DNA of 64,000 nt, taken from assembly GCA_001704065.1 (NCBI GenBank), contig LHBX01000008.1, positions 62,001 through 126,000 on the forward strand, in the 5' to 3' direction. Origin of the DNA: Pelagibacteraceae bacterium GOM-A1. Lineage in GTDB: Bacteria > Pseudomonadota > Alphaproteobacteria > Pelagibacterales > Pelagibacteraceae. Positions 1 through 64,000 of the stretch are shown here, piece after piece. The notes under the pieces were generated by a model that ran no database searches, was not told where the DNA came from, and saw only the letters and a list, made by a program, of their open reading frames with translations. The translations under genes and the position numbers were made by a program. Every line of letters begins with the position of its first letter. The stretch's first letter is position 1.

Positions 1-32
1 CCGTAGGGATCAATTTTTCCCGAATTATTCAT
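1..32 (-). CDS. Possible N-terminus of a divergent gene (partial)
   Basis: Read on the minus strand, an ATG at 32 opens a frame that runs off the window edge, beginning MNNSGKIDPY. Only ten complete codons are visible, so no family can be named. It would be divergent from nrdA and share the 33-193 regulatory region. No clear Shine-Dalgarno is seen in front of it. Confidence 0.3.
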   Translation of the reverse strand, partial: MNNSGKIDPY

Positions 33-64
33 GTGGATATATGTACATTTTTTTAAAATTTTTA

Positions 65-92
65 TTGATAAATATTTAATAAGTTCTATAAA
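65..92 (+). promoter_or_regulatory. Candidate sigma70 promoter of nrdA
   Basis: TTGATA at 65-70 and TATAAA at 87-92 are separated by 16 bp, a good match to -35/-10 elements. A GTTC-N7-GTTC repeat lies across the -10 element. The predicted start near 99 gives a leader of about 95 nt holding both NrdR-type boxes. In AT-rich DNA such matches are common, so this is a candidate only. Confidence 0.45.
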
Positions 93-97
93 TGTTC
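83..97 (+). promoter_or_regulatory. LexA-type operator, GTTC-N7-GTTC
   Basis: GTTCTATAAATGTTC is an exact match to the direct-repeat SOS box described for alphaproteobacterial LexA (GTTC-N7-GTTC). It covers the -10 hexamer of the candidate nrdA promoter, a position where a bound repressor would block transcription. It could equally serve the divergent gene at the left edge. The same exact pattern recurs in front of the integrase at 43,650-43,664. Confidence 0.55.
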
Positions 98-106
98 TAT
101 TGATTT

Positions 107-153
107 ATAATTTATATAGTATATCAGGTAAATCTACACACTATATCTAGTTA
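107..153 (+). promoter_or_regulatory. Tandem NrdR-type boxes upstream of nrdA
   Basis: Two 16-bp sites, 107-122 and 138-153, resemble the NrdR consensus acaCwAtATaTwGtgt at about 12 and 13 of 16 positions. They start 31 bp apart, the spacing (about three helical turns) typical of NrdR box pairs. NrdR represses ribonucleotide reductase operons when nucleotide pools are high. Location directly before nrdAB makes this assignment reasonable. The repressor gene itself is not in this window. Confidence 0.6.
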
Positions 154-193
154 TTTACTAGATTTTTTAGTATAAAGATAAAAAGGGAGTTTA

Positions 194-2131
194 ATGAACA
201 AAATATTGTCTCAGGCGATCAGGAAAGCTGTCTCTGATTATAAACCAGCTGAAAAAATCAGCAATAATGACAAAAGACCAGACTTATTTTCACTAAATAA
301 CAACACAGAGTTGTTTCAAAATTCTAAAGGGATAACTATTAAAATAGATAGATCTAGAGATAATAATTTAACAGATTTTGGAAGAGCAACACTAAGCGAC
401 AGATACCTTGGAGAAAACGAGTCTTTCCAAGATTTATTTGCAAGAGTTGCTAGTCATTATGCAGATGACAACTTGCACGCGCAAAGACTTTATAACTACA
501 TAAGTAATTTATGGTTCATGCCAGCAACACCAGTTTTATCAAACGGTGGAACAAAAAGAGGTTTACCAATTTCTTGTTTCTTAAATGAAGCAGGTGATAG
601 CTTAACTGGAATATTAGATCTATGGAGTGAAAATGTTTGGTTGGCTGCTAAAGGCGGAGGTATTGGAAGTTATTGGGGCAACTTAAGATCCATTGGAGAA
701 AAAATTGGAAGAGTTGGAAAAACTTCAGGAATTATTCCTTTTATAAAAGTTATGGACTCTTTGACAATGGCGATCAGTCAAGGCTCTTTAAGAAGAGGAT
801 CTGCAGCTTGTTATCTTCCAATTGATCACCCGGAGATAGAAGAGTTTATTGAAATGAGAAGACCAACTGGTGGTGATCCAAATAGAAGATCGTTAAATTT
901 ACACCACGGTGTTTTAGTTTCAGATGCATTTATGAGAGCAGTAGAGCTAGATGAACAATGGGCACTAAAAAGTCCAAAAGATCAATCGGTGCAAGCTACT
1001 GTTTCTGCACGAAATTTATGGATCAGATTATTAACTGCAAGAATTGAAACTGGAGAACCTTATATTGTTTTCATTGATACAGTTAATAGAATGATACCTC
1101 AACATCATAAACTGGCTGGTTTAACTGTTAAGACATCTAACTTGTGCAGTGAAATAACTTTACCAACTGGAATTGATAAAGAGGGTAGAGATAGAACGGC
1201 AGTATGTTGTTTATCATCTTTAAATTTAGAAACTTATGATGAATGGAAAGACGATGAAAACTTTGTTCCAGATGTAATGAGATTTTTAGATAATGTATTA
1301 ACTGACTTTACTGAAAAAGCTCCTGAGTCATTTAGTGATGCGGTTTATTCAGCATTGAAAGAAAGAAGTGTTGGCCTAGGTGTTATGGGACTTCATTCAT
1401 TCTTCCAACAAAAAATGATTCCTTTTGAGTCAGTGATGAGTAAAGTTTGGAATAAAAAAATATTTGAAAGTATCCAAAAACAAGTTGATCAAGCTTCAAA
1501 AGATTTGGCTGATGAAAGAGGCGCATGTCCGGATGCAGCAGATTATGGAATTAATGAAAGATTTTCAAATAAAACTGCAATAGCTCCAACCGCTTCAATT
1601 TCAATTATTTGTGGTGGAACATCTCCAGGCGTCGAACCAATTGCAGCAAATAGTTATACACATAAAACTTTGTCTGGATCATTTAATGTTAGAAATAAAT
1701 ATCTAAGTAAATTATTAGAGAAACACGGTAAAAATGATGATGAAACATGGTCAAGTATAACAACTAATCAAGGCTCAGTTTCTCATCTTGATTTTTTAAC
1801 ACAACAAGAAAAAGACGTGTTTAAAACAGCTTTTGAACTAGACCAGAAATGGATCGTGGAATTAGGTGCAGATAGAACTCCTCATATTTCTCAAGCACAA
1901 TCAATAAATATATTTATACCTGCAGACATTCATAAAAGGGACTTACACCAAATTCATTTCCAAGCTTGGAAAAAAGGATTGAAGAGCCTTTATTACTGCA
2001 GATCTAAATCAATACAAAGAGCAGAAAACGTAAACGATGCAAATTCTACAGATGTAACTGCAAATGTTTACAAATCTAAGAAACAAGAAAATCAACAACC
2101 AGAATATGAGGAGTGTTTATCATGTCAGTAG
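194..2131 (+). CDS. nrdA: Ribonucleoside-diphosphate reductase, alpha (large) subunit
   Basis: Class I ribonucleotide reductase large subunit, reducing ribonucleoside diphosphates to deoxy forms for DNA synthesis. Visible active-site signatures are the substrate cysteine in GLPISCFLNE (C128), the N-x-C-x-E triad in NLCSEI (N316, C318, E320), the partner cysteine in CCLSSLNL (C339), the tyrosine pair in LYYCRS near residue 605 and the C-terminal redox pair CLSC (641/644). At 645 aa it is shorter than E. coli NrdA (761 aa), and the N-terminus reaches the catalytic barrel without a recognisable ATP-cone, so overall activity control by dATP through that domain appears absent. RBS gggag precedes the ATG. 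Its stop overlaps the nrdB start. Confidence 0.96.
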   Translation: MNKILSQAIRKAVSDYKPAEKISNNDKRPDLFSLNNNTELFQNSKGITIKIDRSRDNNLTDFGRATLSDRYLGENESFQDLFARVASHYADDNLHAQRLYNYISNLWFMPATPVLSNGGTKRGLPISCFLNEAGDSLTGILDLWSENVWLAAKGGGIGSYWGNLRSIGEKIGRVGKTSGIIPFIKVMDSLTMAISQGSLRRGSAACYLPIDHPEIEEFIEMRRPTGGDPNRRSLNLHHGVLVSDAFMRAVELDEQWALKSPKDQSVQATVSARNLWIRLLTARIETGEPYIVFIDTVNRMIPQHHKLAGLTVKTSNLCSEITLPTGIDKEGRDRTAVCCLSSLNLETYDEWKDDENFVPDVMRFLDNVLTDFTEKAPESFSDAVYSALKERSVGLGVMGLHSFFQQKMIPFESVMSKVWNKKIFESIQKQVDQASKDLADERGACPDAADYGINERFSNKTAIAPTASISIICGGTSPGVEPIAANSYTHKTLSGSFNVRNKYLSKLLEKHGKNDDETWSSITTNQGSVSHLDFLTQQEKDVFKTAFELDQKWIVELGADRTPHISQAQSINIFIPADIHKRDLHQIHFQAWKKGLKSLYYCRSKSIQRAENVNDANSTDVTANVYKSKKQENQQPEYEECLSCQ

Positions 2132-3135
2132 AAAGTCTAAAAGATACAAAACAAAAAATTATAGAACCAAAGAAAATGGGTCTATTAGTAGAGAACCCAG
2201 TTTATAAACCATTCAGATACCCATGGTGTTATGATGCTTGGTTAACCCAACAAAGAATTCATTGGTTACCAGAGGAAGTTCCACTTGGTGATGACGTCAG
2301 AGATTGGCAAAAAAATCTTTCTGAGTCGGAAAAAAATTTATTAACTCAAATTTTTAGATTTTTTACTCAAGCAGATGTTGAAGTTAATAACTGTTATTTA
2401 AGACATTACACAACTGTATTTAAACCTACAGAAGTTTTAATGATGATGACTGCATTTGCTTCTATGGAGACAGTCCATGTAGCAGCTTATTCACATTTGT
2501 TAGATACTATTGGAATGCCAGAGTCTGAATATTCTGCATTCATGAAGTACAAAGAGATGAAAGATAAATATGATTACATGCAAAACTTTAATGTAAACTC
2601 AAAAGAAGATATCGCAAAAACTGTTGCGGTATTTAGTGCCTTTACAGAAGGTCTTCAGTTATTTGCAAGTTTTGCTATTTTATTAAACTTTCCAAGACAC
2701 AACAAACTCAAAGGAATGGGTCAGATCGTTACTTGGTCGGTAAGAGACGAAACTCTTCACTGCAATTCTATGATTAGAATTTTTAAAGAGTTCATTAAAG
2801 AGAACCCTGAAATTTGGACACCAAAACTTAAAAAAGAACTTTATGAAGCTTGCAGAACTATAATTGAACACGAAGATGCATTTATTGATCTAGCTTTTGA
2901 AATGGGTCCAATGCAAGGTTTAACTGCTCAAGAAGTTAAAGATTACATTAGGTTCATTGGTAATAGAAGATTAACTCAGTTAGGTCTTGAGCCAATATAT
3001 GATGTTCAGAAGAACCCATTAACATGGTTAGACACAATGTTAAATGCTGTAGAGCACATGAACTTCTTTGAAGGTAGAGCCACTGAATATTCAAAAGCAT
3101 CTACACAAGGTAATTGGATAGACGCTTTCTCCTAG
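2122..3135 (+). CDS. nrdB: Ribonucleoside-diphosphate reductase, beta (radical) subunit
   Basis: Small subunit that generates the tyrosyl radical for NrdA. Ferritin-like di-metal ligands and the radical tyrosine are all present: D in TQADVEV, E-x-x-H-x3-Y in ETVHVAAY (matching E. coli E115, H118, Y122), E in FTEGLQ, and E/H in RDETLH. This makes it a class Ia/Ib-type tyrosyl-radical enzyme. The ATG at 2122 is preferred over an upstream GTG at 2113 because GAGGAG at 2108-2113 then sits 8 nt before it. It overlaps the end of nrdA, so the pair is translationally coupled. No N-terminal ATP-cone is present here either. Confidence 0.96.
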   Translation: MSVESLKDTKQKIIEPKKMGLLVENPVYKPFRYPWCYDAWLTQQRIHWLPEEVPLGDDVRDWQKNLSESEKNLLTQIFRFFTQADVEVNNCYLRHYTTVFKPTEVLMMMTAFASMETVHVAAYSHLLDTIGMPESEYSAFMKYKEMKDKYDYMQNFNVNSKEDIAKTVAVFSAFTEGLQLFASFAILLNFPRHNKLKGMGQIVTWSVRDETLHCNSMIRIFKEFIKENPEIWTPKLKKELYEACRTIIEHEDAFIDLAFEMGPMQGLTAQEVKDYIRFIGNRRLTQLGLEPIYDVQKNPLTWLDTMLNAVEHMNFFEGRATEYSKASTQGNWIDAFS

Positions 3136-3141
3136 GATTAA

Positions 3142-3396
3142 GTGATAGTAAGTCCCTGTATAAGTATTTGTAAGACTGATCCTGTATCAGGTCTATGCTA
3201 TGGATGTGGAAGATCTGATGAAGAGAAAAAAATCTGGAAAGATCCTGAAACAACTGATGATTGGAAGAGCAATAACTTAAAAGAGCTAGAGAATAGACTT
3301 TCAGGCTGGCAATTAGAAGGTTTTAAGAAATCATATAAAAATAAGGTCGAAAAGGGTATCTCATTATATAAAGAGAAGTTAAAATCAAATATTTAG
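3142..3396 (+). CDS. DUF1289 family small cysteine-rich protein
   Basis: An 84-aa protein with a GTG start 6 nt after nrdB. It carries the family's N-terminal pattern SPCISIC-x8-CYGCGRS (C6, C10, C19, C22), likely binding a metal ion, followed by a WKD/E-rich helix and a lysine-rich tail. The biochemical role of DUF1289 proteins is not established. Cotranscription with nrdAB is likely from the spacing. The lysine-rich extension after residue 60 is probably lineage specific. Confidence 0.85.
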   Translation: MIVSPCISICKTDPVSGLCYGCGRSDEEKKIWKDPETTDDWKSNNLKELENRLSGWQLEGFKKSYKNKVEKGISLYKEKLKSNI

Positions 3397-3440
3397 TTAC
3401 TTTTATTTAATAATCGTATTTGGGTGTGGTTAAATGATCC

Positions 3441-3470
3441 TTGTATTAGCAATTTCACTTTGATTATATA
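3441..3470 (+). promoter_or_regulatory. Candidate promoter of tctC
   Basis: TTGTAT at 3441-3446 and TATATA at 3465-3470 are 18 bp apart in the roughly 100-nt gap between the nrd cluster and tctC. A strong GAGAGG ribosome site precedes the tctC ATG at 3497. The gap is long for this compact genome, consistent with a new transcription unit. Confidence 0.4.
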
Positions 3471-3496
3471 AATTTTAACTTTACGAGAGGAAAACA

Positions 3497-4468
3497 ATGA
3501 AAAAAACGTTAAATTTGTTACTTAGCGCTATTTTAGTAGTTACATCATTCATTGGTTTGGGAAATATTGCCGTCGCTGACGGTCATGGTTTTCCATCTAA
3601 ACCAATTGAAGTTGTTACTCACGCCGGTCTAGGTGGAGGAACTGATACAACTGCAAGAATGTTGTTAATTAGAACAAGAAAAAATCTTAAAAATAATGCT
3701 TACATCACTCCAAAAAGAGGTGATGCAGGTAACAAGGCAATGGCTTACGTAAAATCGAAGCCTAGAGATGGTCATACAGTACTAGCTATTACCCCAACAC
3801 ATTTATTTAGAATGGCTAGAGGGCAAGCGGAGCTGACAATTGATGATTTTGTTGGTGTTGCAAGAACTACAGTTGACCCAATTGTAATATTTGTAAATGC
3901 AAAAAGTCCTTACAAAACAATTGAAGATTTAATTAAAGCTGGTCAAAAAAAACCAATTAAATATGGTGGTACTAACGTAGGAAGTGTTGATCATATTTCA
4001 GGATTAATATTCGCAAGGGAAGCAAAAACAAAAATTGCTTTTGTACCATTCGAAGGTGGTGGAGCGATAATGACTAGTTTAGTAGGAAATCAAATCGAAG
4101 CTGCTGGATTAAACCTTGATGAAGGAAAAGATCAATTAGATGCAGGCGAATTGAGAGTACTAGCAGTAATGGCAGATGAAAGAATGTCTGCATTACCAGA
4201 CACACCAACTCTAAAAGAAAAAGGTATTAATGCGTCTTTTGCTACAGTGAGAGGCGTTGTTGTGCTTAAAGGTACACCACAAAAAACTATTGATACTCTT
4301 GAAAAAGGATTCCTTAAAGCAATGAAACATCCAGTTTACCAAAACTATTTACAAGGTGCTGGTTTGGATGCATCAAGTGTTGCAGGAGCTAAAGCTTGGG
4401 ATGCTGAAATTAAATCTATTTACAAAGAAGCAAGAGCTGCTTTAGTAAGTTTAGGTTTAGCTAAATAA
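3497..4468 (+). CDS. tctC: Tripartite tricarboxylate transporter substrate-binding protein (TctC/Bug family)
   Basis: Periplasmic substrate-binding protein of the TTT family. A signal peptide is evident: KK at the N-terminus, a hydrophobic core to about residue 22, then a small-residue site near IAVADG. The mature part shows Bug-family features: FPSKPIEVVTHAGLGGGTD at the binding-pocket start, a central KPIKYGGTNVGS segment and a DTPTLKEKG segment. Length (323 aa) is normal. tctB and tctA follow, so the transporter is complete. The substrate cannot be read from sequence; the neighbouring MmgE/PrpD and methylcitrate genes suggest a di- or tricarboxylate. Confidence 0.92.
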   Translation: MKKTLNLLLSAILVVTSFIGLGNIAVADGHGFPSKPIEVVTHAGLGGGTDTTARMLLIRTRKNLKNNAYITPKRGDAGNKAMAYVKSKPRDGHTVLAITPTHLFRMARGQAELTIDDFVGVARTTVDPIVIFVNAKSPYKTIEDLIKAGQKKPIKYGGTNVGSVDHISGLIFAREAKTKIAFVPFEGGGAIMTSLVGNQIEAAGLNLDEGKDQLDAGELRVLAVMADERMSALPDTPTLKEKGINASFATVRGVVVLKGTPQKTIDTLEKGFLKAMKHPVYQNYLQGAGLDASSVAGAKAWDAEIKSIYKEARAALVSLGLAK

Positions 4469-4480
4469 TTTCAATTTCTT

Positions 4481-4504
4481 AATGGGGGTTATACAACCCC
4501 CATT
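4481..4504 (+). promoter_or_regulatory. Perfect hairpin between tctC and tctB
   Basis: A 10-bp perfect inverted repeat (AATGGGGGTT / AACCCCCATT) with a 4-nt loop sits 12 nt after the tctC stop and 9 nt before the tctB start. There is no T-run after it, so it is more likely an mRNA-stabilising or partial-attenuation element, keeping binding protein above membrane subunits, than a full terminator. Confidence 0.6.
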
Positions 4505-4513
4505 TAAATCAAA

Positions 4514-4978
4514 ATGATAAAAGATATAAAAATTCTAAGTATTATTATAATTATATCAGTCGCATTATTTGCATACACATTCACATTTGATGAAGTTCCT
4601 GAAATTTTAGCTCAGGGAATGCAACCCACAATGATGCCAAGATTAATTTTTTCTTTAATAATTTTTTTATCTATATTTCAGTTAATTCAGAATAAAAATT
4701 TAAAGTCTGATAAAAAAGAATTAATTCGAAGAAATGCTTTTGTAACATTTGCTTATACATTATTTATAGTTTTAATAGCAGATAAACTTGGATTTTTAAT
4801 TTCTATATTTTTGTTCACTTTAGTTACACCTATGTTATGGCAAAGGAAAGATTATATAAAAATCTTTTTTTATTCTTTAACTATATCAGTATTTGTTTTT
4901 GTTTTTTTTACACTTGTACTTCAATTAAAATTTCCTCAAGGGATATTAGAGGAATTTATAATTAGGAATTTTTATTAA
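4514..4978 (+). CDS. tctB: Tripartite tricarboxylate transporter small membrane subunit
   Basis: A 154-aa membrane protein with about four hydrophobic segments (residues near 8-24, 45-60, 78-100 and 110-142), the usual TctB form. It follows the substrate-binding protein and overlaps the tctA start by one base (TAATG). TctB pairs with TctA in the inner membrane; its role in transport is accessory and poorly defined. Sequence divergence is high in this family, so the assignment leans on topology and position. Confidence 0.88.
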   Translation: MIKDIKILSIIIIISVALFAYTFTFDEVPEILAQGMQPTMMPRLIFSLIIFLSIFQLIQNKNLKSDKKELIRRNAFVTFAYTLFIVLIADKLGFLISIFLFTLVTPMLWQRKDYIKIFFYSLTISVFVFVFFTLVLQLKFPQGILEEFIIRNFY

Positions 4979-6450
4979 TGGAAATTTTATCAAATATCTC
5001 TTTAATTTTAAATCCAACAACATTTGGTTTAATACTAGGATCTACAATTGTTGGAGTATTGATAGGTGCTCTTCCTGGATTAAGTTCAGGAATGGCTATT
5101 GCATTGTTATTACCGTTCACAATATATTTAGAACCCAGTCAGGCGATTGCAGCTATGGCTGCATTATATTGTGGTGGTACATTTGGAGGATCAATCACAG
5201 CTATATTAATTAATGCACCTGGCGCCCCACCTGCTGCTGCAACAGCTTTTGATGGTTTTCCAATGGCTCAGAAGGGCCAGGCAGGTAAAGCTTTAGGCAT
5301 GGCTGCAGTATCTAGCGTAGTTGGTGGAATTATTTCTTTGATTGTCCTAATTATTTTTGCACCAACACTAGCAAGAATTGCATATAAATTTGGACCTCCA
5401 GAATATTTTGCATTGGCAATATTTGGATTATCAATGTTAGCCTCTATAAGCTCAAAATCTCCTGTTAAAAATCTTATAGGAGGTTTGATAGGTTTATTTG
5501 TTGCAACAATCGGAGTTCACCTTACAACTGGTATTTCAAGATTTACATTTGGGGTTGCTGAACTTTTTGAAGGGATAAGCTTTGTTCCTGTATTAATTGG
5601 TTTATTTGCAATGTCTGAGATATTAGTCCAAGCATCAAAAAGTGAATTACTTTTAGAAAGAATTAAGTTTTCAGCAATAAAACTTCCTTCAATTTCAGAA
5701 TTTAAGAGTTGTGTTAAAACAATTTTAAGATCATCGGGTATAGGAACTTTTATAGGCATTCTTCCAGCTGAAGGCGGAACAGTCAGCGCAATGATTGGTT
5801 ATAACGAGGCAAGAAGATGGTCAAAAAATAAAGATAACTTTGGAAAAGGAGAAATAGAAGGTGTTGCAGCTCCAGAATCAGCTAATAATGCTGCTACCGG
5901 TGGTGCAATGATACCAACTCTTGCTTTAGGTATTCCAGGTTCAGCAACTACAGCAGTAATTCTTGGAGGATTTCAAATTCATGGATTAAGAGCTGGACCA
6001 TATTTGTTTGAACAGCAACCTGATCTGCTTTACACAATTTTTTATGGCATGCTTTTAGCAAACTTTATCTTTTTAATTTTTGGTTTACTTGGAGCTAAAA
6101 TATTCTCAAGAATTTCTTTAATACCAAGAGGTTATTTGTGGCCATCTGTATTTGTATTTTGTCTTGTTGGATCTTATGGATTATCTCAATCTATGGTAGA
6201 TGTTTACATAATGCTAATTTCAGGTGTTGTTGGATTTTTCTTAAGAAGGTCAGGATTTTCTCCAGCACCAATAATTATGGGAATTGTATTAGGCGAATTA
6301 GTAGAAAATTCATTAGCTCAATCAATCATAATATTTGACCAAAATATATTTATGTTTTTCACAAGGCCAATAGTACTTGTATTTTTTACATTAACTTTTT
6401 TAAGTTTATTTTACAGACCTATTAAAAATCTAATAATGAAAGGAAAATAA
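4978..6450 (+). CDS. tctA: Tripartite tricarboxylate transporter large membrane subunit
   Basis: A 490-aa, roughly 12-helix permease of the TTT system, driven by ion gradients. Family signatures seen are VGALPGLSSGMAIALLLPFT near residues 28-48, the GGTFGGSITAILINAPGAP stretch near 66-85, and the repeat-related GILPAEGGTVSAMIGYNEA near 258-277. The start overlaps the tctB stop and its own stop overlaps the ATG of the following MmgE/PrpD gene, so the enzyme and transporter are translationally linked. Confidence 0.95.
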   Translation: MEILSNISLILNPTTFGLILGSTIVGVLIGALPGLSSGMAIALLLPFTIYLEPSQAIAAMAALYCGGTFGGSITAILINAPGAPPAAATAFDGFPMAQKGQAGKALGMAAVSSVVGGIISLIVLIIFAPTLARIAYKFGPPEYFALAIFGLSMLASISSKSPVKNLIGGLIGLFVATIGVHLTTGISRFTFGVAELFEGISFVPVLIGLFAMSEILVQASKSELLLERIKFSAIKLPSISEFKSCVKTILRSSGIGTFIGILPAEGGTVSAMIGYNEARRWSKNKDNFGKGEIEGVAAPESANNAATGGAMIPTLALGIPGSATTAVILGGFQIHGLRAGPYLFEQQPDLLYTIFYGMLLANFIFLIFGLLGAKIFSRISLIPRGYLWPSVFVFCLVGSYGLSQSMVDVYIMLISGVVGFFLRRSGFSPAPIIMGIVLGELVENSLAQSIIIFDQNIFMFFTRPIVLVFFTLTFLSLFYRPIKNLIMKGK

Positions 6451-7874
6451 TGACTAAAGCTTTTACACCTAATATCAAATCTAAAAGAGGAAAGGACTTA
6501 ACAAAATACGTTGCTAACTTTGTCCACAAAACAAAATTTAAAAATATTCCAAAAGAAGTTGTTGAGTTAGCAAAAAAACATATTTTGGATGGTTTTGGTT
6601 TAGCACTATCAGGTTCTGTTGCAAGAACAGGTAATTACTTATTTGCACATATCAAAAAAAGTTCAGCAAAAGGGAAGGCAACAGTTATTGGTTCAAAAAT
6701 GAAGGTTCCAACTCACTTTGCAGCTTTGGCAAATGGTGTAGGAATACATTCTGACGATTATGATGATACACAGTTAGCCGTAGCAAAAGATAGGGTTTAT
6801 GGGCTATTAACACATCCTACTGCACCTTGCTTGCCAAGCGCTTTTGCGGAAGGTGAAGTAAATAAAATTAATGGAAAAGATTTTTTAAACTCATATTTAA
6901 TTGGTGTAGATGTAGAATGTAAAATATCTGAAGCCATGTCTCCACGTCATTATCAACATGGTTTTCACTCAACAGCAACCTGTGGAACTTTTGCTTCTGC
7001 TTCTGCTGCAGCTAAAATTAGAAAATATGATCATAACAAAATTTTAAGATCTTTAGGGATTGCGGCCTCTCTTAGCGCTGGATTAAGAGAAAATTTTGGA
7101 ACAATGACAAAACCACTGCACGCAGGTAGAGCGGCAGAGAGTGGAGTGATAGCTTGCGATTTAGTAAGATATGGGTGGTCTTCAACTGATAAAATTTTAG
7201 AATCTCCTAGAGGTTTCTTTCAAGCTCATGGAGGTGGTTACGATATAAACGCGTTAAAAGGTAAACTTGGAAGACCATGGACATTTAAATCTCCAGGCAT
7301 TTCTATTAAACCTCATCCTTGCGGTTCTTTAACCCATCCTGGGATGACAAAGATGTTAGAGTTAATTAACAAGTATGACATTAAGCATGAGCAAGTAGTT
7401 AAAGTAGATGTTGGCACAAACCATAATATGCAAAATGCTTTGATACATCATCAACCAAAAAATGAGTTTCAAGCTAAATTTAGTATGGAGTATTCTATGG
7501 CAATACTTTTAATTGATAGAAGAGCATACATTCCTGAATATCAAGATAAAAGAATCAATAAATCTGATGTTCAACAAATGCTTAAAAAAGTGAACTTTTA
7601 TAAAAACAAAATAGCTGAAGCTGCAGGCTACGATAAAATGACAACTATAATAGACATATATTTAAAAAACGGAAAAAAAATATCTGGAAGAGGTGATTTT
7701 GGAAAAGGTAGTCCTGCAATACCAATGACTTACGATGAAGTTGCAGATAAGTTTCTTGGTTGTACAGAATTTGCTAGATGGCCTTTATCTAAATCTAAAA
7801 AAATTATTGAAATAGTAAGGAACTTAGAAAAAGTTAAGGATATTAGAATATTAGGAAAGTTATTATCAAAATAG
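6450..7874 (+). CDS. MmgE/PrpD family protein (paralogue linked to the TTT transporter)
   Basis: A 474-aa member of the MmgE/PrpD fold, which includes 2-methylcitrate dehydratase and cis-aconitate decarboxylase. Conserved family motifs are DDYDDTQ plus LTHPT near residues 100-120, HGFHSTATCG near 170, KPLHAGRAAESG near 225 and IKPHPCGS near 286; these supply the histidines and lysines lining the active site. It overlaps tctA and faces a second family member (9895-11397), which resembles standard PrpD better. I infer it processes the acid imported by TctABC; the reaction (dehydration, decarboxylation or isomerisation) is not determined. Confidence 0.85.
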   Translation: MTKAFTPNIKSKRGKDLTKYVANFVHKTKFKNIPKEVVELAKKHILDGFGLALSGSVARTGNYLFAHIKKSSAKGKATVIGSKMKVPTHFAALANGVGIHSDDYDDTQLAVAKDRVYGLLTHPTAPCLPSAFAEGEVNKINGKDFLNSYLIGVDVECKISEAMSPRHYQHGFHSTATCGTFASASAAAKIRKYDHNKILRSLGIAASLSAGLRENFGTMTKPLHAGRAAESGVIACDLVRYGWSSTDKILESPRGFFQAHGGGYDINALKGKLGRPWTFKSPGISIKPHPCGSLTHPGMTKMLELINKYDIKHEQVVKVDVGTNHNMQNALIHHQPKNEFQAKFSMEYSMAILLIDRRAYIPEYQDKRINKSDVQQMLKKVNFYKNKIAEAAGYDKMTTIIDIYLKNGKKISGRGDFGKGSPAIPMTYDEVADKFLGCTEFARWPLSKSKKIIEIVRNLEKVKDIRILGKLLSK

Positions 7875-8999
7875 TTATCTTTGATTTAAAAGCATAACTT
7901 TTCGATATTTGCTGCCTTTGTATTTAGCTAATGGTCTTATTAATTTATTAGATGAATGTTGCTCCATTATATGAGCTGACCAACCAGTAATCCTTGAAAT
8001 TACAAAAATTGGTGTAAAGAAATCTGTATCAAAACCCATTAAATGATAAGTAGGTCCTGTTGGGTAATCTACGTTTGGATGAATATTTTTTTTACTAATC
8101 ATTACTCTTTCAACAATATCGTAAATCTTTAAAAACTTTTTATCTTTTTTAATTTTAGCAACTTTTTTGAAATACTCTTTCATGGTTGGAACTCTAGAGT
8201 CTCCACTCTTATAAACTCTGTGCCCAAAACCCATCACAACCTCTTTTTTCTTTAATGCATTATTGATCCATTTTAAGGCATTCTCAGGTTTTTTGATTTT
8301 ATTCATCATATGCATAACTTCTTCATTGGCTCCACCATGCAATGGTCCTTTTAAACTAGCTATAGCACCTGTTATAGCACCATGAATATCAGACAAACTA
8401 CTTGTTATAGTTCTAGCTGTAAAAGTTGAAACATTAAAACTGTGTTCAGCATATAAAATTAAAGATACATCAAATGCTTTTACGATTTCTTTTTGAGGAA
8501 CCTTTCCAAAACACATATAAAAAAAGTTTTCTGCAAAAGTCAGTTCTTTTTTTGGTTTAATAATCTTTTTACCTTTTCGAATTCTATAAAACGCTGCTAA
8601 AGCAGTTGGAGTTTTCGCTAAAATTCTTAAAGCTTTTCTTGTATTTGCTTCTTTAGAATTATCTGTAGTTTCTTTGTCTTCCAATCCCATAACACTTACT
8701 GCTGTTCTAGCAACGTCCATCGGATGAGATTTTTTTGGCATATGTTTAATTATTTCGTAAAGATTTTTAGATAAATCTCTATGTCCTCGTTCAATTTTTT
8801 CAAATTGTCTTAGTTCAATACTATTTGGTAAATCGCCTTTTAAAATAAGATATGCAGCTTCTTCGAATCTACAAAATTCACACAGATCTTGAACAGCATA
8901 ACCCCTATAAGTTAATGAGTTAATTTCAGGCATAACCTTAGAAACTTCTGTTTCATCAACAACAATTCCTAATAAACCTTTTTTTACTTCTTCACTCAT
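7875..8999 (-). CDS. prpC: 2-methylcitrate synthase / citrate synthase family
   Basis: Citrate-synthase fold, 374 aa, the shorter form typical of 2-methylcitrate synthases. The catalytic residues lie in GPLHGGANEEVM (His), GFGHRVYK (His) and MGFDTDFFTPIF (Asp). It would condense propionyl-CoA with oxaloacetate. The assignment to PrpC rather than the TCA-cycle enzyme rests on its place in a prpC-prpB-prpD unit. It is the last gene of the minus-strand unit and directly abuts the convergent MmgE/PrpD gene without any intergenic base. Its start overlaps the prpB stop. Confidence 0.9.
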   Translation of the reverse strand: MSEEVKKGLLGIVVDETEVSKVMPEINSLTYRGYAVQDLCEFCRFEEAAYLILKGDLPNSIELRQFEKIERGHRDLSKNLYEIIKHMPKKSHPMDVARTAVSVMGLEDKETTDNSKEANTRKALRILAKTPTALAAFYRIRKGKKIIKPKKELTFAENFFYMCFGKVPQKEIVKAFDVSLILYAEHSFNVSTFTARTITSSLSDIHGAITGAIASLKGPLHGGANEEVMHMMNKIKKPENALKWINNALKKKEVVMGFGHRVYKSGDSRVPTMKEYFKKVAKIKKDKKFLKIYDIVERVMISKKNIHPNVDYPTGPTYHLMGFDTDFFTPIFVISRITGWSAHIMEQHSSNKLIRPLAKYKGSKYRKVMLLNQR

Positions 9000-9895
9000 T
9001 ATTCGTGTCCCTCTGTACTAAAATTATATATCTTTTCGTCCAAAGAGTTGTATTTTTCGTACTCAACTAGATCATACAATCTTTTTCTGGTTTGCATCTT
9101 ATCTATAATATTATTTTGATGTCCATCCGCAAAAATGGCACGTAGACCATCCTCAACACTTTTCATTGCTAATCTTTGTGTAGTAACTGGATAAATTACA
9201 ATATTATAACCAAGCTCTTCTAATTTTTTAAAGTCTAACAACTTCGATTTACCAAACTCAGTCATATTTGCTAAAAGATAACAATCCAGTGATTTTCTAA
9301 CTTTTTCAAATTCAGCTTCGTCTTTTAATGCTTCTGGAAAAACAATTTCTGCACCAGCATCAATATAAGATTTGCAACGATCAATCATTTTATCAATACC
9401 TTCTACACTTTTAGCATCAGAACGTGCAATGATTTTAAATTGTTTGTCTGATCTTGCTTCTACACATTCTTTAATTTTTTTTATCATATCATCTTTTGAT
9501 ATCAATTCTTTATTATCTAGATGGCCACATCTTTTCTGTTCTATCTGATCTTCTAAATGAATTGCTGAAATACCAAAATTTTCAAATGTTTGAACAGTTT
9601 CTTTGCAAGATTTAAAACCTGTATCGACATCAACAACTGTTGGAAGATTTGTAACACGTGCAATTTGCTTTGATCTGTTACTGACATCATTAAGAGTTGT
9701 TAATCCTATATCGGGATAACCCAAATCATTAGACATAACACCTCCAGATACATAAACTCCATCATATCCAATCTCTTCAATAACTTTTGCTGTTAACGGA
9801 TTATATGCACCTGGTATTCTTAAAATTTTATTTGATTTTAGTTTATTATCTAAATCAATTCTTTTCTCTTCAGGTTTTTTTTCAACAAAGTGCAC
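8999..9895 (-). CDS. prpB: 2-methylisocitrate lyase (isocitrate lyase/PEP mutase family)
   Basis: A 298-aa TIM-barrel enzyme that splits 2-methylisocitrate into pyruvate and succinate. Visible are the substrate region GVYVSGGVMSND near residue 45, metal ligands in VVDVDTGF near 90, and the lyase signature EQKRCGHL near 121-128 with its catalytic cysteine. Length matches PrpB rather than longer AceA. It overlaps prpC downstream and prpD upstream by single bases, giving one transcript of the methylcitrate cycle. Confidence 0.92.
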   Translation of the reverse strand: MHFVEKKPEEKRIDLDNKLKSNKILRIPGAYNPLTAKVIEEIGYDGVYVSGGVMSNDLGYPDIGLTTLNDVSNRSKQIARVTNLPTVVDVDTGFKSCKETVQTFENFGISAIHLEDQIEQKRCGHLDNKELISKDDMIKKIKECVEARSDKQFKIIARSDAKSVEGIDKMIDRCKSYIDAGAEIVFPEALKDEAEFEKVRKSLDCYLLANMTEFGKSKLLDFKKLEELGYNIVIYPVTTQRLAMKSVEDGLRAIFADGHQNNIIDKMQTRKRLYDLVEYEKYNSLDEKIYNFSTEGHE

Positions 9896-11397
9896 TAGAA
9901 TATTCCTTTTTTATTATTAGATTTTAAGTATCTTCTACTTACTTCAATATTTAGTTTTGTAAGCTGATTATTTTTTAATTTTTTTAAATTTTGAACATCT
10001 TTTAAAAATCTATCACTTTCTTTTTTAGAAATAATATTTTCTGTTAAAATTTTAAATTTATTTATATAATCTTTTCTTTCAAAAGGTCTTTTACCGTAAG
10101 GATGAGCATCTGCTCTTTCTAATTCCTCAATAATTTTTTTCCCATTATTTAATGTTACTATAACCTTTGCACCAAAAGATTTCTTTTTTGGATCAGGATC
10201 ATGGTATTTCTTTGTCCATTTTTTATCCTCATGAGTTTTAATTGATCTCCATATTTTAATTGTACTTTTTTTGTTAGCTCTTTTTTTAGTATAAGACTTT
10301 ACATGATGCCAATCTGCATCTTCTAAAGCTACTGCAAAAATATACATTATTGAGTGATCTAAAGTTTCTCTACTAGCATTCGGATCCATTTTTTGTGGAT
10401 CATTAGCTCCAGTCCCTATTACATAATGCGTATGATGACTTGTATATATATCTATTTTTTTAATTGTATTTAAATTATCAATTTTTTTATTAAGTGCTTT
10501 TGCAATATCAATTAATGCTTGAGCTTGATATTCTGCAGAATATTCTTTTGTATATGTTTCGAGAATGGCTTTCTTTTCTTCGTTCTTTTTAGGCAAAGGA
10601 ACAAAATATTTAGCATTTTTTCCATCTAATATTCTTGCAATTACACTATCTTCACCTTCATAAATAGGACTTGGAGCTCCTTCACCTCTCATCGTTCTAT
10701 CTACAGCTTCAATTGCCAATTTTCCTGCATGAGCTGGAGCATACGCCTTCCAACTTGAAATCTCACCTTTTCTTGATTGTCTTGTTGAAACACTCACATG
10801 TAATGCTTGTTGAACACCTTGATAAATAGTTTCTGTATTTAATTTTAACATAGATCCAATACCAGCAGCAACACTTGGTCCCAAGTGAGCGATATGATCA
10901 ACTTTGTGTTTATGAAGACAAATAGCTTTTACAAGATTAACTTGAACTTCATAAGCAGTTATAACTCCTCTTAATAAATCATTTCCATTTTTTTTTAATT
11001 GTTGTGCCACTGCTAAAAGAGCAGGAATATTATCACCAGGATGGCTGTAATCAGCCGCTAGAAATGTATCATGAAAATCTAATTCTCTAACAGCAGTTCC
11101 ATTTGCCCACGCAGCCCATTCACAATCAAATTTAATTTTTGAATTTATGCCAAAAAGATTAGCTCCATTTTTCCTAACATGTTTTTTTGCCATTTCTCTT
11201 GCAGATATTACAGGTCTTCTATTTAAGGAAGCTATAGCAACAGAAGCGTTATCAATAATTCTATTAATAACCATTTCTATTGAATTTTTATTTAATTTAG
11301 CATTATCACTTGCTATCTCTGCTATTTTCCAAGCAAGCTGTTTCTTCTTTGGAAGATTTATTTTTGATGGATATACTTTAATTGTATGCAATAACAA
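9895..11397 (-). CDS. prpD: 2-methylcitrate dehydratase
   Basis: A 500-aa MmgE/PrpD enzyme converting 2-methylcitrate to 2-methyl-cis-aconitate. Family features include ELDFHDTF and the HPGDN motif (near residues 110-125), the [11 protein letters not shown] segment near 178 and the [15 protein letters not shown] lysine/histidine motif near 220. It is first in the prpD-prpB-prpC unit, so the cycle would run in the order C, D, aconitase, B. No AcnD/PrpF pair is nearby, consistent with PrpD doing the dehydration. It is distinct from the 474-aa paralogue at 6450. Confidence 0.9.
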
Positions 11398-11450
11398 AAT
11401 AACTCCTAATTTTCGATTTTGTTTTAATAGTTAAATTAAATTAATCAATA

Positions 11451-12131
11451 TTAAAGATATTGAGATACAATTTTTTCAATACCTACAAAGTCTTTTATTA
11501 AGTGATTATGATAAATTTCATCAATATTTTTTTCAGTATATCCATCCTCTAATAAAATCATTGGAATATCTGCTGCTTTAGCTGCATTTGCATCCGACTC
11601 ACTATCGCCAATCATAATTGATTTATTTTTACTACCATCTAAAATTTCTATGATTGTTGTTATATGTCTTGGATCAGGTTTACAATAATCAAAAGTATTA
11701 TAACCAGCAACATACTCGAAGTAATCATATATCCCAATTTTTTTTAAAAGATCTACTGCAAGATGTTCCGTTTTATTCGTACATACAGCCATTGATATAT
11801 TTTTTTTTTTACACCAATTTAGAAAATCTTTTACACCAGGCATCAGAGTACTTTCATTTAAAATATTTTTTCCATAATAAGAAATAAATTCATCTGTCAT
11901 TTCATTTTTAATTTTCTCATTAATCGAAGTTAATTCTTTTTTGGCCTGGCTCCATATAGATCTACCAATCATTACCCCAGCTCCTTGACCAACTGTATTT
12001 TTAAGTTCATCAAGAGATTTTGTGGGGTATCCAAATTTCTTCATGACATGGTTATGAGCAAGCATTAGATCAGGTGCTGTGTCTACTAACGTGCCATCTA
12101 AATCAAAAAGAACTGTGAATTTTTGTGTCAT
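11451..12131 (-). CDS. gph: HAD-family phosphatase, phosphoglycolate phosphatase type
   Basis: A 226-aa haloacid-dehalogenase hydrolase. Motif I is DLDGTLVDTAPDL (nucleophile D at about 10), motif II is CTNKT, and motif III/IV is the lysine in KPDP plus GDSESDANAAKAA. The C1 cap lies between motifs I and II. The DTAPDL and helical cap fit Gph-type phosphatases, which remove phosphate from 2-phosphoglycolate, but substrate specificity in this family cannot be read from sequence. It is monocistronic and divergent from the acetyltransferase at 12201 with 69 bp between. Confidence 0.82.
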   Translation of the reverse strand: MTQKFTVLFDLDGTLVDTAPDLMLAHNHVMKKFGYPTKSLDELKNTVGQGAGVMIGRSIWSQAKKELTSINEKIKNEMTDEFISYYGKNILNESTLMPGVKDFLNWCKKKNISMAVCTNKTEHLAVDLLKKIGIYDYFEYVAGYNTFDYCKPDPRHITTIIEILDGSKNKSIMIGDSESDANAAKAADIPMILLEDGYTEKNIDEIYHNHLIKDFVGIEKIVSQYL

Positions 12132-12200
12132 TTAAAAAGTATTAATAAGAAATAAATTGTGAATTAATTAAATCAATACTCAGTTATATACAACTATCTA

Positions 12201-12809
12201 ATGAATAGTCAAAATTTACAAAATAAACTTAGAGATAAATTTTTAAAAAAAGGTGTCAAAATGAAGGGGCCTGAGACAGTTTTTTTTTCTAAAGATACTA
12301 AAATTGGAAAAAATGTAGAGATAGAACCTTATGTAGTGTTTGCCGATAAAGTGAAAATAGGAAACAATGTAAAAATTTTATCTTTCTCTCATCTTGAGGG
12401 TGTTAAAATAGATAATGATGTAAGTGTAGGTCCATATGCACGTTTAAGACGTGGAACAAAAATAAAATCTGGATCAAAAATTGGAAATTTTGTTGAGGTA
12501 AAAAAATCTACAATAAATAAAAATTCTAAAGTTAATCATTTATCATATATTGGAGATACACTAGTGGGGAAGGAAGTTAATATTGGAGCTGGAACAATAA
12601 CTTGTAATTACGATGGAAGAAAAAAAAGTAAAACAAATATTAAGGATAAAGTATTTGTAGGTTCAAATACATCTTTAGTAGCACCAGTTACTCTGAATGA
12701 AAAAAGTGTCATAGGTGCAGGTTCAGTAATTACTAAAAATGTAAGCAAAGGATCGTTGGCATTAACAAGATCAAATCAAAAAGAAAAGAAAAATTACAAA
12801 AGGAAATAA
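12201..12809 (+). CDS. glmU: Standalone GlmU-type glucosamine-1-phosphate acetyltransferase
   Basis: A 202-aa left-handed beta-helix protein corresponding to the C-terminal half of bifunctional GlmU. Hexapeptide repeats start near residue 30 ([13 protein letters not shown]). The GlmU acetyltransferase signature [28 protein letters not shown] spans residues 113-140, with the catalytic histidine in NHLSY. The N-terminal uridylyltransferase domain of GlmU is missing, and no remnant of it lies upstream within the short divergent gap. It sits 6 nt before glmS, so UDP-GlcNAc synthesis is the likely pathway. The symbol is used for the homologous half only. Confidence 0.82.
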
Positions 12810-12815
12810 TAAGCA

Positions 12816-14636
12816 ATGTGTGGAATAGTTGGAATTACAAGCTCCAAAGAGGTTACTCCCAGAATTATAAGTTCATTAAAAAAACTTGAGTATAGAGGCT
12901 ATGACTCTGCAGGTTTAGCAACTCTTTCAAATGGAAATATAAATGAGGTAAAATGTGAGGGTAGAGTAGACGCTTTAGAGAAAAACATTATACAAACTAA
13001 AATATCTGGCTCTATTGGTATCGGACATGTTAGGTGGGCAACTCATGGAAAACCTAGTTCAATAAATGCACATCCTCATTCATCAGAAGATGTATCTGTC
13101 GTTCATAATGGTATAATTGAAAATTCAACTATTCTAAAAAAGTTATTAGAAAATAAAGGTTATAATTTTAAGTCTCAAACAGACACAGAAGTAATAGTTC
13201 ATTTGGTAACTGATTATTTAAAAAAAAATAACCTTAAAAATACAATTATAAAAGTTTTAAAAAAATTACACGGTAGTTTCGCGCTAGGAATAATATTTAA
13301 AGACCAACCAGACTTAATAGTTGGGGCAAGAAGAGGCTCTCCTCTTGCAGTTGGTTATGGTCCAAATGAACACTATCTTGGCTCAGACTCTTATGCATTA
13401 AAGTCAATGACTAATAAAATTTCATATTTAAATGATGGAGAATTTTGCATATTAAAAAAAGATCAAGTCGAATTTTTTGATGCTGATGGAACCAAAGTAA
13501 ACAAAAAAATTTTAAATCTTTCTAAAGATGATCAGAATTATGAAAAAGGAGATTACAAATATTATATGGCCAAAGAAATAGACGAGCAGCCAATTACTCT
13601 AAAAAATTGTGTAAATGAGTACATCGACAAACACAATAAAGAGATAAATATTTATAATTTTCCGTGGAAAATAAGTGAAATTTCATCTGTAGTTTTGATT
13701 GGATGCGGAACAGCATATCACTCATGCCTTGTGGCGAAATATTGGTTTGAGCAAAATACTAGTTTCGATGTTAGTGTTGATATAGCTTCAGAGTTTAGAT
13801 ATCGAAAAATTAAATTTAAAAAAGATTGTCTATATGTTTTTGTTTCTCAATCTGGAGAGACTGCAGATACATTTGCAGCATTAGATTTGTGCAAAAAGAA
13901 TAATGTTAAAACTTGTGCAGTAGTAAATGTTGTTGAAAGTTCAATTGCAAGAGACGCTGATCTAGTTTTGCCTATCCATTGTGGTCCAGAGGTTGGTGTT
14001 GCATCAACAAAGGCTTTCTTAGGACAAATGTTAGTTCTTTATTTATTATGTACTAAGCTTTCTTATGAACAAAAATCAATTAATAAAAAGGATTACCAAA
14101 AAAAGATAAAAGATTTACTGTCTTTATCTAAATCTGCAAAAAATACATTAAATATTGAAGATAAAATTCAAACTCTTGGAAAAGATTTTGCTAATTCTAA
14201 AGGATCAATGTTTCTAGGTAGAGGCTATTCATATCCAATTGCACTAGAAGGTGCTTTAAAACTAAAAGAGCTTGCTTATGTTCATGCTGAAGGTTATCCA
14301 GCAGGGGAAATGAAACATGGGCCTCTTGCACTTATAGAGGAAGGTATGCCGGTAGTAGTAATTGCTCCAAGAGATGAGCATTACAAAAAAACTATTTCAA
14401 ATATGCAAGAAGTCATATCTAGAGGCGCAAAAGTTTTACTAATAACAAATAAAAGTACTGATGAAATTTATTCAGAAAATATCTGGGAGCAAATAGAAGT
14501 CGATGCCATTTCTGATGAACTTATTCCTTTTTTGACCTCTATTCCTTTACAAAAGTTAGCTTATTACTCTGCACTAGATAAAGGATACGATATAGATAAA
14601 CCAAGAAACTTAGCTAAATCTGTCACTGTTGAATAA
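12816..14636 (+). CDS. glmS: Glutamine-fructose-6-phosphate aminotransferase (isomerising)
   Basis: First step of UDP-GlcNAc synthesis: fructose-6-P plus glutamine to glucosamine-6-P. The protein (606 aa, normal) begins MCGIVGI, giving the N-terminal nucleophile cysteine of the glutaminase domain (residues 1-220), followed by two SIS domains: GCGTAYHS and SQSGETADT near 300-350, and GRGYSYPIALEGALKLKE near 470. The C-terminal DKPRNLAKSVTVE is the classical GlmS tail. It is transcribed with the standalone acetyltransferase. No glmS ribozyme-like leader is present. Confidence 0.97.
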   Translation: MCGIVGITSSKEVTPRIISSLKKLEYRGYDSAGLATLSNGNINEVKCEGRVDALEKNIIQTKISGSIGIGHVRWATHGKPSSINAHPHSSEDVSVVHNGIIENSTILKKLLENKGYNFKSQTDTEVIVHLVTDYLKKNNLKNTIIKVLKKLHGSFALGIIFKDQPDLIVGARRGSPLAVGYGPNEHYLGSDSYALKSMTNKISYLNDGEFCILKKDQVEFFDADGTKVNKKILNLSKDDQNYEKGDYKYYMAKEIDEQPITLKNCVNEYIDKHNKEINIYNFPWKISEISSVVLIGCGTAYHSCLVAKYWFEQNTSFDVSVDIASEFRYRKIKFKKDCLYVFVSQSGETADTFAALDLCKKNNVKTCAVVNVVESSIARDADLVLPIHCGPEVGVASTKAFLGQMLVLYLLCTKLSYEQKSINKKDYQKKIKDLLSLSKSAKNTLNIEDKIQTLGKDFANSKGSMFLGRGYSYPIALEGALKLKELAYVHAEGYPAGEMKHGPLALIEEGMPVVVIAPRDEHYKKTISNMQEVISRGAKVLLITNKSTDEIYSENIWEQIEVDAISDELIPFLTSIPLQKLAYYSALDKGYDIDKPRNLAKSVTVE

Positions 14637-14670
14637 ATAATAAAGTCTGTTAAAACAATTCTGAGTTGAA

Positions 14671-16050
14671 ATGAAAAATTGGAAAATAAATAGTTGGAGA
14701 AAATATCCTGTTAAACATATTCCTCAATATGAAGATGAAAAGGAATTGGAGATAGTTTTAAATAAATTGAAAACCTTTCCTCCACTAGTTTTTGCAGGAG
14801 AAACAAGACATTTGAAAGATCAGTTGGCAATGGTAAATGATGGAAAAGCATTTCTATTACAAGGTGGTGATTGTGCAGAGAGTTTTGCAGAATTTCATCC
14901 TGATAATATTAGAGATACATTTAAGGTTATTCTTCAAATGGCTTTAGTGATGACTTACTCAGCTTCTTTACCTATTGTAAAACTCGGAAGAATTGCTGGA
15001 CAATTTTCAAAACCTAGAAGCGCACCAACTGAAAAACAAGGTGATAAGGAATTACCAAGTTATTTGGGAGATAATATAAATGCAATAGATTTTAATGAAA
15101 AAGCTAGAAGACCTGATCCAAAAAGAATGTTTAAGGCTTATTCTCAATCTGCATCAACTTTAAACCTTTTAAGAGCATTTTCAAAAGGTGGTTTTGCTGA
15201 TCTAAACAAGGTTCATTTATGGAATTTAGATTATATTAAAAAAAGTCCTCAAGCTAAGAAGTTTAAAGAGTTAGAAGATAAAATAGCAGATGCATTAGCG
15301 TTTATGGATGCTTGCGGAATTACATCTGATTTTAATAATAGATTATACACAGTTAACTTTTGGACTTCTCATGAAGCTTTACACTTACCTTTTGAGGAAA
15401 GCATGACAAGAGTAGACTCAACCACAGGTGAATATCACGATACTTCAGCTCACTTTGTTTGGATAGGAGATAGAACAAGACAATTAGATGGAGGACATGT
15501 TGAGTTTTGTAAAGGAATAGAAAATCCAATTGGCATCAAGTGTGGTCCAACATCTAAACCTGATGAGATTGCAAAAATATGTGAAGTTATAAATCCTAAA
15601 AACGAAAAAGGAAAAATAACTTTAATTTCAAGATTTGGCCATCAGAACGTTGAAAAATTTTTACCAAAATTAATTAGAGGAATTAAAAAGGAAGGTGTAA
15701 ATGTTGTTTGGTCATGTGATCCAATGCATGGCAATACAATTAAATCAACTACTGGTTTTAAAACGAGACCGTTTAATGATGTTGTAAGCGAAGTTAAAAA
15801 TGTATTTGCAGTTCATCAAGCAGAAGGTTCTTATGCTGGAGGTCTTCATGTTGAAATGACAGGACAAGATGTGACAGAGTGCACAGGTGGAGCAAAAAAA
15901 ATATCTGATGCAGATTTATCAAGCAGATATCATACGCACTGCGATCCAAGGTTGAACTCTGATCAAGCTATAGAATTAGCGTTTTTAATTTCAGATGAGA
16001 TAAAAAAGAATAGTTTGTATTCTAAATCTGCAATTAAAGCGGCATCTTAA
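14671..16050 (+). CDS. 3-deoxy-7-phosphoheptulonate synthase, class II
   Basis: Class II (plant-like, AroA-II) DAHP synthase, 459 aa, joining PEP and erythrose-4-P at the entry of the shikimate pathway. Diagnostic segments are FAGETRHLKDQLA, QGGDCAESF near residue 70 (metal-binding Cys), GRIAGQFSKPRS, SHEALHLPFEE near 235, GIKCGPTSKPDEI, and CDPMHGNT near 350. Class II enzymes are unrelated in sequence to E. coli AroF/G/H. It stands 34 nt after glmS and 37 nt before nadE. Confidence 0.95.
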   Translation: MKNWKINSWRKYPVKHIPQYEDEKELEIVLNKLKTFPPLVFAGETRHLKDQLAMVNDGKAFLLQGGDCAESFAEFHPDNIRDTFKVILQMALVMTYSASLPIVKLGRIAGQFSKPRSAPTEKQGDKELPSYLGDNINAIDFNEKARRPDPKRMFKAYSQSASTLNLLRAFSKGGFADLNKVHLWNLDYIKKSPQAKKFKELEDKIADALAFMDACGITSDFNNRLYTVNFWTSHEALHLPFEESMTRVDSTTGEYHDTSAHFVWIGDRTRQLDGGHVEFCKGIENPIGIKCGPTSKPDEIAKICEVINPKNEKGKITLISRFGHQNVEKFLPKLIRGIKKEGVNVVWSCDPMHGNTIKSTTGFKTRPFNDVVSEVKNVFAVHQAEGSYAGGLHVEMTGQDVTECTGGAKKISDADLSSRYHTHCDPRLNSDQAIELAFLISDEIKKNSLYSKSAIKAAS

Positions 16051-16087
16051 CAGTTTAAAAATAAATTTTTTTTCTTATATTTAAATT

Positions 16088-16825
16088 ATGACGCCCAAAG
16101 ATAAAGTAAATCATATTAAAAACTGGATATCAGACTATGTAGACTCGATGCCAAAAAAAGCTCAATCTTTAGTGATTGGTATTTCTGGCGGAATAGACTC
16201 TTCTGTCTCAAGCACATTAAGTGCAATGACAGGTTTAAAAACAATTGTTTTATCAATGCCTATAAAACAAAAATCTGCACAACATGATTTAAGTTTGGCA
16301 CATCAAGAATGGTTAAAGCAGAATTTTAGCAATGTAGAGGGGCACACATTAGAATTAGATAGTTTATTTAAAACATTTGAAGGAACATTAAACAATTTTG
16401 GTAGTGAACATGGAATGGCAAATTCTAGAGCAAGATTAAGAATGACAACGCTTTATCAAGTAGCTGCAGCAAACAATGGTATAGTTGTTGGAACAGGAAA
16501 TAAAGTAGAAGATTTTGGAGTTGGTTTTTATACAAAATATGGTGATGGTGGAGTAGATATTTCTCCAATAGCAGATTGTAATAAAACTGAGGTATGGGAA
16601 CTTGGTAAAGAACTTGGAATTTTAAAAGAGATTATTGATGCTCCCCCTACAGATGGTTTATGGGATGATGGTCGTACTGATGAGGGACAACTTGGTTTGT
16701 CATATAAAGAATTAGAAGAAGCAATGGATAATGAAAATTCAGTAAATAGAGATAAATATAATTCAATTCGAAGTGCAAATTTGCATAAAATGGAACCAAT
16801 TCCAGTATGCAAAATTCCTAATTAA
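16088..16825 (+). CDS. nadE: NH3-dependent NAD+ synthetase
   Basis: A 245-aa adenine-nucleotide alpha-hydrolase enzyme that amidates nicotinate adenine dinucleotide. The P-loop SGGIDSSVSS is at residues 35-44, and NSRARLRMTTLYQ plus GTGNKVEDFGVGFYTKYGDGG (about 118-157) form the NaAD/NAD site. There is no N-terminal nitrilase/glutaminase domain, so ammonia or an external donor is needed. C-terminal DGLWDDGRTDEGQLG is characteristic. It starts without an obvious strong Shine-Dalgarno in an AT-rich leader. Confidence 0.93.
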   Translation: MTPKDKVNHIKNWISDYVDSMPKKAQSLVIGISGGIDSSVSSTLSAMTGLKTIVLSMPIKQKSAQHDLSLAHQEWLKQNFSNVEGHTLELDSLFKTFEGTLNNFGSEHGMANSRARLRMTTLYQVAAANNGIVVGTGNKVEDFGVGFYTKYGDGGVDISPIADCNKTEVWELGKELGILKEIIDAPPTDGLWDDGRTDEGQLGLSYKELEEAMDNENSVNRDKYNSIRSANLHKMEPIPVCKIPN

Positions 16826-16870
16826 TCAAATAGATTCACAAATCTATAATTTAAGTATATTCCTAGTTGT

Positions 16871-18232
16871 ATGGCTAAAGATATATTTTTAACTAACAGT
16901 CTAGGTGGTAAGAAAGAAAAATTTACTCCCAAAAATGAAAAATCCATAGGCATGTATGTTTGTGGTCCTACTGTTTATGATGATCCACATATTGGTAATG
17001 CTAGACCATTAGTCGTTTTTGATATTCTGTATAAAATTTTAAAAAATAGATATGGATCAACATCGGTAAAATATATCAGAAATATAACAGACATAGATGA
17101 CAAAATAATCAAAGCATCTAATGATCAAAATATTTCTATAAACGACTTAACTTCAAAAATTACTGAAAATTTTCATAAGGATTGCAATTATTTAAAATGT
17201 GAAACACCAAACAGCGAACCAAAGGCAACAGAAAATATAAAACAAATGATTGAAATGATCGCAGAGCTAGAGAAAAAAGGGTTTGCATATTCAAAGGATA
17301 AGCATGTTTATTTTGAAGTTAAAAAATTTAGTGATTATGGAAAACTATCTAATAAAAAGTTAGATGAATTAATAGCTGGTTCACGAGTAGAGGTTTCAGA
17401 AATAAAAAAGAATCCTGAAGATTTTGTATTATGGAAACCGTCAACAGATAAAGAGCCTTCATGGGATTCTCCTTGGGGTAAAGGTAGACCAGGTTGGCAC
17501 CTAGAATGTTCGGTTATGTCTAAAAGATATTTGGGTGAAGAATTTGATATTCATGGGGGTGGTAGAGACTTGATTTTTCCTCATCATGAAAACGAGATTG
17601 CTCAATCAAGATGTGCAAATGAAACAAATTCATTTGCTAATTATTGGGTTCATAATGGATTTATAACTCTTTCTAATGAAAAAATGGCAAAATCTCAGGG
17701 GAACATAATAAAAATAAAAGATTTTAAAAGTAAATATAATGGTCAAGTTTTAAGATTAGCGTTAATTAGTGCTCACTATAGACAAGGATTAGATTGGAAT
17801 GAAAAACTAATTTCAGAATGTGAAAAGACTTTAAGTAAATGGTATTCAGCCTATTCTGATGTTTATAAAAGTACAATATTACCAGATGAATTATTAGATC
17901 CTTTATATGATGATTTAAACACTCCAGGCTATATTGCTAATTTACATTCTTTATATAGTAAAGCTTCAACTGGAACGAACGAGGATAAAGCAACTTTTGT
18001 AAAAGCTTGCAATTTTATAGGTCTATTAACTGATACTTCAGAAGAGTGGCTACAAACAAAAAAAAATACAATTTCTCTTTCAGAGGATGAAATTAATTCA
18101 AAAATAGCTGAGAGAAATAAAGCAAGGGACGAAAAAAATTATGAATTAGCTGACAAAATTAGGAAAGATCTTATAGATAAGGGTATTTTAATTGAAGATA
18201 AAGATGGTACAACCTCGTGGAAATTAAAATGA
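16871..18232 (+). CDS. cysS: Cysteinyl-tRNA synthetase
   Basis: Class I aminoacyl-tRNA synthetase, 453 aa. The zinc ligand cysteine in MYVCGPTVYD (near 30) is followed by the HIGH-type motif PHIGNARP, the ECSVMS and FPHHENEIAQS motifs that bind cysteine and zinc (near 215-245), and the KMSKS-type loop EKMAKSQGN near 275. Its stop overlaps the cimA start (ATGA), so the two are cotranslated. Confidence 0.97.
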   Translation: MAKDIFLTNSLGGKKEKFTPKNEKSIGMYVCGPTVYDDPHIGNARPLVVFDILYKILKNRYGSTSVKYIRNITDIDDKIIKASNDQNISINDLTSKITENFHKDCNYLKCETPNSEPKATENIKQMIEMIAELEKKGFAYSKDKHVYFEVKKFSDYGKLSNKKLDELIAGSRVEVSEIKKNPEDFVLWKPSTDKEPSWDSPWGKGRPGWHLECSVMSKRYLGEEFDIHGGGRDLIFPHHENEIAQSRCANETNSFANYWVHNGFITLSNEKMAKSQGNIIKIKDFKSKYNGQVLRLALISAHYRQGLDWNEKLISECEKTLSKWYSAYSDVYKSTILPDELLDPLYDDLNTPGYIANLHSLYSKASTGTNEDKATFVKACNFIGLLTDTSEEWLQTKKNTISLSEDEINSKIAERNKARDEKNYELADKIRKDLIDKGILIEDKDGTTSWKLK

Positions 18233-19830
18233 GTAAAGAAAAAATCTATATATTTGATACAACACTTAGAGATGGGGCACAAACTCAAGGCGTTGACTTT
18301 TCATTAAATGAAAAAGAAAAAATCGCTAAATCTTTAGATAACCTAGGAGTTGATTATATAGAAGGTGGTTGGCCAGGAGCAAATCCAACTGATACAGAAT
18401 TTTTTAATAAGGATCAAAACTTTAAAAATGCAAACCTCACAGCTTTTGGCATGACTAAAAAATCAGAGCATAGTGCAAAAAACGACCCTATGTTGTCATC
18501 TCTGATTAATTCAAAGAGTTCATCCGTTTGTTTATTTGGTAAAAGTTGGGATTTTCATGTTGATGTTGCATTGGGTATTTCAAATGATCAAAATTTGAAA
18601 AATATAAGTGAGAGCACAAAGCATATAGTTAATTCAGGTAAAGAATTTATGTTTGATGCTGAACATTTTTTTGATGGTTATAAATCAAATCCTGAATACG
18701 CAATATCATGTTTAAAAGCAGCATTTGATAATGGTGCAAGATGGATTGTATTATGTGATACTAATGGAGGGACATTGCCTCATGAAATTTCTAAAATTGT
18801 TGAAAAAGTAACAAAGCATATACCTGGAAAAAACCTAGGAATTCATGCCCACAACGATACCGAAAATGCAGTTGCCAATAGTCTAGTAGCTGTGCAGGCA
18901 GGAGTTAGACAAGTTCAGGGTACAATAAATGGACTTGGAGAAAGATGTGGTAATGCAAATTTAATGTCTTTGATCCCAACTTTTTTTTTAAAAAAAGATT
19001 TTTCAGACAAATATGAAATTAATATTAAGCCTGAAAATATTAAAAATTTAACACAATGCTCAAGATTATTAGATGAAATACTTAATAGAAAACCAAACAA
19101 ACATTTACCTTATGTAGGTGCTTCTGCATTTTCACATAAAGGCGGAATGCATGTATCAGCTGTACAAAAAGATCCAAAAACTTATGAACATATTAATCCT
19201 GATGAAGTAGGTAATGCTAGGAATATTGTTGTTTCTGATCAATCAGGTCAATCTAATATAATGTCTAGATTAAATGCAATTGGCATTAATATTAAAAAAG
19301 ACGATCCAAAAATTAAAAAACTTCTTCACGAAGTAAAAGATAGAGAGTTCATAGGATATAGTTACGATGGTGCTGATGCATCTTTTGAGCTTTTAGCTAG
19401 AAGATTGATGGGTGAAATACCAAGATATATTTCAATTAATGAATATGATGTTTCTGTTAAGAAAGATTCTACTGGAGAAGTAATATCATTTGCAAAAGCA
19501 AAACTTGAGGTGGATGGTCATGAAATATTATGTGAAGGCGAGGGTAACGGACCTGTTAATGCTTTAGATAATGCAATTAGAAAAAATGTAAACAAACTTG
19601 AAAAATACTCAGAGTACTTAAAAGATTTAAAATTAGTTGATTATAAAGTTAGAATATTAAATACAGGAACTGGAGCTGTTACTAGAGTTTCAATAGAAAG
19701 TGCAGACTCAAAACACGGTAATTGGTTCACAATTGGAGTTTCTCCAAATATTATTGATGCATCTTTTAAAGCTCTAGTTGATAGTTTGGATTATAAACTA
19801 TTCAAGGATAATGCTCCCGCAAGTACTTGA
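18229..19830 (+). CDS. cimA: Citramalate synthase (CimA / 2-isopropylmalate synthase family)
   Basis: A 533-aa HMGL-type TIM-barrel enzyme with a C-terminal LeuA allosteric domain. DTTLRDGAQTQGVDFSL at residue 10 holds the catalytic Arg-Asp pair, IHAHNDTENAVANS near 205 provides metal-binding histidines, and GLGERCGNANL is typical. The wording DGAQTQGVDFS and overall length fit the CimA2 type, making R-citramalate from pyruvate and acetyl-CoA for isoleucine synthesis without threonine deaminase. The ATG at 18229 overlapping the cysS stop is preferred over the GTG at 18217. Confidence 0.88.
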   Translation: MSKEKIYIFDTTLRDGAQTQGVDFSLNEKEKIAKSLDNLGVDYIEGGWPGANPTDTEFFNKDQNFKNANLTAFGMTKKSEHSAKNDPMLSSLINSKSSSVCLFGKSWDFHVDVALGISNDQNLKNISESTKHIVNSGKEFMFDAEHFFDGYKSNPEYAISCLKAAFDNGARWIVLCDTNGGTLPHEISKIVEKVTKHIPGKNLGIHAHNDTENAVANSLVAVQAGVRQVQGTINGLGERCGNANLMSLIPTFFLKKDFSDKYEINIKPENIKNLTQCSRLLDEILNRKPNKHLPYVGASAFSHKGGMHVSAVQKDPKTYEHINPDEVGNARNIVVSDQSGQSNIMSRLNAIGINIKKDDPKIKKLLHEVKDREFIGYSYDGADASFELLARRLMGEIPRYISINEYDVSVKKDSTGEVISFAKAKLEVDGHEILCEGEGNGPVNALDNAIRKNVNKLEKYSEYLKDLKLVDYKVRILNTGTGAVTRVSIESADSKHGNWFTIGVSPNIIDASFKALVDSLDYKLFKDNAPAST

Positions 19831-20549
19831 TGTCATTAAGAAATATAACTTTCATTTTACACAAACCTCAATTATCAGAAAATATAGGAGCATGCGCTCG
19901 AGCTTTAAAAAACTTTAATTTTACCAATCTATCAATTGTTAATCCAAAACCCTCATTTCCAAATGACAAAATTATTGCAACATCTGTAGGTGCAAAAGAT
20001 GTTATTAAAAAAGCAAAAGTATATGAAAATATAGAAACATCATTAAGTAATTTGGATATATTGGTTGCAACATCTGCAAGATTTAGAAATAAAAATATTA
20101 AACATATATCAATAACTGATCTTAATAAGATTGATTACAAAAAAAAGGTTGGTTTTCTTTTTGGATCAGAAGCATCTGGATTATCAAATAATGAGGTTAG
20201 TTATGCTGATTATACTTTACAAATTCCAAGTAATAAAAATTTTAGATCTCTAAATTTGTCTCACAGTCTTATTATAGTAGCTCAAATAGTAAGTGGCCTA
20301 ATTTTAAATAAAAAGTTTACCTTTGAAAAGTCAAAAAAAATTAAAAGTGCAAATAAAACTGATATTCAAAGAATGTTAAATTTATGTATCAATAATTTAG
20401 AAAATAAGAATTTTTTTCACCCACCTGAAAAAAAACCAATCATGATGGAAAATTTAAGAAGTATTTTCTATAAACTCAATCTATCAGAAAAAGAAACTCG
20501 TATTTTATCAAGCGTATTTGCTGGTTTAAGTAAGGAAAAGGTTGATTGA
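19830..20549 (+). CDS. trmJ: SPOUT-family RNA 2'-O-methyltransferase, TrmJ-like
   Basis: A 239-aa protein with the SPOUT knot: FILHKPQLSENIGACARAL at the N-terminus (Asn and Arg of motif 1), FGSEASGLSNNEV near 115 (motif 2) and IPSNKNFRSLNLSHSLIIVA near 135 (motif 3). The C-terminal helical extension with RMLNL and PEKKPIMMENLRSIF fits TrmJ, which methylates position 32 of tRNAs. The ATG at 19830 overlaps the cimA stop. A TTG three bases upstream is a weaker alternative. Confidence 0.85.
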   Translation: MSLRNITFILHKPQLSENIGACARALKNFNFTNLSIVNPKPSFPNDKIIATSVGAKDVIKKAKVYENIETSLSNLDILVATSARFRNKNIKHISITDLNKIDYKKKVGFLFGSEASGLSNNEVSYADYTLQIPSNKNFRSLNLSHSLIIVAQIVSGLILNKKFTFEKSKKIKSANKTDIQRMLNLCINNLENKNFFHPPEKKPIMMENLRSIFYKLNLSEKETRILSSVFAGLSKEKVD

Positions 20550-20584
20550 CAAAACATAACTTAGGCTTATAAGACCTCCTATTA

Positions 20585-21202
20585 ATGACAAAAAGATTAA
20601 ACTCTAAACATAAAGTAGATAGAAGATTAAAAGTAAATTTATGGGGGAGACCCAAAAGTCCTTTTAATACAAGAGCTTATCCTCCAGGACAACATGGACA
20701 AACAAAAGCTGGAAAACCTTCAGACTATGGAATTCAACTACAGGCAAAACAAAAATTAAAGTCTTATTATGGCAACATGAATGAAAGACAGTTTAGAAAT
20801 GTTTATAAAAAAGCGATCATGAAAAAAGGTGATACTGCTGAAAACTTAATTGGATTATTAGAAAGAAGATTAGATGCTGTAATTTATAGATCAAAGTTAT
20901 CAAACACAATCTTTTCATCAAGACAATTGATTAACCACGGTCATGTTAAAGTAAATGGAAAAAAAGTTAATATAGCAAGCTATCAGGTTAAAGAAGAAGA
21001 CACGATTGAAATTAGAGATAAATCTAAACAACTTGCTTTAATTGATATTGCTCTTGCTAACAAAGAAAGAGAAGTTCCAGAATATCTACAATTAGATGAA
21101 AAGAATAAAAAAGTTAAATTTGTTAGAGTTCCATCTTTCGAAGAAGTTCCTTACCCAGTTGTAATGGAGCCAAACTTAGTAATTGAATATTACTCTAGAT
21201 AA
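20585..21202 (+). CDS. rpsD: 30S ribosomal protein S4
   Basis: A 205-aa primary rRNA-binding protein nucleating the 30S body. The N-terminal [21 protein letters not shown], central [16 protein letters not shown] and the S4 RNA-binding domain with [32 protein letters not shown] (near 95-125) are diagnostic. Here it is a lone gene away from the S13-S11-rpoA group, behind a 35-nt leader with a CCTCC-like rather than classical ribosome site. Confidence 0.97.
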
Positions 21203-21541
21203 CTAATTCTTAGTTTTAAAGTTTATTCCTTTAGACTCAAAAAGTTTAGCGAGTTCACCACTCTCATACATTTCTTTTACGATATCACATCCGCCAATAA
21301 ACTCGTTTTTAACATATAATTGAGGAATGGTTGGCCAATCACTAAATACTTTTATACCTTCTCTTAGCTTTTGATCTGCTAAAACATTTACACCTTTAAA
21401 ATTTACTTCAAGAACTTTTAATATGTTTGAGGTTGCCATTGAAAATCCACACTGAGGTGCGTCAGGTGTACCTTTCATAAAAAGACATACATCGTTATTT
21501 TCAATTTCACTTTTTATTAAATCATTTGTTTCTTGTTCCAT
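21203..21541 (-). CDS. grxD: Monothiol glutaredoxin, CGFS type
   Basis: A 112-aa Grx4/GrxD protein that carries and delivers [2Fe-2S] clusters. The CGFS active site is in APQCGFSMA (near residue 30), with the preceding KGTPD and the downstream WPTIPQLYV and GGCDIVKEMYESGEL glutathione-binding segments. It follows bolA directly, and GrxD and BolA form a known Fe-S-bridged complex, so the pairing is functional. Confidence 0.95.
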   Translation of the reverse strand: MEQETNDLIKSEIENNDVCLFMKGTPDAPQCGFSMATSNILKVLEVNFKGVNVLADQKLREGIKVFSDWPTIPQLYVKNEFIGGCDIVKEMYESGELAKLFESKGINFKTKN

Positions 21542-21772
21542 TTAAATTTCCTTTGTTTTAATTGCTAAAGCGTGAAGCTCATTTCCCATTTTACCTTTTA
21601 AAGAATTATAAACCATTTTGTGTTGTTCAATTTTACTTTTACCTGAAAATTTAGATGATGTCACTGTAGCAGAATAGTGATTTCCATCACCTGCTAAATC
21701 TTGAATTTCAACTTTTGCGTCAGGTAATCCTTCTTTAATTAAGCTCTCGATTTCTTTTAAATTCATTGCCAT
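21542..21772 (-). CDS. BolA family protein
   Basis: A 76-aa BolA-like protein with the class II KH-like fold. Seen are IESLIKEGLPDAKVEIQDLAGDGNHYSATVTS, FSGKSKIEQHKMVYNSL and the C-terminal ELHALAIKT, with the conserved histidine that coordinates a bridging Fe-S cluster with GrxD. It lies between purL and grxD with single-base junctions. The IbaG/BolA subtype is not resolved. Confidence 0.92.
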   Translation of the reverse strand: MAMNLKEIESLIKEGLPDAKVEIQDLAGDGNHYSATVTSSKFSGKSKIEQHKMVYNSLKGKMGNELHALAIKTKEI

Positions 21773-23964
21773 TAGCTATCCATATACTTCTTTAACCAAT
21801 ATTTATGTGCATCTGCTAATTCTTCAATAGGCAAATTGATATCATCATTATATTTAATGGAATTGCCATCAATTATTCCTAAATCGTCAAAATGTACTGA
21901 ATATTTGTTTAAAATCTCGATTACTTTCTTCAAACTAGCTCTAGGTATTTCAACAATATATCGAGCCTGATCTTCACCAAAAAAATATTCATATTTATTT
22001 GTTAAACCCTTAAGTGTATTAATTTTTATTCCTTTTTTTCCTTTAATACACATTTTTGATACTGCGGTTAAAATTCCACCTAATGATACATCGTGGCAAC
22101 TCACAATAAGATTTTTTCTAGATAAGTCTAATACAGTCTCACCAATGTTTTTTTCATTAAATAAATTAACGGTTGGTGGAGGACCTTTTTTTTCATTTAA
22201 AAGTTCTCTTGCAAAAATACTTTGATCTAAATGCCCATCAGTTTTACCAATTACATAAACTAAGTTTCCTTCAGTTTTAAAATCCATTGTAAGCATTTGT
22301 TGATAGTCAGAGATTAGACCTACACCTCCAATTGTCGGTGTAGGCTTTATACCTTTATCTTTTGTTTCGTTATAAAACGAAACATTTCCAGATACGACTG
22401 GAAAATCTAGATACTTGCTTGCATCTGTAATTCCTTCAACACATTCTACGAATTCACCCATATTTTTTTCTTTTTCTGGATTTCCAAAGTTTAAACAATT
22501 TGTAATCGCAATAGGTTTAGCTCCTACCGAAATAAGATTTCTATAGCTCTCACAAACTATTTGTTTTCCTCCAGTTAATGGATGCGAGAAACAATATAAT
22601 GCGGATGAATCTACTGATGCTGCGACCGCTTTATTGGTCCCATGAACTCTAACAACACCAGCATCACCTCCAGGTTTTTGAATTGTGTCACCCATTACTG
22701 TATGATCGTATTGATCCCATATCCATTTTTTGTCTGAAATATTTGAATTACTTAAAATCTTCCTCAAGCAATCTGATAATTTTAGAGATTTAAATTCATC
22801 TTTATCAAATTTTAATTTTTGAGGTAATTTAGTTTTTTTCCAAGGACGATCATAAATTGGAGCATTTTCAGCTAGAAGATCAATCGGTATTTCAGCAACT
22901 TTTTTATTATCAAATATTAATTCTATTTTTTTTGAATTAGTTGTTTTACCTATAACTGCAAAATCTAGGTTCCATTTATCAAATATTTTCTTCGCGTGTT
23001 CTTCTTTTCCTTTTTCAAGAACTATAAGCATTCTCTCTTGACTTTCAGACAACATTATTTCGTATGGTGTCATTTTTTCCTCTCTACAAGGAACTTCGCT
23101 TAGATCTAATTCAATTCCAAGATTTCCTTTTGATGCCATTTCCACACTTGAAGATGTTAATCCTGCTGCACCCATATCTTGAATTGCAATAATTGAATTA
23201 TCAGCCATTAATTCTAGGCACGCTTCAAGTAATAATTTTTCAGTAAATGGGTCTCCGACTTGAACTGTTGGTTTTTTTTCCTCAATTTTGTCATCGAAAG
23301 TTGCTGAAGCCATACTGGCACCATGAATTCCGTCTCTTCCAGTTTTTGAACCTACATATATTACTGGTTTATCTAATCCAGCTGCTTTTGAGTAAAAAAT
23401 CTTATTTTTGTTCACTAAGCCAAGAGTCATGGCATTTACTAATATATTTCCATTGTAAGATTCATCAAAAGTAGTTTGGCCAGCAATGGTTGGAACACCA
23501 ATACAATTTCCATATCCACCTATTCCTTTAACAACTCCTCTTAATAAATTTCTTGTTTTTTTATGTTGTGGTGAACCAAAATGAATTGAATTTAAATTTG
23601 CTATTGGTCTTGCTCCCATTGTAAATACATCCCTCATAATTCCACCAACACCAGTCGCCGCACCTTGATAAGGTTCAATAAATGAAGGGTGATTATGACT
23701 TTCAATTTTAAATACAATTGCATCGTCATCTCCAATATCAATGACACCAGCATTTTCTCCAGGTCCTTGGATGACCTGTTTTCCTTTGGTGTGCATTTTT
23801 TTTAAATGTTTTCTAGAAGACTTATAGGAGCAATGTTCGTTCCACATTGCAGAAAATATTGCAAGCTCAGTTAAATTAGGTGTTCTCTTAAGAAGTTCAC
23901 ATATTTTAGAAAACTCTTCTTTTTTTAATCCGTGGTCTATTGCAACTGCTTCTGTAACTTCCAT
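21772..23964 (-). CDS. purL: Phosphoribosylformylglycinamidine synthase, PurL subunit (small type)
   Basis: The 730-aa ATP-dependent catalytic subunit making FGAM from FGAR and ammonia. Duplicated AIRS-type halves are visible: FKIESHNHPSFIEPYQGAATGVGG near residues 85-108 and a second SALYCFSHPLTGGKQIV region near 440. WSEHCSYK appears as MWNEHCSYKSS near 42. The glutaminase domain of large PurL is absent and is supplied by purQ, with purS as the third partner, both immediately upstream in the operon. Confidence 0.97.
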   Translation of the reverse strand: MEVTEAVAIDHGLKKEEFSKICELLKRTPNLTELAIFSAMWNEHCSYKSSRKHLKKMHTKGKQVIQGPGENAGVIDIGDDDAIVFKIESHNHPSFIEPYQGAATGVGGIMRDVFTMGARPIANLNSIHFGSPQHKKTRNLLRGVVKGIGGYGNCIGVPTIAGQTTFDESYNGNILVNAMTLGLVNKNKIFYSKAAGLDKPVIYVGSKTGRDGIHGASMASATFDDKIEEKKPTVQVGDPFTEKLLLEACLELMADNSIIAIQDMGAAGLTSSSVEMASKGNLGIELDLSEVPCREEKMTPYEIMLSESQERMLIVLEKGKEEHAKKIFDKWNLDFAVIGKTTNSKKIELIFDNKKVAEIPIDLLAENAPIYDRPWKKTKLPQKLKFDKDEFKSLKLSDCLRKILSNSNISDKKWIWDQYDHTVMGDTIQKPGGDAGVVRVHGTNKAVAASVDSSALYCFSHPLTGGKQIVCESYRNLISVGAKPIAITNCLNFGNPEKEKNMGEFVECVEGITDASKYLDFPVVSGNVSFYNETKDKGIKPTPTIGGVGLISDYQQMLTMDFKTEGNLVYVIGKTDGHLDQSIFARELLNEKKGPPPTVNLFNEKNIGETVLDLSRKNLIVSCHDVSLGGILTAVSKMCIKGKKGIKINTLKGLTNKYEYFFGEDQARYIVEIPRASLKKVIEILNKYSVHFDDLGIIDGNSIKYNDDINLPIEELADAHKYWLKKYMDS

Positions 23965-24647
23965 TATTTAAAATTATCTAAAATATTTTTGAAAAATAAT
24001 GAACCATCTTCACCTGATAAATATTTGTCTATCATTCTTTCTGGATGAGGCATCATTCCCAATACATTTTTATTTTCATTAAATATTCCAGCTATATTTT
24101 TAATTGCTCCGTTAGGATTAGTTGCTTCATTTTCTGTCCCATCTTCTCCACAATACGTTACAGCTATTTGATTATTATCTTGCAATAATTTTAATTCATC
24201 ATCACTACAAAAATAATTCCCTTCATTATGAGCAATATGAAGTTCTAAAACATCCTTTTTTAAATCTTTAAAATATTTATTTTGTTTATCTTTAACTTTT
24301 ACAAAAACATTGCTGCATATAAAATTAAGAAACTTATTTTGTTGCAAAATTCCTTTTAGTAATCCAGTTTCGGTTAAGATTTGAAATCCATTACAAATAC
24401 CTAATACTAGGCCTCCAGAATTAGCAAAATCAATTACTGATTTTATAATCTTTGATTTAGACGCAATACTTCCACACCTTAAGTAATCACCATAAGAAAA
24501 GCCACCTGGTAATACTATCAAATCTGATTTTGGAATAGATTGATCATTGTGCCAAACCATTTGATTTTTAAAACCAAATTTTTTTAAAGCTACATCCATG
24601 TCCCTATCACAATTTGATCCTGGAAAAATAATGACTGATGATCTCAT
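23964..24647 (-). CDS. purQ: Phosphoribosylformylglycinamidine synthase, glutaminase subunit
   Basis: A 227-aa class I amidotransferase feeding ammonia to PurL. The triad is visible: the nucleophile cysteine in GICNGFQIL (near 86-94), and His/Glu in PHPER near 207. N-terminal IIFPGSNCDRDMDVAL is typical of PurQ. It abuts purL by one base and follows purS by three. Confidence 0.97.
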   Translation of the reverse strand: MRSSVIIFPGSNCDRDMDVALKKFGFKNQMVWHNDQSIPKSDLIVLPGGFSYGDYLRCGSIASKSKIIKSVIDFANSGGLVLGICNGFQILTETGLLKGILQQNKFLNFICSNVFVKVKDKQNKYFKDLKKDVLELHIAHNEGNYFCSDDELKLLQDNNQIAVTYCGEDGTENEATNPNGAIKNIAGIFNENKNVLGMMPHPERMIDKYLSGEDGSLFFKNILDNFK

Positions 24648-24650
24648 TTA

Positions 24651-24884
24651 TTAAACTATTTTGTAATCCTCAATTACAAGATTGGCCAATAGCTTTTTGC
24701 ACATTTCATCTACCAAAGACTTTGCTTTTTTTTCATCCTTCTCTTTAACTTCAATTTCAAAAAATTTACCTTGTCTTACATCTTCAACATTTCCAAAGTT
24801 CATTCCATTAAGTGTTTGTTGAATGGCCTTTCCCTGAGGATCTAAAACTCCATTTTTAAGAGTTACAATTACTTTAATTTTCAT
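24651..24884 (-). CDS. purS: Phosphoribosylformylglycinamidine synthase subunit PurS
   Basis: A 77-aa protein needed for the PurL-PurQ complex to channel ammonia. VTLKNGVLDPQGKAIQQTLN and DVRQGKFFEIEV are the family signatures. Order purC-purS-purQ-purL on one transcript matches the Gram-positive and alphaproteobacterial layout. Confidence 0.95.
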   Translation of the reverse strand: MKIKVIVTLKNGVLDPQGKAIQQTLNGMNFGNVEDVRQGKFFEIEVKEKDEKKAKSLVDEMCKKLLANLVIEDYKIV

Positions 24885-25669
24885 TATTTTTTTTTAATCT
24901 TTACTGCTTGTGGTTTGGTGTATTTTAATGGTCTTATATTTGATTGTTCATGAAGTATATCTAATCTTCTTGCAACTTCTTGATAAGCCTCAATTAGATT
25001 TCCAAGGCCTTTTCTAAATCTATCTTTATCTAATTTTTTATCACTATTTACATCCCATAGTCTGCAGGTATCTGGACTTATTTCATCTGCGAGTATGATC
25101 TCTTTTTTTCCATTTTTTTCATACCTTCCGAATTCTACTTTAAAATCTACAAGTTTAATACCAACACCTCTAAACATGCCTTGAAGAAAATCGTTAATTC
25201 TATTTAATTCTTTATTAATTATTTTTAATTCATCATTTTCTATCCATTTAAAAGCTAAGATATGTTCAGTACTTACTAAAGGATCTCCTAAAGCATCATC
25301 TTTTAAGCAATACTCTATTAATGGATTATCTAAGACTGTCCCATCTTCAATACCCAATCTTTTAGTTAATGATCCAGTTGCAATATTTCTTACAATAAAT
25401 TCAATAGGTATAATATCAACGTGCTGAACTAGTTGCTCTCTCATATTTAAACGTTTTACTAAATGATTTTTGATACCAACATTGTTTAATTGAGTTAATA
25501 TATGTTCAGAAATTCTATTGTTTAAAATTCCTTTACCATCCATCACTGCTTTTTTTTGATTATTAAATGCAGTTGCATCATCTTTAAAATGTTGGATAAC
25601 ATATTTTTTATCGTTACTTGCAAAAATTATTTTTGCTTTACCTTCGTATAATTTTTTTCCTTTTTTCAT
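24884..25669 (-). CDS. purC: Phosphoribosylaminoimidazole-succinocarboxamide synthase
   Basis: SAICAR synthetase, 261 aa. The N-terminal KLYEGKAKIIFAS nucleotide-binding strand, IIPIEFIVRNIATGSL near 105, and the signature VDFKVEFGR plus LADEISPDTCRLWD near 185-210 are all present. It shares single-base overlaps with purB and purS. Confidence 0.96.
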   Translation of the reverse strand: MKKGKKLYEGKAKIIFASNDKKYVIQHFKDDATAFNNQKKAVMDGKGILNNRISEHILTQLNNVGIKNHLVKRLNMREQLVQHVDIIPIEFIVRNIATGSLTKRLGIEDGTVLDNPLIEYCLKDDALGDPLVSTEHILAFKWIENDELKIINKELNRINDFLQGMFRGVGIKLVDFKVEFGRYEKNGKKEIILADEISPDTCRLWDVNSDKKLDKDRFRKGLGNLIEAYQEVARRLDILHEQSNIRPLKYTKPQAVKIKKK

Positions 25670-26961
25670 TATTTGAATACTCTTTTAAATATATAATTTA
25701 CATTTTTTAAGTGTTTGTCATATGTAAAGATTTTATCTAATCTTTTTTCATTTATTTTGCCAGTGATTGATTTATCACTTTTTAAAAGTGTTAATAGGTT
25801 TATATTCTTTGCAAAACTAGCTTTTGCATGAGACTGAACTAATCTATACGCTTTCTCTCTAGCGATACCTGATTTAGTAAGTTCTAACATTACCTCTTGA
25901 GAAAAAACAAGACCTCTTGTTAAGTTTAAATTTTTTATCATAGTTTTTGGATAAACAATCATTTTCTCTAAAATTCCCGATAGTCTAACTAAAGCAAAAT
26001 CTAAGGTTATATTTGCATCTGGACCAATATTTCTTTCAACACTAGAGTGAGAAATGTCTCTTTCATGCCATAAAGAAATATTTTCTAAAGCTGGAATTAC
26101 ATAGCTTCTTACCATTCTTGCAAGTCCGGTGAGATTTTCACTTAATATTGGATTTTTTTTATGAGGCATAGCAGAAGAACCTTTTTGATCTTTTGAAAAG
26201 AATTCTTGTAATTCATAAACTTCTGATCTTTGTAAATGCCTTATTTCTGTCGCTACTCTTTCAACAGATCCAGCAATAATCCCAAGAACTGCAAAATAAT
26301 GTGCATGTCTATCTCTAGGTATAATTTGAGTTGAAATTGGCTCAGCTTTTAATTTTAATTTTTTTGAAACATAAGTTTCAATTTTAGGATTTACATTTGC
26401 AAACGTTCCTACAGCCCCAGAAATTGCACATGTAGATACATTTTCTATTGCATCTTTTAATCTTAATTTGTTTCTTTTAAATTCTTCATAAAATGATGCT
26501 AATTTTAGTCCAAATGTAATTGGTTCAGCATGAATTCCATGACTTCTTCCAATACATGGAGTTAGCTTATATTTTTTTGCCTGTTTTTTTAGAACAGATA
26601 ATATTTTATCAATGTCTCTTAATAATATGTTTCCTGACTGAACCAATTGAATATTTAAAGTTGTATCTAAAACATCAGATGAGGTCATGCCTTGATGCAG
26701 ATATCTTGCTTTAATACCGGCTTGTTCTGTAATTGATGTCAAAAAAGCAATTACATCATGCTTAACTTTTGCTTCGATGTCATGAATTCTTTTGACATTG
26801 ATTTTACCTTTTTTTTTAACTAATGACGCAACTCCTCTAGGAATAATTTTATATTTTTCCATTGCCTCAGCTGCAGCAATTTCTACATCTAGCCAAATTT
26901 TATATTTGTTTTCTTCAGACCAAATATTGACAAGCTCTTTTCTAGAATATCTTGATATCAT
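25669..26961 (-). CDS. purB: Adenylosuccinate lyase
   Basis: A 430-aa fumarase/aspartase-superfamily lyase acting twice in purine synthesis, on SAICAR and adenylosuccinate. The signature SSAMPHKKNP (near 262-271) bears the catalytic serine loop, and TSSDVLDTT and RSHGIHAEP provide the other active-site segments. It overlaps map at its start and purC at its end, placing it in the pur operon. Confidence 0.96.
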   Translation of the reverse strand: MISRYSRKELVNIWSEENKYKIWLDVEIAAAEAMEKYKIIPRGVASLVKKKGKINVKRIHDIEAKVKHDVIAFLTSITEQAGIKARYLHQGMTSSDVLDTTLNIQLVQSGNILLRDIDKILSVLKKQAKKYKLTPCIGRSHGIHAEPITFGLKLASFYEEFKRNKLRLKDAIENVSTCAISGAVGTFANVNPKIETYVSKKLKLKAEPISTQIIPRDRHAHYFAVLGIIAGSVERVATEIRHLQRSEVYELQEFFSKDQKGSSAMPHKKNPILSENLTGLARMVRSYVIPALENISLWHERDISHSSVERNIGPDANITLDFALVRLSGILEKMIVYPKTMIKNLNLTRGLVFSQEVMLELTKSGIAREKAYRLVQSHAKASFAKNINLLTLLKSDKSITGKINEKRLDKIFTYDKHLKNVNYIFKRVFK

Positions 26962-27731
26962 TAATTATATGGGGGCCTCGTATAACCTTTAACAGATTCT
27001 GTGAAAATTTCATATGAATCTTCTGTGATACCAACAGTATGCTCAAATTGTGCTGATAAAGATTTATCTTTAGTTACCGCTGTCCACCCATCATTTAAAA
27101 CTTTAGTGTCATATTTTCCATAATTTATCATTGGTTCAATAGTAAAAGTCATTCCAGGAGCTAATTCTTTACCAGTATTTTTTGATCCATAATGAAGAAT
27201 ATTGGGAGGTTCATGAAAAACATTACTTATTCCGTGACCACAAAAATCTCTTACAACTGAATAACCTTTGCTTTCAACATAAGATTGAATTTCAAATCCT
27301 ATATCACCAAGTTTTTTACCTGGTTCTAAAATAGATATTGCTTTCATCAACGAGTCATAGGTTGCTTCGATTAAATTTTTTGCCTTAACTGGCACATTTC
27401 CAATTTCATACATTCTACTTGTATCCCCATAATAATCGTCAACAACTGCTGTCACATCAACATTAACTGCATCACCATCTTCTAAAATTCTATCAGAAGG
27501 TATTCCATGACAAACCACATGATTTAATGAAGTACAAAGTGATTTTTCAAAACCTCTATAAAATAACGGAGCTGAATAGCCACCATTATCTTTTATAAAT
27601 TCATAACCTAATTTATCAATCTTATCTGTTGATACTCCTGGTTTGATATAATCTGTAAGCATGTCTAAAGTTTTAGATGCAAGCTTTCCAGCAACTCTCA
27701 TCTTTTCAAATTTTTCTTTATAATCACTCAT
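26961..27731 (-). CDS. map: Methionine aminopeptidase, type I
   Basis: A 256-aa metalloprotease removing the initiator methionine. The five metal ligands are seen in order: D in NVDVTAVVDD, D in YYGDTSRMY, H in CGHGISNVFHEPP, E in FTIEPMI and E in QFEHTVGI. The start overlaps the end of sfsA by 8 nt, and the stop overlaps the purB start. Confidence 0.96.
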   Translation of the reverse strand: MSDYKEKFEKMRVAGKLASKTLDMLTDYIKPGVSTDKIDKLGYEFIKDNGGYSAPLFYRGFEKSLCTSLNHVVCHGIPSDRILEDGDAVNVDVTAVVDDYYGDTSRMYEIGNVPVKAKNLIEATYDSLMKAISILEPGKKLGDIGFEIQSYVESKGYSVVRDFCGHGISNVFHEPPNILHYGSKNTGKELAPGMTFTIEPMINYGKYDTKVLNDGWTAVTKDKSLSAQFEHTVGITEDSYEIFTESVKGYTRPPYN

Positions 27732-28410
27732 CTATAATATTAATTTTTTTTTCAATTTTAATCTCTTTAGAACTAAGTTTACATCTATAAGCAAGAAATT
27801 TTACTCCAGCTTTTTTTGCTTTTTTGTAATTTTCAAAGTAAATGTGGTCAATATCTTTTGCAATTCTAAAATTATTTATATTTTGAATTTGCGTTAAAAA
27901 TAAGACATAAGGTTTATATCCTTTTTTAATTGACTTAATTAACATATTTAGATGCTTTGTTCCTCTTGAGGTTACCGCATCAGGAAATTCTGCAATATCA
28001 TTCTCTCTAAATAATGTAACATTCTTTACTTCTATTAAATAATTATCACATAAAAAATCAAATCTTGTATCATCACTAAATTTAAATTCTGGTTTAATAT
28101 TTTTAATAGTTTTAAATTCTGATATTAATTCATTTTCTAAGCCATGATTAACTATTTTGTTAGCTCTATGAGTATTTACTCCAACGTATCTTTTTTTTGC
28201 TTTTATTAACTCTAAAGTAAATTTCAGTTTTCTTTTTGGATCATTGTGTTCTGTAAGTAAAACTTCATTACCTTGATCCAAAAGACCCTGCATAGATCCA
28301 GTGTTAGGACAATGTGCCGTTACAATCTTGTTATTTACTTTTATATCAGCGAAAAATCTCTTATATCTTTTTAATAATTTTCCTTTAATAAGGCTATTTG
28401 TAAATTTCAT
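27724..28410 (-). CDS. sfsA: SfsA family protein
   Basis: A 228-aa protein with the SfsA layout: an N-terminal OB-like region (IKGKLLKRYKRFFADIK, TAHCPNTGSMQGLLDQG) and a nuclease-like C-terminal half (DFLCDNYLIEVKNVTL, FPDAVTSRGTKHL). The latter carries the D-ExK motif of restriction-endonuclease folds. SfsA was named for a sugar-fermentation phenotype; its true activity is not settled. It is the first gene of the minus-strand block, 22 bp from the divergent gene at 28433. Confidence 0.92.
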   Translation of the reverse strand: MKFTNSLIKGKLLKRYKRFFADIKVNNKIVTAHCPNTGSMQGLLDQGNEVLLTEHNDPKRKLKFTLELIKAKKRYVGVNTHRANKIVNHGLENELISEFKTIKNIKPEFKFSDDTRFDFLCDNYLIEVKNVTLFRENDIAEFPDAVTSRGTKHLNMLIKSIKKGYKPYVLFLTQIQNINNFRIAKDIDHIYFENYKKAKKAGVKFLAYRCKLSSKEIKIEKKINIIDE

Positions 28411-28432
28411 ATAAATTTACTTATATTTACAT

Positions 28433-29182
28433 ATGCAAAATAAAAAAGAGATAAATGCTGGTATTTTAATTATCGGTAACGAAGTTTTATCTGGCAGAAC
28501 ACAAGATGTTAATACAAGTACATTAGCTATTTGGTTAAATTCATTAGGCATACCTGTTGCAGAAGTTAGAGTAATTCCTGATGATGAAAGTATTATAATA
28601 AATACAGTTAATGAACTGAGAAAAAAATATTCTTATATATTTACAACGGGAGGAATAGGACCCACTCATGATGATATTACAGCAGTATCTGTTTCTAAAG
28701 CATTTAATATTAAATACGGTTTTCATAAAGAAGCTTTTTCAATACTGGAAAATTATTATAAGCCAGGAGAATTTAATGAAGGTAGACAAAAAATGGCTAA
28801 AATGCCTGTTAGCGCTAATTTAATTTTGAATCCATCTAGTGGTGCGCCTGGCTTTTATGTTGAAAATGTATTTTGTCTTCCAGGAGTTCCATCTATTATG
28901 AAGGCTATGCTTGGAAGTTTAAATAATCTTTTAGTTGGTGGAGAGCCAATATTAAGTGAAACAATTAATTTAAGAACTGTTGAAAGTGAAATAGCTAAAT
29001 CTTTAACAGAGGTACAGAATAATAATTCTGAAGTTGAAATTGGAAGTTATCCATTTTTTAAAGCTGGTAAATTAGGAGTATCAATTGTTGTTCGATCAGT
29101 TGATAAAACAAAAATTGATAAATGTAACTCAGAAATACTTAAATTTGTAAAAGATAAACAAATTGAAATAGTAGAGCGTTAA
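28433..29182 (+). CDS. CinA-like molybdopterin-binding (MoaB/MogA fold) protein
   Basis: A 249-aa protein with the MoCF_biosynth domain: AGILIIGNEVLSGRTQDVN at the N-terminus, TTGGIGPTHDDITA near 75 and LPGVPSIMKAML near 148. It corresponds to the N-terminal half of CinA and lacks the C-terminal nicotinamide-nucleotide amidase domain. Related proteins hydrolyse ADP-ribose or bind molybdopterin; the role here is unassigned. It is first of a tight plus-strand run to azlD. Confidence 0.85.
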   Translation: MQNKKEINAGILIIGNEVLSGRTQDVNTSTLAIWLNSLGIPVAEVRVIPDDESIIINTVNELRKKYSYIFTTGGIGPTHDDITAVSVSKAFNIKYGFHKEAFSILENYYKPGEFNEGRQKMAKMPVSANLILNPSSGAPGFYVENVFCLPGVPSIMKAMLGSLNNLLVGGEPILSETINLRTVESEIAKSLTEVQNNNSEVEIGSYPFFKAGKLGVSIVVRSVDKTKIDKCNSEILKFVKDKQIEIVER

Positions 29183-29184
29183 TT

Positions 29185-29589
29185 ATGCTTTATTTTGCTT
29201 ACGGAAGTAATCTAAATCATTTTCAAATGAAAAGAAGATGTAAAGATTCTAAATTTATTAAAAAGATAAATTTAAAAGGATATACACTTAATTTTAGAAG
29301 TAAGTATCGTGCAGCAGATATAGAAAAGAAAAATAATTCAATTGTTCCTGGTGGATTGTACGAGATATCAAAAAGTGATGAAAAAAAACTTGATATTTAT
29401 GAAGATTATCCAATTCTTTATAAAAAAATGTATTTTAAGTATTACAACAATACTGTGATGACTTATATCATGCCTAAAAAAACAATTTTTAGATATCCTA
29501 CAGAAAGATATCTAAACGTTGTTAAGCAGGGCTATAAAGATTGTAAATTAGATAAAAAATATCTCAAAAAAGCTTTAGTGAATTTTTAA
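29185..29589 (+). CDS. Gamma-glutamylcyclotransferase-like (AIG2/GGCT) family protein
   Basis: A 134-aa protein with the GGCT substrate-loop motif YFAYGSNLN at residues 3-11, and VPGGLYEISKSDEKKLDIYEDYP near 50-73, where the acidic residue in DIYEDYP is the expected catalytic glutamate. Members release 5-oxoproline from gamma-glutamyl peptides or amines. It starts 2 nt after the CinA-like gene. Confidence 0.8.
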   Translation: MLYFAYGSNLNHFQMKRRCKDSKFIKKINLKGYTLNFRSKYRAADIEKKNNSIVPGGLYEISKSDEKKLDIYEDYPILYKKMYFKYYNNTVMTYIMPKKTIFRYPTERYLNVVKQGYKDCKLDKKYLKKALVNF

Positions 29590-29592
29590 TTA

Positions 29593-30279
29593 ATGCTTTC
29601 AAAATCAAAAATATTTTTTAAAGGTATAGTTGCTGTTTTACCTCATATGTTATCAGTAATTCCTTTTGGAATTATTACTGGAGCTATTGGTATTGAATTA
29701 GGTTTTGATCCAATTTTAGTTTATGCAACTTCCTTGATTATTTTTGGTGGAGCCTCACAGATAATATTTATGCAACTTTTGTCAGGTGGAGCTTCATCAT
29801 TAGTAGCCATTACATCAGTTGGAGTAATAAATTCGAGACATTTATTATATGGAGCAGTTTTATCTGAGTATTTAGAAAAACTGAGCTTTATTAAAAAATT
29901 ATTTATTTCTTATTTTATTGTAGATCAAGGCTTTGCAGAATCTAATAAGTACATTAAACAAAATAAAAATTTATCTAATCCACATTATTATGTTCTTGGC
30001 ACAGGAGTAACACTTTGGTTTTGTTGGCAATTATCAACCATTAGCGGAATTATATTGGGCTCATTTATTCCTGAAGAATTGGGTTTAAAATTTGCGATCC
30101 CTCTCACTTTTTTAGCGATTATTGTAAATGATTTAAGAAAATTAGATCATGTTTTTGTGATGTTGGTATCTGGATTTGCATCATTAATTTTATTTAATGC
30201 TCCATTTAAATCTTACATAATATTATCTCCCATAGTCGCTCTAATTGCTGCATTTATAATGTTGAGGTTTAAAAAATGA
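29593..30279 (+). CDS. azlC: AzlC family branched-chain amino acid exporter, large subunit
   Basis: A 228-aa membrane protein. The N-terminal LPHMLSVIPFGIITGAIGIELGF and FGGASQIIFMQLLSGGAS are AzlC hallmarks, with NSRHLLYGA near 82. About six transmembrane segments are evident. With AzlD it forms a two-component exporter, known for branched-chain amino acids (BrnFE/YgaZH). Its stop overlaps the azlD start by 4 nt. Confidence 0.93.
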   Translation: MLSKSKIFFKGIVAVLPHMLSVIPFGIITGAIGIELGFDPILVYATSLIIFGGASQIIFMQLLSGGASSLVAITSVGVINSRHLLYGAVLSEYLEKLSFIKKLFISYFIVDQGFAESNKYIKQNKNLSNPHYYVLGTGVTLWFCWQLSTISGIILGSFIPEELGLKFAIPLTFLAIIVNDLRKLDHVFVMLVSGFASLILFNAPFKSYIILSPIVALIAAFIMLRFKK

Positions 30280-30593
30280 CCTGGTTTTCAATAATAGTAT
30301 CTGGAATTGTTACTTATTTCTCTAGGATGGCCATGGTCGCTTTAATTGATAGAGAAATGCTTGGAACAAAAGTCAAAGAGGTTCTTAATTATGTTCCTGC
30401 AGCTGTATTTCCAGCAATAATATTTCCTGGTGTTTTTTTTAATGATTTTGGATCGTTTGTAGAAATCACAGATCCAAAAATTTATGGTGCAATTGTTGCT
30501 TTAGTTGTTGGATTTTTCACAAGGAGTGTAATCGCCACTATTGTTTCAGGATTATTATCTTATTGGTTTATTATTTTTTTCTTATTAAGATAG
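30276..30593 (+). CDS. azlD: AzlD family branched-chain amino acid exporter, small subunit
   Basis: A 105-aa four-helix membrane protein. VTYFSRMAMVALI, VKEVLNYVPAAVFPAIIFPGVFF and GAIVALVVGFFTRSVIATIVSG match AzlD proteins. The 4-nt overlap with azlC ensures coupled synthesis of the exporter pair. Confidence 0.92.
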   Translation: MTWFSIIVSGIVTYFSRMAMVALIDREMLGTKVKEVLNYVPAAVFPAIIFPGVFFNDFGSFVEITDPKIYGAIVALVVGFFTRSVIATIVSGLLSYWFIIFFLLR

Positions 30594-30597
30594 GTTT

Positions 30598-31890
30598 GTG
30601 TATTTATATACTAAACTTCAAAATTTAAAAAAACCAATTAGAGTTGCTTTTGTTGGCTGTGGGAAATTTGTTTCAATGTTTCTTGCTCAATATAATCAAT
30701 TAAACAAAATCATTTTAGACACAATAGTTGAACTTGATATTGAGAGAGCAAAAAAAAATTGTTTAAATAGTGGATTATCTAGTGAAACAATACAAAAGAT
30801 TAATTTTACAGATAATTTAGACAAAGTTTTTGACAGAAAAATAGATGTATTTATTGAGGCTACAGGTAACCCCATAGCTGGTACATTACATGCAAAGAAA
30901 ATCATAGAAAGTAAAAAGCATGTAATAATGGTTAATGTCGAGGCTGATGTTTTATGTGGAAAGTATTTATCTGATTTAGCGATTAAAAATAATGTTATAT
31001 GCTCCATGGCATATGGTGATCAGCCATCATTAATTTTAGAACAAATTGAATGGGCAAAATTAAATGGATTTGAAGTTATATGCGCAGGCAAGGGAACAAA
31101 ATATCATCCTTCTTTTGAATATTCGACACCAGAAACTGTTTGGGGGCACTACGGTCTAACTAAAGAAAGAGCAGAAAATGAATCTGGAATGAATCCTAAA
31201 ATGTTCAATAGTTTTTTATGTGGAGATAAATCGTCAATTGAAATGTGTGCTGTTAGTAATGCTACTAACTTAAAGTGTCCAAATAGTGGATTAACTTACC
31301 CTCCGATAGGAGTTTACGACATTGCTAAAAAATTAATTCCAAAATCTGAGGGAGGATTATTAGATTATTCAGGTCAAGTAGAAGTGATTTCAAGTATTGA
31401 TTTAGATAAAAAAGATATTCCTAATGATCTTAGATGGGGAGTATATATTGTTATTAAAGCTCAAAATCAGTATGTGAAAAACTGTTTTAAAGACTATGGA
31501 ATGGTAACAGATTCTTCAGGAAGTTATTCAGCCATTTGGAGACCTTATCATTATATTGGATTAGAATTAGCTCAATCAATTTATTCCATAGTGCTTGATA
31601 ATAAGGCTACAGGTCATACAAAAAATTTTAATGCTGAAATAGCTAGTGTTGCAAAAAAAGATTTAAAGGCAGGACAAAATCTTGATGGAGAAGGGGGTTA
31701 TTGTGCAAGGGGAAGGTTGATTTCATCTAAAAGATCCAAACAAGAAAGAATTTTACCTATGGGTTATACTGATAATGCGGTCTTAAAGAATGATATAATG
31801 AAAGATCAATTTATAACATTGGATGATGTTGAGCTAAATTTACAAAAAGAAATAATTGAAGCTAGAGAATATCAATACAATTTAATTTAA
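30598..31890 (+). CDS. NAD(P)-binding oxidoreductase with C-terminal SAF domain
   Basis: A 430-aa protein: Rossmann motif VAFVGCGKFVSMFLAQY at residues 16-32, then DVFIEATGNPIAG and HVIMVNVEADVLCG as in homoserine dehydrogenase-like NAD_binding_3 proteins. A catalytic-like central part carries GKGTKYHPSFEYSTPETVWGHY. The C-terminal SAF-like segment starts near KKDLKAGQNLDGEGGY (residue 350). The substrate is unknown; relatives act on sugar-acid or homoserine-like compounds. The GTG start lies 4 nt after azlD. Confidence 0.78.
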   Translation: MYLYTKLQNLKKPIRVAFVGCGKFVSMFLAQYNQLNKIILDTIVELDIERAKKNCLNSGLSSETIQKINFTDNLDKVFDRKIDVFIEATGNPIAGTLHAKKIIESKKHVIMVNVEADVLCGKYLSDLAIKNNVICSMAYGDQPSLILEQIEWAKLNGFEVICAGKGTKYHPSFEYSTPETVWGHYGLTKERAENESGMNPKMFNSFLCGDKSSIEMCAVSNATNLKCPNSGLTYPPIGVYDIAKKLIPKSEGGLLDYSGQVEVISSIDLDKKDIPNDLRWGVYIVIKAQNQYVKNCFKDYGMVTDSSGSYSAIWRPYHYIGLELAQSIYSIVLDNKATGHTKNFNAEIASVAKKDLKAGQNLDGEGGYCARGRLISSKRSKQERILPMGYTDNAVLKNDIMKDQFITLDDVELNLQKEIIEAREYQYNLI

Positions 31891-33044
31891 TGCAATTTTT
31901 CAGAAAAAAAAAAACAATATATTTGATTTTAATTCCGTTAGCTTTAATTTCAATATTTTCAATTATTTACTCTTTTAACATTGCAATAACATATGGAAGT
32001 ACAGATTTTCAATATAGTCCAACAGTATTATTTAAAGAAAAGATAAATCCTTATGAATATTTTTTATATAATGAAAATACTGAAAAAATTTTCCCTGTAC
32101 AATATCCAGTCTATTCCCATCTAACATATTTTTTATTTTATATTTATGCTTTATTTGACTGGCCAACTGCTAAAATTTTGTGGAGTATAACTAATATTTT
32201 AATTGCTTTAATTTCCTCAATTATAATCACTAGTCATGCTAAATTAAAATTCAAATTCGTTCTGTTTATTTTAAGTTTATTTTTTTTATCTACTCCATTT
32301 AGAAATTGTATTGGAAATGGACAATTATCGAACTTAATTTTATTAATTTTTTGTTCATTTTTAATTACTTCACCAAATCTGAAAAACTTTTTTTTAGGTT
32401 TTTCTTATATAAAATATAGTTTTATGCCACTCTGTGCTTTTATAATTTTGAAAAAAGATGGCTTGAAAGGTTTTATAATTTCTTTTTTAGTGTGTGCAAT
32501 TGGCTGGATATTGTTTTCAATTTATTTAAATCAAAATATTTTAGATACTTTATTTCAGCCTTTGTATTCAGGATTAAAGGGTTTCGATAGTACATTAGCA
32601 CGTGGTGATATATATACTATTATAAATTTTTTTCATGCAAGTGATAATTTCCCATATTTAATAATATCACTTTTATTTTTAATTTCTTTTTTAATTGCAC
32701 GGGAGATATCTAAAGAAAAAGATTTATTATTATCTTTAAGTTTAATGTCTGTGGCTAATTTATTTATATTTGGTCATTTGATTTATGATTATGTTTTACT
32801 CCTTCCGCTTTTAGTATATTCGTTCAAAAATTTTTCAAATAAGATTTCTAAATTAAGTTTGATAATAATATTTTACTTTTGGTTCGGTATAAGACTTGTC
32901 GAATATGTAAGGATGTATTTATCTAATTTAGATGTAATTGTACCAACTAAATTTGATGTTATATTAAATTTTTTATTATTATTAATTCTTTATTTTATTA
33001 ATTCTAAAAATTTAGTCCAAAATCTTAAGTTTAATAAAAAATAA
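31890..33044 (+). CDS. Multi-spanning membrane glycosyltransferase, GT87-like
   Basis: A 384-aa protein with a basic N-terminus and about nine or ten hydrophobic helices. The sequence STDFQYSPTVLFKEKINPYEY after the first helix, with an acidic residue in the first periplasmic loop, resembles GT-C polyprenol-phosphate-sugar glycosyltransferases (GT87/DUF2029). Its last 33 bases overlap the convergent GT2 gene. The pair would make a lipid-linked sugar donor and use it, but the acceptor is unknown. Confidence 0.65.
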   Translation: MQFFRKKKTIYLILIPLALISIFSIIYSFNIAITYGSTDFQYSPTVLFKEKINPYEYFLYNENTEKIFPVQYPVYSHLTYFLFYIYALFDWPTAKILWSITNILIALISSIIITSHAKLKFKFVLFILSLFFLSTPFRNCIGNGQLSNLILLIFCSFLITSPNLKNFFLGFSYIKYSFMPLCAFIILKKDGLKGFIISFLVCAIGWILFSIYLNQNILDTLFQPLYSGLKGFDSTLARGDIYTIINFFHASDNFPYLIISLLFLISFLIAREISKEKDLLLSLSLMSVANLFIFGHLIYDYVLLLPLLVYSFKNFSNKISKLSLIIIFYFWFGIRLVEYVRMYLSNLDVIVPTKFDVILNFLLLLILYFINSKNLVQNLKFNKK

Positions 33045-33713
33045 AGTAATTAAAGTTCTAAATATTTCAAATTTTGGAATTTTAGAATTTCCATGTCTTC
33101 TCTCATAAAAAATTATTGGTATTTCTTTTATATTGTAACCCATTTTATGTAAGAGATAAATTGTGTACATAAAAAAACTATAACCTTTTGCTTTTACATT
33201 ATTTAAATTAAATTTTTTTAGTTTTATAAGATTAAAACATCTGTAAGATGTTGTGTATTCACTTAAATTTATATTGAGCATTTTTTTTATAAACATATTC
33301 CCAAACCTACTAATTAAATATCTATATCCCTTTAAATCATTTCTACCACCCTTGATATATCTCGACCCTACAACACAATCGAATTTTTTAATATTTTTTA
33401 AAAATTGTGGAATTTTATTAGGATCATGAGAAAGATCTGCATCCATTGTTATTAAGTAATCATACTTTTCTTTTAGGGCAAAATTATATATTTTTTTGTG
33501 CGCAGTATCTAATCCAAGTTTTTTCTTTCTAGAAATATAAATAATTTGTTTTTGGTTTGAAAACTTTTTTAATATTGAGCCAGTTTTGTCAGGTGAGTTA
33601 TCATCTATTATTAATATATCTAAATTTAATTTTAATTTTTTTATTTTAGCAATAAAGGATGAAATATTTTTCGCTTCATTATATGTTGCTGTTCCAATTA
33701 AAATCTTTTTCAT
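33012..33713 (-). CDS. Family 2 glycosyltransferase, dolichol/polyprenol-phosphate mannosyltransferase (DPM1) type
   Basis: A 233-aa soluble GT-A enzyme. ATYNEAKNISSFI and LDILIIDDNSPDKTG form the nucleotide-sugar site, TMDADLSHDPNKIPQFL contains the DxD metal motif (near 90-105), and VVGSRYIKGG follows. It has no C-terminal membrane helices, as in bacterial Ppm-like enzymes of the short type. The ATG at 33713 (MKKILIG) is preferred over a TTG four codons upstream. It converges on the GT87-like gene. Confidence 0.88.
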   Translation of the reverse strand: MKKILIGTATYNEAKNISSFIAKIKKLKLNLDILIIDDNSPDKTGSILKKFSNQKQIIYISRKKKLGLDTAHKKIYNFALKEKYDYLITMDADLSHDPNKIPQFLKNIKKFDCVVGSRYIKGGRNDLKGYRYLISRFGNMFIKKMLNINLSEYTTSYRCFNLIKLKKFNLNNVKAKGYSFFMYTIYLLHKMGYNIKEIPIIFYERRHGNSKIPKFEIFRTLITLFFIKLKILD

Positions 33714-33796
33714 CAAAATAAACAATATTATAATATCTTTTATATTCCAAAATAATCATTAACTATCGTCAAATAATTATATATGGTTGATAATCT

Positions 33797-35074
33797 ATGA
33801 AAAAATTGATTATTTCACTAACATCTTTAATTGTTTTAAGTGTAGTTTTAATATTTGCGTTTAAAAATAAAAATTACATAAGAAATGAGTTATTTCTTAT
33901 ATTTCCCAAAAGTGTTCAATCAATTTTTAGAGTTATAGTGTCAAATGAAAATAATACTTATAAGTTAAATAATGATTACAATGTTAAATTTTTACCCGAA
34001 ACACAAAGTTTTAATCTTAATTTAAAAAAAATTAAAATTAAAAATGACAAATTACAGACTAAAGGTATTTTTAAAAAAAAAATATACAATAGAACTCCAA
34101 TATATTTGGATATTTTAGATAATAAATTAGTCATTTCATATAAGGATTCGGAAATTTATTATGTAGGAATTCCAAATTTAATTGATTTAAAAAATGGTGA
34201 AATAATTAATCCACTTAAAATAAACCATAATCTATCTGATATAGAAATATTAGATACGCTGATTAATGATGATAGTATTTATATATCTACTAGAATATTT
34301 GAAAATAATTGTCAAAAATTTGGAATATTTAAATCTGATTTTAATTTAAAAAAATTAAATTTCAAAAATATTTTTAAAGATGAAGAATGCTATGTAATTG
34401 CAATACAAGGTGGAAAAATGCAATTTAGTAAAAAATTGAATAAAATAATTGTTAGTACAGCTGCTGATATAAAAAAAAATTTAGATAGATCTGATGAAAA
34501 ACCACAAGATAATAATTCTATAATGGGAAAAACTTTAATTATAGACGATGAAAATAAAAGTTACAGAATTTACTCTAAAGGACATAGAAATATTATTGGT
34601 TTATATATAGATGATTATCACAATATTATTGCCACTGAAAACGGGCCAAGAGGTGGTGACGAAATAAATTTGATTAAAGATGGATTTAATTATGGTTGGC
34701 CTATTGCATCCTATGGGGAAAAAGATGATTATTTACCCTACAAAGATAAAGATAAACCCTATTATAAGAAAAATCATAAAGCCTATGGTTTTGAAGAACC
34801 AATTTTTGCATTTGTTCCATCAATAGGAATTTCTGAAATTATTAAAATAAGCAATAATTTTTCTAATTTTTGGCAAGAAACTTTTTTAGTTGGGTCATTA
34901 AATGGGCAACATTTATATCGTATAGTTTTTGATGATGAATATACTAAAGTTAAATTCTATGAAAAAATTTTTATTGGTGAAAGAATTAGAGATATAAAAT
35001 ATTATTCAAAGAAAAGAATTATCCTACTTGCTCTTGAAGAAAGCGGTTCTATTGGAATTTTAAATATTGAATAA
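33797..35074 (+). CDS. Membrane-anchored PQQ-dependent sugar dehydrogenase-like beta-propeller
   Basis: A 425-aa protein with an N-terminal uncleaved-type hydrophobic anchor (residues 3-22) and a periplasmic six-bladed propeller of the GSDH/aldose sugar dehydrogenase type. The diagnostic block GHRNIIGLYID, then ENGPRGGDEINLI and FNYGWPIASYGE lies near residues 258-312, where calcium and PQQ ligands sit in this family. The N-terminal 80 residues are divergent and very lysine/asparagine rich. PQQ dependence is inferred from family. Confidence 0.78.
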   Translation: MKKLIISLTSLIVLSVVLIFAFKNKNYIRNELFLIFPKSVQSIFRVIVSNENNTYKLNNDYNVKFLPETQSFNLNLKKIKIKNDKLQTKGIFKKKIYNRTPIYLDILDNKLVISYKDSEIYYVGIPNLIDLKNGEIINPLKINHNLSDIEILDTLINDDSIYISTRIFENNCQKFGIFKSDFNLKKLNFKNIFKDEECYVIAIQGGKMQFSKKLNKIIVSTAADIKKNLDRSDEKPQDNNSIMGKTLIIDDENKSYRIYSKGHRNIIGLYIDDYHNIIATENGPRGGDEINLIKDGFNYGWPIASYGEKDDYLPYKDKDKPYYKKNHKAYGFEEPIFAFVPSIGISEIIKISNNFSNFWQETFLVGSLNGQHLYRIVFDDEYTKVKFYEKIFIGERIRDIKYYSKKRIILLALEESGSIGILNIE

Positions 35075-35196
35075 TTACACATTATTGCTTTGTATTGCTT
35101 GGACACTTTTGCAAATAGAGATAAGATAAATAAATTTTACTTATTCCTCTTGTTAAATTATAAATATTAGCATAAATACTCATGAAAATAACTCAT

Positions 35197-35282
35197 GCCC
35201 TCGTGGTGAAATTGGTAGACACAAAGGACTTAAAATCCTTGCCCTTTTGGGAGTGCCAGTTCGAGTCTGGCCGAGGGCACCA
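35197..35282 (+). tRNA. tRNA-Leu (TAA)
   Basis: Cloverleaf with acceptor GCCCTCG/CGAGGGC, a long variable arm (class II tRNA), TTCGAGTC T-loop and anticodon loop CTTAAAA giving anticodon TAA for UUA codons. CCA is encoded (35280-35282). The nadK ATG follows 3 nt later. Confidence 0.96.
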
Positions 35283-35285
35283 CTA

Positions 35286-36056
35286 ATGGTTAATCCATTT
35301 ATAATTTCAGATAAAAATTTTAAATCATTAAAAATAAAAAAAGCAGTTGAAAAAAAAATAAAGTCATATTCTTTAATAAAATCTAATTTAATAATTGTAA
35401 TTGGAGGTGATGGTTTCATGCTTCAAACATTAAAAAAATATAACAAATATAAAAAACCGTTTTATGGAATAAATTCAGGAAACTATGGTTTTCTTATGAA
35501 TAAATTTTCAGAAAAAACAAATTATAAAAATCTAAATAAAGGGAGATTAGTCTCAATATCACCCCTAGAGATGATAGTAAAAAGTAAAACAAACTCTGTT
35601 AAAAAATCTATAGCAATAAATGAAATTTCAGTTCTTAGACAAAGCAGACAGACAGCTTCATTAACCATTTCAAATGGCAAAAAACAAATTATTAAACATT
35701 TAATCTCTGATGGTGTTTTAGTATCAACACCAGCTGGGAGTACAGCTTATAACCTTTCAGTTCATGGTCCTATCCTCAGTATAGATTCTAAGAAACTATC
35801 GATATGTCCTATAAGTGCTTTTAGACCAAGAAGATGGAAAGGAAAAATAGTTAGTGATAAATCTAAAATTGTAATAAAAAATCTAAATCCTAAAAAAAGA
35901 CCTATAAGCGCTGTAGCTGATAACATTGAGGTTAGAAATGCAAAATCAATATCAATAAAAACGAATAAACAAATTAAGTTTAACTTAATATTTGATAAAA
36001 ATAGAAGCCTTCAAAACAAAATTAAAATTGAACAATTAAGAAATGATATTAAATAA
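35286..36056 (+). CDS. nadK: NAD kinase
   Basis: A 256-aa ATP-NAD kinase making NADP+. IIVIGGDGFMLQTLKKY (GGDG near 40-43), GINSGNYGFLMN near 65, AINEISVLRQS near 118 and TPAGSTAYNLSVHGPIL near 160 are the family motifs. The ATG at 35286 is the first in-frame methionine outside the tRNA. The best Shine-Dalgarno, GAGGG at 35273-35277, lies in the acceptor stem of tRNA-Leu. The stop codon TAA (36054-36056) is the first three bases of the left attachment repeat. Confidence 0.94.
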   Translation: MVNPFIISDKNFKSLKIKKAVEKKIKSYSLIKSNLIIVIGGDGFMLQTLKKYNKYKKPFYGINSGNYGFLMNKFSEKTNYKNLNKGRLVSISPLEMIVKSKTNSVKKSIAINEISVLRQSRQTASLTISNGKKQIIKHLISDGVLVSTPAGSTAYNLSVHGPILSIDSKKLSICPISAFRPRRWKGKIVSDKSKIVIKNLNPKKRPISAVADNIEVRNAKSISIKTNKQIKFNLIFDKNRSLQNKIKIEQLRNDIK

Positions 36057-36102
36057 TGGTGCCCCCGCACGGACTCGAACCGCGGACCTATTGATTACAA
36101 AT
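36054..36102. repeat. attL: 49-bp direct repeat of the tRNA-Thr 3' part
   Basis: The 49 bases are identical to 43,796-43,844 and reproduce tRNA-Thr from its CCA end through the T-arm, variable loop and anticodon stem-loop side. The remaining 5' half is replaced by unrelated sequence, so this is a duplicated core, not a functional tRNA. It also supplies the nadK stop codon. Confidence 0.95.
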
Positions 36103-36619
36103 TTATAGATCCAAAAAAAATTCCTCTCATTGCCTAGACTTTACAATACTTTTAAGCAGGTGTGAATCCATTAAATATCTTTTGACTACACATTGACTAC
36201 ACCCAGAATAAATTACCGCTGATTAATCAACAATACCTGCATTTTCTTTTTTAGAAAAAATAAATTACTTCATGCAAATAATTGAGTCTTTACGCGGTTT
36301 TTATTTTTAATTTTCTACAGCTAAAAGACTCGGCTCAGTTGTATTTGCTGTCGCAAATGCTTTCATAGATGCCCCTAGAATTGACTCTGACGGGGCATGA
36401 GTCCTTGGTACCAAGAGGGGTCCCACAAGCTCTCTGCGTTTGAATTTGGACTCTTAATCGATAGTTCCTGCACAGTTTACCCTTTAGATTTTTTGTCATG
36501 TATATGCAGGATGGATATCCTTATTCACACCAAATACCTTTTTAAAAAAAATTGGAGTAGGTTCACAAGCTCTAAAAATTTTCTGGAAATTTTTTTTCAA
36601 TCGTCCTATAAAATCCTTC
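36103..36619. other. Noncoding left end of the element, with palindromes
   Basis: No convincing coding frame. It contains the left arm-type repeats (36,182-36,201), an inverted repeat ATGCCCC/GGGGCAT (36,369-36,375 and 36,392-36,398, 16-nt loop), and a perfect 12-bp palindrome CTTGGTACCAAG (36,404-36,415). The stretch 36,340-36,480 is clearly richer in GC than its surroundings. It could be a structured RNA, a packaging site or part of an origin. Confidence 0.55.
36182..36201 (+). promoter_or_regulatory. Left arm-type integrase sites (TTGACTACA x2)
   Basis: TTGACTACA occurs at 36,182-36,190 and 36,193-36,201, an 11-bp period, 80 bp inside attL. The same doublet with the same period and orientation lies 90 bp inside attR. 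Symmetric placement of such doublets beside att cores is what arm-binding sites of heterobivalent tyrosine integrases look like. Confidence 0.6.
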
Positions 36620-36829
36620 ATGTCTAGATCGTACTTAACTGCACTTGGTAGAGAAAATGCTAAAGAATTTTATGAAGACAATAGGGTGATTGATAGATGT
36701 ATTTTCTGTGGACAGCACAAAGAGATCAAAACCACCATGACAATTTATTTTTCTGAATTTGAGACTAATACAGGACCAATCTGTAAGGGCTGCTATTCAG
36801 CAAATGCTAAGACAGCTCAAACAAGCTAA
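36620..36829 (+). CDS. Small zinc-ribbon-like protein of the element
   Basis: A 69-aa ORF, the only plausible plus-strand gene of the element. It has two CxxC pairs, CIFC (near residue 28-31) and CKGC (near 55-58), separated by about 24 residues containing ETNTGPIC. This looks like a zinc ribbon similar in layout to the ClpX-type zinc finger, though homology cannot be shown here. The ribosome site is weak. It is convergent with the main operon across a noncoding gap. Confidence 0.5.
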   Translation: MSRSYLTALGRENAKEFYEDNRVIDRCIFCGQHKEIKTTMTIYFSEFETNTGPICKGCYSANAKTAQTS

Positions 36830-37277
36830 AAGGTACAGGAATCAAGGTTCATGGACAATGGCTCATGGAACGAGCTAACTGAGCTTCCGTAATCAGGGCG
36901 AACATCCACTCAGTTAACTCAACAGAAAACCCAAAAAGTATTACTAATTTTTGGAATTATTTTTCTAACATAAAATTTTACAAAAAGAATCCAATTAGTG
37001 TTGCTGAGTAAAATTATTTTTTGAACTGTAATAACACGGGGTCTTAGATTAACACCTTACCTATGTTTGTCAGCAAACAGATACATGCTAATGCAGGTGC
37101 ACCCGATTTTTGAAGGTAATTAGTAGGGTATCTATTAATAGCATAGTGTTGAGTAGGTTGAGAGATTTATTTTTTTTATTTTTCAAAACTTTTCTCAGCT
37201 ACTCAGCTTACTCAGCAAAAAAAGAAAAGATAGAAGGGCACCCACCTGAACACCGACCACCCCCCTGCAGGGGCTGT
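36830..37277. other. Noncoding region with CTCARC iteron-like repeats and hairpins
   Basis: About 450 bp without a credible gene. It holds CTCAGC at 37,194, 37,202 and 37,211 (steps of 8 and 9 bp), ACTCAGTTAACTCAAC at 36,908, the reverse form GCTGAGTAA near 37,013, and GTTGAGTAGGTTGAG near 37,149. An 8-bp inverted repeat TAACTGAG/CTCAGTTA pairs 36,876-36,883 with 36,909-36,916. A perfect palindrome CCCCTGCAGGGG lies at 37,262-37,273. Position next to the primase operon suggests a replication origin or repressor-binding cluster. Confidence 0.5.
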
Positions 37278-37472
37278 TTATTTAACTTTAGTAAATTTGC
37301 CGAGCTGTTGAGCGGGACTATAAACAGTTGACTCTACATTAAGCTGCTTACGCAGCAAATCTATCGTGTTCTTCATCCTCTGCTTCTCATCTAATAGGTC
37401 ATCTATAACCCGATACAGGGTATCTTCTGGCTTCCTATTTTTTTTAAATATTTTTTTTATTGTTTTAATCAT
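37278..37472 (-). CDS. Small helical protein downstream of the primase-helicase
   Basis: A 64-aa ORF starting within the primase-helicase stop (4-nt overlap at 37,469-37,472), which supports it being real. The N-terminus is lysine-rich (IKTIKKIFKKNRK), followed by an amphipathic helix with LLDEKQRMKNTIDLLRKQL. No family recognised. It may be an accessory replication protein or regulator. It is the last gene of the operon, stopping just beside the CCCCTGCAGGGG palindrome. Confidence 0.6.
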   Translation of the reverse strand: MIKTIKKIFKKNRKPEDTLYRVIDDLLDEKQRMKNTIDLLRKQLNVESTVYSPAQQLGKFTKVK

Positions 37473-39775
37473 AATTTGAATCGCTTCTTCTCTTTGGTTT
37501 TTTCATCTACTTCAATAGGTCTATAACTACCTTTTTGCTCATAGATTTGACCAAGCTGTGATGCTGTGCATGCTCTAAGTTTTTCTACCCAATGATCTTT
37601 AGCTGTATCTGGTTCCTCTGGTGGTAGTAAATATACTCTTGGTCTTGTTCCATCTTTAGTCAACATTTGTTTAGTAGGTACGAAGCTGTTGTGATACCAT
37701 GATGTACAACGTGACTTGCACCATGCAATCACTACATCCAATGCACCATCCTGTTTGAATGCTGTGCATGTTCTATGCAGGTCCTGTGCTACAACCATAA
37801 AATTAAAAACTCTAAATTCATTAGATCCACTTCTTTTGAATGGACCAGTCTCTGCTTCTCTATGCAGGTCTAACCATTTGTATATTGGATGCTCTGATAG
37901 TTTAGCAAGTTCTCTCATGTCATCAGTTATTGGTGCTCTCTCTTTGTACAAATCAGGATCATCTATTTTCAATGTTGATAAATGATGCATCAGGAATCTT
38001 GCTCCATCATTACTAGCCCAATCCCATCTTGGCTTCCAATAATCTCTTAGTCTAACTTTATCTGTTAGCTTCAATACATAATATCTTCTTTCATCATCAG
38101 CAATGTTCATGCAATCTTCATGGTTAGAAATTAAAATAAAGTTGCATGTATTTGGATAGTCAAATGATCTTCTAAATTTTTCTTCAATATGAATATATGG
38201 ATCTGTTATTAAATCTTTTATTTCTTCTGACAGCTCCTGCTTCTTATTATAATTTTTAGATAAAAATACTTCATTGATAACCGCAAACTGTGTTCCAATA
38301 ATCCATGAATTAAAATTACTAGTCACACTTTTGTATTTAAGATTAGGTCTAAAATTATTCTTTCCATATATTCTATGCAGCAGCTCCGTTATCCAACCTT
38401 TACCAATTCCTTTTTTTGGTGAGATCCATAGAGGAGCCCACATAGCTTTAGTTCCCTGATTCTGGTAGCAATAAGCAAAATATTGCTCCATGTTATTGGC
38501 TCTATTTTCATCATCAAATACATCAATTAAGGTATCTTTCCAGATAGTCATATCACCCTGCTTTGGTTTGATCGTAGGACCTCTGTATCGATTAACTATT
38601 GGTACACCTGCAACATCATTCAATCCCCTAGGTCTTTGTGGTTGATATTCATATGAGTTAGCTCTTTTAAATACTTCTGGCTCTTGTTCTAACAGCCATG
38701 TAGATGGTTTTTTTCTTTCAACTTTTAGATAACCATATTGATTGTCAAATGATCTTAATGGTGTGAGCACATCTTTATTAAGATCCAACATCTCATCTAA
38801 TTCAGCTATATAAAAAATATTTTCTGACAGCTCTAGTAATCTTTCAGCTTTACTTCTGTCAGCTTCCTGTAATTTTTTCTCTGAAAACTTTTCCCATACA
38901 TCCTTGTAATTTGGTGTGACCTCAGTATAGGGCAGGGCTTCAAATTGTAATGTGTGTGCATCTGTGTTCGAATTTTTTGGAACAGGATCTGCTAAATCCC
39001 ACTTTTCTGGAAATTCATCTGGTAATGTCACAAAATGAATTCTATCTAAATCTATCCCTATTTCTTGGTGCAGGTGCATTGCAAGTTTATGCATTGCTAC
39101 ATGACCTTCATCATCATTGTCAGGAAATAAAGTTATTCTGGTAAATGCATTTAATATGGACCAATCATTTTTAAGTACAGCTTTGGCACCGCCAGCCCAT
39201 GTAGTCACACAATCTAATTTTTTTCTCTTATATGCTTCTGCAGCCTTTTCACCTTCTACAACAACTATATTTGCGGAAGTTCTGGTTTGAGAAATATCTC
39301 TGAGATTGTATATGCATCTAGGTTCGGGCATGCCTCTGGACATCCATCTTTCATAATTATTAATCTTATCTTTCCATTTGCTATGCTGAAAAAATCTTTT
39401 TTCTTTGTTTGTTTCGTCCTTATACTGTCTCTCAACAACAAACTGAGTATATCCGCTCGTGTCAGTATAGACGTAGTGTGTGTCATATCCTTTTCTTTGT
39501 TTTTCTCGAAAGCGTCTTTCATTGTTATCTGTAAAGTCCAATGATGTTGGTACTTCATAATATCCCCCTGATGTATGTTTTAGATTGTTATATGTTTTTT
39601 TATTAATAGGTCTTCTTACAGCTCCATTACCTTTGCCATGATAATCTTTATAGTGATGCTCACATCCAAAACAGTAGCCATGACCATCTTCATAGACAGC
39701 TACATTATCTGGACTACCACATTCCCTGCATGGTGCATGTTCTATAAATTTTGAATTTGTGCCCTGATCTAACAT
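37469..39775 (-). CDS. Primase-helicase fusion (CHC2-type zinc finger, TOPRIM, DUF5906/D5-like helicase)
   Basis: A 768-aa replication protein. The N-terminal zinc ribbon has C16, C19, C35 and C38. A TOPRIM core follows with VVVEGEKAAEAYK near 170 and LFPDNDDEGHVAMHK near 213. The C-terminal half has a Walker A-like SPKKGIGKGWI near 450 and the Walker B-like AVINEVFL about 45 residues later, as in the DUF5906/D5-like helicases of phages and satellites. It could prime and unwind the element's own origin after excision. Closest functional analogies are phage P4 alpha and T7 gp4, by domain logic only. Confidence 0.85.
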   Translation of the reverse strand: MLDQGTNSKFIEHAPCRECGSPDNVAVYEDGHGYCFGCEHHYKDYHGKGNGAVRRPINKKTYNNLKHTSGGYYEVPTSLDFTDNNERRFREKQRKGYDTHYVYTDTSGYTQFVVERQYKDETNKEKRFFQHSKWKDKINNYERWMSRGMPEPRCIYNLRDISQTRTSANIVVVEGEKAAEAYKRKKLDCVTTWAGGAKAVLKNDWSILNAFTRITLFPDNDDEGHVAMHKLAMHLHQEIGIDLDRIHFVTLPDEFPEKWDLADPVPKNSNTDAHTLQFEALPYTEVTPNYKDVWEKFSEKKLQEADRSKAERLLELSENIFYIAELDEMLDLNKDVLTPLRSFDNQYGYLKVERKKPSTWLLEQEPEVFKRANSYEYQPQRPRGLNDVAGVPIVNRYRGPTIKPKQGDMTIWKDTLIDVFDDENRANNMEQYFAYCYQNQGTKAMWAPLWISPKKGIGKGWITELLHRIYGKNNFRPNLKYKSVTSNFNSWIIGTQFAVINEVFLSKNYNKKQELSEEIKDLITDPYIHIEEKFRRSFDYPNTCNFILISNHEDCMNIADDERRYYVLKLTDKVRLRDYWKPRWDWASNDGARFLMHHLSTLKIDDPDLYKERAPITDDMRELAKLSEHPIYKWLDLHREAETGPFKRSGSNEFRVFNFMVVAQDLHRTCTAFKQDGALDVVIAWCKSRCTSWYHNSFVPTKQMLTKDGTRPRVYLLPPEEPDTAKDHWVEKLRACTASQLGQIYEQKGSYRPIEVDEKTKEKKRFKL

Positions 39776-39777
39776 AA

Positions 39778-40050
39778 CTAATTATTGGTTGATTCACCTA
39801 TGAAGTTTTTGAAATTTTTTTCTATGTTGGCTGTTTCAACATCATCTGAATGTATTTTGTCCATGCACTTATCTAAGTCATTTTTTAATTTTCTGTTTGT
39901 TGCACCTAGTGCTGCTATGGTGTTTTCCTTCTCTTGGATCTTGCTTCGAAGTGCTGTAATTTCTGTAGTTAAAGTGCCTATAATATCTGTGTTTCTATCG
40001 TTAATAGATTGCTGTGTTTCAAATGCATATTGTAGGTTATCTTTGTTCAT
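39778..40050 (-). CDS. Coiled-coil small protein
   Basis: A 90-aa protein with a central heptad-like stretch (IIGTLTTEITALRSKIQ, then ENTIAALGATNRKLKND) and an acidic tail. It overlaps the preceding gene by 4 nt and ends 2 nt before the primase-helicase, so it is part of the operon. No family recognised. A role as a multimerisation or adaptor protein for replication is possible but not shown. Confidence 0.65.
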   Translation of the reverse strand: MNKDNLQYAFETQQSINDRNTDIIGTLTTEITALRSKIQEKENTIAALGATNRKLKNDLDKCMDKIHSDDVETANIEKNFKNFIGESTNN

Positions 40051-40688
40051 ATAGGTCTCTTTAGCTCTGGAATTCCACCTCTACCAAATTGTCTATCGTG
40101 CATGTCCTGCTGCATCTTCAATCTTCTATCTGCAGCTTCTTTAATAATTTGCTCTAAAGGTTTTCTTTCTTTTTGTGGTCTTGGTTCAGGAACAGGATCT
40201 GAAATTACAGGATCTGGTTTTTGTTTCATAATCTCTAAAGTTTGTTGTGCAATAACTTTTGGATCTGGAGTCTTTTTTGGAAAATGAATATCTTTGTATT
40301 TATCAACCTTAGTTTTTAGTTCAGCCATTTGTTTAACTGTAGCCTGCTTAGGATAGGGTTTATCTTGATATGAAAATCTTCTCTTTAATGCTGCTTCTGA
40401 AACTACTTCACCTGTTTCATTGTCTACAATGTAAGGACCACCATCAAATTTATTGTGTGCATTAATTAACTGTTTTGTAAAATGATCTTTAACTACAGGT
40501 CTTTGCTTTGTGGTAATTTTATCTTCACCTAGTTCTTTTGTTTTATTAACTATCTTTTGTTCAAATGGATTTATCTTGTTGTCCTGGACAAATGTCCTGA
40601 ATGCACCTTTAGAATCTGCTTTAGGTCTTGTAAGATATTCCATGAGTTCTTTTCTGTGCTGAGGGTTGTTGTCGTTATATCTACTCAT
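40047..40688 (-). CDS. Unknown proline/lysine-rich element protein
   Basis: A 213-aa protein, charged and largely lacking hydrophobic segments. Residues 140-175 are proline-rich (PDPKVIAQQTLEIM, DPVISDPVPEPRPQ), and the C-terminus EAADRRLKMQQDMHDRQFGRGG resembles scaffold- or structure-associated tails only in composition. It is joined to both neighbours by 4-nt overlaps. I do not recognise a family. It may be disordered and act as an adaptor. Confidence 0.65.
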   Translation of the reverse strand: MSRYNDNNPQHRKELMEYLTRPKADSKGAFRTFVQDNKINPFEQKIVNKTKELGEDKITTKQRPVVKDHFTKQLINAHNKFDGGPYIVDNETGEVVSEAALKRRFSYQDKPYPKQATVKQMAELKTKVDKYKDIHFPKKTPDPKVIAQQTLEIMKQKPDPVISDPVPEPRPQKERKPLEQIIKEAADRRLKMQQDMHDRQFGRGGIPELKRPI

Positions 40689-41119
40689 TTTTTATTACTC
40701 GCAATATGTTCCCTCTCAAATTCATCTGCCAATTTTTTATCAATCTCAGTTATGCGTCCGTAATGATCTGTGTAATCTTCTCTTAATTCTGCACTTTGTT
40801 CGTACATGTTGTTAAGTTGATTAACTCTATGATTATCAAATTTCTTTTTTCTAGCATCAGCCCAAAACCCATTAGCTTTTAATGATGCAATGCATTTCTG
40901 CATTCTTTGGTTTAGTGTGTAGATAGCTTCATCCTTATTTCTCTGGAACCACTTATCAAACTCTTTCAGGTTATATAAAACAATGCTGCTATCAGGAGCT
41001 GTAAAGCAAATGTCACTTTCAAATCTTTTATCTTTTCTAAACTCTCTTAACTTCTTTAAAGCAATCCCATACATGGATGCTATTTCTCTTTCCCTGTAAT
41101 TTAATCTTTCAGGTTTCAT
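40685..41119 (-). CDS. Putative DNA-binding protein with N-terminal HTH-like segment
   Basis: A 144-aa protein. The N-terminal part (YREREIASMYGIALKKLREFRKD, then SSIVLYNLKEFDKWFQRN) follows the pattern of AlpA/MerR-like winged HTH domains: a helix-turn-helix, a beta hairpin and a closing helix. The C-terminal half is highly charged and helical. It sits in the operon with 4-nt overlaps on both sides. It may be a regulator or replication accessory factor; no exact family is claimed. Confidence 0.62.
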   Translation of the reverse strand: MKPERLNYREREIASMYGIALKKLREFRKDKRFESDICFTAPDSSIVLYNLKEFDKWFQRNKDEAIYTLNQRMQKCIASLKANGFWADARKKKFDNHRVNQLNNMYEQSAELREDYTDHYGRITEIDKKLADEFEREHIASNKK

Positions 41120-41400
41120 GGCTTACGCAGGTCCTGCTTATAGGTAGAAATTAAACCACCTGATTTTAAAGTTTTTCTTTTTAGATCAATATCTGATTTG
41201 ATGAAGTCAATGAATGAACCTGAATATCCTTCCTTCTGCATTTCCTTAAATTGCTCTCTCAGGGTTTCAATTAATTCCTGAGTAATATCCATTTCAATTT
41301 CTGCAGGATCTTTGTAATCACCTGCTAATTTTATTAATTCTTTTCTTACAGCTTTATCACCTTTTGCAGGCATTCTCTTATCAACATTATTTTTCTTCAT
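41116..41400 (-). CDS. Unknown acidic/basic small protein of the element
   Basis: A 94-aa protein with a central helix rich in Glu/Gln (EMDITQELIETLREQFKEMQKEG) followed by SGSFIDFIKSDIDLKRKTLKSGG. Overlaps of 4 nt at both ends argue that it is translated. Small terminase-like proteins can look similar, but there is no clear DNA-binding motif, so no function is assigned. Confidence 0.6.
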   Translation of the reverse strand: MKKNNVDKRMPAKGDKAVRKELIKLAGDYKDPAEIEMDITQELIETLREQFKEMQKEGYSGSFIDFIKSDIDLKRKTLKSGGLISTYKQDLRKP

Positions 41401-41618
41401 GCTGTTGCTACCTCAACTTTGTTGATTGTTTTAAAATGCTTCTCTAGATCCTCAATGTCATACAGGACTATTCCACCTTTTCTTTTCTTAGGCTTCCTTC
41501 CAATGATAACGTAGGGCAATCCAAAACCATGGGATCTTTGTTTTGCTAAAGTACCTTGTTTTATTCCGTAGATTTCTTCTACTTCACTAGGTCTAAGATA
41601 TTTTCTATTAATGTTCAT
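41397..41618 (-). CDS. AlpA/MerR-like helix-turn-helix protein (excisionase-type)
   Basis: A 73-aa protein with the HTH_17 layout: YLRPSEVEEIYGIKQGTLAKQRSHG as the helix-turn-helix, PYVIIGRKPKKRKGGIVLY as the wing strand and DIEDLEKHFKT as the closing helix. Such proteins act as excisionases or as AlpA activators of satellite operons. It is the first gene of the main operon, behind a 150-nt gap. Its neighbour at 40,685 has a related N-terminal pattern. Confidence 0.78.
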   Translation of the reverse strand: MNINRKYLRPSEVEEIYGIKQGTLAKQRSHGFGLPYVIIGRKPKKRKGGIVLYDIEDLEKHFKTINKVEVATA

Positions 41619-41768
41619 AATTTTTTACACCTGCAATTAAGACCATTGAAGACATTTGTTTTACCCGTTAGCTCTTACATTGGCGGCTAACTTTGCAGAT
41701 AGAAAATCTATAATTGATATAATTTATATAATCGATTGTTTAAGAGATACTGAGGAGCTACTAAGTAT

Positions 41769-42173
41769 CTATTTGATAAACTCTACTAACCATGCAGGAT
41801 GTCTTTGCAATCTATGTTGCAGCTTTGGTGTAAGTCTTTTTATTCTAGTTCTTAATAGTTTATTTGATTGCCAGATTTTTTTACATGCATTGAAATGCTG
41901 TGTTTCAGTTTTTTTATTGTACCTGTCTTTGTGAAAAATATTATAGGCAGCAACATAACTTTTATTTTTTGAATTAACTAAACCCCAGATTTTACCATCT
42001 TGTGTTTTTTCAGTTCTGTTTAGTAGAGCTACCACTACGTTAACTTTCCAAGCTGTTCTCTCAGGAGCTACAGTTGACTTCCTATCATATACAGCTTTGA
42101 CCATGTTCAGTACTGCTTCTGGTTTAGCTTTTTTACTATTAAGATATTTTATAAGTTCGCCCCACTTATTCAT
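41769..42173 (-). CDS. Unknown basic protein between integrase and operon
   Basis: A 134-aa protein, strongly basic toward the C-terminus (LLRTRIKRLTPKLQHRLQRHP). It lies 51 nt after the integrase in the same orientation and may share its transcript. No family recognised. The basic nature suggests nucleic-acid binding; a recombination-directionality factor is one possibility. Confidence 0.6.
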   Translation of the reverse strand: MNKWGELIKYLNSKKAKPEAVLNMVKAVYDRKSTVAPERTAWKVNVVVALLNRTEKTQDGKIWGLVNSKNKSYVAAYNIFHKDRYNKKTETQHFNACKKIWQSNKLLRTRIKRLTPKLQHRLQRHPAWLVEFIK

Positions 42174-42224
42174 GCTCCAAGATTAATGCATCAAGGAACA
42201 TGAAACAATAGAACAGAATAGAAA

Positions 42225-43580
42225 CTAAATAATTTCTTTCAGCTTTGGTTGCACCTGTATTTCAAATGCTTTGTTTTTACCTTCAATAACATCCTCATGC
42301 TGAGTCTTAGCATACTTACTAGCCTGCTTAACTGTGATCCCTAAAGTATCAGCAACAAGTTTTAAATTACCTGTTTTTTTAAGCAGCAATGTTGCATGGG
42401 TGTGTCTAGTAGCATAGTGTTTTAATTTTCTCTTTACACCTGCTAATAATAAAACCTTCTTCCATGTCTTATCTACATCTGTAAGATAAGGTGTTGTGCA
42501 GGTCTTACCATTTGAGCTTTTAGATCCATAAGCTCTGGAAGGAAATACATAATCAAATCTTGGATCTGTTGGTGGGTAATAAAATTTAGATGCAGGGTTA
42601 TTCAATCTATCTTTTTTTATAGTTTGAATCACATCTAATTCATCAGCTCCCATACCAAAATCTGTTTTTTTATTTTTCTTAGATGTTTTAGTTCTCTCTA
42701 ATTTTAGAGTAGGGACTAACCCATCATTAATATTGGACCATTGGATCTTACTAGCTTCTGATCTAGTTCTTCTAGATGAATATATTTGATAAGCAATCAG
42801 GGCACATGAAACAACAGGAATATTAAATTTTCTATAATGAGATTTTAAGAATCTTCCCGTCTTCTGGTCCTTCTGTATTAAGATGGATCTAACTCTATTT
42901 AATTCATCTTCTCTAAGAAAATCTAAATATTCTTTTTCTTCAAATTTAGCCTCAGCTTTTATCTTACATGGTTGATTATTAGTTATTCCTCTTTCAATCC
43001 AGATATTGAAAAACATTCTTAAATATTCGATTAATCTATTAGCCTGAGTAGGTGTTCTAGCACCTACAGTTTGATGAAGTTTTATTATCTGATTTGTAGT
43101 TATTTTAGATAGTTTAATATGCTGAATATCATCTACCTGATTAAGGATAGCTCTAATATTTGGGTCCTTAGTTTTTCTAAAAATATAAGATCCAAAAATA
43201 TTTTTTATTCCCTGAATAGAAGATGCAGCATATCTTGCAGGAGTTAGAATAGTTTTGTAGCTGTCCTTTAACTGCTCACCAAGTGTCAGCTCACCTTTAA
43301 ACTTCTGTCTAATCTCATAAGGATCTTGACCCATGAATATATCATTAGCAATCTTCTTAGCTCTAGTGACAGCTTTCTGAATACCTAATTCATAGTAAGA
43401 TCCAATTCTAATTTTAACTGAATTTTTTCCTTTAGGTCTATATTGATAATAGAAAATTTTTACCTTTGATGGGTACTTCCTAACAATTAATAATAGACCA
43501 CTAACATTAGGCATATAGAAATATTGATCTATATCTGTGTGTTTTATTTTATTGATGTAAGCATCTGTTAGTTTAATCAT
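42225..43580 (-). CDS. int: Tyrosine-type site-specific integrase (P4-like)
   Basis: A 451-aa tyrosine recombinase. The N-terminal DUF4102-like arm-binding domain has the pattern GLLLIVRKYPSKVKIFYYQY, then RIGSYYELGIQKA; a SAM-like core-binding domain follows. The catalytic domain shows box I arginine in SSRRTRSEASKIQW (near 270), box II in HYATRHTHATLL (near 393) and the nucleophile tyrosine in QASKYAKTQ (near 425). It lies 215 bp from attR beside the intact tRNA-Thr, as expected. An RBS AAAGG precedes the ATG. Its promoter carries a GTTC-N7-GTTC box. Confidence 0.95.
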   Translation of the reverse strand: MIKLTDAYINKIKHTDIDQYFYMPNVSGLLLIVRKYPSKVKIFYYQYRPKGKNSVKIRIGSYYELGIQKAVTRAKKIANDIFMGQDPYEIRQKFKGELTLGEQLKDSYKTILTPARYAASSIQGIKNIFGSYIFRKTKDPNIRAILNQVDDIQHIKLSKITTNQIIKLHQTVGARTPTQANRLIEYLRMFFNIWIERGITNNQPCKIKAEAKFEEKEYLDFLREDELNRVRSILIQKDQKTGRFLKSHYRKFNIPVVSCALIAYQIYSSRRTRSEASKIQWSNINDGLVPTLKLERTKTSKKNKKTDFGMGADELDVIQTIKKDRLNNPASKFYYPPTDPRFDYVFPSRAYGSKSSNGKTCTTPYLTDVDKTWKKVLLLAGVKRKLKHYATRHTHATLLLKKTGNLKLVADTLGITVKQASKYAKTQHEDVIEGKNKAFEIQVQPKLKEII

Positions 43581-43635
43581 GATATTTTTTCCTTTCTCAT
43601 GTTTTCTGTTTTTATTTTTTTACTACTAATTTAGA

Positions 43636-43663
43636 AAAATAGTTGTTGAGAACAGATACTGAA
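43636..43663 (-). promoter_or_regulatory. Candidate integrase promoter
   Basis: On the minus strand TTCAGT (43,658-43,663) and TATTTT (43,636-43,641) are 16 bp apart, about 56 nt upstream of the integrase ATG. The LexA-type box covers the -35 element and part of the spacer. The match to sigma70 is moderate. Confidence 0.35.
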
Positions 43664-43664
43664 C
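43650..43664 (-). promoter_or_regulatory. LexA-type operator before the integrase
   Basis: Read on the minus strand, GTTCAGTATCTGTTC is an exact GTTC-N7-GTTC, the SOS box known from alphaproteobacterial LexA, 70 bp upstream of the integrase start and overlapping a candidate promoter. It would couple integrase expression to DNA damage. Confidence 0.55.
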
Positions 43665-43686
43665 AGCCAATGGGTATCTTTTTAAA

Positions 43687-43706
43687 TTGACTACAAATTG
43701 ACTACA
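43687..43706 (+). promoter_or_regulatory. Right arm-type integrase sites (TTGACTACA x2)
   Basis: TTGACTACA at 43,687-43,695 and 43,698-43,706, again with an 11-bp period, 90 bp inside attR. Same orientation and spacing as the left doublet. It lies directly upstream of the integrase promoter, so integrase binding could also autoregulate its gene. Confidence 0.6.
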
Positions 43707-43795
43707 AAGATTTCCACATTCGTACAATGTATGTTCTTTGTTGTTCTCATGTTCTATCTTTCTTGAAAGGAAAATTTATTGAATTACTTAGTAAT

Positions 43796-43844
43796 TAATG
43801 GTGCCCCCGCACGGACTCGAACCGCGGACCTATTGATTACAAAT
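43796..43844. repeat. attR: 49-bp direct repeat inside tRNA-Thr
   Basis: Identical to 36,054-36,102. It covers the 3' part of the intact tRNA-Thr gene including the encoded CCA. A perfect 7-bp inverted repeat AATTACT-T-AGTAATT (43,782-43,796) abuts its inner edge. Confidence 0.95.
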
Positions 43845-43874
43845 CAATTGCTCTACCAGCTGAGCTACAAGGGC
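43799..43874 (-). tRNA. tRNA-Thr (TGT)
   Basis: A 76-nt cloverleaf: acceptor GCCCTTG/CGGGGGC with wobble pairs, D-stem GCTC, anticodon stem ATTGA/TCAAT with loop TTTGTAA (anticodon TGT), T-loop TTCGAGT, discriminator A and encoded CCA. It is the integration target, and the gene is left intact. It lies 33 bp downstream of rlmB in the same orientation. Confidence 0.96.
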
Positions 43875-43907
43875 ACTAAAGGTTTTGTATTCTGATTTTT
43901 AAGATTA

Positions 43908-44651
43908 TCAAGTTTTATTTTTACATTGATTTATGTGATGAAAAACTATTGCAGCACTATTAGAGATATTTAGACTCTCTATATTTTTATTTATATCTAT
44001 TTTTACTGAAAAATCTGTATATTTTTTTGTATGCTCTCTCACACCAAATCCTTCTGAGCCAAAAAGTAAAATATTATTTCCATCCCACTTTATATCATTA
44101 AATTTTTTTTCACTTTTTGCTGTAAAACCATAAATCCAAAAATTTTTTTCTCTTAAAAACTTAAGAGTAGTATTTATATTAGATACTTCAAATATATTAA
44201 CATGCTCCATGCATCCACTTGCAGATTTATACATAAGTTTACTTTCTGATGGAAAATGTCTTTCTTTAATAATTATGCCATCAATCTCAAAAGATGCAGC
44301 ACTCCTAATTAATGACCCTATATTTCTAGGATCTGTTACTCCATCTAAGCATGCTATTGTTAAATTTCTTTTTGTTTTGATAAATTCTTTCAAATTATTT
44401 TTTTTGAAATGCTCAATTTCAGCAACATAACCTTGATGAGTAATTCCATCTTTCGAGCAATAATTATCTAGTTCTTTTCTTGTTTTGTAGTAAATTTTTA
44501 AATCTTTTAGGAGATTTTTTCTTGAACTTGCTCTGTGAATATTTTTCTTACTGTCTTCAGTAAGAAAAATTTTTAATACTTTCCTATAAGGATTTTTTAA
44601 TGCTTCGATAACCGCATGTTTTCCAACTATAAAAAAAGATGATTTGTTCAT
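43908..44651 (-). CDS. rlmB: TrmH/RlmB-type 23S rRNA 2'-O-methyltransferase
   Basis: A 247-aa SPOUT enzyme. The N-terminal substrate-binding part (FFIVGKHAVIEALKNP) is followed by the SPOUT knot: CLDGVTDPRNIGSLIRSAASF (motif 1, near 98-118), LLFGSEGFGVREHTKKY (motif 2, near 195) and SLNISNSAAIVFHHI (motif 3). RlmB methylates G2251 of 23S rRNA; TrmH paralogues look alike, so the exact target is inferred. Confidence 0.88.
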   Translation of the reverse strand: MNKSSFFIVGKHAVIEALKNPYRKVLKIFLTEDSKKNIHRASSRKNLLKDLKIYYKTRKELDNYCSKDGITHQGYVAEIEHFKKNNLKEFIKTKRNLTIACLDGVTDPRNIGSLIRSAASFEIDGIIIKERHFPSESKLMYKSASGCMEHVNIFEVSNINTTLKFLREKNFWIYGFTAKSEKKFNDIKWDGNNILLFGSEGFGVREHTKKYTDFSVKIDINKNIESLNISNSAAIVFHHINQCKNKT

Positions 44652-44704
44652 GATAATTGTTGAATTTACACTATTTTTTAAGCTATTTTCCTATATTTCA
44701 CATA

Positions 44705-44732
44705 TTGCATTTGTACAATAAAAATATATAAA
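44705..44732 (+). promoter_or_regulatory. Candidate promoter of the tRNA-Tyr/Gly/tuf unit
   Basis: TTGCAT (44,705-44,710) and TATAAA (44,727-44,732) with a 16-bp spacer, about 60 bp before tRNA-Tyr. A short GGGG-TGCTT-CCCC hairpin (44,763-44,775) follows in the leader. Confidence 0.4.
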
Positions 44733-44790
44733 ACGCATGTTGTTTAAAGTCTTATTGAACATGGGGTGCTTCCCCCTGGAATTATATTAA

Positions 44791-44876
<86 letters not shown>

Positions 44877-44917
44877 TTCAATAATTTTTTTTATAACATG
44901 GAGTGTACTTGGGTGTT

Positions 44918-44991
44918 GCGGGTGTAGTTCAATGGTAGAACGCTAGCCTTCCAAGCTGGATGTAAGGGTTCGATTCCCTTTACCCGCTCCA
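44918..44991 (+). tRNA. tRNA-Gly (TCC)
   Basis: Acceptor GCGGGTG/TACCCGC, anticodon loop CTTCCAA (anticodon TCC), T-loop TTCGATT, discriminator T and encoded CCA. It lies 41 nt after tRNA-Tyr and 44 nt before tuf, as in the tyrU-glyT-thrT-tufB arrangement of other proteobacteria. Confidence 0.96.
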
Positions 44992-45035
44992 AAAATTAAA
45001 ATATGAAGAAATAAAATAAAAGAGGTAAACAAGTA

Positions 45036-46226
45036 ATGTCAAAAGAAAAGTTCGTAAGAAATAAACCGCACTGTAATATTGGTACTATTGGTCATGTAGA
45101 CCATGGTAAAACAACATTAACTGCTGCGATAACAAAAGTTTTAGCAGAGTCAGGTGGTGCTCAATTTACTGCTTATGATCAAATTGATAAAGCTCCAGAA
45201 GAAAAGGAGAGAGGAATCACAATTTCAACTGCTCACGTAGAATATGAAACAGAGAAAAGACACTACGCACACGTTGATTGCCCTGGGCACGCAGATTATG
45301 TAAAAAATATGATTACAGGTGCCGCTCAAATGGATGGTGCAATTCTGGTTGTTAACGCAGCAGATGGACCTATGCCACAAACTCGAGAGCATATTCTTTT
45401 GGCAAGACAAGTTGGAGTTCCAGCTATTGTTGTTTACTTAAATAAAGTTGATCAAGTTGATGATAAAGAAATGATTGAGCTTGTCGAGGAAGAAATAAAA
45501 GATTTACTTACATCATATAAATTTCCTGGAGATAAAACTCCAATTATCAAAGGTTCAGCATTAGCTGCAGTTGAAGGCAGAGACGATGAAATTGGAAAAA
45601 ATTCTATTATGGAGTTAATGAAATCTGTAGATGAATTTATACCTCAACCAGATAGACCAAAAGATAAAGATTTCTTGATGCCTGTTGAAGATGTGTTTTC
45701 AATTTCAGGAAGAGGTACAGTTGTAACAGGAAGAGTAGAGTCTGGAATAATCAAAACTGGTGATGAAATAGAGATTGTTGGGATCAGAGAAACAAAAAAA
45801 ACGGTATGTACTGGAGTAGAAATGTTTAGAAAACTTTTAGACTCAGGTGAAGCAGGAGATAACATTGGTGCTCTTTTAAGAGGTGTGGAAAGAACAGATG
45901 TAGAGAGAGGTCAAGTATTATGTAAGCCTGGCTCAATCACTCCACATACTAAATTTGAAGCTCAAGCGTATGTATTAAAAAAAGAAGAAGGCGGAAGACA
46001 CACTCCATTTTTTACAAAATACAGACCTCAGTTTTATTTCAGAACAACTGATGTTACAGGTGAAGTTGAGTTACCAGCTGGAACAGAAATGGTAATGCCT
46101 GGTGATGATGCTAAATTTACAGTTAAATTAATTACACCAATTGCAATGGCAGAGAAGTTAAACTTTGCTATTCGGGAAGGTGGAAGAACAGTAGGAGCTG
46201 GAGTAGTAACTAAAATTATAGAGTAA
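45036..46226 (+). CDS. tuf: Translation elongation factor Tu
   Basis: A 396-aa GTPase delivering aminoacyl-tRNA to the ribosome. G1 GHVDHGKT (19-26), G2 region RGITIS, G3 DCPGH (80-84), G4 NKVD near 135 and G5 SAL are present, followed by two beta-barrel domains. It sits between tRNA genes rather than after fusA; no second tuf is found between fusA and rpsJ, so it may be the only copy. GAGGT precedes the ATG. Confidence 0.98.
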
Positions 46227-46233
46227 GCTCCAT

Positions 46234-46309
46234 AGGAGTGTAGCTCAATTGGTAGAGCGCCGGTCTCCAAAACCGGAGGTTGGGGGTTCGATTCCCTCCG
46301 CTCCTGCCA
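46234..46309 (+). tRNA. tRNA-Trp (CCA)
   Basis: Acceptor AGGAGTG/CGCTCCT, anticodon loop CTCCAAA (anticodon CCA), T-loop TTCGATT, discriminator G, encoded CCA. It lies between tuf and secE, the standard bacterial position of this tRNA. Confidence 0.96.
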
Positions 46310-46319
46310 AATAGATATT

Positions 46320-46511
46320 ATGAAAAACCCATTAAAATTTATACAAGATGTGAAACAAGAAGCTTTTAAAGTTACTTGGCCGACTGGTAAAGAAGTTATT
46401 CAAGGATCTTTGATGGTAGTTGCTATGGCTATTGTTGCAGCTTTATTTTTCCTTTTATTGGATCAAGTACTTCAATTTTTTTTAGAACTAGTTTTAAAGG
46501 TTAATCTATAA
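46320..46511 (+). CDS. secE: Preprotein translocase subunit SecE
   Basis: A 63-aa protein with one C-terminal transmembrane helix (residues about 33-55) and the amphipathic N-terminal segment FIQDVKQEAFKVTWPTGKEVIQGS typical of short SecE. It clamps SecY in the inner membrane. Its stop overlaps the nusG start by 1 nt. Confidence 0.95.
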   Translation: MKNPLKFIQDVKQEAFKVTWPTGKEVIQGSLMVVAMAIVAALFFLLLDQVLQFFLELVLKVNL

Positions 46512-47041
46512 TGAAAAACTGGTATATCGTACAATCGCACTCAAGTTTTGAAAACAAGGTTGCTCAGGAAATAAAAGAAGAAGCCTCAAAGGCAAATCTT
46601 GCAGATAAAATTGAGGAAATTATTGTTCCAACACATGATATTACTGAAGTAAAGAGAGGAAAAAGAGTTCAGAGAAAAAAAAAATACTTTCCAGGATATG
46701 TTTTATTGAAGAGCGAAATGGATAACACGATTTATCACATGATTAAAAATTTAAAAAAAGTAAGTGGTTTTTTAGGAACAAAAGGTACACCAATACCTGT
46801 ATCTGAAAAAGAAATTGAAAAAATACTTGGTCAAATTAAAGATGGTGTAGTACAACCAAAATCAGGTGTTGAATACAATGTTGGTGAAAAAGTCCAAGTT
46901 ATAGATGGACCTTTTGCATCTTTTAGTGGTTTAGTTGAAGATATTGATGAAGAAAAATTAAGACTAAAAGTATCAGTATCAATATTTGGAAGACCAACAC
47001 CAGTAGATTTAGAATATAGTCAAGTAGAAAAGGCAAGCTAA
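46511..47041 (+). CDS. nusG: Transcription termination/antitermination factor NusG
   Basis: A 176-aa protein with the NGN domain ([38 protein letters not shown]) and C-terminal KOW domain ([22 protein letters not shown]). It binds RNA polymerase and links it to Rho or the ribosome. It overlaps rplK by 1 nt. Confidence 0.97.
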
Positions 47042-47469
47042 TGGCAAAAAAAGAAATAAGTGGATATATAAAATTACAAATAAATGGAGGTCAAGCAAAT
47101 CCAGCACCTCCAGTTGGACCAGCTCTAGGTCAAAGAGGAATTAATATAATGGATTTTTGTAAAGCTTTTAATGAAAAAACAAAATCTTTTGCAGGTAAAC
47201 CTGTACCAGTAATTATTACAGTATATAAAGATAAAAAGTTTGATTTTATAATTAAATCACCACCAGCATCTCATTTTATTAAAGAGGCTGTAAAATTAAA
47301 AAGTGGTTCAAAAGAACCTGGAAGAAATATAGTTGCAAAAATATCAAAAAAACAATTAAAAGAAATTGCTGAAAAAAAAATGGCAGATTTAAATGCACAT
47401 GATGTTGATGAAGCTGCAAAAATTATTGCTGGATCTGCAAGATCTATGGGTATCGAGGTAGTAGAATAA
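47041..47469 (+). CDS. rplK: 50S ribosomal protein L11
   Basis: A 142-aa protein of the GTPase-associated centre. [29 protein letters not shown] and the C-terminal rRNA-binding domain with [10 protein letters not shown] and [13 protein letters not shown] are diagnostic. It joins rplA by a 1-nt overlap. Confidence 0.98.
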
Positions 47470-48158
47470 TGTCATCAAAAAGATATAAAAATTTACCAGA
47501 AAAAACTAGAGATTTACAATCTGAGTCTGTTGATAAATTAATTCCTATTTTAAAACAAAATTGTACTACAAAATTTGATGAGTCCTTAGATCTAAATTTA
47601 CAAATTAATAACAAACAAAAGAAAAGTGAGATCAATATTAGGACAGTAATTAATTTGCCTGGCGGAAGTTCTAAGAAAGTTAAAATAGGAGTTGTTTGTG
47701 AGGATAATAAATCTCAAGAAGCAAAAGATGCTGGAGCAGAAGTCGTTGGTGGTGACGAACTTATAGAAGAAATAAAAGCAGGAAATATAAACTTTGAAAA
47801 ATTAATTTGTACACCAGGTATGATGATCAAACTTTCAAAATTAGGAAAAGTTCTTGGTCCAAAAGGATTAATGCCAAATCCAAAATTAGGATCAGTAACC
47901 AATGATGTAAAAAAAGCTATAACCGATTCAAAATCTGGACAAGTTGAAATAAGAAATGATAAAGATGGAAATATAGGCGTAAGTATAGGAAACAAATCTT
48001 TTTCAGATGATAAACTAATATTAAATTTTAATGCTGTATTAGATGCATTAGAAAAGGAAAAATCAAATAATACAATCAAAGGCGATTTAATTAAGCAAGC
48101 TTTTATAACGTCAACAATGGGCGTTTCATACAAAATTAAATTAGGTAAAAGTATTTAG
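47469..48158 (+). CDS. rplA: 50S ribosomal protein L1
   Basis: A 229-aa L1-stalk protein. The N-terminal KRYKNLPEKTRDLQ, LNLQINNKQKKSEINIRTVINLPGG, and CTPGMMIKLSKLGKVLGPKGLMPNPKLGSVT (near 115-147) define the family. L1 commonly autoregulates the L11-L1 mRNA; a leader hairpin for this was not identified. Confidence 0.98.
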   Translation: MSSKRYKNLPEKTRDLQSESVDKLIPILKQNCTTKFDESLDLNLQINNKQKKSEINIRTVINLPGGSSKKVKIGVVCEDNKSQEAKDAGAEVVGGDELIEEIKAGNINFEKLICTPGMMIKLSKLGKVLGPKGLMPNPKLGSVTNDVKKAITDSKSGQVEIRNDKDGNIGVSIGNKSFSDDKLILNFNAVLDALEKEKSNNTIKGDLIKQAFITSTMGVSYKIKLGKSI

Positions 48159-48160
48159 TT

Positions 48161-48670
48161 ATGATGAATAAAGAACAAAAAAAGCAGTATATATCTGACA
48201 TGACAAATCAGTTCGAAAAATCGGAAGCTGTAATAGTCACTCACTATCAAGGTTTAACTATGAACCAACTTGATGACCTAAGAGCTAAAATGAGAGAACA
48301 TGGCATAAAATTTAAAATTACAAATAATAGAATAACAAAATTGGCTCTAGAAAAAACAAGATGTAAAGATCTTTCAAACTTATTTTCAGGTCCTACCGCT
48401 GTAGCTTTGTCTGAAGATGCAATAACTTCTGCAAAAATATTAACAAATTTCTCAAAAGAAAATGAAAATTTAAAGATTCTAGGTGGAATCATGGGTTCAG
48501 ATATTTTAGACGTAGCTGGCGTCAAAAATGTAGCTACCTTACCTTCATTGGATGAGGCAAGGGCCAAAATAGTAGGAATATTGAGGTCTCCAGCACAAAA
48601 AATAGCAAGTATTTTACTTGCGCCGGCGTCAAAAATCGCTATTTTAGCGCTCGAAAAATCAAAAAAATAA
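48161..48670 (+). CDS. rplJ: 50S ribosomal protein L10
   Basis: A 169-aa base of the L7/L12 stalk. KKQYISDMTNQFEKSEAVIVTHYQGLTMNQLDDLRAKMR and FKITNNRITKLALE are typical; the C-terminal helix carries the L12-binding sites. Two adjacent ATG codons (48,161 and 48,164) make the exact start ambiguous by one residue. Confidence 0.97.
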   Translation: MMNKEQKKQYISDMTNQFEKSEAVIVTHYQGLTMNQLDDLRAKMREHGIKFKITNNRITKLALEKTRCKDLSNLFSGPTAVALSEDAITSAKILTNFSKENENLKILGGIMGSDILDVAGVKNVATLPSLDEARAKIVGILRSPAQKIASILLAPASKIAILALEKSKK

Positions 48671-48688
48671 CCAGGGACAAGATTTACT

Positions 48689-49060
48689 ATGGCTGACTTA
48701 AATAAAATTATAGATGACTTATCAAGTTTAACTGTTGTAGAGGCAGCTGAACTTTCAAAACAACTTGAAGAAAAATGGGGAGTGACTGCAGCAGCAGCTG
48801 TAGCAGCTGCACCTGCAGCAGCAGGAGGAGCAGCACCAGCGGAAGAAAAAGATGAATTTACAATTATGCTTACCGCAGCTGGAGATAAAAAAATTAATGT
48901 TATAAAAGAAGTTAGAGCTATTACTGCTTTAGGACTTAAAGAAGCAAAAGATTTAGTTGAAGGCGCACCAAAAGAAGTCAAAACCGGTGTTAATAAAAAA
49001 GAGGCTGAAGAGATAAAGCAAAAACTCGAAGCAGCAGGCGCAAAAGTAGAACTAAAATAA
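48689..49060 (+). CDS. rplL: 50S ribosomal protein L7/L12
   Basis: A 123-aa protein: N-terminal dimerisation helix ([29 protein letters not shown]), an alanine/glycine-rich hinge (near 33-52) and the C-terminal domain [39 protein letters not shown] that recruits translation factors. Located before rpoB as usual. Confidence 0.98.
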
Positions 49061-49107
49061 ATTAGATAGGATTTTTTACTGGTTAAATTTTTTGATCAGT
49101 AGCATAG

Positions 49108-52100
49108 ATGCAATTATCTTTTACAGAAAAAAAAAATATTAGAAAAAGTTTTGGTAAACTTAAAGAAAGTCTATCAATACCAAATCTTATTGAAGTTCAA
49201 AAAAATTCATACAAAGAGTTAACTGAATTTAAACAAGATGTAGAACAACATCTTGTAAAAGGTTTTGATAGAGTTTTCAAAAGTATTTTTCCAATAGAAG
49301 ACTTAAATGATAAAGCTACTTTAGAATATGTTTCTTATAAATTAGAAAAACCTAAATTTGATGTTGAAGAATGTATAGCTAGAGGGTTAACTTATTCTGC
49401 AGCTCTCAAGTGTACTCTTAGACTAGTTGTCTATGAGATTGATCAAGAAAATAACACAAAAGATATTTTGTCAGCAAAAGAACAAGAAGTTTATATGGGA
49501 GAAGTTCCAATGATGACAAATAGTGGAACTTTTATAACAAATGGAGTTCAAAGAGTTGTTGTTAATCAAATGCACAGAAGCCCAGGTGTATTTTTTGATC
49601 ATGATAAAGGTAAATCGCATGCTAGTGGTAAACTATTATTTAATTGTCGTGTAATTCCTAATCGTGGATCTTGGCTAGACTTTGAATTTGATGTTAAGGA
49701 CTTGTTATATTTTAGAATTGACAGAAAAAAGAAATTATTAGTTTCTACGCTATTACAAGCTTTAGGATTTTCAAAAAACGATATTGTTGATGAATTTTAT
49801 CAAAAAGAAACATTAAATTATGATAAAAATTTAAATAAGTGGAAAACGAAATTTGATCCAGAAAATTATAAAGCCAAAAATTTTTCAGAGGAAGTAATTG
49901 ATGCAAAAAATAACAAAGTAATTGTAAAATTAGGTGAAAAAATAAATTTTTTAACTGCAAAAAAACTCTCAAATGATGGTCTAAAAGAAATTTTTGTTTC
50001 TAGTGAGTCGTTGTATGGTAAATTTTTACACAGAGATGTTAAAGTTGGTGAAGATCTATTTAAAATTGGAACAGAATTAAACGAAACTATTATTAGTAAA
50101 ATAATTGAAGCCGATATTAAATCTTTAGATATTTCTAGAACCAACTCAATAAATAAAGGCCCTTACTTATTATTAAGTATTTTTAATGATAAAAATGAAA
50201 ATAAAAATGATGCGATTACAGAAATTTATAAGGTTCTAAGACCTGGAGAACCCCCAACAATAGAGATAGCTACCCAGATATTTAATAACTTATTTTTTAG
50301 TTCTGATAGATATGATTTATCAGATGTTGGCAGAGTAAAAATGAATTCACGATTAGAGTTGACTTGTTCTGACAAAATTACAATTTTAAGAAATGATGAC
50401 ATATTATCAATAATTCAGAAAATGTTAGACCTAAGAGATGGTAAAGATGAAGTAGATGATATTGATCATTTAGGAAATAGAAGAGTTAGGTCTGTTGGTG
50501 AGCTTGTGGAAAATCAAGCTAGAATAGGTGTTTACAGAATGGAGAGAGCGATAAAAGAGAAAATGACTACTTTAGATGTTGAGTCAGCAATGCCACAAGA
50601 TTTAATTAACGCGAAACCTTTGACTATTTCTCTTAAAGATTTTTTTGCTACCTCACAGCTGTCTCAGTTTATGGATCAAACAAATCCACTTTCTGAAATC
50701 ACTCATAAAAGAAGAGTATCGGCTTTGGGACCCGGTGGTTTAACACGAGAAAGAGCAGGTTTTGAAGTAAGAGACGTACATCCAACTCATTATGGAAGAA
50801 TTTGTCCAATTGAAACTCCAGAAGGACCGAACATCGGTCTAATAAATAGTTTATCTACTTATTCGAAAATAAATAAATATGGTTTCATAGAAAGCCCATA
50901 TAAAAAGGTAAAAGATGGTAAGGTTCAAAATAATATAGAATATTTATCAGCTATGGAGGAAACCAAGTTTACTATTGCACAGGCTAATTCATTAATTGAT
51001 AAGAATGGAAAATTTACTGAAGAACTCGTTTCCTGTAGGCAGAATTTAAATTTTATTTTAGCTAAACCTGAAAATATTGATTATATAGATGTCTCACCAA
51101 AACAACTTGTATCAGTTGCTGCTTCTCTAATTCCATTCCTTGAAAACGATGATGCCAACAGAGCATTAATGGGTTCAAACATGATGAGGCAAGCAGTTCC
51201 TTTATTAAAACCAGAGGCTCCCCTTGTCGGAACAGGTATTGAAAGTGATGTTGCACTCGACTCGGGTGTAACAATTGTTGCAAGACGAGATGGCGTTGTT
51301 GATAAAATTGATGGTAAAAGAATAGTTATCAAAGCATCAGAAGAAAAAGATTATTCTAAATCAGGCGTAGATATTTATAATTTACAGAAATTTAAAAGAT
51401 CTAATCAAAATACATGCATAAATCAAAAACCACTAGTAAGAGTTGGTGATATTGTTAAATCAGGAGATATTATTGCAGACGGACCATCTACTAAAGTTGG
51501 AGAATTGGCTTTGGGAAAGAACGTAACCGTAGCCTTCATGCCTTGGCAAGGATATAATTTTGAAGATTCAATTTTGATCTCTGAAAGATGTGTAACTGAT
51601 GATGTGTTTACATCAATACACATAGAAGAATATGAAGTTATGGCAAGAGATACTAAATTAGGAGAAGAAGATATTACAAGAGATATACCGAATGTTAATG
51701 AAGAGTCATTAAAAAATCTTGATGAATCAGGGATAGTTTACATTGGAGCAGAAGTAAAGCCTGGAGATATTTTAGTTGGTAAAGTTACACCTAAGGGAGA
51801 TACTGCATCAGGCCCTGAGGAAAAATTATTAAGATCAATATTTGGTGAAAAAGCAATCGATGTAACTGATACATCATTAAAAATGCCAAGTGGAAGCGGC
51901 GGTATTGTAGTTGATGTTAGAGTATTTAATAGACATGGTATAGATAAAGATGAAAGATCAATTACTATTGAAAGAGCTGAAATTGAAAGTGTTCAAGAAG
52001 ATAAAAAGGTAGAAGAAGAGATACTTGAAAGAAGTATTAAACAAAGAGTTTCTTCAATACTAAATGGAACTAAGATTAATAAGAAAATTAAGGACGTAGA

Positions 52101-53190
52101 AGCAAATAGCATTTTATCAGATGATATAATTAGTAATTTACCTGTATCTGACTTATTTAAAATATCTATTGAAGATCTAGCAAAGCATTCTTCTTTGTCT
52201 CAAATAAAAGATCAATACAATAGTGCAAAACAAGATATTCAAGATAGATTTGAGGATAAAGTTTTAAAAATTAGACAAGGAGATGATTTATTGCCCAGTG
52301 TTATGAAAATGGTTAAAGTTTTTGTGGCAATAAAAAGAAGACTAAGACCAGGTGATAAAATGTCAGGAAGACACGGTAATAAAGGTGTTGTGAGTAAAAT
52401 AGTTCCAGTTGAAGACATGCCATATAGAGAAAATGGTAAACCAGTTGATATAGTCCTTAATCCATTGGGAGTCCCAAGTAGGATGAATGTTGGTCAAATA
52501 TTAGAAACACATTTAGGTTGGTCTTGTACTGAGTTAGGAGAAAAATTAAATCAATTGGTTAATGAAAATCAAAAAAAAATTGAAAGAACAGAGAAAATTA
52601 AATCATTTTTAAAAAATGTATATGGCAAAGAAATATACGATGAAGACATTGAAAAACTAAATCAATCAGAATTTGAGGATTTATGTTCAAATATAAGACA
52701 AGGTGTACCAATATCGACACCCGTTTTTGATGGAGCTAAAGAAAACGATGTTACAAAAATGTTAGAATTGGCTGGATTACCAAATTCTGGTCAAACAACT
52801 CTTTGGGATGGAAGAACAGGGGAGAAATTTGATAGACCAGTTACAGTTGGAACTATTTATATGTTAAAACTCCATCATCTTGTGGAAGATAAAATTCATG
52901 CAAGATCTACTGGACCTTACAGTTTAGTAACACAGCAACCACTAGGTGGTAAAGCTCAATTAGGAGGTCAGCGATTTGGTGAAATGGAAGTTTGGGCATT
53001 AGAGGCTTATGGAGCATCATATACACTTCAAGAAATTTTAACTGTCAAATCTGATGACGTTGCTGGTAGAGTAAAAGTCTATGAAACTATTGTAAAAGGT
53101 GAGGAAAACTTTGAATCTGGTATACCAGAGTCATTTAATGTTTTAGTTAAAGAAATTAAATCCCTAGCACTAAATGTGGAGTTAAATTAA
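49108..53190 (+). CDS. rpoB: DNA-directed RNA polymerase subunit beta
   Basis: A 1360-aa catalytic subunit. The rifampicin region [68 protein letters not shown] is clearly visible near residues 510-580, and the C-terminal MSGRHGNKG plus [24 protein letters not shown] segments near 1085 and 1285. It lies 47 nt after rplL and 1 nt before rpoC. Confidence 0.99.
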
Positions 53191-53191
53191 T

Positions 53192-56100
53192 ATGAGTAAA
53201 GAATTAACAGATCTATTTAAATCTTCAGAAATTTCAGAGGCACAAAATTTTAATAGCATAAAAATAACTCTCGCAAGCCCAGAGAAAATTAAATCTTGGA
53301 CCTATGGAGAAATTAAAAAACCTGAAACAATAAATTACAGAACTTTTAGACCAGAAAAAGATGGATTATTTTGTGCAAGGATATTTGGACCTATAAAAGA
53401 TTACGAGTGTCTTTGTGGCAAGTATAAAAGAATGAAATTTAGAGGAATAATATGCGAAAAATGTGGTGTTGAGGTAACAAAATCAAATGTAAGACGTGAA
53501 AGAATGGGTCATATTAATTTAGCTACACCTGTTGCTCATATATGGTTCTTAAAATCGTTACCGAGCAGAATATCTCTTGCCATAGATATGAAGCTTAAAG
53601 AGGTTGAGAGAGTACTTTATTTTGAAAATTTTATAGTTATTGAGCCAGGTTTAACAGGTCTTAAAAAAAACCAACTATTAGGTGAAGAAGAATTAATTAA
53701 ATACCAAGATGAATATGGCGAAGAATCGTTTACCGCAGGTATAGGAGCTGAAGCAATTTTAGAAATTTTAAGATCAATAGATTTAGAGCAAGAAAAAGAG
53801 GCATTAATTAAATCAATTAAAGAGACTAAATCAAAAGTTTCAGAAGAAAGATCAATTAAAAGACTAAAGTTAATTGAGTCTTTTATCGATACCGGAAATA
53901 AACCAGAATGGATGATTTTAACTACAATACCAGTAATTCCTCCTGAGTTAAGACCATTAGTTCCATTAGATGGAGGTAGATTTGCTACTTCTGATTTAAA
54001 TGATTTATATCGAAGAGTTATAAATAGAAATAACCGTTTAAAAAGATTAATGGATCTAAAGGCTCCAGACATAATTGTAAGAAATGAGAAAAGAATGCTT
54101 CAAGAGTCTGTAGATGCACTGTTTGACAATGGTAGAAGAGGAAGGGTTATTACAGGAACAGGTAAAAGGCCTCTTAAATCTCTAGCAGAAATGTTGAAAG
54201 GTAAACAAGGTAGATTTAGACAAAATTTATTAGGTAAAAGAGTGGATTATTCTGGAAGATCAGTAATCGTTGTTGGACCAGACTTAAAATTACATGAGTG
54301 TGGATTACCTAAGAAAATGGCTCTAGAATTGTTTAAGCCATTTTTATATGCAAGATTAAATAAACTTGGATTAGCGTCTACAATCAAGCAAGCTAAAAAA
54401 CTTGTTGAGAGAGAAAGAAATGAAGTTTGGGATGCATTAGAATTAATTGTCAGAGAACATCCGGTTATATTAAATAGAGCACCAACACTTCATAGACTAG
54501 GAGTTCAAGCATTTGAACCAAAATTAATTGAGGGGAATGCAATAGAATTACATCCACTGACCTGCGCTGCATTCAACGCAGATTTTGATGGCGATCAAAT
54601 GGCAGTGCACGTTCCATTAAGTTTAGAAGCACAATTAGAAGCTAGAGTTTTAATGATGTCCACAAACAATATTCTTAGCCCATCAAATGGAAAACCCATA
54701 ATTGTTCCTAGTCAGGATATGATTTTAGGAATTTATTATCTTTCTCAACCACCATATCAAACTGATAGAGTTGAAGGATATTTTGTAAATAACTCAGAGA
54801 TAGAGCATGCTCTAGAAATTGGTCAAATTAAAGTACATTCAAGAATTGTATCGAGATTTGCAACAGTTGATGAAAAAGGTAATACAAAATATGAAAAACA
54901 TATTAGTACAGCTGGAAGATTTCTTTTAGCAAACTTAATTCCAAAAAATATAAATAATAAATTTTCTCTAATTGACAGATTATTGCCTAAGAAAATAGTA
55001 TCTGAGGTTATTGATCATGTTTTCAGATTTTCTGGACAAAAAAGTACAGTAATTTTTTGTGATAAATTAAAAGATCTTGGTTTTAAACATGCATTTAAAG
55101 CTGGAATATCCTTTGGAAAAGACGATTTAGTAATTCCAGATAATAAACAACAATTAATTGATGAAACTAAAAAATTAATTTCTGATTATGAAAATCAATA
55201 TGCAGAAGGATTAATAACTAGAGGTGAAAAATACAATAAAGTTATTGATGCTTGGTCAAAATGTACTGATAAAGTTGCATCCGAAATGATGAAAAGAATT
55301 TCAGCTACAGAAATGACGGAGGAAGGGCTAAAAATTAATTCTGTATTTATGATGGCTGACAGCGGAGCGCGAGGTTCAGCGGCTCAAATGAAACAATTAG
55401 CTGGTATGAGAGGTTTAATTGCAAAACCATCTGGCGAAATTATAGAATCTCCAATTACATCAAACTTCAAAGAAGGTTTAACTGCATTAGAATATTTTAA
55501 TTCAACTCACGGAGCAAGAAAAGGACTAGCTGATACTGCATTAAAAACAGCGAGCTCGGGATACTTAACTAGAAGACTTTGTGATGTTGCTCAAGATTTA
55601 ACAATTACTGCACCTAAATGCACAAAAAAATGTGGTTCCATAAAACTTACGGAAGTTTTAGAAGGTGGTAACATAATGGTTAGTTTGTCAGAAAGAGCTC
55701 TCGGAAGAGTTGTTGCAAAAGATGTAAAAAATCCATTAACTGGGGAAGTATTAATCAAAAAAGATCAAATGATCGACGAAGCAGGATGTGAAAAAATAGA
55801 TTCTGCAGGTGTAAAAAGCTTAAATGTCTATTCAGTAATGACATGTGGAATGAAAGAAGGTGTTTGCGCCACATCATACGGAAGAGATCTATCAAGAGGA
55901 AAAATGGTTCACGTTGGAGAGGCAATTGGAATGATCTCAGCACAATCAATTGGTGAACCAGGAACTCAACTTACAATGAGAACTTTCCACGTTGGAGGAA
56001 CAGCTTCTGTAAAACAAGACTCTCAAATAGTATCAAACAACGATGGTACACTTAAGATTGTTAATACAAATTTATTAATTGATTCAAAAAAGAATTTAAT

Positions 56101-57358
56101 TGTAATGGGAAGAAATACTGAACTTTCTATCGAGGACGACAACGGACTTCAAGTAGCATCATATAAAGTGCCGTATGGATCAAAACTTTTCTTTGAGAAT
56201 GGAGATAAAGTCAAAAAGGGTTCTAAAATATGTGAGTGGGATCCATACACAACACCAGTTATTGCTGAAAAAGATGGAATAGCAAACTATGTAGATTTAA
56301 TTGATGGTGTATCTATTGCTGAAACAACCGATGATGCAACTGGGATTTCTACTAAAGCAGTTGTAGATTGGAAAACTCAATCTAAAAATACAGATTTAAA
56401 ACCAAGAATTACTTTAAGAGATTCAAAAGGAAATGTTGTTAAAAAAGCTGATGATAATGAAGCAAGATACTACTTAGTTCCAGACTCTATATTATCCGTT
56501 AAAGATGGACAAAAAATTTCAGCTGGTGATGTAATAGCTAGACTTCCTAAAGAGACTACTAAGACTAAAGACATTACAGGAGGTTTACCAAGAGTTGCTG
56601 AATTATTTGAAGCAAGAAAAGCAAAAGATAGTGCAATTATTGCAGAGAATGATGGTAAAGTAATATTTGGTAAAGAGGTAAGAGGTAAACAAAGAGTAAC
56701 AATTGAGTCTGAAAATGGCGATACTTCAAGTTATTTAATTCCAAAAGGAAAACACATTAATTTTAATCAAGGAGAAAAAATTAAAAAAGGTGAGTATCTG
56801 TTAGATGGTCAACCCTTACCTCATGATATTCTAAGAATATTAGGTATAGAAGAATTAACTGAATACTTCGTAAACCAAGTTCAAGATGTTTATAGACTGC
56901 AAGGTGTAATTATAAACGATAAACACATCGAAGTTATCTTAAGACAAATGCTGAAAAAAGTTGAAGTTAAAACTCAAGGCGATAGCTCATTACTTCCTGG
57001 AGAAATTATTGATAGAATAAGATTTGAAAATATGAATGAGCAGCTAATTAAAGATGGTAAAAATCCAGCAGTAGGAGAAAGAGTTTTAATGGGAATAACT
57101 AAAGCTTCACTTCAAACAGAGTCATTTATTTCAGCTGCTTCTTTCCAAGAAACAACAAGAGTTTTAACAGACGCTGCGATTAAAGGTAAAGTAGACAAAC
57201 TATCAGGATTAAAAGAAAATGTAATTGTTGGTCGATTAGTTCCCGCTGGAACTGGATCTGTTAAAAATTTGTGGAACAAGAAAGCTCGTTTAGACGATGA
57301 AAAATTCATTGCTGAGAACGAGAAGATTGAGCAAGCAGAAAGCCCCGTAAATCAATAA
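53192..57358 (+). CDS. rpoC: DNA-directed RNA polymerase subunit beta'
   Basis: A 1388-aa subunit. The N-terminal zinc site [22 protein letters not shown] (near 70-91), the Mg-binding NADFDGDQM (near 460-468), the bridge-helix and trigger-loop region ([18 protein letters not shown] near 925) and the second zinc site (C814-like cluster CTKKCGS with CGMKEGVC) are present. The last protein residues are unusual only in a short acidic tail. Confidence 0.99.
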
Positions 57359-57387
57359 AAAATTACCATTTTTCCATGTCTTTTAAT

Positions 57388-57415
57388 TTGACAAATGGAA
57401 TTTCTATAGTATTTT
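57388..57415 (+). promoter_or_regulatory. Candidate promoter of the str (rpsL-rpsG-fusA) operon
   Basis: TTGACA (57,388-57,393) and TATTTT (57,410-57,415) with a 16-bp spacer in the 156-nt gap after rpoC. The leader then contains a 7-bp perfect inverted repeat AAATAAC/GTTATTT (57,466-57,472 and 57,479-57,485). Confidence 0.5.
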
Positions 57416-57514
57416 GTGCGTGTTTTTGGTTGGAATGTAGTGTCTTGTGCACTAAACGCTGCCACAAATAACCTGACAGTTATTTCATCTAAAATCAAAC
57501 TTTATAAAAATTTT

Positions 57515-57886
57515 ATGCCAACAATTAACCAGTTGTTAAGAAAAGGACGAGAAAAACAAATTGCTAGGAATAAAGTTCCAGCATTACAAAAACAACCTTT
57601 AAAAAGAGGTGTTTGTGTAAAAGTTTATACTACTACTCCCAAGAAACCAAACTCAGCATTAAGAAAAGTTGCAAGAGTTAGATTATCAAATGGATTTGAA
57701 GTTACGGCATATATTCCTGGAGAAGGACATAATTTACAAGAACACTCAGTAGTATTAATAAGAGGTGGACGTGTCAAAGATTTACCTGGTGTGAGATATC
57801 ACATACTTCGTGGTAATTTAGATACCCAAGGAGTTGCTAACAGAAAACAGAGACGTTCTTTATATGGAACGAAAAAAGGTAAATAA
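57515..57886 (+). CDS. rpsL: 30S ribosomal protein S12
   Basis: A 123-aa decoding-centre protein. The family start [12 protein letters not shown] fixes the ATG at 57,515, although the frame is open further upstream. [19 protein letters not shown] and [34 protein letters not shown] are diagnostic; the lysine in KKPNS is the streptomycin-determining position and is lysine, the sensitive form. Confidence 0.98.
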
Positions 57887-57888
57887 TT

Positions 57889-58359
57889 ATGTCTCGAAAA
57901 AGAAAAGCTCCTAAAAAAATTCCGATTGTAGATCCTAAATATAAATCAGTAATAATTCCAAAACTAATCAATTCTATAATGTTAGATGGCAAAAAAACTA
58001 TCGCAGAAAAAATTGTTTATGATGCAATTGATAAAATTAAATCAAAATCTAAAGATGAACCATTAACAGTATTTAATGATGCCATAAATAATGTAAGGCC
58101 AACTGTTGAGGTTAGATCGAGACGTGTAGGTGGAGCCACTTACCAAGTTCCAGTAGAAGTTAAAGCTAAAAGATCACAAGCGTTAGCATTAAGATGGATT
58201 ATCGATGCATCGAGAAAAAGAAAAGATAAAAAAATGTCTGATAAATTATTCAACGAAATTTTTGATGCTTATCAAAAAAGAGGTTCAGCAATTAAAAAGA
58301 AAGAAGATACACATAAAATGGCAGAGTCAAATAAAGCTTTTGCACATTTTAGATGGTAA
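57889..58359 (+). CDS. rpsG: 30S ribosomal protein S7
   Basis: A 156-aa head-nucleating protein binding the 3' major domain of 16S r[42 protein letters not shown] and [11 protein letters not shown] are typical. It follows rpsL by 2 nt. Confidence 0.98.
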
Positions 58360-58364
58360 ATAAT

Positions 58365-60440
58365 ATGGCAAAAACTCATCCTCTAAATAAATATAGAAAC
58401 ATCGGTATCATGGCTCATATTGATGCTGGTAAAACAACAACTACAGAAAGAATTTTGTATTATACAGGCAAGAGCCATAAAATTGGTGAAGTTCATGATG
58501 GTGCTGCAACAATGGATTGGATGGAACAAGAGCAGGAAAGAGGTATTACAATTACATCAGCTGCAACCACTTGTTTTTGGAGAGAACATAGAATTAATAT
58601 TATTGATACTCCTGGCCACGTTGATTTTACAATTGAAGTTGAACGATCTTTAAAAGTTTTGGACGGTGCTGTTGCAGTATTTGATGGTGTCGCAGGTGTT
58701 GAACCTCAATCAGAAACAGTTTGGAGACAAGCTGATAAATATAAAGTTCCTAGAATTTGTTTTGTAAATAAACTTGATAGAACTGGAGCAGATTTCTTTA
58801 GATGTGTTGATATGATCAAAGATAGGCTTGGAGCCAAACCTTTAGTAATGCAGATACCTATTGGAATAGAGGCATCACTACAAGGTGTTGTTGATTTAGT
58901 TAAAATGAAAGCAATTGTTTGGAAAAACGAAGACCTTGGCGCTGAATGGGAAGAAAAAGATATTCCAGATGATCTCAAAGAGACATGTGATAAATACAGG
59001 CAAGAATTAGTTGAGACTGCTGTAGAGCAAGATGAAAAATTAATGGAAGCTTATTTAGGTGGTGAAGAAATTAAGCAAGAAGATTTAATTAAATGTGTAA
59101 GAAAAGGATGTTTAAACTTCGAATTCGTACCAGTTTTAACAGGTTCTGCTTTTAAAAATAAAGGTGTTCAACCATTATTAGATGCTGTTGTAGATTACTT
59201 ACCAAGTCCAGAGGACCTTGGATCTATTATGGGTACAAAACCTGGATCTGATGATGAAATTGAAATGAAGTTTGAGGATAGTGCGCCTTTTTCAGCTTTA
59301 GCTTTTAAAGTAGCAACAGATCCATTCGTAGGAAGTCTTACATTTATCAGAATTTACTCAGGCACAGTTAAATCTGGAACTGGAGTTTATAATACTTCTT
59401 CAGATAAAGAAGAAAGAGTTGGAAGAATGCTTTTAATGCATGCTAATTCAAGAGAAGACATCAAAGAAGCAAGTGCAGGTGATATAGTTGCGCTAGCTGG
59501 ATTAAAAAATACAATAACAGGTCATACATTGGCAAACAAGGATGCACCGGTGTTACTTGAGCCAATGGAATTTCCAGATCCAGTTATAGAAATTGCAGTT
59601 GAACCAAAATCGAAAGCAGATCAAGAAAAAATGGGTGAAGCATTAGGAAGATTAGCTAAAGAAGATCCATCTTTCAGAGTTTCATCAGACGAAGAGTCAG
59701 GTCAAACAATAATTAAAGGAATGGGTGAATTACATTTAGATATTATTGTTGATAGAATGAAAAGAGAATTCAAAGTTGAGGCAAATGTAGGAGCACCTCA
59801 AGTTGCATATAGAGAAACAATATTAAATGCTGCTGAGTTCGATTATACACATAAAAAACAGAGTGGTGGAGCTGGACAGTTTGCTAGAGTAAAATTATCT
59901 GTTGAACCGCTAGAACCTGGTAAAGGCAGAGAAGTTGAAAGCAAAATAAAAGGTGGAGCAATACCAAAAGAATTTATACCAGGTGTTGAAAAGGGTGTAG
60001 AGACAATAGCCGACGGTGGTATCCTAGCCGGTTTTCCTCTGATTGACTATAAAGTTACAATCTTAGATGGTTTACACCATGATGTTGACTCAAGTGTATT
60101 AGCTTTTGAACTTGCTTCAAGACAATGTTTTAAAGAGGCATGTGCTCGAGGAACTCTAAAACTTTTAGAACCAGTAATGAGAGTAGAAGTTGTCACTCCT
60201 GAAGATTATATGGGAGATGTAATAGGTGATTTGAATAGTAGAAGAGGTCAAATAAGTACACAAGAGCAAAGAGGAAATGCAACAGTAATAACCGCAATGG
60301 TGCCATTAGCAAATATGTTTGGTTATATAAATAGCTTAAGATCTATGTCACAAGGTAGAGCTCAATACTCAATGTTTTTTGATCATTACGACAAAGTTCC
60401 GCAAAATGTGCAAGATGAGGTAACTAAGAAAACAGGTTAA
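58365..60440 (+). CDS. fusA: Translation elongation factor G
   Basis: A 691-aa translocase GTPase. G1 [16 protein letters not shown]2 [12 protein letters not shown]3 DTPGHVDF, G4 NKLDR are visible, and domains II to V follow with the full normal length. The ATG at 58,365 ([12 protein letters not shown]) is the family start; an in-frame ATG four codons upstream at 58,353 overlaps the rpsG end. Confidence 0.98.
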
Positions 60441-60442
60441 TT

Positions 60443-60751
60443 ATGGATAAACAAAACATTAGAATAAAATTAAGAGCGTACGACAACAAGGTTTTGGATC
60501 AGTCCACTGAAGAGATTGTAAATACCGTTAAAAGAACAGGTGCTAATATTAAAGGACCAATTCCCTTACCTACAAAAATAGAGAGATATACTGTTTTAAG
60601 ATCACCACATATTGATAAAAAAAGTAGAGAACAATTCGAAACAAGAACTCATAAAAGATTAATTGATATTATAGAACCTACACCAGCAACAGTTGAAGCA
60701 CTAATGAAACTTGATTTAGCATCAGGAGTAGACGTGGAGATTAAAATATAA
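60443..60751 (+). CDS. rpsJ: 30S ribosomal protein S10
   Basis: A 102-aa protein; [55 protein letters not shown] is diagnostic. S10 also forms part of the NusB antitermination complex. It follows fusA directly because no tuf copy separates them. Confidence 0.98.
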
Positions 60752-61461
60752 TGGATAATTTAGCTTTAATTGGAAAAAAAATAGGAATGTCTAGAGAGTT
60801 TTTTAAAACTGGCCAATCAGTTCCAGTTACTGTGTTAAAAATGGAGACTGGAAGAGTAATAAACGTTATTAACAAAGAAAATAGAGGCTATAGTGCAGTT
60901 CAAATAGGATTTGGAAAAATAAAAAACTCAAAATTAACCAAAGCTATGAAAGGATATTTTGCCAAAAAAAATACTGAGCCAAAAAAAACACTTAAGGAGT
61001 TTAGGTTAGAAAGCACTGAAAATTTCAAAGAGGGGAATGAAATTGGGTTAGAAATATTTGAAAATGTTAAATTTGTTGATGTTAAATCTAAGACAATTGG
61101 TAAAGGATTTGCAGGTGCAATGAAAAGACATAATTTTGGTGGATTAAGAGCTACTCATGGTGTTTCAATTTCTCACAGATCACACGGTTCAACAGGACAA
61201 AGGCAGGATCCAGGTAAAGTTTTTAAAGGAAAAAAAATGTCTGGTCATATGGGAGATAAAATTAGAACTATACAAAATATTGAAGTTATTAAAACTGACA
61301 AAGAAAATAATTTGTTATATTTAAAAGGTTCTATCCCTGGATCAAAAAATACAGAAGTTTTAATTAGAAAATCAGTCAAAGATATTAACCGAATGTCAAT
61401 TGGAGAAAAAATTGAGCAAATTGAAAAACAAAAAAAATCAGCTGATAAAAAGAAAAAATAA
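60751..61461 (+). CDS. rplC: 50S ribosomal protein L3
   Basis: A 236-aa rRNA-binding protein near the peptidyl transferase centre. LIGKKIGMSREF at the N-terminus and FGGLRATHGVSISHRSHGSTGQRQDPGKVFKGKKMSGHMG near 132-168 are diagnostic. The C-terminal 20 residues are a lysine-rich extension beyond typical L3. Confidence 0.98.
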   Translation: MDNLALIGKKIGMSREFFKTGQSVPVTVLKMETGRVINVINKENRGYSAVQIGFGKIKNSKLTKAMKGYFAKKNTEPKKTLKEFRLESTENFKEGNEIGLEIFENVKFVDVKSKTIGKGFAGAMKRHNFGGLRATHGVSISHRSHGSTGQRQDPGKVFKGKKMSGHMGDKIRTIQNIEVIKTDKENNLLYLKGSIPGSKNTEVLIRKSVKDINRMSIGEKIEQIEKQKKSADKKKK

Positions 61462-62085
61462 ATGAAAATAGATAAATTAAGTATTGATGGAAAAAAACAG
61501 AGCATAGAAGTGTTAGATAAAATATTTAGTGCCAAAGTTAATAATCAATTAGTGAGTGGCGTTATCTATAAATTAAATGCAAATTTTAAAGGTAGAAAAG
61601 CAAAAACAAAGCAAAGAAATGAAATAGCTGGTTCAACGTCAAAAATTTACTCACAAAAAGGTACTGGTAATGCAAGACATTCTAGTAAAAAAGCTCCTAT
61701 ATTTGTAGGCGGAGGAATAGCTCATGGACCAAAAGGTCAAGATAATTACAAAACTAGAAAGTTGAATAAGAGTGAAAAAAAAATGAGTATAGCCTCACTT
61801 ATTACTGAAAAAAATAAATCTAATAACGTAATTATTTTTGATGACTTTGGAAAAAAAATTGAAAAAACAAAAGAGATGTTTGAACTTTTAAAGAAGTTTG
61901 ACGCAAATAATTCATTATTAATTGTAGATGCAAAATCAAAAGATAATATCTTAAGATCAACTAAAAATATTCCTAATGTCAAATTGACAGATGCAAATCA
62001 TTTTAGTGCATTTGATTTAGTTAAATATAAAAAAATTATTTTTACTGAGACCTCAGTGAAAGAATTGGAAAAAAGGTATCAATAA
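61462..62085 (+). CDS. rplD: 50S ribosomal protein L4
   Basis: A 207-aa protein lining the exit tunnel. The tunnel loop with GSTSKIYSQKGTGNARHSSKKAPIFVGGGIAHGPK (near 57-90) is typical. In E. coli L4 controls the S10 operon; the S10 leader structure was not identified here. It abuts rplC and overlaps rplW. Confidence 0.97.
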   Translation: MKIDKLSIDGKKQSIEVLDKIFSAKVNNQLVSGVIYKLNANFKGRKAKTKQRNEIAGSTSKIYSQKGTGNARHSSKKAPIFVGGGIAHGPKGQDNYKTRKLNKSEKKMSIASLITEKNKSNNVIIFDDFGKKIEKTKEMFELLKKFDANNSLLIVDAKSKDNILRSTKNIPNVKLTDANHFSAFDLVKYKKIIFTETSVKELEKRYQ

Positions 62086-62378
62086 TGGATAAATTAAGCT
62101 TATACGATAAAATATTGTTTCCTGTTGTAACTGAAAAATCAACCAATTTATCAGAACAAAATAAAATTGTTTTCAAGGTACCTCAGAGTGCTAATAAAAA
62201 AACTCTAAAAGGTTCAATTGAAAAAATTTTTAAAGTTAACGTAACAAAAATTAATATTATTAATAAAAAAACACTAATTAAATCTACAAGAGGAAAAAAA
62301 GTTAAAAAAAAGGGTTTTAAAAAAGCAATTATTACCCTTAAAAAAGGTCAAAATATTGACTTAACAACAGGTATTTAA
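62085..62378 (+). CDS. rplW: 50S ribosomal protein L23
   Basis: A 97-aa protein at the tunnel exit where trigger factor and SRP dock. LYDKILFPVVTEKSTNLSEQNKIVFKV and IEKIFKVNVTKINIIN are typical. It overlaps the rplD stop by 1 nt. Confidence 0.97.
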   Translation: MDKLSLYDKILFPVVTEKSTNLSEQNKIVFKVPQSANKKTLKGSIEKIFKVNVTKINIINKKTLIKSTRGKKVKKKGFKKAIITLKKGQNIDLTTGI

Positions 62379-62381
62379 GTT

Positions 62382-63215
62382 ATGGCTTTAAAAACATTTA
62401 AACCTTACACAAAATCTACTAGAGGCACCATATTAACTAGTAGAGAAGGGCTTTGGAAAGGCAAGCCTTACAAACCATTAACAAGTGCGAATTATTCTTC
62501 AAAAGGAAGAAATAATTATGGTCGAATAACTTCAAGAAATCATGGTGGAGGACATAAACATAAGTATAGAAAAATAGATTTTTATAGGAAAAAGAACGAT
62601 ATGAAAGCAATTGTGGAAAGAATTGAGTATGACCCAAACAGGTCATGTCACATAATGTTGGTTAAATTTGAGGATAATCAAAAATTCTACTATCTTGCTC
62701 CCCAAAAAATTAAAGTTGGTGATCATATTCAAAATGGTTCTTCCTCAGAAATTAAAATAGGAAATTGTTTACCATTACAGGATATTCCAGTGGGTATTGA
62801 TATACATAATGTTGAAATACAGCCAGGTGCTGGAGGAAAAATAGCAAGAGCAGCCGGTTCCTCTGTTACGATCTCGGGCATTGATGGAAATTACTCAATT
62901 ATAAAAATGACCTCAGGTGAAGTCAGAAAAATAGATTCAAGAGCGTTGGCTACAATTGGAGTATTATCTAATCCAGATCAAAAAAACATTAAAATTGGTA
63001 AAGCTGGTCGATCAAGATGGTTGGGAAGAAGACCACATACTAGAGGGGTTGTTAAAAATCCAGTAGATCACCCTCATGGTGGTGGTGAAGGAAAATCTGC
63101 CGGTGGTAGACATCCTGTTTCTCCTACTGGACAATCAGCAAAAGGATTAAAAACAAGAGACAATAAACGAACTGATAAATTCATTATTAGAAGAAGAAAG
63201 AAGAAGAGAGCATAA
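62382..63215 (+). CDS. rplB: 50S ribosomal protein L2
   Basis: A 277-aa protein required for subunit joining. KTFKPYTKSTRG, RNNYGRITSRNHGGGHKHKYRKIDF, and VKNPVDHPHGGGEGKSAGGRHPVSPTG near 220-246 are diagnostic. Confidence 0.98.
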   Translation: MALKTFKPYTKSTRGTILTSREGLWKGKPYKPLTSANYSSKGRNNYGRITSRNHGGGHKHKYRKIDFYRKKNDMKAIVERIEYDPNRSCHIMLVKFEDNQKFYYLAPQKIKVGDHIQNGSSSEIKIGNCLPLQDIPVGIDIHNVEIQPGAGGKIARAAGSSVTISGIDGNYSIIKMTSGEVRKIDSRALATIGVLSNPDQKNIKIGKAGRSRWLGRRPHTRGVVKNPVDHPHGGGEGKSAGGRHPVSPTGQSAKGLKTRDNKRTDKFIIRRRKKKRA

Positions 63216-63218
63216 AAT

Positions 63219-63527
63219 ATGGCGAGATCTGTTTGGAAAGGACCTTTTGTTGAAGAAAGTTTAATCAAGAAAGTTGAAAAGATTAAAAACGATCCTAATA
63301 AAAAACCAATTAAGACTTGGTCTAGAAAGTCAACAATAATACCTGACTTTGTAGGGTTTAGTTTTTTAATTTATAACGGTAAAAAATTTATACCAATAAC
63401 GGTATCTGAAGACATGGTAGGACACAAATTCGGAGAATTTGCTCCAACAAGACAGTTTTTTGGTCATACACCAGCTGATAAAAAAGCAAAAGTTGAGGGT
63501 GGAGCTAAGGGAGCTGAAAAGAAATAA
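63219..63527 (+). CDS. rpsS: 30S ribosomal protein S19
   Basis: A 102-aa protein; [21 protein letters not shown] and [16 protein letters not shown], then [16 protein letters not shown] are diagnostic. The alanine/lysine tail is slightly longer than in E. coli. Confidence 0.98.
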
Positions 63528-63529
63528 AT

Positions 63530-63925
63530 ATGAGTAATAATAAAGATATAGATTTAAAACAAGTTAGATCAATAAATAAGAATGTAAGATCTAGTGTAAG
63601 AAAATTAAAACCTATACTTAAATCAATAGTTGGTAAAAAAGTAGAAATTGCGATTAGAGATTTGTCTTTCTCCGAAAAGAGAATATCTAAAGATGTTAAG
63701 AAAACAATCTCATCCGCTATTGCTAATGCAGAAAATAATTTTCAATACGATATTGACAACTTAGTAGTCAAAGAAGCTTACTGTGGAAAACAGGTAATAA
63801 TGAAAAGATTTAGAGCTAGGGCTAAAGGTAGAGCTGCAGAAATTATGAAACCATACTCAAACGTAACAATAGTTTTGAGTGAACAAATGAAACAAAAAGA
63901 GAAGGAACATGGGACAAAAGGTTAA
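63530..63925 (+). CDS. rplV: 50S ribosomal protein L22
   Basis: A 131-aa exit-tunnel protein. The beta-hairpin loop [26 protein letters not shown] near 95-120 is diagnostic. Its end overlaps the start of rpsC by 17 nt. Confidence 0.96.
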
Positions 63926-64000
63926 TCCAGTTGGCTTAAGATTAGGTATCAATAGAGGGTGGGATTCCGTTTGGTATGCAAAGAAAAAAGATTTTGGAAA
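63909..64000 (+). CDS. rpsC: 30S ribosomal protein S3 (partial, runs off the window)
   Basis: ATG at 63,909 opens [20 protein letters not shown], the standard N-terminus of S3. Only the first 30 codons are in the window. It continues the S10-type operon order after rplV. Confidence 0.95.

Follow-up and report, generated by a model that had tools for sequence, protein, structure and literature searches.

A GTTC-N7-GTTC box before the integrase gene of a satellite-like SAR11 element is a candidate operator for host LexA

The DNA analyzed here, termed the window, is a stretch of 64,000 nucleotides from the SAR11 bacterium Pelagibacteraceae bacterium GOM-A1. It carries a 7.7-kb element (36054-43844) that is inserted at tRNA-Thr and bounded by 49-bp att repeats, with the integrase (int) as its first gene. 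Beyond the integrase, the same strand encodes in turn a 134-aa ORF, a 73-aa HTH protein of the AlpA type, several small ORFs, and a primase/helicase with DUF5906. These leftward genes are all co-directional, with gaps of 51 bp after int and 150 bp before the HTH gene. Among ten element ORFs scanned against Pfam and PHROGs, none matched a capsid, terminase, or prophage-type repressor family. The element's features are listed below; labels such as L035 mark loci that were compared with the window.

43796-43844, no strand: right att repeat (tRNA-Thr 3ʹ end), 49 bp, identical to 36054-36102; tRNA-Thr occupies 43799-43874.
43733-43757 (approximate), minus strand: possible excisionase sites, consisting of GAAC repeats AGAACATGAGAACAACAAAGAACAT that lie between the core and the arm sites; L035 and L037 conserve them, and L038 has them in altered form.
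43687-43706 (43687 and 43698), no strand: two tandem arm-type repeats TTGACTACA, putative Int arm sites on the int side; the repeat occurs at both element ends and is conserved in L035, L037, and L038.
43650-43664, minus strand: GTTC-N7-GTTC box GTTCAGTATCTGTTC, a proposed operator for LexA at int; exact match, with 15 of 15 bases kept in L035 and L037 and 7 of 8 half-site bases in L038.
42225-43580, minus strand: tyrosine integrase of 451 aa with Arm-DNA-bind_3 and Phage_integrase domains (PF13356, E 4.5e-10; PF00589, E 1.2e-7; PHROG integrase, E 1.5e-21).
41769-42173, minus strand: 134-aa ORF adjoining int; counterparts at the same place are 39% (L242) and 25% (L035) identical.
41397-41618, minus strand: HTH_17/AlpA-type protein of 73 aa that may be an excisionase or a regulator (PF12728, E 0.003, below the cut-off); conserved in four related elements.
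37469-39775, minus strand: primase/helicase of 768 aa, DUF5906 (PF19263, E 1.2e-19; PHROG primase/helicase, E 9.5e-27).
36182-36201 (36182 and 36193), no strand: two tandem arm-type repeats TTGACTACA, putative Int arm sites at the far end.
36054-36102, no strand: left att repeat, a displaced tRNA-Thr 3ʹ end of 49 bp, identical to the right repeat.

The HTH_17 assignment is stronger for the L242 homologue of the 73-aa protein (E 8e-6). A 69-aa cysteine-rich ORF (36620-36829) at the element's far end has a 79% identical counterpart in L243 (5323-5529), though the L243 integrase is only 42% identical; L035 and L242 yielded no such ORF. In L243 (G401, 4725-13686), a related tRNA-Thr element, an ORF of 623 aa judged by eye to be a family-A, T7-like DNA polymerase replaces the primase/helicase.

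The box upstream of int, on the minus strand at 43650-43664, matches exactly the alphaproteobacterial LexA motif, GTTC-N7-GTTC (PMC3323433), and shares its direct-repeat form. Its end lies 69 bp upstream of the integrase ATG. The preliminary description also had the box overlapping a candidate promoter, a claim that found no support: the search of 43560-43800 recognized no sigma-70-like promoter near the int box (0 found, 1.2 expected by chance). The mere number of exact matches was dropped as evidence, because the genome (1.33 Mb, 73 contigs) contains 10 of them versus 22 for a reversed control pattern; the window contains 3 versus 0.98 expected, and at least 3 were reached by 6 of 100 shuffles. 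Of the 10 matches in the genome, four are not within any ORF, compared with 0.6 expected (non-ORF share 5.7%; P about 0.002), and these four comprise sites upstream of lexA, nrdA, and int and one unexplained site. Because of this intergenic enrichment and the retention of all 15 bases in two further elements, the int box stands above chance. A match without function would suit the genome count, in which exact matches are no commoner than the control, yet it is very improbable for a site conserved at 15 of 15 bases in three diverged elements.

Other matches were set aside or merely recorded. The third match in the window (2855-2869) falls within the gene adjoining nrdA and was taken as chance. 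A second box at the start of the AlpA-like gene (41602, one mismatch) is coding sequence, and the protein start differs in L242. An intergenic exact box at G000:C33:47781-47795 (L004) has no adjoining SOS gene; a 139-aa ORF starts 262 bp further on.

The host encodes a LexA protein with both the PF01726 DNA-binding domain and the Peptidase_S24 self-cleavage domain, the first item that the preliminary description had proposed to check. Its statement that the same exact box precedes nrdA was also confirmed, 96 bp ahead of the ribonucleotide reductase large-subunit ORF.

83-97, plus strand: host SOS box GTTCTATAAATGTTC before nrdA, a reference site; exact match, and relatives carry the same site before nrdA.

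A box was likewise expected at recA. It is there, but with one mismatch in this genus, where almost every genome that was read has GTACACATTTTGTTC. All 8 genomes compared retain the lexA box, GTTCTATAAAAGTTC, one of them with a single base change. Inspection of 30 exact matches in six relatives placed the intergenic ones upstream of umuD (3), nrdA (2), and lexA (2); one further match probably lies inside a misread aspS start. The umuD box is known from these relatives, as the umuD of the genome itself is at a contig edge. The host thus uses the code at lexA, at recA with one mismatch, and at other SOS genes, and the comparison outlines a small SAR11 LexA regulon of lexA, recA, umuDC, and nrdAB. 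Infection of SAR11 by the lytic phage HTVC027P raises lexA, recA, umuD, umuC, and nrdA 3.1- to 8.9-fold, with a rise of nrdAB (PMC12753301), and this transcriptome agrees with the regulon inferred from the boxes.

The int box has the GTTC-N7-GTTC code in common with this regulon. It differs in that int is borne by an element and in that the spacer and flanks of the box fit the SAR11 profile less well. The known SAR11 boxes, of the form AGAAC-(AT-rich)-(A)GAACAT, have scores of 18-23 bits. Against a SAR11 LexA profile built on only four genes, the int boxes reach 14.2 bits in the window, 8.2 in L035, and 7.7 in L037, the last two close to background, so that all three fall short of the range of the clade's known sites.

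Related integrases adjoining tRNA-Thr were found in L035 (74% identity), L037/G248 (71%), and L038/G401 (42%). All 15 bases of the box are identical in the window, L035, and L037, whose integrases are 71-75% identical to one another. In L035 and L037, 133-134 bp separate the box from the tRNA, and 49-61 bp separate it from the ATG; across the elements, the box-to-ATG distance varies between 49 and 69 bp, and the box is on the int side, beyond the arm sites. After the arm sites, the longest invariant run of the alignment ends exactly at the box, whereas three-way identity elsewhere is 23%; a run of such length was reached in 0 of 20,000 column shuffles. At the position of the box, L038 carries GTTCCGCGTTTGTAC, in which the half-sites retain 7 of 8 bases and the spacer 3 of 7 (P 0.014). 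Half-sites kept beside a drifted spacer are the pattern expected of a GTTC-N7-GTTC site. Between its core and arm sites, L038 has a further box, GTTCCAGACTCGTTC, which is an exact match. The preliminary description had asked for related int upstream regions to be aligned, and the box proved to be exact in the two closest, a near match in the third, and absent within the 300-bp upstream regions of four distant SAR11 integrases (L039, L234, L237, and L239). Conservation upstream of orthologous genes thus amounts to three exact matches and one near match, drawn from four elements only.

Arm-DNA-bind_3 integrases number only five in 397 genomes of the order, and integrases related to int only a handful among the approximately 800 genomes that the order and genus contributed. 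A class-wide search yielded no new element beyond those known. Viral contigs searched with the arm repeat and the 15-mer gave many chance matches and no related integrase, relatives of int were found in neither IMG/VR nor INPHARED, and IMG/VR held no relatives of the primase. A comparison with pelagiphage integrases via L040 reached enterobacterial phages only. Two side observations concern the compared loci: L035 (1-18142) is a Flavobacteriales-binned contig, probably misbinned, with two integrase modules flanking a SAR11-like tRNA-Thr, and upstream of int in L039 (the integrase of G021, with 34% identity) the arm sites are followed by GTTC-N6-GTTC, which is one base under the LexA spacing.

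The layout would also fit a recombination site, since the box keeps almost the same distance (133-135 bp) from the tRNA and arm sites in all these elements while its distance from the ATG varies. The box might be a site of the element's own 73-aa AlpA/Xis-like protein, acting in the recombination complex or in autoregulation of int, with its likeness to a LexA site coincidental. This is a serious rival, because the box-to-arm spacing is rigid and GAAC/GTTC words occur more often than expected throughout the att region (5 seen versus about 1.1), even if we consider it rather unlikely. The two GTTC half-sites are 11 bp apart, one helical turn, a spacing like that of the direct repeats of excisionases; the stretch from core to arm sites contains three GAAC half-sites; and the AlpA-like protein is conserved throughout the related elements. 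Moreover, the PICMI satellite of Vibrio has a constitutive int and relies on AlpA to trigger excision (PMC10803314). However, the box stands beyond the arm sites, its half-sites face the opposite way to the GAAC repeats and are spaced at 11 bp rather than 8 and 10 bp, and the sharp edges of conservation coincide exactly with the host LexA box.

A GATAC upstream of the box and a GTATC in its spacer (43630-43685, minus strand, and the L035 and L037 counterparts) form a conserved inverted repeat with arms 12-14 bp apart. The conserved block could be read as a promoter or leader element of int, either part of the core promoter or this inverted repeat, without a dedicated GTTC-binding repressor. 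The upstream GATACC and the spacer GTATC are conserved in the three close elements, and L035 has TTGTAG-N17-TATAAT just upstream. This explanation is nevertheless improbable: the fourth element retains the GTTC half-sites and not the GATAC/GTATC arms, and no promoter was called near the int box in the window.

Repression of int by host LexA is the best reading of the box and is partly supported, because LexA is present, recA has a box, and the motif is conserved at related int genes; the three findings that the preliminary description had named as fatal (no lexA, no box at recA, no conservation among related integrase promoters) were not encountered. We favor, with some reserve, the view that host LexA represses int and perhaps the whole operon. 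Of the preliminary description's account, the regulator, the recA box, and conservation stand in support of repression by LexA, whereas the promoter overlap is unsupported; binding and repression themselves are deduced from the DNA.

We infer the course of events as follows, from LexA binding and repression to operon read-through and excision. In an undamaged cell, LexA on the box would keep int silent, and the element would stay in tRNA-Thr. The genes that follow in the same direction (a small ORF, the AlpA/Xis-like protein, and the primase) would perhaps also be silenced; since the leftward genes are co-directional, one operator might govern them all. RecA activated by DNA damage or a lytic phage would lead LexA to cleave itself, and int would then be expressed alongside lexA, recA, umuDC, and nrdA, leading to excision and replication. 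Excision would also require the AlpA/Xis-like protein, and derepression of int alone may not suffice. The element would probably be released upon DNA damage in its host, as during phage attack. Because lytic phage raises the SOS genes of SAR11 (PMC12753301), phage-induced SOS could release it. A further, speculative proposal that we hold to be possible but doubtful is that this satellite-like element uses the host SOS response as a detector of lytic pelagiphage, with LexA cleavage freeing the int operator so that excision and replication come in time for phage carriage. If true, a phage-satellite-like element would time its movement by a stress regulator of the host and not by a repressor of its own, in a bacterial group that ranks among the most abundant in the ocean. 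Together with the infection transcriptome (PMC12753301), this would offer a specific mechanism, open to testing, by which these elements could detect an attacking phage.

In overall makeup, the element resembles the PICMI satellites of Vibrionaceae (PMC10803314), small elements in which int is likewise accompanied by an AlpA-like gene and a DUF5906 primase, and whose gene order is the same. The gene set that marks PICMI (int, AlpA, and a DUF5906/DUF3987 primase) is present, with PF00589 and PF19263 above the cut-off and the AlpA-type HTH_17 weakly matched (E 0.003); a further likeness is that no capsid or terminase family was matched in the SAR11 element. Unlike PICMI, which is inserted adjoining fis in Vibrionaceae, the SAR11 element occupies tRNA-Thr in an alphaproteobacterial host and has no known helper phage. 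PICMI int is reported to be constitutive, and an SOS/LexA link goes unmentioned in PMC10803314.

LexA control is established for integron integrases (Cambray et al. 2011, PMC3108266). In IntI, as putatively here, a tyrosine recombinase gene has a host LexA site in its promoter and is induced by SOS. However, the sites of IntI resemble those of E. coli and have their role in the shuffling of cassettes, whereas the SAR11 element has a putative alphaproteobacterial GTTC-N7-GTTC site, an element integrase of the P4 type, arm sites, and a tRNA target. It is not an integron, which would pair IntI with an attC cassette array: its integrase has a P4-type arm-binding domain, its att site is in a tRNA, and its operon encodes a primase in place of cassettes. 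Direct host LexA control of phage genes is likewise known from GIL01 (PMC4551915) and the CTX phage (as described in PMC3323433). The likeness is that genes of an element are under direct host LexA repression and SOS-induced, as is proposed for SAR11 int; the difference is that GIL01 and CTX are whole phages in which LexA acts at lysogeny promoters, not at the integrase promoter of a satellite-like element. LexA control of integron integrases and of phage genes was thus known, and what would be new, judging from the site and its conservation, is a candidate LexA-controlled int in a satellite-like element of SAR11.
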